Positions 1 to 64,000 of a stretch of 64,000 nucleotides of DNA are shown here, piece after piece. Within the stretch, counting starts at the first letter, position 1, and each line of letters begins with the position of its first letter. The stretch is from Xylaria sp. FL1777 (Eukaryota > Ascomycota > Sordariomycetes > Xylariales > Xylariaceae), in NCBI GenBank assembly GCA_022578965.1, contig MU400727.1:1-64000 (forward strand), given 5' to 3'. Position numbers and translations under genes: made by a program. The notes below the pieces were generated by a model, which was given only the letters and a program-made list of their open reading frames with translations, ran no database searches and had not been told where the DNA came from.

Positions 1-351
1 GTAGTTTTTAGCTTTACTAAACAGTTATATAATAATTTCAAGTTTAAACATAATATAGCAAAAATTAAAAGTATTCTTAACGTAGCTATAATTTTCTAAA
101 GCGTTATATAAAAGGCTATAGCGCTATTAAAGCTATTTATTATGCTATATAATTTATTAGCTAGCATACTTTGCGTTATTTGCTTATATTTGTTAAAGTT
201 TTAATATATAATGTTTTTTTTGATTTTAAAAGCTAGGTTTTTTTTTATATAGTGCTTTATTACAAATATAATAATAAATCTAAGTTATAAAGTTATATTA
301 GTATTATTTGCAAATAAACCGTTTATAAAAATAAACAGTTTTATTTATTTT

Positions 352-369
352 AGGTGCCTTAAACTAGAA
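352..369 (+). repeat. Isolated terminal-repeat sequence AGGTGCCTTAAACTAGAA
   Basis: It matches the 18-bp terminal inverted repeat of the element at 21160-21293 at 17 of 18 positions, the only change being A to G. Its inverted partner is not found nearby; the only opposite-facing copy in the window is at 21276-21293. It is either one end of a damaged or larger member of the same MITE family, or a solo end. Confidence 0.5.
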
Positions 370-510
370 TGGTCCTTGCGTTTATACCTCTTTAGCCATA
401 CTACTTCTTTATTAATTATAACCCTTCTTACTTTTTTTAATACAAACTTGAAATTTTGGTCTAAAGCAACTATATTGATTTTCCTGCTTACGTTTTTATT
501 TAAAAAACAA
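352..510. other. Less-eroded island beginning with a MITE-like terminus
   Basis: This stretch keeps more CC, GG, TC and GA steps than its surroundings (for example around 370-430 and 480-495). It begins with the same terminus as the short element at 21160. It could be the remnant of a short or single-copy sequence that escaped mutation. No protein family was recognised on either strand and its right limit is approximate. Confidence 0.4.
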
Positions 511-3500
511 TAAACTGTAATTTATTTATGCAGCAACTTTAAATCCGTTTAAAGTTATATTTAATTAATTAATTATTGTATTTTATATATAGTTATATTT
601 TTTTTGTATTTTTTTAACGCTTGGTTATTGTTATATTGCATACTATAAATTTTTTAACCGAAATATTGTTTTTTTTACTATTGTTTTTTCTGCAATTATT
701 TTGCTTGCTTATATAGTTTACTATATTAGCATTTATATTACTTTTTATATTTAAATTAATTAACTTTTTTAATATTACTTTTATTACTTTTAACTTTAAA
801 AATAATTTTAATTATAAAAGTAATAACTTAAACAAAAAATCTGATTTTATATGCTAGCAATAAATTATAACAAACATACAAAAGTATTAATATTATAATT
901 ATAATTAAAGCTATAATTTTTGTTAGTTTTTAAAGAAATAGCTTTTATTGCAAACTATAACTAATAACTAGTTAGAGCTATAAATACAAAAAATAATTAA
1001 CGTATTAAAAAACCTTAAAGTTTAATAGTATTTTTAAAAAGCTAATATTTGGATAAAATTTAAAGAAAATAATATAAATTGTAATATTGCTAATATTTCT
1101 ATATTTTAAAACAAGCTTTTTATTTTATTTAAATAACTAGCTTTTATTAAATTTAATCTTAAAGCATTTAAAGCTTTTAGTAAAAAGCTTTGTTAAATTA
1201 AAAATGTTTATAATACGCAATAAATTAAAAAGTTATTTTGTTTTTTTTAGTTTTAAATCTAAAACGTATTTTTACGTTTTGCTGCTTTTTTTTTAGGTAT
1301 TTTTACAAATTAACAAACTAAGCGTAAATTTTATAACATAACTAAAGCTAATATATTGTTTTTTTATATTACTAAAGCATATATAATTATAGCTTTATTA
1401 TTAAATGTATACGTACTTTTAATAAGCAATTTTTTATAGCAATTTATTAGCATTTATTTTTATAGTAATAAAACATAAACTTAAATAATTAATATTTTTG
1501 CTTAATTTAAGGTATATATTAGCTATAAGTTTATTTTAAAACAGCTAAATAAAATAGCTAAACAAAGTTGCATATATAATAGCTAATTAGCTAATATTTT
1601 AGTACCTAAATTAATAAATATATAGCTTAACTTAAAGCGTATTGCTTATAACTTAAGTGCTATATTTATATATAATAATTTTAACTTTAAAAATAATATT
1701 TAAAATCTTAGCATAAGTTATAAAAATATTATGTAAAATTTAACTAATTATTTTATAGTTGCTAATTTAAACATGCTTAGCTTATTTATGCAGTTATAAT
1801 AATATACTATTACTTTTTTTAAAAAAAAATAGCTTTTTTTTTATTTAACGCTAATTTTAGCTTATATAAATAAAATAACTAATTACTTATTAATTTATGC
1901 TATTTGTTTTTTATTTAAATTATTATATTTAAAAAGGTTTGCTTTATTTTTAAATATTGCATAACTGCAAAATAATATTAGCTATATTTTGCAAACTTTT
2001 GCTATTTATAAAAACAAAAAAAAAATATCTAAAGTATATTAAGTTTATAATATTTTATTTTGTACTATTTTAAATTATTAAAACTATAATAAATAACTTA
2101 TAATAATATATAAAGATTAAAAAACTACATTTTTTATTTAAGCTATAGCAGCTGTTTAAATAAAAGTAAGCAATATATATAATTATAAACAATAAATGTT
2201 TTTTATACTAGCTTTTTTTTATATTGCGCTAAATTTTATTTAACTAATTTTTTGGACTTTTTAAGATCTTTTTATAAAATATAACATGCAATTTTTTAGC
2301 TATAAGTAGCATATTAAAAAAAATAAAGTTTAGTATTATTAAGCTTTATTATTGCTACATAATAAGTTTTATGCTTATATTTTAGCGTTTTTAATTTATA
2401 ATTTAGTTAAATTTAATATATTATTTTTTAATAAAGTTTAACTGAACTATATTTAAATAACATTAAAAAGCATAAATCTTACATTACTTAAGCAAAAAAT
2501 TGCAGCTTTATAGTTTTAATAGTTAAAATATATAAATTAAACAAAAAAATATACTTAAAACAAAAGTAAATTAATTAATATTAAGTTTTAAAGTTATTAT
2601 TAATATATAAATATTATAAAATATTTATTTATAATAACTATAGCAGTTTAGCTTAGCAACTATAAAATACTATGTTAAATTATTTTTTACTTTTTTATTT
2701 TTTTTTATAAAAAAAAGTCTAGTAACTATAAACTAAAAATGTTATATTTTGTTTAGTTACTTTATTTTAATGTTATAAAACTAGAACTTGCAATAAAAAT
2801 ATTGCAGTTAAGCTTTATTTAGTATATTATAGCTAAAAGCAAATAAAAAGCTATTAACTTAGCTTTAAAGCATATTAATAGTACTTTTGCTATTAATATA
2901 AAAAATAATAAAAACTTTACGCAAAATATTTCTATTATATTTAATTAATTAGCTATTATAAGCTTTTATACTGCTTTAATTTATAGTAATATAAAATAGT
3001 TCTTTTAAACATATTAAAATAAGTAGCATACTTTTTTTTTTATTAACTAAAATATTATTAAATATGCCTGCAAAATATATATTAATAATAATACTAAAAA
3101 ACGTATTAATAGCTATACTACGTTATATAATCTTTTTAATGCGTTAAATCTATTAACAAAAAAAAAGCAATAACTTGCTAATACTAAAATTAATAAGTTT
3201 AATACTAAGGTTGTTTAATTAACTAAAGTTTTAATATAGCAAAACATACTAAGTTTAACTAATAAAAATAAGCTATTTGTTAAAAGTAATAAAAAACAGC
3301 AGCTATATATTTCTAATTATAAAAAAGCAAAAAAAAAAAAAAAAAACTAAAAAACTATAGCTAAATATAAATTAACGCAAAGTATTATATACGTTTTACC
3401 CTTTTTGCTTTTTTTTTAGCTTTTTAAAACTACTATTTGCTAGCAATTCTTTATTATACTTTAATAGTTTAAATTATACTAGTAAATTTATAGCTAGCAA

Positions 3501-5453
3501 TACATTTATATATATAAAAAAAGCACTTAAAAGTAATGCAACTATAGTTAGTTTTACTAAAAATAACAAAATAAAAGTTATAGCTACTACTAAACATAAA
3601 ATTAACTAGCTTAACTATATATTAAGCGTTTAATAAATATTTAACTGCTGCTTTGTTTATATTTTTAATATTAATTTCAAAGTTAAATAAAGTATATTTT
3701 TAGTAGCATTTTTAATTTATGCTTTATTTGCAAAATGCTTAGCATGCTTATTAAAAGCATGCTAATATATTATAAAAAGCTTAGCATATAAAACGTAGCT
3801 ATATTTTTTTTATTTATTTTATTTAAATATTTTTATAGTATTATAAACTAAAAAAAACATAGTATTTATATTAACTACTTTATTAAATATAGCAGCAATA
3901 TATTATTAAACCTTTTTTAGCATAAAATATTTTGCTATATTATTAATAATAAAGTTTAAGTATTAATATAAATCTATAAAATGTTTTACGCAAAATTTTT
4001 AGAGCTTTTGCTATAAAAACTAAAAAATAGTTTTTTTTTAAAGTATAAACTACTAGCGTATTTTTAGTAGCAACCTTAATAATTAACTAAAGTTATAATA
4101 ATATAAATTATAGCACACTTTTTATTATATATTTTTTTGCTTTTTAAAATCTTTATTATTTAGCTACTATAAAAACTATAAAGCATACTTCTTAAAGCAT
4201 TTTGCATTTATAAACTTATATATGCTTAGCTAAATAGCTTATAGCTTATTTTTAAACTTTAGTTCAGCTTTAGTTTATTTAGCAAGCTTAACTAGCTTAA
4301 ACTATTTTAGTTTAAAGTTAACTATTAAATCATTTTTATTTTTAAGCTTATTAATTATAATTAATTAATAGTTTAATAGCATAAACTATATATAGCTAAA
4401 CATTAAGCTTTTTAACGTATTATTACTTATATTTATTATAAAGCGCAAATTATTTTAATTGTTTTTTAGTAGCCTTTTTTTACGCTTTAGTTTAAAAAGC
4501 TTAACTTTTTGCGCTTTTAATAAATTAAAATACTAATAAAAAGCAAAAAAAAATGCCGTTTTTTGTGTTATATTATTTTAAACAGCTTAGCTAAACCTTT
4601 GTAACAAGTTTAAAAAATCTCTAGAAGTAATAAAGCTAAACTAAACAACACACGTTATGTTATAAATATTTATTTTTATTTTAAAAGCTATAGTAGCAAA
4701 CATAATTTAATAAAAAAAGTCCAGCTTTATAAACTTGTTATATAACTACTATTAGTTATTAAAACATATATTTGCATTATATCTTTAAATAAAGCGCTTT
4801 ACTTTAATTAAAATAAACCTTAATTTTTAAAGCTATATTATTAAAAAATAGCGCGCAGTAATAAGCTTTTTTTTGCTATTTATAAAAACAATAGTTTTAA
4901 AAATTAAGTATGCTATACTGCGTTATATTCTGCTAATTAAAAAACTTAATTGCTAATAATTTCCTATAATAGTACTTTTTTTTATAAAATAAACAATAAA
5001 AGATATATTAAGCTAATTAACTAAAGCATAAACAAATTGCAGTTTCTTTAAATAGGTACTTTGCTATTAAAATCTAGCTTTAAGCAATATAAACTTTTAA
5101 GCATTTAAGCTTAATATAGCAGTATAGCTAAACTATAATATATTTTATAAAACTAATGCTTTTATATAATATATATTAAAGTATGCAATCTAGAAATCTC
5201 TTTATTAATAAATTATATAAAGCTTATTAATAGTTATAAATGCAATTTTTTAGTTAAACAAGAGGTTATAAAGCAAATTAATAAAGTGTTTTTAAGTAGC
5301 TTATTTAAGCTTAAAAATAACATATATAAAGCATTTTAAAGCTAACTTAGCTTATATAGCATTATTTTATTAAATAGTAAAAACATATTTTTATAACTAT
5401 TTATATAATATTAATTAACCTTTGTTATATTATTTATTATTAATAATAAACAA

Positions 5454-5457
5454 GTAT
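5454..5457. repeat. Target-site duplication GTAT, left of gypsy copy 1
   Basis: GTAT directly precedes the LTR start and recurs at 20415-20418 directly after the other LTR. A 4-bp duplication is also seen for copies 2 and 3, where an empty site confirms it. Confidence 0.8.
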
Positions 5458-5761
5458 TGAAATAAAGCAGTGTAATCGTGCAAGATTTACTATATTACTT
5501 TAATTGCAAAAAGATAAGTTATAATTTATGCATTTAAGCAATTAGGCTATATATAAATTAGAAAATTAAACGATTAATTAAAAAGCTATTTAATAATATA
5601 AATAAAGCAACCGTAGCTAATTTTTATTTTATTGTATGTAATTTTTAAGTTTATACTTTAAAATCTAGCGTAATACTTATACTTTTATTTTTACTATATA
5701 ACTTAGCTTAAATTTACTTTAACTAGCTAGTTAGCTTATTTAGTTACTTTACTTTATTTTA
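5458..5761 (-). repeat. 3' LTR of gypsy copy 1
   Basis: This 304-bp repeat is matched by 20111-20414. It begins TGAAATAAAG and ends TTTTA on the plus strand. The terminal TA is probably a mutated CA, giving canonical TG...CA ends. Differences from its partner LTR are nearly all C/T or G/A. Confidence 0.92.
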
Positions 5762-5762
5762 A

Positions 5763-5771
5763 TTTTTTTTT
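5763..5771 (-). promoter_or_regulatory. Polypurine tract of gypsy copy 1
   Basis: Nine T residues (A on the coding strand) sit one base inside the LTR, in the same place in copies 2 and 3. A purine run here is the expected primer for plus-strand DNA synthesis and fixes the element's orientation. A-runs are common in this DNA, so position matters more than composition. Confidence 0.6.
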
Positions 5772-8700
5772 ATTAAAATATAGCTACTTTTAGTTTATTT
5801 TAATACTTATAATTATATAGTTTTTTATTTTTATTAGCGTTTTTTAAACAGAGTTAATATTATTTTTTTTTGCTTATTTAGTTTTATAAGCTTTTTTTTA
5901 TTTCTTTTGCTACGTTTAAAAGTAGCTTAAGCTTTAGCGCTTATAAAAGCATTATAGCTTTATTAAAACTAGTTTTAGCTTTTTTACATATTTAAATATA
6001 TAAGCAAAAGCCTTTAAAAATACCTAGCGTTTTTTTTGTAAAAATGCTTATAAAAAGTTTATACTTTTTTTTTTTTAAACTATTAAGCTTAGCTAAATTT
6101 TATATTTAGTTTATTATACTTAAAAAAAAAAATATTTATAAAAGTTTTTATAGCAAAATAACTTTATACTACTAAAACGTTTTTATATTGCTTATAATAT
6201 AACTTTTTTAGTATAATTGTTAGTTTTTTTTGTTAAAAACTTTTTTTGCGCTTTAAAGTAAAAAGCACTAAAAAAACAAAACAATTAATTTTTAGTTTTT
6301 TTTTTAGCATTTTTTTTTTATTTTGTATATTTTTAGCGCTTAATAGTAAAAAAGCTAACTTATTAGATCTAAAAAAAGTTGCTTTTAGTTTTTTTAAAAA
6401 ATAATAAAGCTTAATGCTTATTAAAAGCAATAAACGTAAATCTTTTTATAACTTAAAGCTAAAGTACTTTTTAAGGTTTGCTTTTAAAAATTAAATAAGC
6501 TATTTATAATTTTTTTAATTATTAATACTTCTTTTTAAATATTAGCTTATTAAGTTACAAAACACGTAATATAAATATAAAGCTTTAATAAACCTATATA
6601 TGTAGTTATTACGTTAGCAAAAATAAAAAAATATAAAATAGCTTAATATAACCTTTATATTAAAGTGCTTTATTGTTTAATACTTTTGTAATTTTTAAAA
6701 AACTTATTTATTATTTTTATTAGTAGCATATTTAAAGTTTAAAATATATGCTACTTTTAAAACAGTATTAATAAAAATAGTAATCTAGTAATTATTTAAG
6801 CAATATTTTATTATAAAATATTTTATTTAAAAAATTATAATAATTATTGCAGCTTATTTTATGTTTTGTTAGTTTATAAAAAGATCTTTTATAAATTAAC
6901 TATACTTAAGTTTAATACTTATTTTTAGAGCTTTAGCTTTTTTATTTATATATAGCTAAAGTAATACGTTTAATAAAGCTTTTATTTTGCGTTTATTTAG
7001 CTATTTTTTAGCGTTTAGCTTTATAAAAATATTTGTAATATAAATAGCTTTAATTTTTTATTTTGTAGTGTTTACTTCATAAAAGTTTTTGTAGCAGCTA
7101 TAAATAGCAAGCTTTTTTTAGTAATTTAAATATTTTTATTTATATTAGTAAGTTTTTTTAGCAGTTGTTTATTGTTCTAAAAAGAAAGTTTTTAACTACT
7201 GCTTTTTATTATTTTTATATATTATTTTTAAAACTTTACTTAGTAAAAAACAATAAGCTAGCTTTTGTTTATTATAAAGCTTTAGTTTATTAAAATGTTT
7301 TATGTTATTATTTTTTTAATAATTGTTTAAAGCTTTTTTTAATAGTAATTTTTTTAGAAATTTTATAAACAATAATTGCTAAATATTTAGTTTTTGTATT
7401 GCAAGTTTTTATTTCTTATATAATTTTAGCTTTATTGCTAAAACTATTAGATTTTTTATAAATATAACATTAAACTTATTAAAGCAAAAATTATTATTTT
7501 TATAGTGTTTTTTAATTTTAAATAAGTATTATATTAATATTATAAAACTTTTTATAGCTATAAATCTTAATATTTAGTTTATAGCTTATAAAAATGCTTT
7601 TAAATATTTAGTTTTTAGTTTAAATATATAAAATAGCGTTTTATTTATGTTTACTAAGCGGTTTTATGCAATAAAGTATGCTATAAAAGCTTTTCTTTAA
7701 AAATTAAGCGCTTTTTTATTAAGCAACAAATTAAAAATATAAAAAACTTCTATTAAGATTACATGTAATATAAACTATTAATATTTTAACGCTTTTTTAT
7801 TATAATATTTTTTATATATTAAGTATATTGCTTTTTTTTATATTTGTTAAACTAAGTTTAAAAATAAGTTTTAGTAAGTTTTGCTATTTTTAAAGAACGC
7901 ATAGCTAAAATGCTTTTTTAGTACTACTTTTTTTCTTTTTTCTAAGTTTTTAAAAAACAAACTTTTTATAAAAATTACTTCTTTTTATATAAAATAAAAC
8001 TTTAAAACAAACTTTAAAAAAACATTAACTAAAAAAAGCAGTATGTTTTTTAGCTAAACATTTTTTGCATTTAGTTCTTTAATCTATAAAAAAAGCTAGC
8101 AAGCTAAATATTTTTTGTACTTTAAATTTTTAACAATTATTAGCTTTTTTTTAAAGCTGTTTTTAAAAAGCTGTTAGTTTTTAAAAAAAAGCTTTTTATA
8201 ATTAGCAGTTAAGTTTATATATATATGCTTATTTTTTCTCCCTTTTGCTTTTTTTTTAAAATCTGCTATTTTTTATACTAATTACTTGTACGCTTTAGTA
8301 TTAAATATTAGCTTTATAAAACTTTTAAAAAGAAATGCTTCTATTTTTAGTTAATCTGCAGTACTAATAACTTCTTTAAAAATAAAAAATATAATAATTA
8401 AAAGCATATATATATAATAAAAGCAATTTTTAATAATATTTAAGCGTATATATATTTTTGTTATGTTTTATAATTTAGTAAAAAATGCAAGCAAATTAAA
8501 AATTTTAATATAAGTTAAAAATACAAAAGCAAATAGTATAAAAGGTATAAAATATAAGTATTAATATTAGTACTGCTTGCTTTATATAGTTTAATATTTT
8601 TAATTGCTAATTTAAATTATTACTTTTTAATAATTATAAAATCTTTTAAATATAAATGCTAAAAGCATTTATACTAAATATAAAAAATTAAAACTTATTA

Positions 8701-11430
8701 AGTAAATAAAATAGCAAAGTTAAGTATAAATAAAAAGTTTAATAAAGCAAATATAATAAAAAAAAAGCTAAAATATGTATTTTTAAACTAGTGCACTTTT
8801 TTTTTACAAACTTACTATATTATTTTTAATTTATTAATTAATTATTTTATTGCTAAAATAAATTATTAATTGCTAAATGTTCTTATAATAATTACTTTTT
8901 ATATGTTTATACTAGTATTAATTAAAAAATAAGCAAATAAAATAATTTTAATTAGCTAAATAATTACTTTTTAACTTTTTTTTAATATATTTATAATTTA
9001 CTTTTTTTAAATATTTATTACTACTAATAGTAAAATAAATAACTTAAGCTTTAGTAAGTATAAAAAAAAGGCTTGTTTTTTTTTTTAATTTGTTTTTTTT
9101 TAAGTAGTTTTAAAGCTTAAATTTTTTTTGCAATTTTTTTTCTTAGTGCTTAAATCTTTAGATTACTTAAATTACGCCTTTATTATAAAGTTTTTATTTT
9201 TAAGTAATATAATTAATGCTTGCTTAACTAAGCACTTAAAAAATAATTCTTGCGTTATTAATAAAGTTTTAAACAATTAAAAAGCATTATAATAATTAAC
9301 TAATATTTAAAAAATTAATATTGCTTAGCTAATAAACAGTTATACTTATAATATTTAAAAAGTTAAGTTTACTAACAAATAGCAAAATATATATGCTTTT
9401 TTTTTTTTTAAATCTTGTTTTTTTTATTTAGCTAACTTTTTTTGTTTTATATAACTAAGCACTAAGCTATTTATAAATTAAAATTTTTAGTAATAATATT
9501 AGCAGCAAATATATTTAATAAAAAGTTAGTTATAATTTTTTTTATATATGCTATATAAATTAATATATTTAAGCTAGCTTTAATTAAGTAAAAAAGCAAA
9601 AGCATTTAAAATCTTGCTTATTATATATAAAAACAACTAAAGGCAGTTTTTAAAGCAAATATATATATTAGATCTTTTATAACTTTTGCTAACTTATAGT
9701 TATGTTTATATAGCTGTTTAAAATATAAAATGCTATACTTTATAAGCATTATAAACAGTTGCTAATAATAGCTAAAAGCAAAAAATATATAAAGCTTTAT
9801 TTTTTTTTTTTTTGCTGCACTATTTTAAAATAAAGGTTTAATATATATACTAACTGCGCGTTTATTATTTAGTTATAAAACTGTTTATTTTATAAGTCCA
9901 AAAGCAACATAGCTAAATATTTTAAAGCTAATATAATAATTGCAGTAGTTAAAAAAGATTTTATGCTTAAAAACTTTAAAAAACAAATAGTTCTAACTAA
10001 AAATACCTTTGTTTACTTAACTAAAAAAAAAACTAAATTAAAACGCAAATTAAAACGTTTTTTTTAAGCTAATTTTGTTGTTTAGCTTATTAAAAATAAT
10101 ATTAATAAGTAATAATTTAATATTACTTAAAAAATTAGCATAACGCTTAAGTATTTAAAAAAATAGCTAAAAAAATAAATTAAATAAGTTATATAAAATA
10201 AAATAAAATAAAAAAATTAAACAATTTGCTTATATAGCAATGTTCTTTTTAATATAATTTATAATTATTTTTTTTTATTGCATAGCTTATAAATTTTTTT
10301 TTAAGCGTAATAAATAAGAAAAAAATAGTTATTATATAAAAAGTTAAGTTATAACATTTATAAAAGCAAATATATAAAACTTTTGCAACAAAAAAATCAA
10401 AAATATACAAAATAAAAATTATTAATACTAGATTATTAAATTTTCTTTTGTTTTTTTTTTAGTTTTTATTTTTTTAGCTTTATATAATTAAATAATCTTG
10501 CTTAATTTTTTGTAGCAAAGTTTTATTTCTGCTAAGCTTACTTTAAACTTTGCTTAAGTATTTACTGTTTTATTAAATATTTATTATTGCTTAATAGCAG
10601 TTTTAGGTTATTATTAATAGTTTAAACGTATAAAATATAAACTAGCAACTTTTTAAAGTGTAATAATAGTGTTTTTTACTTTTTAGTAGTTCTAAAGTTT
10701 TTATTAAGTATTAAATAGTTTAAACTAAAAGCAAAAAAAGCTGTTTAGTTTTAAATAAAAATAATAAAGCAATTAAAAGTAAAAAAACTTATGCATAAGC
10801 ATTAATGCAGTAAAATAAACTTAAGTAGTTAAAACTAATAAGCAGTTTTTATTTTTATTTCTTTTGTTTTTATGCATTTTTAAAAAAAAGCAATAATAAT
10901 TTATACTAAAACTAAGCTGCTTAGCTATTTAAAAAACGTTAAAATAAAATAAAGACTTATATTTTTAGCGTAATAATAAAAAAAGTGCTAATAAACTAGC
11001 TGCTATAAAACTAATAAATATAAAACTAATAAAAAAAAAGCTATAAAAAACGCGCTTAATTTTAAGCAAAAAAAAATAATTTTATGCATTATAACTTAAT
11101 TATATAAACTTATATAATTAGTAAAAATAAAAAACAAAACAATTAGTAAAAAAACAAAAAGTAAAAAAAAAAAAATTTGTTGCTTTAGCTTTTGTTAGTT
11201 ATTACTTTTTAAAGCGCTTTATAGTATAGTAGCTAAAAAAATAAAGTAAGCTATTATATTTTTTAGCACTTAAAATATTTAAAGCGCTAAAAGTTATACT
11301 GCAGCTTTTATAAACTTAAAAAGCTTTTATAACTTGTTATATTTTTTTTATTCTTTATAGCTTAATTATTATAGCTTTAATTATTAAAAGCTTTATTGTT
11401 TTAGTTTAATTTTTAGTAAATAGCTATAGT
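5772..11430 (-). other. Unexplained 5.7-kb block between integrase and 3' LTR, copy 1
   Basis: This block lies downstream of the integrase C-terminal region and is present at full length in all three copies, so it was part of the element before it spread. Stops in every frame prevent a direct reading. Minus-strand frames near 5800-6430 and 6960-7800 show lysine-rich, possibly coding stretches, but I recognise no domain. Possibilities are an extra ORF, an env-like or captured gene, a long 3' untranslated region, or an older nested insertion carried along. Confidence 0.5.
6233..6430 (-). pseudogene. Residual 65-codon open stretch near the 3' LTR, copy 1
   Basis: This short open stretch on the element's sense strand lies about 470 bp inside the 3' LTR. 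It is rich in Lys, Leu and Phe, with a basic lysine cluster in its second half. It remains open in copy 2 (25106-25303) and aligns with copy 3 near 41241-41438. The first codon is TTG, not ATG, and the copy 3 equivalent is TAC, so this is an interior fragment and not a gene start. It may be the remnant of an extra ORF after pol. I recognise no family, and chance openness is possible because the three copies share descent. Confidence 0.3.
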
Positions 11431-14330
11431 ACTAATAGTTCATATATTAAAGTTAAAATTCTTTAGTTTTTAGTACTTTTAGTTATTTTATATAAATTGC
11501 TTTAATTTTTTAAAAAAAAACAACCTTTTTAATTTTTTGCTAGTTAGTTTTACTAATTAATATTACTTATAATTAATATTTTTTTTAACTTTATAAAAGC
11601 TAATTTATTTATATAATAGCTTTTTATTATTAAACTTATTTATTAAAAGCATAGTATTATAAAAAAAAACAAAAAAGCTTTTTTTAAGTAGTTGCTTAAT
11701 TTTATAAGCGTTTTTTTAAAATTTAGCTTTTATAGCTAATTTTCTTTTTTTAGTTATAATTGCCTTAACTTTTATAATATTTTAGTTATAGCGTTTTAAT
11801 TGCTTAACTTTAGCTTTAATAAAATTTTTATAAAAGGCAATATTTTGTTATTTAATTACTTTTTATGTTAGTATTACATTTTTTACTAGCAAAATTAGCA
11901 TTTTTTTATATATTAGCTTATATAAGCTGCAGCTATAATAGCACACAAAAATATAATTTACTTATACTACTAAGTTTAAATATTTTAGCTAATTTTTTTT
12001 AGTTTTATTTATTACTTATATAAAGCTTTTTTTTATTAGCTTATAGCTTTTTTTAATAAAGCTTTAAGCTTAAAAATAATAAGTTAAACTATAGTTTATT
12101 TTATAGCTTAAAGTATTTATTGCATTTTTTACTTCTTTTTTGAATTTAAAGCTATTATTATATTTAATTCTTATAAAAACTTCGTGCTAAAATACGATTT
12201 TTTTTTTAATAAATTTAAGTATTCTTAAAAAATCTATGTGTTTTAAAAGTTTAGCTTTTAAATAAGTTATTATTTTGTATTTTGCTTTTATAATAGCTTT
12301 AAATTTATTATTTAATAGCATAGTTTATATATTTATAACTTAAAAAACTAGAAAATCTAAAGAGTAATTAAAACAGTATTTTTTAGTTTTTTTGCTATTT
12401 GCAGATTTTTAGCAATTAAAATAACTAGCAATTATAACATAAACATTTTAATAAAAGCCCTTTTAGTAATATCTTTAAGTTATTTGTTAAGTTATAAATA
12501 TTTAGCTTTTATAGGTTATTTTTTTATAGTTTTTTTTAATAAAAGCTTTTTAAGTCTTTTTGTTATTAATAACCCTTTTTAGCATTCTTTTAAACTTTGT
12601 TTTCCTTTAAAAAATGAACTTATTAATAAAAAATTTAAAAGCTTCTTTTTTAAAGTAATTCTGCTTTTTTTCTGTTATAAGTTTTTTTAAAACTTGCTTA
12701 AAAACAAAATACTTAGCAATTTACTTGCTTTTTTTGCTTTAATCTTTTTTTAAGTATAGCAAAAGTTTTATTTTTTAGTATACTAAGCTTTTAACTAGTT
12801 AATTGCTTAATTTTTTATACGCAATAATAATAGCTATTATATATAGTTAAAAATTAATAAAATCTTTTATATTTTTTTTTTAATAATTATTTAACTTATT
12901 TAATAGCTTAAAAAGTTTTTTAAAAAGCTTATTAGTAGCTATATGTTTTTTTTTTAGCATATAATAAAATATAAAATTAAAAGTCTTTATATATGTTATT
13001 TATTTTGTTAATTAAGCATTTAATAATGCTAAAAATCTATTATTTAGTTATGCTATAAAAACTTTTGCATTAGTTTTTAAATAAAACGTAATTTTATAAA
13101 AATAGTTTTGCAACTTTTAAAAAGTTTTAATAATAGCAAGCTTTTTTAGCTTTATAGCATTATATTTTTTTTTAAGGCCTTTTTATGTTTTAAACTTATA
13201 TTTTGCTAGTTTAATAGCTTTATTAACTTTTTAGCATAAAATAGCGCTTTAGCTAGTTTTAAAAGCATTTATTTTTAGCTAAATAAGTTTTTTTGTGTAA
13301 TTAAAAGTAATAAAAATAAAAGCTATTATAATAGCTTTTTAAAGCTTTTTTATAGCTTTTTTTTGCAGTTTTTTAAAGCAAAACAGCTTATTTTTCCGTA
13401 ACAAAACCATTAATAGTTTTGCAATTATAACATACTTTTATATTTATATCTAGTAATATACTATTATTTTTAAAAAAAACTATACTTTTATAATGTTTTT
13501 ATAAGTCTTTTATTTAAGAATTTTTATTACTTTTGTTTTTATTAAGCTTTTGCTATTAGTGCTATATATATAGCTAATTATTTTAGTTGTTTGTTTTACT
13601 TATTTGCTTTTAAGTACGCTAGCTATAATTTTAGCTAGCTTAAAATTAAGCAGTATAGCATTAAGATTTTTAAAATGCTTTAATATAAACTGCTTAATTT
13701 TTAAAGCAACTTTATAATTATTATACTTAGTAATAAGTCCTTTAATTACTACGTTATTAAAAAAAGGTTTGCACTTTATTAATAATATATTATATAAAAC
13801 TTTTAATAGTACTTTTAAAAATTAAGCTACTAAATTTATTGCTTTTTATAAAAAAGTAATTATTTAAAAAAAGCTTATTAGTATAAAAAAAGCAATTATT
13901 GCTTAGCTAAAAATAAAAAGTAGTATTTAATTATATTTTAAAAATAAATTAACTATAAAAATTACTTTATATATTGCAAACTTTTTAAAAAACTTATTAT
14001 AGCTTTAAAAAAAATTAGCATTATATATAGTAATTACGTTTATTTTTGTAGCTAAATTAATTAATTAAACTTTTTTACTTTTTTTTTGCACTAAAAACTA
14101 AGCGTTGCAATATAAACTATAAGCTTTTTTAAAAACATTATGCTTAAGTTAAGTTTTTAAAACCTTTATAGTAATATTTTTTAAAAATTTAAGAATTAAA
14201 ATGCTGCAAATTTGCTATGCTTTATAAAAAACTGTTTTAATTTTATAAAAAGGAAAAATTTTATTATATATTTTTTTTATTTTAAAAAAGTTTTAAAAAA
14301 GTGCTATTTTTTTGCAATACTATATTTTAG
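11430..14330 (-). pseudogene. Ty3/gypsy pol remnant (RT, RNase H, integrase), copy 1
   Basis: Read on the minus strand through its stops, this follows fungal gypsy Pol. Reverse transcriptase lies at about 14300-13560: a segment near 14030-14057 reads like the LINATKIN block, and a segment ending near 13650 reads like the stretch after the catalytic site (KGP, then IRQFILEHF). The catalytic Asp pair is Asn-Asn (codons 13753-13758), as G-to-A change predicts. RNase H is at about 13300-12980 (KYNAI, then a TDAK-like site read as TNAK). Integrase follows: zinc-binding region about 12560-12400, core with a DNG-like site near 12130, and C-terminal region to about 11480. In the zinc region the first Cys of the pair reads Tyr (12421-12423) and the second survives (12412-12414). 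Limits are approximate; the gene is dead. Confidence 0.85.
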
Positions 14331-17300
14331 TTAATAATATTGCTTTTTGTTAAGTAAGGTTAGTTATATAAAGCTTTTTTAAAAAAACAGCTAATTGTTT
14401 AATAATTAGTTAAGTGCTTTTAAAAGTAGTGCTAAAACGTAAATATATGTTTTAATAAATGCTATTTTGTTAAAATAGCATAAGATTTTTTAAGTAATAG
14501 CTTGTTTTTTTTAAAGCTTGCTTTTTTTACTTATAAAATCTAAGTAAAACAGTGCTATTAAATAGTACGTTATCTTTAAAATAAATCTTTTTATTTTTTG
14601 TTTTATATATTATATTTAAAATTATTGTTTTACTTTTTATTAATTTGTTAGTTTTTAAAGCTTAAAAAATTAATAGTACTTAAGTTAAAATTATAATTAA
14701 GTTATATTTGCTTTTTAATTTATATGCAGGATTTTTAGTTTTTATAATTGTTAATCTTTTAGCATTTTTTTGCTTTAGTGTTTTTTTTATTATAACTAAA
14801 AGTATTTTAAGTAGTTAATTATTATTAAAAATAGTACAGACCTTTTTATTGTTTTATATCCTTAGATTTTCAAAAAGTTTAATATTTTATATAAAAGAAA
14901 TTAAAAAAGCTACTAACGTTATATTATTATATAGGTTTTAATTTTTTTAAAAGTTTGCATTTGCATATTTTTTTAAACTATATCTTTTTAATTTTTCTTT
15001 TGCTTTTTTTTGCTAATCGTTAGATTCCTTATTTAAAGTCCGGTATTTTTATGCCTTTTATAGCTTATTTGCTAAACTAGTAGTTTAGCAAATATATATT
15101 AGTTTTTTAGTTATTAATGTTTTTAAGCTTTTAAACTTAGTTCTTTAATATAGTTTATTACTAGTATAATAATTTAGCTTGTTTTAAATATTATACTAGC
15201 TATTATATAAAAGCCTTAAAAATATAAACTTATTTAAAACTTTATAATAAAGTTTATTTTTAGCAATAAAAAGTAAATAGCCTGTTTTTTGCTAACTATA
15301 TATAGCAAAAAAGGTAATAACCTCTTATTTATTTAAATAGTAGTTTTTAAGCATTTTATACATTTAATTAAATTGTTAGTTTAGTTAAATTCTTTTTAAG
15401 TTATATTTATATTTTTAGTAGTAAAGCTGTTTTTATTAATAAATAAGTCTATAATAATGTTAAACTACGCTTTAAAATTAATAATTTTAATAATATTCTT
15501 TCCGTAAATTTTGTTTTTTATTTTTACAGTAAGCTTTAAGCAAAGCTATATATATTCTTTTAGCTTTATAATACCTAAAAATATAGCTAAAATATTTTGT
15601 AATCTTAGCAATAAAGCTAACATAAAACATAAATTTAAAAAGCTTAAGTATTTTTAGTTAAAATAATTTGTTAGGCTTAAGTTTTCTTTATTATAAAATT
15701 TATACTTTAATGTTTTTTTAAATAAGTTTGAGCTATTACTGCTAATATAATTATTATACTTTTTATAAATCTTTATTTTAAAAAGGTTAAAAGTTTAATT
15801 AACGCTTTTTAAAACTATTAATGCTAGCTACATTAGCTTTTTAAGCTTTTTTTTTTCTTTTAGCACTACTAGCATAAAATTAGCATAAAGCTAAAGTTTA
15901 GTTAAAAATATTACTTTTTTTAAAAGTAGCATAAGTATAACAATTAGTAATTTTTGTTTTTCTAGGTTATTTTTAAATAATAAATATATAGTATTATATT
16001 AGTTTAAAATCTTAAAAAGCATTTTATTAAACTTTAGCTTATTTTTTAACGTTTAAAAATCTAAAGCAATATAAGCAAAAAATAACATTACTTAATTATT
16101 TTATTAGTTTTAATTGCAAAAAATCTTTATTATTTTATAGCATTACTTATTTAAAAAAGCAGCTATAAAGCTAAATTAAAGCATATAAGTATACATAATA
16201 AAACCGTTATATTTTATTTTTTTATTTATTTGTACTACTAAATAGTTTAATAAAAAGCTAGTTTTGCAAGTGCTACTTAGCAATTTATATTTATTAAGCT
16301 AATTAGCTAATTATAACATTAGCTAAAAATTTTTTTGTACTTTTTTAACTGCTAGCTATTAAAATTTTATGTTATTTTCTAAAAAGTTTATGCTTTTATA
16401 AAGAAAAGTATTTTTTATGTTTATTTAAGTTAAGATTTCTTGCAATAAAGTTTTTAGTTAAGCTTTATATCTTGATTTATTGCTTTTTTTTTTAAAATAA
16501 GTTGTAGTATGTTTAATTTAATTTGCTAACTTAAACTTTTGCTAAAGTTATTTAAAAGTAATAATATTATTTTTAGTATTAGTTTAAGTACTTTTGCTGC
16601 TTTAAAATATAACTTAGCTTTTATTTAAGCAATTGTTTAAATAAAAACACTAAAGTACTTTAAAACTCCTAGTATAAAGTTCTTAAAAATAACATCCGTT
16701 TTTTTGTTTAAAAAGTTCTTGGACTTTTTAGCTTATATTTTTTTAAATTTTAAGCTTTTTTTTATAAGTTTTGCTTTTTAGATTTTTTAAAGCTTTTAAT
16801 AATTAAAACTTTTTAGTTTTAGTAAAGTATTTTGCTTGTAAAAATTATTGTTTATTTATGTATTTTTAGTATTAAGCTAAATAAAAGACTTATTGTTATT
16901 TAAATAAATCTTTTTAATTGTTTAATTTATAAAAGGCTTCTTTTTTTGTTTTTTAGGTTTTTTTTTACTTTTTGTTTAGTAAAAGGTAGCTTTTTTAGTT
17001 AAAAGCTTATAATAATTAGCTTAAAACATATTTATGCTAATTTTTTTGCTTAATATATAGCTTTATAAAACTTTAGTACTATTTATATTATAAAAAATGC
17101 TTTATGTAAAGTTTTAATTAGTTGCAATAAAGCTATTATTTAGCTTGCTATTTATTAAGTTATTTTTTTTAACATTGCAAGCCTTTGCTAGTTTTATTTT
17201 ATAAAGCGTACTAATTTAATTATTAGTTTTTTTATTTAAAAATTAGTTTAGCTGCTTGTTATTTAGCTAGTAAAGTCTTTTTTTTTTTTAACTCTTTTGT

Positions 17301-20092
17301 TTGCTTTTTATTTTAGCATTTAGATCTTTATTATTTAAAATAAAGTTTTTTTTCTGCAGTTAATAATAAGCTTTTTACTTAAGCAGTTTATTATTGCTTA
17401 AAACAAAGTTATATATTTATTTTATTGTAGCATTAAAAATTCTTTTTTTATTTTTGCTAATTTTTATAACTTTAAAAAGAACTTTTATACATTTAAGGCT
17501 TGCAAAAAATCCTAGCTTTTTTAAGCATTATTTAAAGTTTTAGTATATAATGTTTTTTTTTTTTAATTTGTAAGCAAAGCTGCACTTATAAACGTAGTAA
17601 TTGTTTATGCTACATTTTTAACAAATAGTTCTTTTTACTAAATAAAGATTATTTAACTTTACTTATTATAAAAAATTAAACAATTATTTGCTTTGTTTTT
17701 GTTTTTTAAAGTTATATTTACTTCTTTATAAATATTTAAAAATTATAGCATTAATGCTAAACATTTACTTCTTTAATAAGTTTATATTAATTTTGTAATA
17801 CTATAATGTTTATAATTCTTAATTAATTAGCTAAATATACTGATTTTATAGTTCTTTTAGCATTTCTTTTAGTTTTTTTTTTATAATTGCTACATTTTTT
17901 TGCTTTAATTTTAACTATTATATTTGCTTAGTAATATTATCTATGTTTTAATTATAAGCAAAGTATTAAGTTAATTTTATTTATTGTTTTTTAATAATAA
18001 CCGTTTTAGCAGCTAGTATAGTTATATTAACAGCTAGCTTAGTAGCATTAATAGCAGTATATAAAAGCTTATTAAAATTATAATTATATAAATAATTAAC
18101 TTTTTTTTATGCTTTGCGTGCTTTTTTTGTTTTTTTAAAGTAAAAATTTAGCTTAAACTCTTTATTAATTTAGTTATTTAATGTTTTATAAAAGTTCTTA
18201 TAAAACATTTCGTTTAAGTTATTATATAACTTTTTAAAGAACTTTATTATTTTATTAATAATATTTTTATTTAGTTCTTTAAGCAAACTTTAAGTAAGTT
18301 AAAAATTAAAGTAGTAATTTTTTTAGGCTTTAATATTTTTAACATATACTTAATGCTAAAAAAAATAAGTTTTAAAATCGGTAAAATGTATAGCTTTTAA
18401 GCAAGCTTTAAAATCCTGCAATATAGTAATAATAAACTTATTTTACTTAAAATCTTAAAGCTTAAACTTTTGCTTAAGCAGTTTATAAGCTTTAATTTAT
18501 AATAAACAATTTTTTAGTATTATTTTTACTATTTTTTTTGTTTAAGAAGTATTGCAATAAACAAGAACTTATTTAATTTTATTAATATTTTTAAAACGCT
18601 TTGCATAAAAAAAAGCATTTAAATCGTTTAGCTATTTGTTTACTTTTAACTTATTAAACAGTAAATGTTAGTTTAACTTTAAGTTAAAAAGCATAAATAA
18701 TAGCTTAATTTTAGCATTATGCTTATTATTAAAATAGCTTAAACTAAATAAAGTTGCTTTAATATTTTTTAAAAACAATAAGCTAGTTATTTTTATTTTT
18801 TTTGTTTATAAGTAGTTTTAATGTTTTTTATATATTAAAATAAAAAGATCTAATAATTTTTTATAGCTAGATTATTTAACTAAGCTATAGTTTTTAAACT
18901 TTTAAGCTATATAATAAATTAAAGTAAAGTTTATATAAAAGTAACAAAAAAAGTAAGCTGCAAAAAATAATAAAAGTAAGCTAAATAAAAGTATAAGTTT
19001 AAAAAAAAAGAAAGTATAAAATGCTAAAAATTTTTAAATATTTTAAGTATTTAGGTTTTTTTGTGCTATTTTTTTAAACTTTTTTTTTAAAAAACTTAAT
19101 AATTTTTTTTATTTGCGTTTATAAAAACTGCTAGCTTATTTTTTATAGCTTTTTAAGTTTTCCTCTAAATGCTTTTATATTTTTGTTTTTTATATGCTTT
19201 TATCTTTTTATATGCTTTATAGCGTTTAGTTTTTTTGTTTTTTAGTTTAGCTTACTTTGCTTTATGCAAGTTTTATTAAGCAGGCTTTATTTTTTTATAG
19301 CTTTTTATTTATAAAGGTAGCATGCTTTTTTTTTTTTTTTAAAGCCTTTTTATTTAATAATAAGTATTATAAAAAAGCAATAGCTACGTTTTATGTAAAG
19401 TTTTTAAGCAATAACTAGCTTACACTTAAAAAACCTTGCTTTTTATTTCTTAATAAAAAATTATATTAGCTTAAAAAATAAAGTATATTTTTAATTATTA
19501 ATAGCTTTATATATTAACATGTAAACTTAAATTTATTTAATGTAAATAAACGTTAGATTTGCTTGCATTATAGCTTTTAAAGGTTTTAGCAACTTTTACT
19601 TTTTTTTAGGCCTGTTTTTTGTTTTTTTTTGCTTATATAAAGGCAATTGTGCCTTTTTTTTTATAAAGCACTAGCTTTTTAGCAAAAATTTCTTTTTTTT
19701 AGCTTTTTAAGGATTTTTAACAAATAGTTTTTTAGCTGCGCTATTTTAAAAATTATGTTAGCATTTTAACACTTAATTGTTGTTTTGCTAAAAAAAATAA
19801 AAGCGCTTTATAAACTAAACTAAAAAAAACAGTTTAACATTTTTATACGTTTGTTTTAAGTTTTAATAATTAAAAGCTGCTAGCTTAAACGTTTATTGCT
19901 AATTATAATTAAACTGCTTGCGCTAAGCAAGCTTTACTTATTACTAGCTAAAATAGCTAAATATAATATATTGTGTTCTGCTTATAAAAATTATAGCAAT
20001 TAATAAATAAATAAATTAAACATATAAGTTAGCAATAATAAATTGCTTATTTGTTAGTTTTGTAGTATTATTTATAGTAAATAAAAAATCGG
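14331..20092 (-). other. Gag/protease-side block of gypsy copy 1, unresolved
   Basis: This is the interval between the primer-binding site and the recognisable reverse transcriptase, where gag and protease should lie in a gypsy element. I could not locate a convincing zinc knuckle or protease Asp-Thr/Ser-Gly site by eye. At nearly 5.8 kb it exceeds what gag plus protease normally need, so a long leader or additional coding sequence is likely. It aligns along its full length with copies 2 and 3. Confidence 0.45.
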
Positions 20093-20109
20093 CTTTACTA
20101 AGAATACTA
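20093..20109 (-). other. Putative primer-binding site, gypsy copy 1
   Basis: Just inside the right (5') LTR, the coding strand reads TAGTATTCTTAGTAAAG. Copies 2 and 3 have TAGTGTTCTTAGTAAAG at the same place, so the site is conserved while its surroundings drift. TAG could be a mutated TGG, the usual start of a site complementary to a tRNA CCA end. I cannot name the tRNA. Confidence 0.4.
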
Positions 20110-20110
20110 A

Positions 20111-20414
20111 TAAAATAAAGCAGTATAATTGCGCAAGATTTACTATACTACTTTAATTGCAAAAAGATAAGTTATAACTTATGCATTCAAGCAATTAAGC
20201 TATATATAAATTAAAAAATTAAACGATTAATTAAAAAGCTATTTAATAATATAAATAAAGCAACCATAGCTAATTTTCATTTTGTTGTACATAATCCTTA
20301 AGTTTATACTTTAAAATCTAGCGCAATACTTATACTTTTATTTTTACCATATAACTTAGCCCAAACTTACTCTAACTAGCTAGTTAGCTCATTTAGTCAC
20401 TCTACTTTACTTTA
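20111..20414 (-). repeat. 5' LTR of gypsy copy 1
   Basis: This 304-bp partner of 5458-5761 holds the element's promoter if transcription runs minus. It retains more C (for example around 20370-20405) than the other LTR, so the two were mutated unevenly. It contains the short palindrome ATAAGTTATAACTTAT. Confidence 0.92.
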
Positions 20415-20418
20415 GTAT
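20415..20418. repeat. Target-site duplication GTAT, right of gypsy copy 1
   Basis: This pairs with 5454-5457. Confidence 0.8.
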
Positions 20419-21159
20419 TAAAAATTTAAACAATTAAATTAAATTAATTGTGTTTTAATTGTTTTAATAAACATAACTGCAAAGTTATTATGCTTTATAT
20501 AATAACTAAAACAGTTTGCAATATAATGCTTTTTTTATAATTAGTTTAAGCTACTAGTATAATATTACTATAACAAAATATTATACGCTAAATTAACTTA
20601 ACTTGCTTAGCTTTAAGCTTAAGCTTACATAATTCGTTAAATTAACAATAATTCAAAATAGCATTAGTAATAGCTTATATAAAGTTATATTTTAATATAT
20701 ATTGTTAGTTATGTTTTAATTGCAGTAAAATATGCTACATAAAATACTAAATATAGTTATTAAATAAATGCTTTAATATTGCATTACTAGTTAGTTTATT
20801 TAGTTTACTAAGCTTTTTAATAAATTTTAAAAGTTTTAAAGCTGTTAGTTTTTCTAAAAAATAATTATTAATTAAGCTAAAGCTAAAATCGTTAAAAGTC
20901 TGCAGTTTTATAGTAAAGTAAAAAAATAACACTAATTAATAAATTAACAAATAAAGCTTAACTTTTAACCATTTAAGCTTAAAACACCACAACATAATAA
21001 AGTATCTTAATTATAAAGTTAGCACTAAGTATAAATATTACTATAAAAAGCCTTAAGCAATGTTATAATTGTTATTTTTAAAGTTTATTAATAAATAGTC
21101 TATAAGTATAAGTAGTATATATATGTATACAAAGTAAACCTTAGCTCAAAAATTAACAA
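20419..21159. other. Eroded AT-rich DNA between gypsy copy 1 and the MITE
   Basis: This 741-bp stretch was continuous with 1-5457 before gypsy copy 1 inserted. Apart from a 61-codon open stretch on the minus strand (20747-20932) no gene or repeat is visible. Retained C and G are slightly more frequent around 20980-21060 and 21130-21160. Confidence 0.6.
20747..20932 (-). pseudogene. 61-codon residual open stretch, unknown
   Basis: This minus-strand open stretch begins at GTG and encodes a Leu, Lys, Phe and Asn-rich peptide. It lies outside all recognised transposons, in the interval between gypsy copy 1 and the MITE. Its composition includes a plausible amphipathic segment but no motif I know. 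It could be an exon fragment of an eroded gene, an unrecognised end piece of the neighbouring copia element, which reads in the same direction, or chance. No ribosomal or promoter context supports expression. Confidence 0.2.
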
Positions 21160-21293
21160 AGGTGCCTTAAACTAAAATATATAAAACGTAGGCCTTAAAC
21201 CTACAAATATATCTGCATAAGCCCTTAAAAAAGGTAAATTATAGCTTGCAGCAAGCGTAGCCCGCTGTTTTATGTTTTTAGTTTAAGGCACCT
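21160..21293. mobile_element. 134-bp MITE-like element with 18-bp perfect TIRs
   Basis: The ends AGGTGCCTTAAACTAAAA (21160-21177) and TTTTAGTTTAAGGCACCT (21276-21293) are exact inverted repeats. The interior is clearly more GC-rich than everything around it and has a small nested inverted repeat (GTAGG...CCTAC near 21188-21204). The size and TIRs fit a non-autonomous DNA transposon. I see no convincing target-site duplication. The eroded copia RNase H remnant stops exactly at its right end. Its short length may explain its escape from mutation, since RIP needs longer duplications. Confidence 0.7.
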
Positions 21294-22262
21294 AAAATAA
21301 AGTTTTATATAGCTTAAGTTTAAAAGTATAAACGTTAATTTATAGTTATAATTATTTATTTGCTATTTGATTTTATAGTTTAGATTTTTAATATTTATTA
21401 GTGCTAAGTTAGTTATTTAAGTAATAGCTATAAGGTTATATATAGCTTTTAGTTAGTAAATGCTGCTTATATAAACGCTATATATACATTAAAAAATATA
21501 TTACTATATAGCATTTTTTGTACAGAAGTTAATTAAAGCTAGTTAGTTTATTTAGCCTTTTTACATAAGTGTTATATTTTTTTCGTACAAAAAAATAACT
21601 TAACTACTATTAAATTTAATAAAATAATTTTGTTATAAAGTTTTTTTTAGCTTTATATAAAACTTTGCTCTATATAATTTATGTTTTTTTTTTGCTAAAA
21701 ATTTAAGTATAACAAAGCTAAACATATTGTTTATTTATAAACCTATAATATTAAATTTATATAAAGGTTTTAATATAAATAGCAAACATAAGTTATATAT
21801 AAAAACTACTATATTAAGTTTTTTATAGTAATATTAGTAATAAGTTTTAAATTAATATAGCTTTAATTTAGCTAAGTTGTATAATAGTTATATAATTTAT
21901 ATAATTGTTTTTTTAGGATATTTTAAAACAAGTTTAAAAAGTAATTATATAAAGATCTTTTATGCAAGCTTGTTTTTTAATTATATATATGCTTGCGTAA
22001 TATTTTAAAGCTTGCTTAAAGCATTAAAGTTTTAAATTAGCAAAAGGCCTAAAGCTAATAATAGCTATTAGCTTATTTGCTAAATTATTAGTAATTAAGT
22101 TAATATAGTTTTTTTTTTTGTATTATTATAGCTTTATATAATTAATTTAAACTTTTTGTATAGCTTAGTTATTTTTTTTTAATTTTTTATATAAAGCAAA
22201 ACTTAAAAATTTAAGTGTTATTATATTTGTTTAAATTATATTTTACAAACTAAAAAACACTT
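21294..22262 (-). pseudogene. Copia reverse transcriptase / RNase H remnant, left copy
   Basis: Read through stops on the minus strand, 22225-22170 resembles the RIF-S-F-DEIK block that opens fungal copia reverse transcriptases. About 22130-22080 resembles the following ILTQ.PTIQ block. The catalytic LQTDD-like site reads L-stop-I-Asn-Asn (Asn codons 21726-21731), as expected for mutated Asp codons. Sequence like the start of RNase H reaches the MITE border at 21294 and stops there, so the C-terminal part is absent. The gene is dead. Family assignment rests on several blocks in the right order and spacing; no search was run. Confidence 0.8.
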
Positions 22263-24329
22263 TATATAATAAAGTTATTAATTTTTATAGCATTTAATTT
22301 TTTAAATAAAGCGTTAAAAGTGCTAATAATGCTGTTTTTATATAACTTTACTGCTAAAGCATAGTTTTGTTTTTTTTTTAGAATTAAGAATAAGTTATTA
22401 ATATTTTATATAAATGTTATAAAAAAGTTTTTAGCTTTTTTAAGTTTTCTGCGTTTTTTTTGTATAGCTAGTTTTATAGCTAGTTTTATAGCAGTTATGT
22501 TTTTTTCTTTATTATTTACTAAAATATGTTTAATTATACAATAATATAGCTTAACTTATGTTTATTTAAAGCAAATTAAGCTATTTATAAAGTTAATAAT
22601 TATGTTAAGTTTTTTAATTAATTATATTTTATACAGTTTTTTTTAGCTTTGTTTTTTATGCTATATAAAGACTTTACTGCGTAAAAATAAAAATAATACT
22701 TTATATAAAGCTAGTTTATTGCGTTTATAAATTATATAGCTAATTTTAATTTTTGCTTGTTTTTTATAAAGCATTTTTATAGCTTTTTTAACTGCTTTAG
22801 CTTTTCGTATAATATTTAGCAAAAAAAAAAAGTTTTAATTAACCTTTAAATATGCTTTAAATATAAAAAGCATTAAAACTAAGCTATTAAGCTTTATAAT
22901 ATTATTTAAAGCTTTAACTGCTATTTATAAAATTAACTTATTTTTTATATAATAACCTAGTTTAGCTTTTAATATGTTATATATATAATAAAAAAGTTTA
23001 TATGCTTTTTTTATTTTGTTAATAGCTTAGTAAGCTTTAATAAGTATTTTTTAATACTTTATATTTATAATTTTAGCTTAGTTTTAAAATTTTTTAAACA
23101 AAAAGTTTATATTAAAGTTATATATAATATAGTTTAAAAGTCTTTAATATATGTTAATTTAGCACTTATATAAAGCTTTTTAAGCGTTTTATATAAATAT
23201 AAATTTTAAAAATATAGCTGCTTAAAATAATATAGCTGCATTAATTATATATAAAACCTGCTTATTATTTATTTATATAACATTAATTATAACTTTATAA
23301 TTAAAGTTGCAATTATTTTTAATTATAAACTTAAAATAATAAAGTGCTTAGTTATATAACTAGCAATAATAATAAAACTTTTAGATTTTTTTTAAAGCAA
23401 AATAATTAATATTATAGTTTATATAACTAAGCATATTATATAGTTTTTTTATATAAAAGTGTTTAAAGCGTTTATAAAGCTTTTAAAGTTTTATTTTTAT
23501 AAAATATAAACTTGCTTTATATAAGCTAATATTAAAAAACAAATGTTTTTATTTTTATATAATAAGAATAGTTTTTTTGTTTTATTATATAATAACGTTT
23601 TTTGTATTATTAAAGTATGCTTTTAAGCAGTTAGCGTTTTTTAATAAAAATAAAAAAGAAATAAAAATATTTAAAATATAGTATATAGTTATACTAAAAG
23701 CGTTTTTTATTTATATAGTGCTTATAGTACTTATAGTATTACTTTTACTAAAACAAATATAAGTATTACTTAAAGTTTAATTAATTTTTATATAAAAATA
23801 TATTTAAAAGTATGCTTTTAATTAAGCTTTTTTTACTATTAAATAATTAAAAGCGCTAGTATTTTAAAGTTTACTTTAGTAGTTCGTATAATAATAATTG
23901 CTTAATATAAACTAATTATATAGCACTATTATTTTATAGTTTTAGATATTTTTTTTTATTATATAATAAAAAAATGTATTATTTATTAAATATTAAGTAG
24001 TTTAATTATTAAATTCTTTATTAATATTTTTAGTACTATTGTTTAACTTTAGATATTTTTTGCATTTTATTATATATAAAAAAAATTCTTTTAAAGTAAG
24101 TTTTTAGTTATAAATTATTTTATACGAATTAAAAAATATATTTTTTGCATAAGCTTTTTTTTAAAAGGTATAGCGTATTAATTAGCAGCTTTTTTTTTAG
24201 CAAACAAAGCATTTTTTATTTATATAAAAGTTTTAGTTTTTTTAGTTATAGCTTTAAAAATAACTTAGCTATTTAATTAATTAATTTAATAACTTTAATA
24301 TAAATTTAAGTTATTAGTTTTTTATATAG
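22263..24329 (-). pseudogene. Copia integrase and linker remnant, left copy
   Basis: This corresponds to 61930-63999 of the right copia copy, inverted. The part near 22660-22300 equals the right copy's GPYK-like integrase C-terminal block and the basic linker leading into the reverse transcriptase. The integrase core should lie farther up but I could not place its catalytic residues through the stops. At 22455-22495 a short direct repeat (TAGCTAGTTTTA) is present, and the right copy has its counterpart. Gypsy copy 2 interrupts the gene at 24329. Confidence 0.65.
24326..24329. repeat. Target-site duplication ATAG, left of gypsy copy 2
   Basis: ATAG precedes the LTR and recurs at 39309-39312. 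The uninterrupted right copia copy has this sequence once, at 61930-61933 (complement), proving a 4-bp duplication. Confidence 0.9.
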
Positions 24330-24634
24330 TGAAATAAAGCAGTGTAATTGCGCAAAATTTACTATACTACTTTAATTGCAAAGAAATAAGTTATAATTTA
24401 TGCATTTAAGCAATTAAGCTATGTATAAATTAGGAAATTAAACAATTAATTAAAAGGCTATTTAATAATATAAAATAAAGCAACTATAGCTAATTTTTAT
24501 TTTATTATGCATTGTTATTAAGTTTATACTTTAAAATCTAGCGTAATATTTATATTTTTATTTCTATTATATAATTTAGCTTAAATTTATTTTAATTAGC
24601 TAATTAGCTTATTTAGCTATTTTATTTTATTTTA
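24330..24634 (-). repeat. 3' LTR of gypsy copy 2
   Basis: This 305-bp repeat pairs with 39004-39308. Both copy 2 LTRs carry the same region reading AATATAAAATAAA where copy 1 has AATATAAATAAA, so the extra base predates or accompanied this insertion. Confidence 0.92.
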
Positions 24635-24635
24635 A

Positions 24636-24644
24636 TTTTTTTTT
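24636..24644 (-). promoter_or_regulatory. Polypurine tract of gypsy copy 2
   Basis: Nine T residues lie one base inside the LTR, identical in position to copies 1 and 3. Confidence 0.6.
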
Positions 24645-27600
24645 ATTAAAATATGGCTGCTTTTAGTTTATTTTAATACTTATAATTATATAGTTTTTTA
24701 TTTTTATTAGCGTTTTTTGAACAAGGTTAATATTATTTTTTTTTGCTTATTTAGTTTTATAAGTTCTTTTTTATTTTTTTTGCTATGTTTAAAAGTAGCT
24801 TAAGCTTTAGCGTTTATAAAAGTATTATAGCTTTATTAAAACTAGTTTTAGCTTTTTTACGTATTTAAATATATAAGTAAAAGCTTTTAAAAGTGCTTAG
24901 CGTTTTTTTTATAAAAGTGCTTATAAAAAGTTTATACTTTTTTTTTTTTAAACTATTAAGCTTAGCTAAGTTTTATACTTAGCTTATTATACTTAAAAAA
25001 AAAAATATTTGTAAGAGTTTTTATAGCAAAATAACTTCGTATTATTAAAACGTTTTTATATTGCTTATAATGTAACTTTTTTAGTATAATTGTTAGTTTT
25101 TTTTGCTAGAAATTCTTTTTGCGCTTTAAAGTAAAAAGCATTAAAAAAACAGAACAATTAACTTTTAGTTTTTTTTTTAGCGTTTTTTTTTTACTTTGTA
25201 TATTTTTAACGCTTAATAGTAAAAAAGCTAACTTATTAAATTTAAAAAAAGTTGCTTTTAGTTTTTTTAAGAGATAATAAAGCTTAGTGCTTATTAAAAA
25301 CAATAAACGTAAATCTTTTTATAATTTAAAGCTAAAATACTTTTTAAAGTTTGCTTTTAAAAATTAAATAAGCTATTTATAACTTTTTTAATTATTAATA
25401 CTTTTTTTTAAATATTAGCTTGTTAAGTTATAAAACATGTAGTATAAATATAAAGCTTTAATAAACTTATATATATAATTATTGCACTAGTAAAAGCAAA
25501 AAAGTATAAAATAGCTTAATATAACTTTTATATTAAAATGCTTTATTGTTTAATATTTTTGTAATCTTTAGAAAACTTGTTTATTATTTTTATTAATAGT
25601 ATATTTAAAGTTTAAAATATATGCTACTTTTAAAACAGTATTAATAAAAATAGTAATTTAGTAATTATTTAAGCAATATTTTATTATAAAATATTTTATT
25701 TAAAAGGTTATAGCAATTATTATAGCTTATTTTATGTTTTGCTAGTTTATAAAAAGATTTTTTATAAACTAGCTATATTTAAGTTTAATACTTATTTTTA
25801 AAGCTTTAGTTTTTTTATTTATATATAGCTAAAGCAATATGTTTAGTAAAGCTTTTATTTTGCGCTTATTTAGTTATTTTTTAGCGTTTAGCTTTATAAA
25901 AATATTTATAATATAAATAGCTTTAATTTTTTATTTTGTAGTGTTTACTTTATAAAGGTTTTTATAGCAGCTATAAATAGTAAGCCTTTTTTAATGATTT
26001 AAATACTTTTATTTATATTAGTAAGTTTTTTTAGCAGCTATTTATTGTTTTAAAAAAAAAGTTTTTAGCTATTACTTTTTATTATTTTTATGTATTATTT
26101 TTAAAACTTTACTTAATAAAAAATAATAAACCGGCTTTTATTTATTATAAAGCTTTAGTTTATTAAAATATTTTATATTATTATTTTTTTAATAATTATT
26201 TAAAGCTTTTTTTAATAGCGGTTTTTTTAGGGATTTTATAAATAATAATTGTTAAATATTTAGTTTTTATATTGTAAGTTTTTATTTTTTATATAGTTTT
26301 AGCTTTATTGCTAAAACTATTAGATTTTTTATAAATATAACGTTAAACTTATTAAAGCAAAAATTGTTATTTTTATAATGTTTTTTGATTTTAAATAAGT
26401 ATTATATTAATATTATAAGATTTTTTATAGCTATAAATTTTAATATTTAATTTGCAGTTTATAAAAATGCTTTTAAATATTTAGTTTTTAGTTTAAGCAT
26501 ATAAAGTAACGTTTTATTTACGTTTACTAAGTAGTTTTATGTAGTAAAATATGCTATAAAAGCTTTTTTTTAAAAATTAAGCGCTTTTTTATTAAGCAAT
26601 AAGTTAAAAATATAAAAAATTTTTATTAAGATTACATATAATACAAATTACTAATATTTTAATGCTTTTTTATTATAATATTTTTTATGTATTAAATATA
26701 TTGCTTTTTTTTATATTTATTAAACTAAGTTTAAAAATAAGTTTTAGTAAGTTTTATTATTTTTAAAAAACGTATAGCTAAAATGCTTTTTTAGTACTAC
26801 TTTTTTTTTTTTTTTTAGGTTTTTAAAAAACAAACTTTTTATAAAAGTTACTTTTTTTTATATAAAATAAAACTTTAAAACGGACTTTAAAAAAACATTA
26901 ACTAAAAAAAGCAATATATTTTTTAGCTAAATATTTTTTATATTTAGTTTTTTAATTTATAGAAAAAGCTAATAAGCTAAATATTTTTTGTATTTTAAAT
27001 TTTTAATAATTATTAGCTTTTTTTTAAAGCTATTTTTAAAAAGCTATTAGTTTTTAAAAAAAAGCTTTTTATAATTAGTAGTTAAGTTTATATATATATG
27101 TTTATTTTTTTTTTTTTTTGTTTTTTTTTTAAAGTTTGTTATTTTTTATACTAATTGCTTGTACGCTTTAGTATTAAATGTTAGCTTTGCAAAACTTTTA
27201 AAAAAAAATACTTTTATTTTTAGTTAATTTGCAATACTAATAATTTCTTTAAAAATAAAAAATATAATAATTAAAAGCATATATATATAATAAAAGTAAT
27301 TTTTAATAATATTTAAGCATATATATATTTTTGCTATATTTTATAATTTAGTAAAAAATGTAAGCAAGTTAAAAATTTTAATATAAGTTAAAAGTATAAA
27401 AGTAAATAGTATAAAAAATATAAAATGCAAGTATTAATATTAGTATTATTTGCTTTATGCAGTTTAATATTTTTAATTGCTAATTTAAGTTATTATTTTT
27501 TAATAATTGCAAGATTTTTTAAATATAAATGTTAAAAACATTTATGCTAAATATAAAAAATTAAAACTTATTAAGTAAGTAAAATAGTAAAATTAAGTAT

Positions 27601-30300
27601 AAATAAAAAGTTTAATAAAGCAAATATAATAAAAAAAAAACTAAAATATATATTTTTAAATTAGTATATTTTTTTTTTATAAACTTATTATATTATTTTT
27701 AATTTATTAATTAATTATTTTATTGCTAAAATAAATTATTAATTGCTAAATGTTTTTATAACAATTATTTTTTATATGTTTATGCTAGTATTAATTAAAA
27801 AATAAGCAAATAAAGTAGTTTTAATTAATTAAATAGTTATTTTTTAACTTTTTTTTAATATATTTATAATTTATTTTTTTTAAATATTTATTGTTATTAA
27901 TAGTAAAGTAAATAATTTAAGCTTTAGTAAGTATAAAAAAAAAGCTTGTTTTTTTTTTTAATTTGTTTTTTTTTAAGTAGTTTTAAAGCTTAGATTTTTT
28001 TTGCAATTTTTTTTTTTAGTGCTTAAGTTTTTAAATTACTTAAATTACGTTTTTATTATAAAGTTTTTGTTTTTAAGTAGTATAATTAATGCTTGCTTAA
28101 TTAAGCACTTAAAAAATAATTTTTGCATTATTAATAAAGTTTTAAACAATTAAAAAACATTATAGCAATTAATTAATATTTAAAAAATTAATACTACTTA
28201 GCTAATAAATAGTTATACTTATAATATTTAAAAAGTTAAGTTTATTAATAAATAGCAAAATATATATGCTTTTTTTTTTTTAAATTTTGTTTTTTTTATT
28301 TAGTTAACTTTTTTTGTTTTATATAATTAAACATTAAGCTATTTATAAATTAAAATTCTTAGTAGTAATGTTAGCAGTAAATATATTTAATAAAAAGTTA
28401 GTTATAATTTTTTTTATATATGCTATATAAATTAATATATTTAAGCTAGCTTTAGCTAAATAAAAAAACAAAAGCATTTAAAATTTTGCTTATTATATAT
28501 AAAAACAACTAAAAGTAGTTTTTAAAGCAAATATATATATTAAATCTTTTATAACTTTTGTTAATTTATAGCTATGTTTATATAGCTATTTAAAATATAA
28601 AATATTATATTTTGTAAGCATTATAAATAGTTATTAATAATAGCTAAAAGCAAAAAATATATAAAGCTTTATTTTTTTTTTTTTTGCTATACTATTTTAA
28701 AATAAAAGTTTAGTATATATATTAACTGCACGTTTATTATTTAGTTATAAAACTGTTTATTTTATAAGTTTAAAAGTAATATAGCTAAATATTTTAAAGC
28801 TAATATAGTAATTATAGCAGTTAAAAAAAATCTTATGTTTAAAAACTTTAAAAAATAAATAATTTTAACTAAAAATACTTTTGTTTGCTTAATTAAAAAA
28901 AAAACTAAATTAAAACACAAGTTAAAACGTTTTTTTTAAGCTAATTTTGTTGCTTAGTTTATTAAAAGTAATATTAGTAAGCAATAATTTAGTATTGCTT
29001 AAAAAATTAATATAATGCTTAAATGTTTAAAAAAATAGCTAAAAAAATAAATTAAATAAGTTATATAAAGTAAAATAAAATAAAGGAATTAAACGATTTG
29101 CTTATATAGCAATGTTTTTTTTAATATAATTTGCGATTATTTTTTTTTATTATATAGCTTATAAATTTTTTTTTAAATATAATAAATAAAAAAAGAATAG
29201 TTATTATATAAAAAGTTAAGTTGCAACATTTATAAAAGCAAATATATAAAACTTTTGCAACAAAAAAATTAAAAATATATAAAATAAAAATTATTAATAC
29301 TAAATCGTTAAATTTTTTTTTGTTTTTTTTTTAGTTTTTATTTTTTTAGCTTTATATAATTAAATAATTTTGCTTAATTTTTTGTAGTAAAGTTTTATTT
29401 TTATTAAGCTTGCTTTAAACTTTGCTTAAATGTTTACTGTTTTATTAAATGTTTATTATTGCTTAATAGTAGTTTTAAATTATTACTAATAGTTTAAACG
29501 TATAAAATATAAATTAATAACTTTTTAAAGTGTAATAATAATGTTTTTTGCTTTTTAGTAGTTTTAAAGTTTTTATTAAGTATTAAATAGTTTAAACTAA
29601 AAGCAAAAAAAGCTATTTAGTTTTAAATAAAAGTAATAAAGCAATTAAAAGTAAAAAAACTTATGTATAAGCATTAGTGCAATAAAATAAACTTAAGTAG
29701 TTAAAACTAATAAGCAGTTTTTACTTTTGTTTTTTTTGTTTTTATATATTTTTAAAAAAAAGCAATAATAATTTATATTAAAACTAAATTGTTTAGCTAT
29801 TTAAAAAACGTTAAAATAAAATAAAAACTTATATTTTTAACATAATAATAAAAAAAATGCTAATAAACTAGCTGTTATAAAACTAACAAATATAAAACTA
29901 ATAAAAAAAAAGCTATAAAAAACATACTTAATTTTAAGCAAAAAAAAATAGTTTTATGCATTATAACTTAATTATATAAACTTATATAATTAGTAAAAAT
30001 AAAAAATAAAACAATTAGTAAAAAAACAAAAAATAAAAAAAAAAAAATTTATTGCTTTAGCTTTTGTTAGTTATTATTTTTTAAAGCGCTTTATAGTATA
30101 ATAGCTAAAAAAATAAAGTAAGCTATTATATTTTTTAGTACTTAAAATATTTAAAGCGCTAAAAGTTATACTGCAGCTTTTATAAATTTAAAAAGCTTTT
30201 ATAACTTGTTATATTTTTTTTATTTTTTATAGTTTAATTATTATAGCTTTAATTATTAAAAGCTTTATTGTTTTAGTTTAATTTTTAATGAATAGCTGCA
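24645..30300 (-). other. Unexplained block between integrase and 3' LTR, copy 2
   Basis: This is co-linear with 5772-11430. The residual lysine-rich open stretch is at 25106-25303. Transitions separate the two copies and large indels are absent, so neither has lost or gained a segment here. Confidence 0.5.
25106..25303 (-). pseudogene. Residual 65-codon open stretch near the 3' LTR, copy 2
   Basis: This is the counterpart of 6233-6430, in the same frame and length and also starting at TTG. The two peptides differ at scattered positions, several explained by G-to-A change (for example Arg/Lys and Ser/Asn type swaps). Persistence of the open frame in two independently mutated copies is mild support for a former coding region. 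The pair are recent relatives and the stretch is short, so the support is weak. Confidence 0.3.
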
Positions 30301-33201
30301 ATACTAGTAGTTTATATATTAAAGTTAAGATTTTTTAGTTTTTAATACTTTTAGTTATTTTATATAAATTGCTTTAATTTTTTGAAAAAAAACAACTTTT
30401 TTAATTTTTTGCTAGTTAGTTTTATTAATTAATATTATTTATAATTAATATTTTTTTTAACTTTATAAAGGCTAATTTATTTATATAGTAGCTTTTTATT
30501 ATTAGATTTATTTATTAAAAGCATAGTATTATAAAAAAAAACAAAAAAGCTTTTTTTAAGTAGTTGCTTAATTTTATAAGCGTTTTTTTAAGATTTAGCT
30601 TTTATAGCTAATTTTTTTTTTTTAGTTATAATTGCTTTAACCTTTATAACATTTTAATTATAGCATTTTAGCTGCTTAACTTTAGTTTTAATAAAATTTT
30701 TATAAAAGGCAATATTTTGCTATTTAATTATTTTTTATGTTAGTATTATATTTTTTACTAGTAAAATTAGCATTTTTTTATATATTAGCTTATATAAGCT
30801 ATAGCTATAATAGTATATAAAAGTATAATTTGTTTATATTATTAAGTTTAAATATTTTAGCTAATTTTTTTTAGTTTTATTTATTACTTATATAAAGCTT
30901 TTTTTTATTAGCTTATAGCTTTTTTTAATAAAGCTTTAGGCTTAAAGATAATAAGCTAAACTATAGTTTATTTTATAGCTTAAAGTATTTACTGCGTTTT
31001 TTATTTTTTTTTTAAATTTAAAGTTATTATTATACTTAATTTTTATAGAGATTTTATGCTAAAATATGATTTTTTTTTTAATAAATTTAAGTATTTTTAG
31101 AAAATTTATATGTTTTAAAAGTTTAGCTTTTAAATAAGTTATTATTTTGTATTTTGCTTTTATAATAGCTTTAAATTTATTGCTTAATAGCATAGTTTGC
31201 ATATTTATAACTTAAAAAACTAAAAAATTTAAAAAGTAATTAAAACAATATTTTTTAGTTTTTTTGCTATTTATAAATTTTTAGTAATTAAAGCAACTAG
31301 TAATTATAATATAAATATCTTAATAAAGGCTTTTTTAGTAATATTTTTAAGTTATTTATTAAATTATAAATATTTAGCTTTTATAGGTTATTTTTTTATA
31401 GTTTTTTTTAATGAAAGCTTTTTAAGTTTTTTTGTTATTAATAATTCTTTTTAGCATTTTTTTAAACTTTGCTTTTTTTTAAAAAATAAACTTATTAACG
31501 AAAAATTTAAAGGCTTTTTTTCTGAAATAATTCCGCTTTTTTTTGTTATAAGTTTTTTTAAAACTTGCTTAAAAACAAAATATTTAATAATTTGCTTGCT
31601 TTTTTTGCTTTAATTTTTTTTTAAATATAATAAAAGTTTTGTTTTTTAGTATACTAAGCTTTTAATTAGTTAATTGTTTAATTTTTTATACATAATAATA
31701 ATAGCTATTATATATAATTAAAAATTAATAAAATTTTTTATATTTTTTTTTTAATAATTATTTAACTTATTTAATAGCTTAAAAAGTTTTCTAAAAAGCT
31801 TATTAGCAGTTATATGTTTTTTTTTTAGCATATAATAAAATATAAAATCAAAAGTTTTTATATATATTATTTATTTTATTAATTAAGCATTTAGCAATGC
31901 TAAAAATTTATTATTTAGCTATATTATAAGAACTTTTATATTAGTTTTTAAATAAAACATAATTTTATAAAAATAGTTTTGTAACTTTTAAAAGGTTTTA
32001 ATAATAGCAAGCTTTTTTAGCTTTATAGCATTATATTTTTTTTTAAGGCTTTTTTATGTTTTAAACTTATATTTTGCTAGTTTAATAGCTTTATTAACTT
32101 TTTAGCATAAAATAGTACTTTAGCTAGTTTTAAAAGCATTTATTTTTAGCTAAATAGGTTTTTTTATGTAATTAAAAGTAATAAAAATAAAAGCTATTAT
32201 AATAGCTTTTTAAAGCTTTTTTATAGCTTTTTTCTGCGGTTTTTTAAAGCAAAACAGCTTATTTTTTTATAACAAAACTATTAATAGTTTTGTAATTATA
32301 ACATACTTTTATATTTATATTTAATAATATACTATTATTTTTAAAAAAAACTATATTTCTGTAATATTTTTGCAAGTTTTTTACTTAAGAATTTTTATTA
32401 CTTTTGCTTTTATTAAGCTTTTATTATTAGTACTATATATATAGCTAACTATTTTAGTTGTTTGTTTTGCTTATTTGCTTTTAAGTATATTAGCTATAAT
32501 TTTAGCTAGCTTAAAATTAAGTAGTATAACATTAAGATTTTTAAAATGCTTTAATATAAATTGCTTAATTTTTAAAATAACTTTATAATTATTATACTTA
32601 ATAATAGGTTTTTTAACTACTATATTATTAAAGAAAAGTTTACATTTTATTAGTAATATATTATATAAAACTTTTAATAATACTTTTAAAAATTAAACTA
32701 TTAAATTTATTGCTTTTTATAAAAAAGTAATTATTTAAAAAAAGCTTATTAATATAAAAAAAGCAGTTATTGCTTAGCTAAAAATAAAAAATAATATTTA
32801 ATTATATTTTAAAAATAAATTAACTATAAAAATTATTTTATATATTGCAAACTTTTTAAAGAATTTATTATAGCTTTAAAAAAAATTAGCATTGCATATA
32901 ATAATTACGTTTATTTTTATAGCTAAATTAATTAATTAAACCTTTTTACTTTTTTTTTGCACTAAAAACTAAGCGTTGCAATATAAACTATAAGCTTTTT
33001 TAAAAATGCTATGCTTAAGTTAAGTTTTTAAAACCTTTATAGTAATGTTTTTTAAAAGTTTAAAGATTAAAATGCTGCAAACTTACTATATTTTATAAAA
33101 AACTGTTTTAATTTTATAAAAAGAAAAAATCTTATTATATATTTTTTTTATTTTAAAAAAGTTTTAAAAAAGTGCTATTTTTTTGCAATACTATATTTTA
33201 G
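30301..33201 (-). pseudogene. Ty3/gypsy pol remnant, copy 2
   Basis: Co-linear with the copy 1 pol. The reverse transcriptase catalytic pair is Asn-Asn (32624-32629), followed by a KKP stretch where copy 1 has KGL, both readable as mutated KGP. RNase H lies near 31850-32170 and integrase near 30350-31470. In the integrase zinc region the first Cys of the pair survives (31293-31295) and the second reads Tyr (31284-31286), the reverse of copy 1. Together the copies therefore show the original Cys-x-x-Cys. Confidence 0.83.
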
Positions 33202-36200
33202 TTAATAATGCTGCTTTTTGCTAAATAAAGTTAATTATATAAAGCTTTTCTAAAAAAACAGCTAATTATTTAATAATTAGTTAAATGTTTTTAAAAATAG
33301 TACTAAAACATAAATATATGTTTTAATAAATGCTATTTTGTTAAAATAACATAAGATTTTTTAAGTAATAGCTTATTTTTTTTAAAGCTTGCTTTTTTTA
33401 TTTATAAAATCTAAGTAAAATAGTATTATTAAATAGTACGTTATTTTTAAAATAAATTTTTTTATTTTTTGTTTTATATATTATATTTAAAATTATTGTT
33501 TTATTTTTTATTAATTCGTTAGTTTTTAAAGCTTAAAAAATTAATAGTGCTTAAGTTAAAGTTATAATTAAGTTATATTTGCTTTTTAATTTATATATAG
33601 AATTTTTAGTTTTTACGATTATTAATTTTTTAGCATTTTTTTGTTTTAGCGTTTTTTTTATTATAACTAAAAATATTTTAAGTAGTTAATTATTATTAAA
33701 AATAGTACGGACTTTTTTATTGTTTTATATTTTTAAATTTTTAAAAAGTTTAATATTTTATGTAAAAAAAATTAAAAAAGCTGCTAATATTATATTATTA
33801 TATAAGTTTTAATTTTTTTAAAAGTTTATATTTGTACATTTTTTTAAACTATGTTTTTTTAATTTTTCTTTTGCTTTTTTTTGCTAATTATTAAATTTTT
33901 TATTTAAGGTTTAATATTTTTGTGCTTTTTATAGCTTATTTGCTAAACTAATAGTTTAGTAAATATATATTAGTTTTTTAGTTGCTAACGTTTTTAAGCT
34001 TTTAAACTTAGTTTTTTAATATAGTTTATTATTAGTATAATAATTTAGCTTATTTTAAGTATTATATTAACTATTATATAAAAGCTCTAAAAATATAAAT
34101 TTATTTAAAACTTTATAATAAAGTTTATTTTTAGCAATAAAAAGTAAATAGCTTGTTTTTTGCTAACTATATATAGCAAAAAAAACAGCAATCTTTTATT
34201 TATTTAAATAATAGTTTTTAAGCATTTTATATATTTAATTAAATTATTAGTTTAGTTAAATTTTTTTTAAGTTATATTTGTATTTTTAGTAATAAAGCTA
34301 TTTTTATTAATAAATAAGTTTATAATAATACTAAACTATGCTTTAAAATTAATAATTCTAATAATATTTTTTTTATAAATTTTGTTTTTTATTTTTATAA
34401 TAAGCTTTAAGCAAAACTATATATATTTTTTTAGTTTTATAACGCTTAAAAATATAGCTAGAATATTTTGTAATTTTAGCAGTAAAGCTAATATAAAGCA
34501 TAAATTTAAAAAGCTTAAATATTTTTAGTTAAAATAATTTATTAAGCTTAAGTTTTTTTTATTATAAAATTTATACTTTAATGTTTTTTTAAATAAGTTT
34601 AAGCTATTACTACTAATATAATTATTATATTTTTTATAAATTTTTATTTTAAAAAGGTTAAAAGTTTAATTAGCGCTTTTTAAAACTATTAATGTTAGCT
34701 ATATTAACTTTTTAAGCTTTTTTTTTTCTTTTAGTATTACTAGCGTAAAATTAGCATAAAGCTAAAGTTTAATTAAAAATATTATTTTTTTTAAAGGTAA
34801 TATAAGTATAACAATTAGTAATTTTTGCTTTTTTAAGTTATTTTTAAATAATAAATATATAGTATTATATTAGTTTAAAATCTTAAAAAACATTTTATTA
34901 AACTTTAACTTATTTTTTAACGTTTAAAAATTTAAAGCAATATAAGCAAAAAATAATATTACTTAATTATTTTATTAGTTTTAATTGCAAAAAACTTTTA
35001 TTATTTTATAGTGTTATTTATTTAAAAAAGCAGCTATAAAGCTAAATTAAAACATATAAATATATATAATAAAACTATTATATTTTATTTTTTTATTTAT
35101 TTGTGCTACTAAATAGTTTAATAAAAAGCTAGTTTTATAAGTATTATTTAGTAATTTATATTTATTAAGCTAACTAATTAATTGTAATATTAATTAAGAA
35201 CTTTTTTATGTTTTTTTAACTATTAGCTATTAAAATTTTGTGTTATTTTTTAAAAAATTTACGCTTTTATAAAAAAAAGCATTTTTTATGTTTATTTAAG
35301 TTAAAATTTTTTGCAATAAAGTTTTTAGTTAAGCTTTATATTTTAATTTGTTGCTTTTTTTCTTTAAAATAAATTATAATATATTTAATTTAATTTATTA
35401 ACTTAAATTTTTACTAAAGTTATTTAAAAGTAATAGTATTATTTTTAGCATTAGTTTAAGTATTTTTGCTGCTTTAAAATATAACTTAGCTTTTGTTTAA
35501 ATAATTATTTAAATAAAAATATTAAAGTACTTTAAAACTTTTAATATAAAGTTTTTAAAAGTAATATTTGTTTTTTTGTTTAAAAAATCTTTAGATTTTT
35601 TAGCTTATATTTTTTTAAATTTTAAGCTTTTTTTTATAAGTTTTACTTTTTAAATTCTTTAAAGCTTTTAATAATTAGAACTTTTTAGTTTTAGTAAAAT
35701 ATTTTGCTTATAAAAATTATTGTTTATTTATATATTTTTAGTATTAAGCTAAATAAAAAACTTATTATTATTTAAATAAATTTTTTTAATTGTTTAACTT
35801 ATAAAAGGCTTTTTTTTTTGTTTTTTAAGTTTTTTTTTACTTTTTATTTAATAAAAAGCAGCTTTTTTAATTAAAAGCTTATAATAATTAGTTTAAAACA
35901 TATTTATGCTAATTTTTTTGCTTAATATATAGCTTTATAAAACTTTAGTATTATTTACGTTATAAAAAGTGCTTTATATAAAGTTTTAATTAGTTATAAT
36001 AAAGCTATTATTTAACTTATTATTTATTAAGTTATTTTTTTTAATATTGTAAGCTTTTATTAGTTTTATTTTATAAAGCATATTAGTTTAATTATTAGTT
36101 TTTTTATTTAAAAATTAGTTTAGCTGTTTATTATTTAGCTAGTAAAGTTTTTTTTCTTTTTAACCTTTTTGTTTGCTTTTTATTTTAGCATTTAGATTTT

Positions 36201-38985
36201 TATTATTTAAAATAAAGTTTTTTTTTTGCAGTTAATAATAAGCTTTTTACTTAAGCAATTTATTATTGCTTAAAATAAAGTTATATATTTATTTTATTGC
36301 AGCATTAAGAATTTTCTTTTTATTTTTGCTAATTTTTACAACTTTAAAAAAAACTTTTATATATTTAAAGCTTGCAAAAAATTTTAGTTTTTTTAAGCAC
36401 TATTTAAAGTTTTAATATATAATGTTTTTTTTTTTTAATTTGTAAGCAAAGCTACATTTATAAACATAATAATTATTTATGCTATATTTTTAACAAATAG
36501 TTTTTTTTGCTAAATAAAGATTATTTAACTTTACTTATTATAAAAAATTAAATAATTGTTTGCTTTATTTTTGTTTTTTAAAGTTATATTTACTTTTTTA
36601 TAAATATTTAAAAGTTATAGCATTAATGCTAAACATTTATTTTTTAATAAGTTTATATTAATTTTATAATATTATAATGCTTATAGTTTTTAATTAATTA
36701 GCTAAACATACTAATTTTATAGTTTTTTTAGCATTTTTTTTAGTTTTTTTTTTATAATTGCTATATTTTTTTGTTTTAATTTTAATTACTATATTTGCTT
36801 AATAATATTATTTATGTTTTAGTTATAAGCAAAATATTAAACTAATTTTACTTGTTATTTTTTAATAATAATTGTTTTAATAGCTAGTATAATTATATTA
36901 ATAACTAGTTTAGTAATATTAATAGCAATATATAAAAGCTTATTAAAATTATAATTATATAAATAATTAACTTTTTTTTATGCTTTATGTGCTTTTTTTG
37001 TTTTTTTAAAGTAAAGATTTAGCTTAAACTTTTTATTAATTTAGTTATTTAATATTTTATAAAGATTTTTATAAAACATTTTATTTAAGTTATTATATAA
37101 CTTTTTAAAAAACTTTATTATTTTATTAATAATATTTTAATTTAGCTTTTTAAGCAAACTTTAAATAAATTAAAAATTAAAGTAGTAATTTTTTTAGGCT
37201 TTAATATTTTTAATATATATTTAATGCTAAAAAAAGTAAGTTTTAAAATTAGTAAAATATATAGCTTTTAAATAAGCTTTAAAATTTTGCAATATAATAA
37301 TAGTAAATTTATTTTGCTTAAAGTTTTAAAGCTTAAACTTTTGCTTAAGCAGTTTATAAGCTTTAGTTTATAACAAATAATTTTTTAGTATTATTTTTAT
37401 TATTTTTTTTGTTTAAAAAATATTATAATAAACAAAAACTTGTTTAATTTTATTAATGTTTTTAAAACGCTATATATAAAAAAAAGCATTTAAATTGTTT
37501 AGTTATTTGTTTACTTTTAACTTATTAAACAGTAAATGCTAATTTAACCTTAGGTTAAAAAGCATAAATAATAGCTTAATTTTAGCATTATGCTTATTAT
37601 TAAAATAGCTTAAGCTAAATAAAGTTATTTTAATACTTTTTAAAAACAATAAGCTAATTATTTTTATTTTTTTTGTTTATAAGTAGTTTTAATATTTTTT
37701 ATATATTAAAATAAAAAAATCTAACAATTTTTTATAGCTAAATTATTTAATTAAGCTATAGTTTTTAGACTTTTAAGCTATATAATAAATTAAAATAAAG
37801 TTTATATAAAAGTAATAAAAAAAGTAAGCTGCAAAAAATAATAAAAGTAAGCTATAAAAAATAATAAAAGTAAGCTAAATAAAAATATAAGTTTAAAAAA
37901 AAAGAAAGTATAAAGTACTAAAGGTTTTTAAGTATTTTAAATATTTAAGTTTTTTTGTGCTGTTTTTTTGGACTTTTTTTTTAGAAAACCTAATAATTTC
38001 TTTTGTTTACGTTTATAAAAACTACTAGCTTATTTTTTATAGCTTTTTAAGTTTTTTTTTAAATGCTTTTATATTTTTGTTTTTTGTGCGCTTTTATTTT
38101 TTTGTATGCTTTATAGCGTTTAATTTTTTTGTTTTTTAGTTTAGCTTGCTTTGCTTTATATAAGTTTTATTAAGCAAGCTTTATTTTTTTATAGCTTTTT
38201 ATTTATAAAAGTAGCATGCTTTTTTTTTTTTTTTAAAGCTTTTTTATTTAATAATAAATGCTATAAAAAAGCAATAGCTACGTTTTATGCAAAGTTTTTA
38301 AGCAATAGCTAGCTTATATTTAAAAAACCTTGCTTTTTATTTTTTAATAAAAAACTATATTAGCTTAAAAAATAAAGTATATTTTTAATTATTAATAGCT
38401 TTATATATTAACGCATAAACTTAAACTTATTTAATATAAATAAGTATTAGATTTGCTTGCATTATAGCTTTTAGAAGTTTTAGTAACTTTTATTTTTTTT
38501 TAAGCTTGTTTTTTGTTTTTTTTGCTTATATAAGAGTAATTATGCTTTTTTTTTTGTAAAGCACTGGTTTTTTAGCAAAAATTCCTTTTTTTTAGCTTTT
38601 TAAAGGTTTTTAACAAATAGTTTTCTAGCTACGTTATTTTAAAAATTATGCTAGCATTTTAACACTTAATTGTTGTTTTGCTAAAAAAAATAAAAGCGCT
38701 TTATAAACTAAACTAAAAAAAACAGTTTAACATTTTTATACGTTTGTTTTAAGCTTTAATAATTAAAAGCTGTTAGTTTAAACGTTTATTGCTAATTATA
38801 ATTAAACTGCTTGCATTAAGCAAGCTTTACTTATTATTAGCTAAAGCAGCTAAATATAATATATTATGTTCTACTTATAGAAATTATAGCAATTAATAAA
38901 TAAATAAATTAAACATATAAATTAGTAATAATAAATTGCTTATTTGTTAGTTTTATAGTATTATTTATAGTAAATAAAGAATTAA
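33202..38985 (-). other. Gag/protease-side block of gypsy copy 2, unresolved
   Basis: Co-linear with 14331-20092; gag and protease are expected here but no motif could be read. It includes the 23-bp tandem duplication at 37823-37868. Confidence 0.45.
37823..37868. repeat. 23-bp tandem duplication specific to gypsy copy 2
   Basis: Two units of AGTAAGCT(G/A)(C/T)AAAAAATAATAAA lie head to tail, followed by a partial third. Copies 1 and 3 have one unit at this place, so the duplication arose after the copies separated. It accounts for the greater length of copy 2. Confidence 0.85.
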
Positions 38986-39002
38986 CTTTACTAAGAACAC
39001 TA
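38986..39002 (-). other. Putative primer-binding site, gypsy copy 2
   Basis: The coding strand reads TAGTGTTCTTAGTAAAG, identical to copy 3 and one change from copy 1. Confidence 0.4.
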
Positions 39003-39003
39003 A

Positions 39004-39308
39004 TAAAATAAAGCAGTATAATTACATAAAATTTATTATATTACTTTAATTACAAGAAAATAAGTTATAACTTATGTATTTAAGCAATTAAGCTATATAT
39101 AAATTAAAGAATTAAACAATTAATTAAAAGGCTATTTAATAATATAAAATAAAACAATTATAGCTAATTTCCATTTTGTTATGCATTATTATTAAGTTTA
39201 TACTTTAAAATTTAGCATAATACTTATACTTTTATTTCTATTATATAACTTAGCTTAAACTTATTTTAATTAGCTAATTAGCTTATTTAGCTATTTTATT
39301 TTACTTTA
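39004..39308 (-). repeat. 5' LTR of gypsy copy 2
   Basis: This 305-bp partner of 24330-24634 ends TACTTTA before the ATAG duplication. Confidence 0.92.
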
Positions 39309-40466
39309 ATAGCTATAGTTATATTTTTAGTTTATAAAGTATAACTTATTATTTTTTTATATAAAAGTTTTTGTTATACTATTTAATATTATATATAAGC
39401 ATGCTTATAAGTTAGCAAAAAATCTTGTATATATAAGTTTTTAAAAAATTAATACTATAGCTAACTTTAGTATATTTTAATATATTTATATAACGTTTAT
39501 ATTTAATTAAATTTTGCTTTAATAATTAGTACTAAACGTTTATTATGCTTTTTTAAGCTTATTAAGCATTAATTTAAGTATTTTATATAAAGCTAAATTT
39601 AAGTTTTTTTTTTTTATTTATACAAAAAAAACTATTGTTTAATTAGCTTAATACTAGCTATAATTTATATTAGTATTAAAATAAATATTTATTATATAGT
39701 ATATTTTACTTTAAGTTTTATTTAAACTAATATAATTAATAAAAAAGTTTTTTATATAACTTTTTAAAATATATAAAAATATAGTATAATATTAGTTTTT
39801 TATAATTTTAATATATTAATAAGCAGTAATAAATAAATAAGCTTTATTATATAATAAGTTATATAGCTTGCTTATATAGTTTTAACTTAAGTTTTAGCTT
39901 TTTTAAAAAATAATATATTTATTAAAAAATATAAATTTATTTTATATAAACTTTATTAAAAGTAAGTTAAAAAACGTGCTTTTAATAGCTAGATCTAATA
40001 TTATATAAATATATATTTTTTGCTTTAGTATTTATAATAAATAATATTAAACAAGATATTTATATATTAGTTAAAAAATTAGTTTATAGTTTGCTTTTAT
40101 TATATAAAAATTAAATAGCTTAAAAAAATTCTAGTGTTTAATATTTAGTTAAATTAATTATAGTTAATATTTATATTATTACGTTTAAAATTATATATTA
40201 AAACTTAAGTCTTTAAAAAATAGTTTAATATATAAATAATTTAAAAAGTTTTAACTATTATACAAAAAAATATTTAGCTGTTAGTTTAATATTAAAAATA
40301 TTATTAATAGTTAAATAGTTATTATATAATAAATATTTAGTAGTTTTTTTAATTTTTTAATTATAAAGTTTTTATAAGCTATTTTTATAAGCTTTTAAAT
40401 TATAGTTATTTTTAACATTAAATAAATTTTTTTTAACTTAAGGTTTTTAAGCAAAACGCTTTATAT
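39309..40466 (-). mobile_element. Ty1/copia-like element, left copy, middle segment
   Basis: This segment runs from gypsy copy 2 to gypsy copy 3 (first four bases are the ATAG duplication). It matches 60776-61929 of the right copia copy in inverted orientation. By position it should hold gag and protease sequence, but I could not read a zinc knuckle or protease site through the stops. The 40440-40466 end (AAGGTTTTTAAGCAAAACGC and onward) is matched at 60776-60805. Confidence 0.75.
40463..40466. repeat. Target-site duplication ATAT, left of gypsy copy 3
   Basis: ATAT precedes the LTR and recurs at 55424-55427. The empty site in the right copia copy is 60776-60779, reading ATAC on the matching strand, so one C has since become T. 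Confidence 0.9.
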
Positions 40467-40770
40467 TGAAATGGAGCAGTGCAATCGCGCAAGATTTACT
40501 ATACTACTTTAATTGCAAGGAGATAAGTTATAACTTATACATTTAAGCAATTAGGCTATATATGAATTAAGGAATTAAACAATTAATTAAAAAGCTATTT
40601 AATAATACAAAAAAAGCAACCGTAGCTAATTTTTATTTTGTTGTGCGTTATTATTAAGTTTATATTTTAAAATCTAGCGTAATACTTATATTTTTATTTT
40701 TATTATATAACTTAGCTTAGATTTACTTTAACTAGCTAGTTAGCTTATTTAGCTATTTTATTTTACTTTA
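40467..40770 (-). repeat. 3' LTR of gypsy copy 3, least mutated LTR start
   Basis: This 304-bp repeat is paired with 55120-55423. Its first 40 bp keep GG, GCG and TCGCGC sequences that the other five LTRs have partly lost, so it shows the near-original element terminus. Confidence 0.92.
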
Positions 40771-40771
40771 A

Positions 40772-40780
40772 TTTTTTTTT
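40772..40780 (-). promoter_or_regulatory. Polypurine tract of gypsy copy 3
   Basis: Nine T residues lie one base inside the LTR, as in copies 1 and 2. Confidence 0.6.
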
Positions 40781-43700
40781 ATTAAAATATAGCTGCTTTT
40801 AGTTTATTTTAATATTTATAATTATATAGTTTTTTATTTTTATTAGCGTTTTTTAAACAAAGTTAATATTATTTTTTTTTGTTTATTTAGTTTTATAAGT
40901 TTTTTTTTATTTTTTTTGCTACGTTTAGAAGTAGCTTAAGCTTTAGCGCTTATAAAAGCATTATAGCTTCATTAAAACTAGTTTTAGCTTTTTTACGTAT
41001 TTAAATATATAAACAAAAGCTTTTAAGAATGCTTAGCGTTTTTTTTGTAAAAGTGCTTATAAAAAGTTTGTATTTCTTTTTTTTTAAATTGTTAAGCTTA
41101 GCTAAGTTTTATATTTAGCTTATTATACTTAAAAAAAAAAATATTTATAAAGGTTTTTATAGCAAAATAATTTTGTATTGCTAAAATGTTTTTATATTGC
41201 TTGTAATGTAATTTTTTTTGTATAATTGTTAGTTCTTTTTGCTAGGAATTTTTTTTGCGCTTTAAAGTAAAAAGTACTAAAAAAACAAAACAATTAACTT
41301 TTAGTTTTTTTTTTAGCGTTTTTTTTTATTTTGTGTATTTTTAGCGCTTAATAGTAAAGAAGCTAATTTATTAAATTTTAAAAAAGTTGCCTTTAGTTTT
41401 TTTAAGAAATAATAAGGCTTAGTGCTTATTAAAGGTAATAAACGCAGATTTTTTTATAACTTAAGGTTAAAATACTTTTTAACGTTTACTTTTAAAAATT
41501 AAATAAGCTATTTATAACTTTTTTAATTATTAATACTTTTTTTTAAATATTAGTTTATTAAGTTATAAAACATATAATATAAATATAAAGCTTTAATAAA
41601 TTTATATATATAGTTATTGCGCTAATAAAAATAAAAAAATATAAAATAGCTTAATATAACTTTTATATTAAAGTGCTTTATTATTTAATACTTTTGTAAT
41701 TTTTAAAAAACTTATTTATTATTTTTATTAATAATATATTTAAAGTTTAAAATATATGCTACTTTTAAAATAATATTAATAAAAATAGTAATTTAGTAAT
41801 TATTTAAGCAATATTTTATTATAAGATATTTTATTTAAAGGGTTATAATAATTATTGCTGCTTATTTTATGTTTTGCTAGTTTATAAAAAGATTTTTTAT
41901 AAATTAGCTATACTTAGGTTTAATATTTATTTTTAAAGCTTTAGCTTTTTTATTTATATATAGCTAAAGCAATATGTTTAATAAAGCTTTTATTTTGTGC
42001 TTATTTAGCTATTTTTTAGTGTTTAGCTTTATGAAAATATTTGTAATATAAATAGCTTTAATTTTTTATTTTGTAATGTTTACTTTATAAAAGTTTTTAT
42101 AGCAGCTATAAATAGCAAGCTTTTTTTAGTAATTTAAATACTTTTGTTTATACTAGTAAGTTTTTTTAGTAGCTATTTATTATTTTAAAAAAAAAGTTTT
42201 TAGCTATTACTTTTTATTATTTTTATGTATTATTTTTAGAACTTTACTTAATAAAAAACAATAAGCTAGCTTTTATTTATTATAAAGCTTTAGTTTATTA
42301 AAATGTTTTATATTATTATTTTTTTAATAATTGTTTAAAGCTTGTTTTAATAGCAGTTTTTTTAAAAATTTTATAAATAATAACTGCTAAATATTTAGTT
42401 TTTATACTGCAGGTTTTTATTTTTTATGTAGTTTTAGCTTTATTGCTAAAACTATTAGATTTTTTATAAACATAACGTTAAACTTATTAAAGCAGAAATT
42501 ATTATTTTTATAATGTTTTTTAATTTTAAATAAATACTATATTAATATTATAAAACTTTTTATAGCTATAAATTTTAATATTTAGTTTATAGCTTATAAA
42601 AATGCTTTTAAATATTTAGTTTTTAGTTTAAGCATATAAAGTAGCATTTTATTTGCGTTTATTAAGCAGTTTTATATAATAAAGTATATTATAAAAGCTT
42701 TTTTCTAAAAATTAAGCGCTTTTTTATTAAGCAACAAATTAAAAATGTAAAAAACTTTTATTAAGATTACATATAGTATAAACTACTAATATTTTAACGC
42801 TTTTTTATTATAATATTTTTTATATATTAAGTATATTGCTTTTTTTTATATTTGTTAAACTAAGTTTAAAAATAAGTTCTAGCAAGTTTTGCTATTTTTA
42901 AAGAACGTATAGCTAAAATGCTTTCTTAGTACTATTTTTTTTCTTTTTTTTAGGTTTTTAAAAAATAAACTTTTTATAAAGGTTATTTTTTTTTATATAA
43001 AATAAAACTTTAAAATAGACTTTAAAAAAATATTAACTAAAAAAAGCAGTATGTTTTTTAGCTAAATATTTTCTATATTTAGTTTTTTAATTTATTAAAA
43101 AGGCTAGCAAGCTAAATATTTTTTGTACTTTAAATTCTTAATAATTACTAGCTTTTTTTTAAGGCTGTTTTTAAAAAACTGTTAGTTCTTAAAAAAAAGC
43201 TTTTTATAATTAGTAGTTAAGTTTATATATATATGCTTATTTTTTTTTTTTTTTGCTTTTTTTTTAAAGTTTGCTATTTTTTATGCTAGTTATTTATATG
43301 TTTTAGTATTAAATGTTAGCTTTGCAAAACTTTTAAAAAAAAATACTTTTATTTTTAGTTAATTTGTAATACTAATAACTTTTTTAAGAATAAAAAATAT
43401 AATAATTAAAAGCGTATATATATAATAAAAGCAATTCTTAATAATATTTAAGCGTATATATATTTTTGCTATATTTTGTAATTTAATAAAAAATGTAAGC
43501 AAGTTAAAAATTCTAATATAAGTTAAAAGTATAAAAGCAAATAATATAAAAAATATAAAATATAAGTATTAATATTAGTACTGCTTGCTTTATATAGTTT
43601 AATATTTTTAATTGCTAATTTAAGTTATTATTTTTTAGTAATTACAAAATTTTTTAAATATAAATGCTAAAAGCATTTATACTAAATATAAAAAGTTAAA

Positions 43701-46437
43701 ACTTATTAAATAAGTAAAATAGTAAAGTTAAGTATAAATAAAAGGTTTAATAAAGCAAATATAATAAAAAAAAAACTAAAATACATATTTTTAAATTAAT
43801 ATATTTTTTTTTTATAAATTTATTATACTATTTTTAATTTATTAATTAATTATTTTATTGCTAAAATAAATTATTAATTGCTAAATGCTTTTATAACAAT
43901 TATTTTTTATATGTTTATATTAATATTAATTAAAAAATAAGCAAATAAAGTAGTTTTAGTTAGCTAAGTAGTTATTTTTTAACTTTTTTTTAATATATTT
44001 ATAACTTATTTTTTTTAAACATTTATTGCTACTAATAATAAAATAAGTAACTTAAGCTTTAGTAAGTATAAAAAAAAAGCTTGTTTTTTTTTTTAATTTG
44101 TTTTTTCTTAAGTAGTTTTAAAGCTTAAATCTTTTTTGCAATTTTTTTTTTTAGTGCTTAAGTCTTTAAATTATTTAAATTACATTTTTATTATAGAGTT
44201 TTTGTTTTTAAATAGCATAATTAATGTTTGCTTAATTAAACATTTAAAAAACAATTTTTGCGTTATTAATAAAGTTTTAAATAATTAAAAAGCATTATAG
44301 CAATTAACTAATATTTAAGAAATTAATACTGCTTAGCTAATAAATAGTTATACTTATAATATTTAAAAAGTTAAATTTATTAATAAATAGCAATATATAT
44401 ATATTTTTTTTTTTTTTAAATTTTGTTTTTTTTATTTAGCTAATTTTTTTTGTTTTATATAATTAAGCATTAAGCTATTTATAAATTAAAATTCTTAGTA
44501 ATAATATTAGCAGCAAATATATTTAATAAAAAGTTAGTTATAATTTTTTTTATATATATTATATAAATTAATATATTTAAGTTAGCTTTAGTTAAATAAA
44601 AAAGCAAAAACATTTAAAATCTTGCTTATTATATATAAAAATAACTAAAAGCAGTTTTTAAAGCAAATATATATATTAGATTTTTTATAACTTTTGTTAA
44701 TTTATAGCTATATTTATATAGCTATTTAAAATATAAAATGCTATATTTTATAAGTATTATAAATAATTATTAATAATAGTTAAAAGCAAAAAGTATATAA
44801 AGCTTCATTTTTTTTTTTTTTGCTGCACTATTTTAAAATAAAAGTTTAATACATATATTAACTACGCGTTTATTATTTAGTTATAAAACTATTTATTTTA
44901 TAAGTTTAAAAATAATATAGCTAAATATTTTAAGGCTAATATAATAACTATAGCAATTAAAAAAGATTTTATGCTTAAAAACTCTAAAAAATAAATAGTT
45001 TTAACTAAAAATACTTTTATTTGCTTAACTAAAAAAAAAACTAAATTAAAACGCAAATTAAAGCATTTTTTTTAAGCTAATTTTGTTGCTTAGCTTATTA
45101 AAAGTAATATTAATAAGTAATAATTTAATATTGCTTAAAAAATTAGCATAACGCTTAAGTATTTAAAAAAATAGCTAAAGAAATAAATTAAATAAGTTAT
45201 ATAAAGTAAAATAAAATAAAAAAATTAAATAATTTGCTTATATAGCAATGTTTTTTTTAATACAATTTGCGATTTATTTTTCTTTATTATATAGCTTATA
45301 AATTCTTTTTTAAGCGTAATAAATAAAAAAAAAATAATTATTATATAAAAAGTTAAGTTGCAACATTTATAAAAGCAAATATATAAAACTTTTGCAACAA
45401 AAAAATTAAAAATATATAAAATAAGAATTATTAATATTAAATTGTTAAATTTTTTTTTGTTTTTTTTTTAGTTTTTATTTTTTTAGCTTTATATAATTAA
45501 ATAATTTTGCTTAATTTTTTATAGCAAAGTTTTATTTTTGCTAAGCTTGCTTTAAACTTTGTTTAAGCGTTTACTGTTTTACTAAATGCTTATTATTGCT
45601 TAATAGCAGCTTTAGATTATTGCTAGTAGTTTAAGCATATAAAATATAAACTAGTAATTTTTTAAAGTGTAATAATAGTGTTTTTTGCTTTTTAGCAGTT
45701 TTAAGGTTTTTATTAAATATTAAATAATTTAAACTAAAAACAAAAAAAGCTATTTAGTTTTAAATAAAGGTAATAAAGCAATTAAAAGTAAAAAAACTTA
45801 TATATAAGCGTTAGTGCAATAAAATAAACTTAAATAATTAAAACTAATAAACAGTTTTTATTTTTGTTTTTTTTGTTTTTATATATTTTTAAAAAAAAGC
45901 AATAATAATTTATACTAAGATTAAGCTGCTTAGTTATCTAAAAAACGTTAAAATAAAATAAAAACTTATGTTTTTAGCGTAATAATAAAAGAAATATTAA
46001 TAAATTAGCTGCTATAAAACTAATAAATATAAAACTAATAAAAAAAAAGCTATAAAAAATGCGCTTAGTTTTAAGCAAAAAAAAATAGTTTTATGCATTA
46101 TAACTTAATTATATAAACTTATATAATTAATAAAAATAAAAAACAAAACAATTAGTAAAAAAACAAAAAGTAAAGAAAAAAAAATCTATTGCTTTAGTTT
46201 TCATTAGTTATTATTTTTTAAAGCGCTTTATAGTATAATAGCTAAAAAAATAAAATAAACTATTATATTTTTTAATACTTAAAATGTTTAAAGTGCTAAA
46301 AGTTATACTGCAGCTTTTATAAACTTAAAAAGCTTTTATAACTTGTTATATTTTTTTTATTTTTTATAGCTTAACTATTATAGCTTTAATTATTAAAAGC
46401 TTTATTGTTTTAGTTTAGTTCTTAATAAATAGCTGCA
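40781..46437 (-). other. Unexplained block between integrase and 3' LTR, copy 3
   Basis: Co-linear with 5772-11430 and 24645-30300. The counterpart of the lysine-rich open stretch lies near 41241-41438, but its first codon is TAC, confirming that TTG in the other copies is not a real start. Confidence 0.5.
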
Positions 46438-49338
46438 GTACTAATAGTTTATATATTAAAGTTAAGATTTTCTAGTTTTTAGTACTTTTAGTTATTTTAT
46501 ATAAATTGCTTTAATTTTTTAGAAAAAAATAACTTTTTTAATTTTTTGCTAGTTAGTTTTACTAATTAGTATTACTTATAATTAACATTTTTTTTAACTT
46601 TATAAAAGCTAATTTATTTATATAATAGCTTTTTATTATTAAACTTATTTATTAAAAGCATAGTATTATAAAAAAGAACAAAAGAGCTTTTTTTAAGTAG
46701 TTATTTAATTTTATAAGCGTTTTTTTAAAATTTAGCTTTTATAGCTAATTTTTTTTTTTAGTTATAATTGCTTTAACTTTTATAACATTTTAGTTGTAGC
46801 GTTTTAGCTGCTTAACTTTAGCTTTAATAAAATTTTTATAAAAAGTAATATTTTATTATTTAATTACTTTTTATGTTAGTATTATATTTTTTACTAGCAA
46901 AATTAGCATTTTTTTATATATTAGCTTATATAAGCTGTAGTTATAATAGTATATAAAAGTGCAATTTGTTTATATTACTAAGTTTAAATATTTTAGCTAA
47001 TTTTTTTTAGTTTTATTTGTTATTTATATAACGCTTTTTTTTATTAGCTTATAGCTTTTTTTAATAAAGCTTTAAGCTTAAAAATAATAAGCTAAACTAT
47101 AGTTTATTTTGTAGCTTAAAATATTTATTGCGTTTTTTATTTTTTTTTTAAATTTAAAGCTATTATTATACTTAATTTTTATAAAAACTTTATGCTAAAA
47201 TATAATTTTTTTTTTAATAAATTTAAGTATTCTTAAAGAATTTATGTGTTTTAAAAGTTTAGCTTTTAAATAAGTTATTATTTTATATTTTGCTTTTATA
47301 ATAGTTTTAAATTTGTTGCTTAATAACATAATTTGTATATTTATAACTTAAAAAACTAAAAAATCTAAAAAATAATTAAAATAGTGTTTTTTAGTTTCTT
47401 TATTATTTGCAGATTTTTAGTAATTAAAGCAACTAGCAATTATAATATAAACATTTTAATAAAGGCTTTTTTAGTAATATTTTTAAGTTATTTGTTAAGT
47501 TATAAATATTTAGCTTTTATAAGTTATTTTTTTATAGTTTTTTTTAATAAAAGCTTTTTAAGTTTTTTTATTATTAATAATTTTTTTTAGTATTTTTTTA
47601 AACTTTGTTTTTTTTTAAAAAATAAACTTATTAACAAAAAATTTAAAGGCTTTTTTTTTAAAGTAATTCTGCTTTTTCTTTATTATAAGTTTTTTTAAAA
47701 CTTGCTTAAAAACAAAATACTTAGCAATTTGCTTGCTTTTTTTGCTTTAATCTTTTTTTAAATATAACAAAAGTTTTATTTTTTAGTATACTAAGCTTTT
47801 AATTAGTTAATTGCTTAATTCCTTATATATAATAATAATAGCTATTATATATAGTTAAAAATTAATAAAATCTTTTATATTTTTTTTTTAATAATTATTT
47901 AATTTATTTAATAGTTTAAAAAGTTTTTTAAAAAGCTTATTAGTAGCTATATGTTTTTTTTTTAGCACATAGTAAAGTATAAAATTAAAGGTTTTTATAT
48001 ATGCTATTTATTTTGTTAATTAAGCATTTAGCAATGCTAAAAATTTATTATTTAGCTATATTATAAGAACTTTTGCATTAGTTTTTAAATAAAACGTAAT
48101 TTTATAAAAATAGTTTTATAACTTTTGAAAAGTTTTAATAATAGCAAGCTTTTTTAGCTTTATAGCATTATATTTTTTTTTAAAGCTTTTTTATATTTTA
48201 GACTTATATTTTGTTAGTTTAATAGCTTTATTAACTTTTTAGCATAAAATAGCGCTTTAGTTAGTTTTAAAAACATTTATTTTTAGCTAAATAAGTTTTT
48301 TTATGTAATTAAAAGTAATAAGAATAAAAGCTATTATAATAGCTTTTTAAAGCTTTTTTATAGCTTTTTTTTGCGGTTTTTTAAAGCAAAACAGCTTATT
48401 TTTCTGTAACAAAACTATTAATAGTTTTGTAATTATAGCATACTTTTATATTTATATTTAATAGTATACTATTATTTTTAAAAAAAACTATACTTTTATA
48501 ATGTTTTTGCAAGTTTTTTACTTAAGAATTTTTATTACTTTTGCTTTTATTAAGCTTTTGTTATTAGTGCTATATATATAATTAACTATTTTAGTTATTT
48601 GTTTTGCTTATTTGTTTTTAAGTATACTAGCTGTAATTTTAGCTAGCTTAAAATTAAGTAGTATAACATTAAGATTTTTAAAATGCTTTAATATAAACTG
48701 CTTAATTTTTAAAGCAACTTTACGATTATTATACTTAGTAGTAGGTTTTTTAATTATTATGTTATTAAAAAAAGGTTTGCATTTTATTAGTAATATATTA
48801 TATAAAACCTTTAATAGTACTTTTAAAAATTAAGCTACTAAATTTATTGCTTTTTGTAAAAAAGTAGTTATTTAAAAAAAGCTTATTAATATAAAAAAAG
48901 CAGTTATTATTTAGCTAAAAATAAAAAGTAATATTTAATTATATTTTAAAAATAAATTAACTATAAAAGTTATTTTATATATTGCGAACTTTTTAGAAAA
49001 TTTATTATAGCTTTAAAAAAGATTAGCATTACGTATAATAATTATGTTTATTTTTATAGCTAAATTAATTAATTAAACTTTTTTATTCTTTTTTTGCACT
49101 AAAAACTAAGCGTTACAATATAAACTATAAGCTTTTTTAAAAATACTATGCTTAAGTTAAGTTTTTAAAACCTTTATAGTAATGTTTTTTAAAAGTTTAA
49201 AAATTAAAATGCTGCAAACTTGCTATGCTTTATAAAAAACTATTTTAATTTTATAAAAAGAAAAGATTTTATTATATATTTTTTTTATTTTAGAAAAGTT
49301 TTAAAAAAGTGCTATTTTTTTGCGATATTATATTTTAG
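46438..49338 (-). pseudogene. Ty3/gypsy pol remnant, copy 3
   Basis: Co-linear with the other pol remnants. The reverse transcriptase catalytic pair is Asn-Asn (48761-48766), then a KKP stretch. RNase H lies near 47990-48310 and integrase near 46490-47610. In the zinc region the first Cys survives (47429-47431) and the second reads Tyr (47420-47422), as in copy 2. The longest open frames over this region are on the opposite strand, a by-product of base composition. Confidence 0.83.
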
Positions 49339-52300
49339 TTAGTAATGCTGCTTTTTATTAAGTAAGGTTAATTATATAAAGCTTTTTTAAAAAAATAGCT
49401 AGTTATTTAATAGCTAATTAAATACTTTTAAAAGTAATACTAAAATATAAATATATGTTTTAATAAATGCTATTTTATTAAAATGGCGCAAAGTTTTTTA
49501 AATAATAGCTTGTTTTTTTTAAAGCTTGCTTTTTTTACTTATAAAATCTAAATAAAACAGTACTATTAAATAACATATTATTTTTAAGATAAATTTTTTT
49601 ATTTTTTGTTTTATATATTATATTTAAAATTATTGTTTTATTTTTTATTAATTTGTTAGTTTTTAAAGCTTAAAAAGTTAATAGTACTTAAGTTAAAGTT
49701 ATAATTAAGTTATATTTGCTTTTTAATTTATATGCAAAATTTTTAGTTTTTATAATTATTAATTTTTTAGTATTTTTTTGCTTTAGTGTTTTTTTTATTA
49801 TAACTAAAAGTATTTTAAATAATTAATTATTATTAAAAATAGCGCAGATTTTTTTATTGTTTTATATTTTTAAATTTTTAAAAAGTTTAATATTTTATAT
49901 AAAAGAAATTAAAAAAGCTACTAACGTTATATTATTATATAAGTTTTAATTTTTTTAAAAGTTTATACTTGCATATTTTTTTAAACTATGTTTTTTTAAT
50001 TTTTTTTTTGCTTTTTTTTGCTAATTGTTAGATTTTTTATTTAAGGTCTAGTATTTTTATGCTTTTTATAGCTTATTTGCTAAGCTAATAATTTAATAAA
50101 TATATATTAGTTTTTTAGTTGCTAACGTTTTTAAGCCTTTAAACTTAATTTTTTAATATAGTTTATTATTAATATAATAATTTAGCTTGTTTTAAGTATT
50201 ATATTAGCTATTATATAAAGGCTTTAAAAATATAAACTTATTTAAAACTTTATAATAAAGTTTATTTTTAGTAATAAAAAATAAATAGCTTATTTTTTAC
50301 TAACTATATATAGCAAAAAAAGCAGCAACTTTTTATTTATTTAAATAGTAGTTTTTAAGCATTTTATATATTTAACTAAATTATTAGTTTAATTAAATTT
50401 TTTTTAAGTTATATTTATATTTTTAGTAATAAAGCTGTTTTTATTAATAAATAAGTTTATAATAATGCTAAACTATACTTTAAAATTAATAATTTTAGTA
50501 ATATTTCTTTTATAAATTTTGTTTTTTATTTTTATAGTAAACTTTAAGTAAAGCTATATATATTTTTTTAGCTTTATAATGCTTAAAAATATAGCTAAAA
50601 TACTTTATAATTTTAGTAGTAAAGCTAACATAAAGCATAAATTTAAAAAGCTTAAGTGTTTTTAGTTAAAATAATTTATTAAGCTTAAGTTTTTTTTATT
50701 ATAAAATTTATACTTTAATGTTTTTTTAAATAAGTTTAAGCTATTACTGCTAGTATAATTATTATATTTTTTATAAATTTTTATTTTAAAGGGGTTAAAA
50801 GTTTAATTAGTGCTTTTTAAAACTATTAATGTTAGCTATATTAATTTTTTAAGCTTTTTTTTTTTTTTTAGCGCTATTACTGTAAAATTAGCATAAAGCT
50901 AAAGTTTAATTAAAAATACTACTTTTTCTAAAAGTAGCATAAATATAATAATTAGTAACTTTTGCTTTTTTAGGTTATTTTTAAATAACAGATATATAGT
51001 ATTATATTAGTTTAAAATTTTAAAAAGTATTTTATTAAACTTTAGCTTGTTTTTTAATGTTTAAAAATCTAAAGCAATATAAGCAAAAAATAATATTACT
51101 TAATTATTTTATTAGTTTTAATTATAAAGAACTTTTATTATTTTATAGCGTTGCTTATTTAAAAAAGCAGCTATAAAGCTAAGTTAAAACATATAAATAT
51201 ACATAATAAAACTATTATATTTTATTTTTTTATTTATTTATATTACTAAATAGTTTAATAAAAAGCTAGTTTTATAAGTGCTATTTAACGATTTATGTTT
51301 ATTAAGTTAACTAGCTAATTATAATATTAGCTAAGAACTTTTTTATGCTTTTTTAATTGCTAGCTATTAAAATTTTATATTATTTTTTAAAAAGTTTATG
51401 CTTTTATAAAAAAAAGCATTCTTTATGTTTATTTAAGTTAAAATTTCTTATAATAAAATTTTTAGTTAAGCTTTATATTTTAACTTATTGCTTTTTTTTT
51501 TTAAAATAAATTATAATATATTTAATTTAATTTGCTAATTTAAACTTTTATTAAGGTTATTTAAAAGTAATAGTATTGTTTTTAGTATTAGCTTAAGCAT
51601 TTTTGCTGCTTTAAAATATAATTTAGCTTTTATTTAAGCAATTATTTAAATAAAAACATTAAAGTACTTTAAAATTTTTAGTATAAAATTTTTAAAAGTA
51701 ATATTTATTTTTTTGTTTAAAAAGTTTTTAGATTTTTTAGCTTATATTTTTTTAAATTTTAAGCTTTTTTTTATAAGTTCTGCTTTTTAAATTTTTTAAA
51801 GCTTTTAACAATTAAAACTTTTTAGTTTTAGTAAAATACTTTGCTTGTAAAAATTATTGTTTATTTGTGTATTTTTAGTATTAAGCTAAGTAAAAAATTT
51901 ATTATTATTTAAATAAATTTTTTTAATTGTTTAACTTATAAAAGGCTTTTTTTTTTGTTTTTTAGGTTTTTTTTTATTTTTTGTTTAATAAAAAGCAGCT
52001 TTTTTAGTTAAAAGCTTATAATAATTAGCTTAAAACATATTTATGCTGATTTTTTTGCTTAATATATAGCTTTATAAAACTTTAATACTATTTATATTAT
52101 AAGAAATGCTTTATATAAAGTTTTAATTAGTTGTAATAAAGCTATTATTTAGTTTGCTATTTATTAAGTTGTTTTTTTTAATATTATAAGCTTTTGCTAG
52201 TTTTATTTTATAAAGCATACTAGTTTAATTATTAGTTTTTTTATTTAAAAATTAGTTTAGCTGCTTATTATTTAGCTAGTAAAATTTTTTTTTCTTTTAA

Positions 52301-55101
52301 CTTTTTTGTTTGCTTTTTATTTTAGCATTTAGATTTTTATTATTTAAAATAAGGTTTTTTTTTTATAATTAATAATAAGCTTTTTGTTTAAGTAGTTTAT
52401 TATTGCTTAAAATAAAATTATATATTTATTTTATTGCAGCATTAAAAATTTCTTTTTTATTTTTGTTAATTTTTATAACTTTAAAAAAAACCTTTATATA
52501 TTTAAGGCTTGCAGAAAATCTTAGTTTTTTTAAGCATTATTTAAAGTTTTAATATATAATGTTTTTTTTTTTTAATTTGTAAGTAAAGCTGCACTTATAA
52601 ACGTAATAATTATTTATGCTACATTTTTAATAAATAGTTCTTTTTGCTAAATAAAAATTATTTAATTTTATTTGTTGTAAAAAATTAAATAATTGTTTGC
52701 TTTGTTTTTGTTTTTTAAAGTTATATTTACTTTTTTGTAAATATTTAGAAGTTATAGCGTTAATGCTAAACATTTGCTTTTTTAATAGGTTTATATTAAT
52801 TTTGTAATATTATAATGCTTATAGTTTTTAATTAACTAGCTAAATATATTAATTTTGTAGTTTTTTTAGCATTTTTTTTAGTTTTTTTTTTATAATTGCT
52901 ACATTTTTTTGTTTTAATTTTAACTATTATATTTACTTAGTAATATTATTTATGTTTTAGTTATAAATAAAATGTTAAGCTAATTTTACTTGCTGTTCTT
53001 TAATAATAACTGTTTTAATAGTTAATATAGTTATATTAATAGCTAGTTTAATAGTATTAATAGCAGTATATAAAAGCTTATTAAAATTATAATTATATAA
53101 ATAATTAACTTTTTTTTATGTTTTGTATGCTTTTTTTGTTTTTTTAAAATAAAGATTTAGTTTAGACTTTTTATTAATTTAGTTGTTTAATATTTTATAA
53201 AGGTTTTTATAAAACATTTTATTTAAATTATTATATAATTTTTTAAAAAACTTTATTATTTTATTAATAGTATTTTAATTTAGCTTTTTAAGTAAACTTT
53301 AAGTAAGTTAAAAATTAAAATAGTAATTTTTTTAGGCTTTAATATTTTTAGTATATACTTAATACTAAAAAAAATAAATTTTAAAATTAGTAAAATATAT
53401 AGCTTTTAAGCAAGCTTTAAAATTTTGCAATATAATAATAGTAAACTTATTTTACTTAAAGTTTTAAAGCTTAAACTTTTGTTTAAGCAGTTTATAAGCT
53501 TTAGTTTATAACAAATAATTTTTTAGTATTATTTTTACTATTTTTTTTGTTTAAAAAGTATTATAATAAACAAAAACTTGTTTAATTTTATTAATATTTT
53601 TAAAATGCTTTATGTAAAAAAAAGCATTTAAATTGTTTAGCTATTTGTTTACTTTTAACTTATTAAATAGCAAATATTAATTTAATTTTAGGTTAAAAAG
53701 CATAAATAATAGCTTAATTTTAGCATTATGCTTATTATTAAAATAGCTTAAGCTAAATAAAGTTGCTTTAATACTTTTTAAAAACAATAAGCTAGTTATT
53801 TTTATTTTTTTTGTTTATAAGTAGTTTTAATGTTTTTTATATATTAAAGTAAAAAGATCTAACGATTTTTTATAGCTAAATTATTTAATTAAGCTATAGT
53901 TTTTAAATTTTTAAGCTATATAATAAATTAAAGTAAAGTTTATATAAAAATAACAAAAAAAGTAGGCTATAAAAGATAATAAAAGTAAGTTAAGTAAAAA
54001 TATAAGTTTAAGAAAAAAGAAAGTATAAAATGCTAGAGGTTTTTAGGTATTTTAAGTATTTAAGTTTTTTTGTGCTGTTTTTTTGGACTTTTTTTTTAAA
54101 AAACTTAATAATTTTTTTTGTTTGCGTTTATAAAAACTACTAGCTTATTTTTTATAGCTTTTTGAGTTTTTTTTTAAATGTTTTTATATTTTTGTTTTTT
54201 GTACGCTTTTATTTTTTTGTGTGCTTTATAACGTTTAGTTTTTTTGTTTTTTAGTTTAGCTTGCTTTGCTTTATATAAATCTTATTAAGCAAGCTTTATT
54301 TTTTTATAGCTTTTTATTTATAAAGGTAGCATGCTTTTTTTTTTTTTTTAAGGCTTTTTTATTTAATAATAAGTACTATAAAAAAACAATAGCTATATTT
54401 TACGCAAAGTTTTTAAGTAATAGCTAGCTTATACTTAAAAAACCTTGCTTTTTATTTTTTAATAAAGAATTATATTAGCTTAAAAAACAAAATATATTTT
54501 TAATTATTAATAGCTTTATATATTAATACGTAAACTTAGATTTATTTAATATAAATAAGCATTAAATTTGTTTGCATTATAGCTTTTAGAAGTTTTAGCG
54601 ACTTTTATTTTTTTTTGGGCTTGTTTTTTGTTTTTTTTTGCTTATATAAGAGCAATTATGCTTTTTTTTTTGTAAAGCACTAGCTTTTTAGCGAAAATTT
54701 CTTTTTTTTAGCCTTTTAAGGGTTTTTAACAAACAGTTTTCTAGCTGCACTATTTTAAAAATTATGCTAGCATTTTAATACTTAATTATTGTTTTGCTAA
54801 AAAAAATCAAAGCGCTTTACAAACTAAACTAAAAAAAACAATTTAATATTTTTATACATTTGTTTTAAGCTTTAATAATTAAAAGCTGCTAGCTTAAACG
54901 TTTATTACTAATTATAATTAAACTACTTGCGTTAAATAAGCTTTACTTATTGCTAGCTAAAGCAGCTAAATATAATATATTATGTTTTGCTTATAAAAAT
55001 TATAGCAATTAATAAATAAATAAATTAAATATATAGGTTAGCAATAATAAATTGCTTATTTGTTAGTTTTGTAGTATTATTTGTAGTAAATAAAGAATTA
55101 G
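49339..55101 (-). other. Gag/protease-side block of gypsy copy 3, unresolved
   Basis: Co-linear with 14331-20092 and 33202-38985; gag and protease are expected but not readable by eye. Confidence 0.45.
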
Positions 55102-55118
55102 CTTTACTAAGAACACTA
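55102..55118 (-). other. Putative primer-binding site, gypsy copy 3
   Basis: The coding strand reads TAGTGTTCTTAGTAAAG, identical to copy 2. Confidence 0.4.
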
Positions 55119-55119
55119 A

Positions 55120-55423
55120 TAAAATAAAGCAGTATAATTACGCAAGATTTACTATACTACTTTAATTGCAAAAAAATAAGTTATAACTTATGTATTTAAG
55201 CAATTAAGCTATATATAAATTAAAAAATTAAACAATTAATTAAAAGGCTATTTAACAATATAAAAAAAGCAACTATAGCTAATTTTCATTTTATTATGTA
55301 TTATTATTAAGTTTATACTTTAAAATTTAGCGCAATACTTATATTTTTATTTCTACTATATAACTTAGCTTAAACTTACTTTAACTAGCTAGTTAGCTTA
55401 TTTAGCTACTTTACTTTACTTTA
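55120..55423 (-). repeat. 5' LTR of gypsy copy 3
   Basis: This 304-bp partner of 40467-40770 ends ACTTTA before the ATAT duplication. Confidence 0.92.
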
Positions 55424-56456
55424 ATATGCTTTAATAAATTTCCTAAAAATAATTTTTTGTTTATTTTTTAAAAGTTTTAGCGAACTTTTTTTAAAAGTAG
55501 TTTAATAGTTTACAAAAATATAAATAGTTAGTATAATAAAATGCTAGCTTAATATTTAGCTTAATTTTAGTTATATAACTAAAATTAATTTTTTAGCTTT
55601 ATATTTTAAAATTAATTTAAATATTTATTTGTTATATATTTATTAAAATGTTTTTAGCTAAATTTTTATATATAAAAATAACTAGCTTTAATTTTAAAAG
55701 CGTTATAAATAGTTGTTTGTTTTTTTAAAACATAGTAAATTTAGCTAAATTATATAATATATTTAATTTTATATTTAAGTTATATAAATTACTATTTTGC
55801 TTTTATATAGCAATATAATTAATATATTATTTAGTGTTTATATAGCAATATAGTTAAAAAAATAGCAAAATTGCTTGTTATTTTTTTTATTTTGTTTTTA
55901 GTACTAATAAATAAGTTAAAAGTTTAGTTTTTATACGTAAATAAATTAAATTTTCTTTTTTTTTTTTTTATACATGCTTACTTTAGCTAATTAAAAAAAA
56001 TAAACTAAACAATATATTTATATATTAAAAAAAAAACAAGCATAATATAAAAAACAAATCTTTTTTTAATAAGTTAAAATAAAAATATATTATATAACTT
56101 TATTATTACTTTAGCTAATTTATAGTTTATTGCAAATAAGTTAAAAGTGCAAATATAACTATTAATTAGTATTAAATAAGCTTTATATAATTATATGTTT
56201 AATACATATATACTAAAATAAAATATAATAATCTTTATATTATAAGCTGTTTATATTTTATATATTTAAAAAAAAAAAAGGTTTATATAAAGCAAAAGTT
56301 CTTTTTTATATATAAGAACTTTATTAGCATATAAGCTAAACTAACACTAAAATTACTTTAGTTTATATAATAGCTTTTATATAAAGTAGTCTTTATATAA
56401 AACCTATTATATGTATTATATATAAAAATTATAACTAATAACCAGTTATTTTAATA
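55424..56456 (-). mobile_element. Ty1/copia-like element, left copy, 5' segment with 5' terminus
   Basis: This matches 59748-60775 of the right copia copy in inverted orientation (first four bases are the ATAT duplication). Homology between the two copies ends at 56456, where the coding strand reads TATTAAAATAACT, against TGTTAAAATAACT in the right copy. The terminus was therefore TG and marks the 5' LTR start. The inner LTR limit cannot be set because no 3' LTR of this family is in the window. The following bases GCTAG may be one half of a target duplication whose partner is lost. Confidence 0.75.
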
Positions 56457-57334
56457 GCTAGTTTTATTATTATAAACTATTTTATTTTTTAGCTTTTGTT
56501 TTATTTGCTAAATATTTATTATTTAAACTAGCTATTAATTTAATAATAGTTTTATTTTTTTTTGTTTTTTTTTTATGGTTTTTTAAAGTTTAGCTTTAAA
56601 ATAAGTAATTTTAGCTTTAAAATGTGTTATTTTTTTAAACTAATAATTAAAAGCTTTGCTAGCTTTTTAGCTAACTAGCTTTTAAGCTAATAAATTAAGC
56701 GCTATATATTAATTAGCAAGCTTTTATTAATTTTGCTAAAAATTTTAACTATTTATAAGTATATTAAAGCAAAAATTAAGCTTAAAAGTTTAAAATTTAA
56801 GTGTTTTAAATTAATTAATAATTAAAAAGTTTTTAGCTTTAGCTTTTATTATACTTTTTTTTTTAATATTATATATTTTAAAAATAATAGCTTTAAGCAA
56901 TTTTAAAAGTATATTTTAGCTGTTTTTTATGCGTTTTTTAGCATATTAAGCGTTAAAACGTTAATTTTAGCTAATTAAAATGCTTTTAAAACGTTTTTTT
57001 TTAAAGTTTAGATTTTTAAAGCTATAATTAAACTTTTTAGTAAGTATTTTTTTAGCTGTTTTTTTAATAGCAAAAAAACTTCTATATTTAACGCTTAAAT
57101 AATATAACTATAGTAAAGCTTATAAAAAATAAGCTATATTTTGTTTAATAAACAAATTGCTAAAAAAAAGTTGCTTATATAAAAATTATAGCTATTATAA
57201 ACTAATACTACTTATTTATTGCTATATTAGCTATAAATAACTAAAATAAAAAAGCTTTTAAGCTAATTTATTGCTATTTTATTGCTAGTTTATTTTTTAA
57301 GTAAAGCTTTAAACTTTTAGTTATTTTATGTAAT
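56457..57334. other. Eroded AT-rich spacer left of the tandem units
   Basis: I see no gene, no match to the flanking elements and no tandem structure in these 878 bp. Retained C is mostly in AGCT-type contexts. Confidence 0.6.
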
Positions 57335-57364
57335 AAACCTGTTATATATTAATATAACAGGTTT
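57335..57364. repeat. 30-bp palindrome at head of tandem unit 1
   Basis: The 13-bp arms AAACCTGTTATAT and ATATAACAGGTTT are perfect inverted repeats around ATTA. It is better preserved than surrounding DNA. Confidence 0.9.
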
Positions 57365-57644
57365 ATCTTTAAGGTCTTAATTTGCAAGTAATAATAGAAT
57401 TCTTAACAATAGTTTATTAAGGAGGTTTTTAAAGTACTTTTACTACTATGCATTAATAAAAGTTTTAAAGAATTAAAAATAATAAATATATTAATGCTTA
57501 GTAGTTATAAAAAATTAATAGCTAAAAAACTAAAAACTAAATAAGTAACTAAATATAAAAAGTGCATAATTATATAAATAAAGAAAACAGTAGTAATAAT
57601 TTATAAACGTTGCTTTTTTTAATAAATTTAATGCTATATTGTTT

Positions 57645-57720
57645 TAAGTTTGCAGCTTAATAAACTTAACGCTTAAATTTGTTAAGTTTAAGGCTTAATA
57701 AACTTAACGCTTAAATTTAT
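57645..57720. repeat. Two 38-bp subrepeats in tandem unit 1
   Basis: Copies start at 57645 and 57683, and a truncated third begins at 57721. Each contains AACTTAACGCTTAAATTT with a nearby TTAAGTTT, so hairpins can form within and between copies. Confidence 0.85.
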
Positions 57721-58191
57721 TAAGTTTATATATTAAACCTTTATAATAGTTTAAATATATATTTTTTTAACAAATAAAACTTTTTTTACGTATGTTTTTT
57801 TTATATTTAGCTTTTTAATTAGCTTAGTTAGCTTATTTTATAACATTATTCTTTTTTTTTTATAATTGTTGTTTTAATAATTCTATATTTTCTTTTTTAT
57901 AAGTTTTCTTTTTTTATTTTCTGTTTTTTGTTTTTTATGCTTATTATGTTTAATTAGGTTTTTAAAAAACCTTGCTTGTTGTATTTTAAACAAAAAGCTT
58001 AATAAAACTTTGCTTTGCTTTTTTTTATTAAACTAAAATTAATTAAAATAGCTTTATACTTTTACTGCAATTATTATAGCACAAAATATTTAATGTTAAA
58101 AGTTAACTTTAATTAATATATTAAATGTATTATAGCTAAACAAGCAAATTATAACGCTAAAGGTTTATTTTTAAAGCAAATATAATATAAT

Positions 58192-58221
58192 AAACCTATT
58201 ATATATTAATATAACAGGTTT
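58192..58221. repeat. 30-bp palindrome at head of tandem unit 2
   Basis: This is the same inverted repeat as 57335-57364 with a single G-to-A change in the left arm. Confidence 0.88.
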
Positions 58222-58501
58222 GCCTTTAGGGTTTTAATTTATAAGTAACAATAGAATCTTTAACAGTAGTTCATTAAAGAGATTTTTAGAGTACTTTTAT
58301 TACTATGCATTAATAAAGGTTTTAAAAAATTAAAAGTAATAAATATATTAATACTTAATAGTTATAAAAAATTAATAGCTAAAAAGCTAAAAACTAAATA
58401 AGTAACTAAATATAAAAAATGCATAATTATATAAACAAAAAAAACAGTAGTAATAATTTATAAACGTTGCTTTTTTTAATAAATTTAACGCTATATTGTT
58501 T

Positions 58502-58577
58502 TAAGTTTAAAGCTTAATAAACTTAACGCTTAAGTTTATTAAGTTTAAAGCTTAATAAACTTAATGCTTAAGTTTAT
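58502..58577. repeat. Two 38-bp subrepeats in tandem unit 2
   Basis: Copies start at 58502 and 58540, with a truncated third at 58578, matching unit 1 in number and spacing. Confidence 0.85.
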
Positions 58578-59041
58578 TAAGTTTATATATTAAACCTTTA
58601 TAGTAATTTAAATACATATTTTTTTAATAAATAGAACTTTTTTTACGTATATTTTTTTTATACTTAGCTTTTTAACTAGCTTAGTTAGCCCATTTTATAA
58701 CATTATTTTTCTTTTTTTATAATTGTTGTTTTAATAATTCTATATTTTCTTTTTTATAAGTTTTTTTTCTTTATTTTTTGTTTTTTGTTTTTTATGCTTA
58801 TTATATTTAGTAAAGTTTTCAAAAAACTTTGCTTGTTGCATTTTAAACAAAAAGCTTAACAAAACTTTGCTTTGCTTTTTTTTATTAAACTAAAATTAAT
58901 TAAAATAGCTTTATGTTTTTGCTACAATTATTGTAGCATAAAATATTTAATATTAAAATTTAACTCCGATTAATATATTAAATATATTGCAGCTAAACAA
59001 GCAAATTATAACGCTAAAAGTTTGTTTTTAAAGCAAATATA

Positions 59042-59747
59042 GCAGCTTATTTTTTAGCATAAAAAGCTAAAAAATAAATTAAACTTGCTAATAAAAAAGC
59101 ATAAAAAAATAAGTATAAAAATCTATTGTTTTAAGTAATAAAAGAAATTATAGCAAAAAAAAATAGCTGCTATTATAGCTTATAATTTAAGTAGTTTAAA
59201 AAAGCTTAAGCAAGTTAAAGCAAAAAAGCATTATATAACTAAAAAACAAAAATAATACGTTAAAACAGCATAGCTATTACTAGTTATTTTTTTAAAGTTT
59301 AATTAAAACGTACTAAACGTTTTATTTAAAGTTAATCTTTTTTTTTTAGTTTTAGCTAATTAAAGTATTAATAATAAAACTAGTTTATAATTATTTTAGT
59401 AGTTTTTAAGTATTTTTTAAGTTTTTAAGTATTATTAACGTATAAATATTTTTTTTATTTAATAAAATATTTAATATTATTGTTATTTTAACAAAAATTT
59501 AGTATATTTTTAACTTTATAAATATTTTAATTTGTTTTTATTTTTAGTTATATTTTAATAAATTTTTTAATAAGTGCTAATTTTAGTAAAAAAATATAAA
59601 AAACAAAATAAATTTGCATGTTTTTTAGTAATAATAGTTTATAGTTAATAAGTAAAATAACTTTTTTAATTTTAAAAAAACTAAATTTTTTAAATTTTAA
59701 TTTGTTGTTTAGTTGTTTTATTTTAATTTAAGAAATATTAATGTTTA
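59042..59747. other. Eroded AT-rich spacer right of the tandem units
   Basis: No gene or repeat match is visible in these 706 bp. GTTTA (59743-59747) directly before the copia terminus may be half of its target duplication; the partner would be beyond the window. Confidence 0.6.
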
Positions 59748-60775
59748 TGTTAAAATAACTAGTTATTAGTTGCAACTTTTATATATAGTACGTATAATAA
59801 GTTTTGTATAAAAACCACTTTATGTAAAAGCTATTATATAAACTAAAGTAATCTTAGTGTTAGCTTAGCTTGTATGCTAGCAAAGTTCTTACACATAAAA
59901 AAAAACCTTTGCTTTATATAAACTTTTTTTTTTTTAAACATATAAAATATAAATAGCTTATAATATAAAGATTATTATACTTTGTTTTAGCATATATATA
60001 TTAAATATACAATTATATAAAGCTTATTTAATATTAATTAATAGTTATATTTGCATTTTTAACTTATTTGCAATAAACTATAAATTAGCTAAAGTAATAA
60101 TAAAGTTATATAATATACTTTTATTTTAACTTATTAAAAAGAAATTTGTTTTTTGTATTATGTTTGTTTTTTTTTTAACGTATAAACATATTGTTTAGTT
60201 TATTTTTTTTAATTAGCTAAAGTAAGCATATATAAAAAAAAAAAAAAAAAGATTTAATTTATTTATGTATAAAAACTAAACTTTTAACTTGTTTATTAGT
60301 ACTAAAAACAAAATAAAAAAAATAGCAAGCAACTTTACTACTTTTTTAACTATATTATTATATAAATACTAAATAATATATTAATTATATTGCTATATAA
60401 AAACAAAACAGCAATTTATATAACTTAAATATAAAATTAAATATATTATATAATTTAGCTAAATTTATTATGTTTTAAAAAAACAAATAACTGCTTATAA
60501 TACTTTTAAAATTAAAGCTAATTATTTTTATGTACGAAAATTTAGCTAAAAATGTTTTAATAAGCATATAACAAATAAATGCTTAAATTAATTTTAAAAT
60601 ATAAAGCTAAAAAATTAATTTTAGTTATATAATTAAAATTAAGCTAAATATTAAGTTAGCATTTTATTATGTTAATTATTTATATTTTTATAAATTACTA
60701 AACTACTTTTAAGAAAAGTTTGCTAAAACTTTTAAAAAATAAACAAAAAATTATTTCTAAAAAATTTATTAAGGC

Positions 60776-60779
60776 GTAT
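60776..60779. other. Empty target site matching gypsy copy 3 insertion
   Basis: Where the left copia copy has ATAT-[gypsy copy 3]-ATAT, the right copy has a single ATAC (written GTAT on the plus strand) in the same flanking sequence. Confidence 0.88.
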
Positions 60780-61929
60780 AAAGCGCTTTGCTTAAAAACC
60801 TTAAGTTAAAAAAAATCTACTTAATATTAAAAACAACTATAATTTAAAAGCTTATAAAAATAGCTTATAAAAACTTTATAATTAAAAAATTAAAAAAATT
60901 ACTAAATATTTATTATATAATAACTATTTAACTATTAGTAATATTTTTAATACTAAGCTAATAGCTAAATATTTTTTTGTACAATAATTAAAATTTTTTA
61001 AACTATTTATATATTAAACTACTTTTTAAAGACTTAAGTTTTAACGTATAATTTTAAACGCAATAATATAAATATTAACTGCAATTAATTTAGCTAAATA
61101 TTAAACACTAGAATTTTTTTAAGCTATTTAATCTTTATATAATAAAAGCAAGCTATAAACTGATTTTTTAACTAATATATAAATACTTTGTTTAGTATTA
61201 TTTATTGCAAATATTAAAGCAAAAAACATATGTTTATATAATATTAAATTTAGCTATTAAAAGTACGTTTTTTAATTTACTTTTAATAAAGTTCGTATAA
61301 AACGGATTTATATCTTTTAATAAATATATTGCTTTTTAAAAAAGCTAAAACTTAAGCTAAAACTATACAAGCAAGCTATATAACTTATTATATAATAAAG
61401 CTTGTTTATTTATTACTGCTTATTAATAAATTAAAATTATAAAAAACTAATATTACGCTATATTTTTATATATTTTAAAAAATTATATAAAAAACTTTTT
61501 TATTAACTATATTAGTTTAAATAAAACGTAAAGTAAAATATACTATATAATAAATACTTATTTTAATACTAATATAAACTATAGCTAATATTAAGCTAAC
61601 TAAACAATAGTTTTTTTTATATAAATAAAAAAAAAAAACTTAAACTTAGCTTTATATAAAATATTTAAATTAATGCTTAATAAGTTTAAAAAAGCATAGC
61701 AAGCGCTTAACGCTAGCTATTAAAGCAAAATTTAACTAAATATAAACGTTATATAAGCATATTAAAATATACTAAAGTTAATTATAGCGTTAATTTTTTA
61801 AAAACTTATATATAAAGAATTTTTTGTTAATTTATAAGCATGCTTATATATAGCATTAAATAGTATAGCAAAAACTTTTATATAAAAAAACAATAAGTTA
61901 TACTTTATAAACTAAAAATATAACTATAG

Positions 61930-61933
61930 CTAT
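61930..61933. other. Empty target site matching gypsy copy 2 insertion
   Basis: The left copia copy has ATAG on both sides of gypsy copy 2; here the matching strand has one ATAG within TTTTTTATATAGCTATAG. Confidence 0.9.
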
Positions 61934-63540
61934 ATAAAAAACTAATAACTTAGATTTATACTAAGGTTATTAAGTTAACTAACTAAATAATTAAGCTACT
62001 TTTAAAGCTATAACTAAAAAAACTAAAACTTCTATACAAACAAGAAATGCTTTGTTTGCTAAAAAAAAAGCTACTAGTTAATACGCTATACCTTTTAAAA
62101 AAAAGCTTATGCAAAAAACATATTTTTTAATTCGCACAAAATAATTTATAGCTAAAAACTTACTTCAAAAGAATTCTTTTTATATATAGCAAAATACAAA
62201 AAATATCCAAAATTAAACAATAGTACTAAAAATATTAATAAAGAATTTAGTAACTAAACTACTTAATATTTAGTAAATAGCACATTTTTTTATTATACAA
62301 CAAAAAAAAACATTTAAAATTATAAAACAACAATGTTATATAATTAGTTTATATTAAGCAATTATTATTATACGAACTACTAAAGTAAACTTTAAAATAT
62401 TAGCGCTTTTAATTATTTAATAGTAAGAAAAGCTTAATTAAAAGCATACTTTTAAATATATTTTTATATAAAAATTAATTAAACCTTAAATAACGCTTAT
62501 ATTTGTTTTAGCAAAAGTAATATTATAAGTGTTATAAGCACTATATAAATAAAAAACGCTTTTAGTATAACTATATATTATATTTTAAATACTTTTATTT
62601 TTTTTTTATTTTTATTAAAAAACGTTAACTGCTTAAAAGCATACTTTAATAATACAAAAAACATTATTATATAATAAAACAAAAAAACTATTCTTATTAT
62701 ACAAAAATAAAAATACCTGTTTTTTAATACTAGTTTATATAAAGCAAGTTTATATTTTATAAAAATAAAACTTTAAAAGCTTTATAAATGCTTTAAATAC
62801 TTTTATATAAAAAAACTATATAATATGCTTAATTATATAAGCTATAATATTAATTGCTTTGCTTTAAAAAAAATCTAAAAGTTCTGCTATTATTGCTAAT
62901 TATATAACTAAGCACTTCGTTGTTTTAAGTTTACAATTAAAAATAACTATAACTTTAATTATAAAGTTATAATTAATGTTATATAAATAAACAATAAACA
63001 GGTTTTATATATAATTAATGTAGCTATATTGTTTTAAGCAGCTATATTTTTAAAATTTATATTTATATAAAACGCTTAAAAAGCTTTATATAAGTGCTAA
63101 ATTAACGTATATTAAAAACTTTTAAACTATATTATATATAACTTTAGCATAAACTTTTCGGCCGAAAAATTTTAAAACTAAGCTAAAATTATAAGTATAA
63201 AGTGCTAAAAAATGCTTATTAAAGCTTACTAAGCTATTAACAAAATAAAAAAAACATATAAACTTTTTTATTATACGTATAATATATTAAAAGCTAAACT
63301 AAGTTATTATATAAAAAATAAGTTAATTTTATAAATAGCAATTAAAGCTTTAAATAATACTGCAAAGCTTAATAGCTTAGTTTTAATGCTTTTTATATTT
63401 AAAGCATATTTAAAAGTTAATTAAAACTTTTCTTTTTTGCTAAATATTATATAAAAAGCTAAAATAGTTAAAAAAGCTATAAAAATGCTTTATAAAAAAT
63501 AAACAAAAGTTAAAATTAGGTATGCAATTTATAAACGTAA

Positions 63541-64000
63541 TAAGCTAGCTTTATACAAAGTATTATTTTTACTTTTATGCAGTAAAATTTTTATATAGCA
63601 TAAAAAGCAAAGCTAAAAAAAACCGTATAAAATATAGTTAATTAAAGAACTTAATATAATTATTAACTTTATAAATAGCTTAATTTGCTTTAAATAAACA
63701 TAAGTTAAGCTATATTACTATATAACTAAATATACTTTAGCAAATAGTAAAAAAAAAAACATAACTACTATAAAACTAGCTATAAAACTAGCTATATAAA
63801 AAAAATGCAAAAAACCTAAAAAAGCTAAAAACTTTTTTATAGCATTTGTGTAAAACATTAGCAACTTGTTTTTAACTTTAAAAAAAAAACAAAACTATGC
63901 TTTAGCAGTAAAGTTGCATAAAAATAGCATTATTAGTACTTTTAGCACTTTGTTTAAAAAATTAAACGCTATAAAAATTAATAACTTTATTATATAAGAT
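63541..64000 (+). pseudogene. Copia integrase C-terminal block and linker, right copy
   Basis: Reading through stops on the plus strand, 63550-63720 follows the fungal copia block that runs from a GPYKL-like motif to a FR-T-VKPYY-like end; here it reads KPYKI and later QVKLYYY. A basic PKK-rich linker follows, then a stretch resembling the AEEADYALAVKLR-type segment that leads to the reverse transcriptase. The left copy continues from the equivalent point (22262) straight into reverse transcriptase, which supports the call. Confidence 0.75.

What the first reader, a model, noticed from the sequence alone, without database searches (positions are those of the whole stretch)
5772..11430. A 5.7-kb conserved block after integrase in a gypsy element
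In Ty3/gypsy elements the 3' LTR normally follows the pol end closely. Here about 5.7 kb separates them in all three copies (also 24645-30300 and 40781-46437), without large indels between copies. The element therefore amplified with this cargo. A lysine-rich open stretch near its far end stays open in two copies. It could be an undescribed extra ORF, an env-like gene, a captured host gene or a fixed nested insertion. This is the best candidate for something new in the window.
Basis: partly seen in the sequence, partly recalled or inferred. Interest (0 to 1): 0.75.

Follow-up and report, generated by a model that had tools for sequence, protein, structure and literature searches.

The report
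Fungal retrotransposon with extra decayed gene
A heavily mutated 15-kb fungal jumping element carries, between its integrase and its end, a long fixed extra region that probably once encoded an additional protein of unknown kind, similar in layout to extra genes known in some plant and Botrytis elements.

Summary
Three minus-strand LTR elements of 14.96-14.98 kb each carry about 5.7 kb between the pol end and the 3' LTR. They differ almost only by C/T and G/A changes (8-17 transversions per pair). Of 29 further loci fetched (one is c3), 24 run unbroken into the 3' LTR, so the block is a fixed part of the element. No nested LTR or long inverted-repeat element was seen in it.

The mutation leaves purine/pyrimidine classes unchanged, so I tested coding in that code. 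About 3.0 kb next to pol gives no convincing signal. About 2.5 kb (window 5966-8466, sense to pol, some 830 codons) is depleted of stop-type codons like pol (0.078 against 0.079; nominal P=5.5e-6; 0 of 1000 simulations as extreme, closest 5.6e-6). The far half is weak. No transmembrane-like run was seen inside it; nothing matched in Pfam or PDB. All 23 copies read hold 46-58 stops.

Best reading: an extra element gene, function inferred. Extra ORFs at this place are a known kind.

The parts
5458..20414 (-). LTR element copy c1, 14,957 bp
   Evidence: terminal repeats; ends and 4-bp duplication GTAT
5458..5761 (-). 3' LTR of c1 (304 bp)
   Evidence: LTR pair 25 transitions, 0 transversions, 2 gaps
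20111..20414 (-). 5' LTR of c1
16516..18916 (-). gag-like reading frame (sense, frame +2 in element coordinates); limits approximate
   Evidence: R/Y codon signal (z 7.7; P=5.8e-6); no PDB match; identity as gag is by position only
11467..15216 (-). pol reading frame (RT, RNase H, integrase region)
   Evidence: RT/RNase H; signal (P=1.6e-11); integrase by place and frame only
5762..11466 (-). pol-to-3'LTR block, 5.7 kb, the finding
8467..11466 (.). about 3.0 kb of the block without convincing coding signal (weak hints: antisense near 9766-10215, sense near 8816-9415)
   Evidence: (z 0.3-1.1)
5966..8466 (-). probable extra ORF (about 830 codons, sense to pol); limits are those counted, not a mapped start and stop
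   Evidence: 46-58 stops per 822 codons in 23 of 23 copies read
6236..6445 (-).
24330..39308 (-). element copy c2; block at 24635-30338
40467..55423 (-). element copy c3; block at 40771-46475

Best explanation
The block is a constitutive 3' region of a large fungal Ty3/gypsy-type retrotransposon. It consists of about 3 kb without detectable coding, followed by an additional sense-strand gene of about 2.5 kb that ends about 200 bp before the 3' LTR. Shown: fixed place, multi-copy colinearity, and a pol-like coding frame in R/Y code. Inferred: the gene made a soluble accessory protein from a subgenomic or spliced transcript, or from a promoter in the 3-kb spacer, which helped the element's own transposition or regulation. 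RIP-like mutation has since broken it in all 23 copies whose frame was read.
For: Stop-type (YRR) codons 65 of 833 in the sense frame, against 127 of 832 and 105 of 833 in the other two sense frames and 99 of 1249 in pol; 0 of 1000 simulated sequences as extreme, closest P=5.6e-6. R/Y triplet phase test z=4.7, 0 of 300, for E11850-12900, and z=3.5, 3 of 300, for E11850-14600. Stop density is lowest among sense frames in that frame in 6 of 6 windows E11551-14400. A model trained on gag and pol ranks it first in 14 of 17 windows from E11851 to E14700. Changes not of the RIP type are rarer in the ORF than in the adjacent spacer: indel sites 1.2 against 6.5 per kb (P=0.015), shared transversions 1.6 against 6.5 per kb (P=0.029); 26 of 30 copies, 4 broken ones dropped.
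Against: The limits were chosen after the scans, so the P values are nominal. The far half is weak (z=1.5, 26 of 300; P=0.043), and the whole block gives z=1.9, 18 of 300. Of the 17 windows only 2 pass the 99% null level, and frame +1 leads in 3. The same frame also has the fewest sense stops in three spacer windows E9301-10800, by small margins. A maximal-segment test over the block was not significant (34.8 against null median 25.8 and 95th percentile 41.0; confounded by composition). No match in Pfam (0 of 18, 36 and 23 translations), the PDB or two protein searches. Codon-position bias of transversions 10/5/12 is not significant (P=0.24). No intact copy, transcript or relative was seen.
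Confidence: 0.55

Rival explanations
1. Captured host gene (or gene fragment) carried by the master element, coding by origin but without a role for the element.
For: A sense coding frame without a recognised transposon domain.
Against: Fixed and full-length in most copies fetched; indels and shared transversions rarer than in the spacer, which suggests that it was kept. A host paralogue search was sent once and not answered, so this is untested.
Confidence: 0.2
2. An older nested element (non-LTR element or DNA transposon) fixed in the master, whose gene is the sense ORF.
For: An insertion would explain the non-coding stretch plus the long ORF.
Against: No direct or inverted R/Y repeat of 32 or more in the block. 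No RT seen in the ORF frame: protein P0001 scores 240 at pol and at best 57.5 in the ORF's frame, at E1545-2291 (shuffled maximum 58.5 of 8). No transposase domain by Pfam, though sensitivity on RIPped sequence is low.
Confidence: 0.1
3. The block, or most of it, is non-coding (regulatory, packaging or filler); the frame signal is a chance of composition.
For: Weak far half, not-significant segment test, limits chosen after scanning, no homologues.
Against: Nominal P=5.5e-6 with 0 of 1000 simulations, same signature as pol.
Confidence: 0.12
4. Antisense extra gene in the spacer next to pol, as in Boty brtn or plant Retand (could exist beside the sense ORF).
For: Antisense frame scores 10.4 at E10201-10650 (window 9766-10215), above the single-window 99% level of 9.8; known precedents.
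Against: 95 windows were scanned, so about one such window is expected. Phase test of E9000-10900 z=1.1; antisense stop-type depletion P=0.068 for E9150-10900, 0.019 for E9000-9900, 0.24 for E10050-10800. The first antisense hint came from a poor model.
Confidence: 0.15
5. Env-like gene.
For: Place and strand fit. A run of 18 pyrimidine second positions in 21 codons lies at E11868-11874, just upstream of the counted frame, and the true start is unknown.
Against: Inside E11985-14450 no 21-codon window exceeds 15 pyrimidine second positions (shuffle median 16, 95% 18; pol reaches 17), so no membrane anchor is seen there.
Confidence: 0.06

Closest known systems
Retand lineage of plant gypsy elements (PMC11963269; abstract, outline and passages seen)
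   Different: There antisense ORFs with TRP28 domain and, in about half, tandem arrays; here a sense frame is the strong signal, and the longest tandem array listed in the c1 block is 61 bp
Boty-like gypsy elements of Botrytis with antisense gene brtn (Zhao 2011, not read; seen through passages of PMC8365987, PMC7264820, PMC4227169, PMC5987419)
   Same: Gypsy element of a filamentous fungus with an extra gene beyond gag-pol
   Different: brtn is antisense; the Boty-like polyprotein carries a chromodomain. Sequence relation to brtn was not tested
[quoted passage not shown]
   Same: Place and orientation
   Different: No transmembrane-like run inside the counted frame here
Bdelloid rotifer LTR elements with added ORFs (PMC5408684, search listing only)
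   Same: LTR elements that carry extra ORFs
   Different: Not compared

Membership tests
Ty3/gypsy (Metaviridae-type) LTR retrotransposon | direct LTRs beginning TG and ending CA, short target duplication | tested here: met
   about 304-bp LTRs, 4-bp duplications; in all three copies the 3' end reads CA and the 5' end TA, as expected if TG was mutated
Ty3/gypsy (Metaviridae-type) LTR retrotransposon | RT/RNase H related to Ty3 | tested here: met
   profile of three broken copies matches Ty3 RT/RNase H 4ol8 E=7.5e-13 and Ty3 Gag-Pol 7q5b E=1e-11; Pfam RT_RNaseH_2 in 3 of 9 translations, best E=2.3e-7
Ty3/gypsy (Metaviridae-type) LTR retrotransposon | integrase after RNase H | tested here: inconclusive
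   the same frame runs on about 1.5 kb past RNase H; best place of the L049 integrase piece is collinear at E7744-8949 in that frame, but its score 60.8 is below the shuffled mean of 63.2; no PDB match
Retand-like or brtn-like element (antisense extra ORF) | antisense ORF between pol and 3' LTR | tested here: inconclusive
   only weak signals
Retand | TRP28 domain (PF04195) | tested here: inconclusive
   no Pfam match in 18, 36 and 23 translations, but the same method also missed RT and integrase in the known pol
Env-bearing gypsy (errantivirus-like) | env-like sense ORF with transmembrane segment | tested here: inconclusive
   none inside E11985-14450; an 18-of-21 run just upstream
Nested transposon inside the block | own LTRs or inverted ends | tested here: inconclusive
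   no R/Y repeat of 32 or more in the block; shorter ends and elements without repeats not excluded

The most novel reading that the evidence does not exclude
A fungal gypsy lineage encodes a large (about 830 residues), soluble, so far undescribed accessory protein from its 3' region, maintained by selection during its amplification.
Probability: 0.35. Interest if true: 0.6.

Novelty: new member of a known kind. Interest (0 to 1): 0.45.

Why it matters
Extra genes in LTR elements hint at functions beyond copying (regulation, host interaction). A fungal case with a large sense ORF would widen a pattern that, in the papers seen here, is described mainly from plants. The R/Y-code test used here reads coding signal out of RIP-mutated DNA without restoring any base, and could be applied to other dead fungal elements.

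Tried and rejected
Model errors and superseded results. One search used a frame model trained on element L049. It suggested an antisense gene at E8851-10950, but it did not clearly rank the known RNase H frame above a wrong one, so it was dropped. One search was trained in the wrong frame by my mistake. One search replaces both. The segment test is confounded by base composition and was not significant. A single-window periodicity peak in the spacer (5.7 at E11001-11600) was not borne out by the phase test of E10900-11850 (z=0.5). A local tblastn of L049 gag and pol against the copies printed nothing. Script one search stopped with an error after printing its context table. An earlier count said 5 of 6 control pieces; the right count is 4 of 5.

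Searches without result. Pfam on six-frame translations of the block in the three window copies (0 of 18), on six other copies (0 of 36) and on the ORF in 23 copies (0 of 23). PDB with the ORF profile and with the gag-like and integrase pieces. Large protein database with the ORF: 7995 candidates scored (capped) and 1308, none. The control with RT/RNase H found one distant protein (P0001, 20% identity, 7996 candidates, capped), so a negative in that search says little. Pairwise profile comparisons gave nothing, also for parts that should match, so they are uninformative. No structure prediction was run, because a model from so mutated a protein would mean little. Literature: the listings shown held no report of this element; the species is unknown, so the searches went by type only, and the library lacks most subscription papers.

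Changed on recheck: confidence of the best explanation 0.6 to 0.55 and of the non-coding rival 0.08 to 0.12 (limits chosen after scanning; closest simulation 5.6e-6); env-like 0.04 to 0.06 (hydrophobic-type run just upstream).
Full report
Setting. The window is part of an unnamed 58.7-Mb genome in 588 contigs. GC is 11-20% throughout, while an intact-looking element elsewhere in the genome has about 50% GC, so the window is a mutated repeat-rich region. That the host is a fungus with RIP is inferred from this pattern. Element coordinates (E) below run in the sense of the element; E = 20416 minus window position.

The elements. Self-comparison shows three colinear copies of about 15 kb, 91.8-92.1% identical. 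Their ends carry direct repeats of about 304 bp and 4-bp target duplications. Copies c2 and c3 sit in one copy of another repeat; an uninterrupted copy of that repeat lies inverted at about 59750-64000 and shows both sites empty. Differences between copies are 1086-1192 transitions against 8-17 transversions per pair. The LTR pairs of the three copies have 25, 28 and 34 transitions, 0 transversions and 1-2 gaps. The copies therefore come from nearly identical parents and were then mutated by a C-to-T process on both strands.

What is coded. Pfam sees only RNase H in the pol part (3 of 9 translations). A profile of three copies finds Ty3 RT/RNase H in the PDB (E=7.5e-13). The same method found nothing for the integrase and gag-like pieces, so it misses true parts too. 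A decay-aware comparison places RT/RNase H of protein P0001 at E6232-7497 (score 240; maximum of 8 shuffles 58.5). At chance-level score, but in the right frame and order, it places the L049 integrase piece at E7744-8949. Pol thus ends near window 11467, and 5.7 kb remain before the 3' LTR.

Fixed block. Of 29 loci fetched with the near-LTR piece besides c1 itself (L020-L048; L025 is c3, L029 starts at a contig end), 24 align without break over the stretch fetched (up to E11018-14916) into the LTR; 5 are broken. Of 7 loci fetched with the spacer piece, 6 align over the whole 3.6 kb (E9316-12916). These are the best-scoring copies: the genome search listed 40 matches out of 202 and 225 first-look candidates, so copy number is a lower bound and the share of broken copies may be higher. 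In R/Y code the only repeats of 32 or more in the element are the LTRs and one 32-base palindrome at E3768-3799, outside the block. So no nested LTR element and no long inverted ends were seen in the block.

A test that the mutation cannot blur. C-to-T and G-to-A changes leave purine and pyrimidine classes unchanged, so codon structure in R/Y code is that of the unmutated parent. Stops all fall in the class YRR. In pol, YRR codons are 99 of 1249 in the coding frame against 189 of 1250 and 199 of 1249. In the intact-looking element L049 the frame model trained on the window element ranked the true frame first in 14 of 15 windows from 2301 on. There the phase test detected 4 of 5 coding pieces and neither of 2 non-coding ones. 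In the block, E11950-14450 has 65 of 833 YRR codons in frame +2 against 127 of 832 and 105 of 833 (P=5.5e-6). None of 1000 simulated sequences did as well, the closest reaching 5.6e-6. The limits of the stretch were chosen after the scans, so these values are nominal. The phase test gives z=4.7 for E11850-12900, 1.5 for E12900-14600 and 3.5 for both together. The frame model ranks +2 first in 14 of 17 windows from E11851 on and +1 in 3; only 2 of the 17 pass the 99% null level of 9.8. Counts of actual stops over up to 37 copies agree: frame +2 has the fewest of the three sense frames in all six windows from E11551 to E14400, and the antisense shadow expected from pol is among the two lowest frames in 4 of the 6. 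Frame +2 also has the fewest sense stops, by small margins, in three spacer windows E9301-10800. The rest of the block, E9000-11850, gives z 0.3-1.1. A weak antisense signal near E10201-10650 is within what 95 windows may give by chance.

Constraint. Over 26 of 30 copies (4 broken ones dropped), changes that are not of the RIP type are rarer in the ORF than in the adjacent spacer: indel sites 3 in 2.5 kb against 6 in 0.93 kb (P=0.015), shared transversions 4 against 6 (P=0.029). In the LTR they are far commoner, with 11 shared transversions in 247 bp. The codon-position pattern of transversions (10, 5, 12) points the expected way but is not significant (P=0.24). These P values are modest, and related copies are not independent.

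What it is probably not. Second codon positions show no transmembrane-like run inside E11985-14450 (best 15 of 21 against a shuffle median of 16), which speaks against an env-like protein. A run of 18 of 21 just upstream (E11868) leaves a signal-type start open, because the true start is unknown. No RT-like match appears in the ORF's frame. No Pfam or PDB family matches. Every one of the 23 copies read has 46-58 stops in 822 codons, so none of these is intact; other copies were not read.

Reading. The most likely account is an extra, sense-strand, element-specific gene after a non-coding spacer. Its expression (spliced or subgenomic RNA, or a promoter in the spacer) and role (help or regulation of transposition) are inference from element biology, not shown here. 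[quoted passage not shown] abstract and passages), and an antisense extra gene is known in Botrytis (title cited in PMC8365987). The kind is therefore known; this member was not found described in the listings of the searches made.

Noticed in passing
L049 (another contig of the same genome): A gypsy element with chromodomain, 226-bp LTRs identical to each other, open frames of 610 and 1778 codons and about 50% GC; of 150 RNase H matches scored (623 candidates) the other 149 hold stops.
   Followed up: partly
5458-20414 and copies: The C-to-T mutation depends strongly on the 5' neighbour: in columns where at least one of 20 or more copies keeps C, the share of T is 0.89 after T, 0.88 after C, 0.48 after A and 0.10 after G; GpC is 6.2 times over expectation in the window. 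As recalled, classical RIP is described by the 3' neighbour (CpA).
   Followed up: partly
11467-18916: Gag-like, middle and pol reading frames lie in three frames, each one step back from the one before (E +2, +1, +0), as if two -1 frameshifts were used.
   Followed up: no
24330-39308 and 40467-55423: Copies c2 and c3 inserted in the same orientation 1.16 kb apart into one copy of another repeat.
   Followed up: partly
57328-59041: An 857-bp direct tandem duplication (91.5% identical), each half with a 38-bp tandem array.
   Followed up: no
1-5400, 22200-24330, 60840-64000: Flanking repeats also carry R/Y coding signal in 6 of 10 windows (z 4.0-8.6), while the 4 windows in 20415-22200 and 55440-60840 do not; what they code was not examined.
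   Followed up: no
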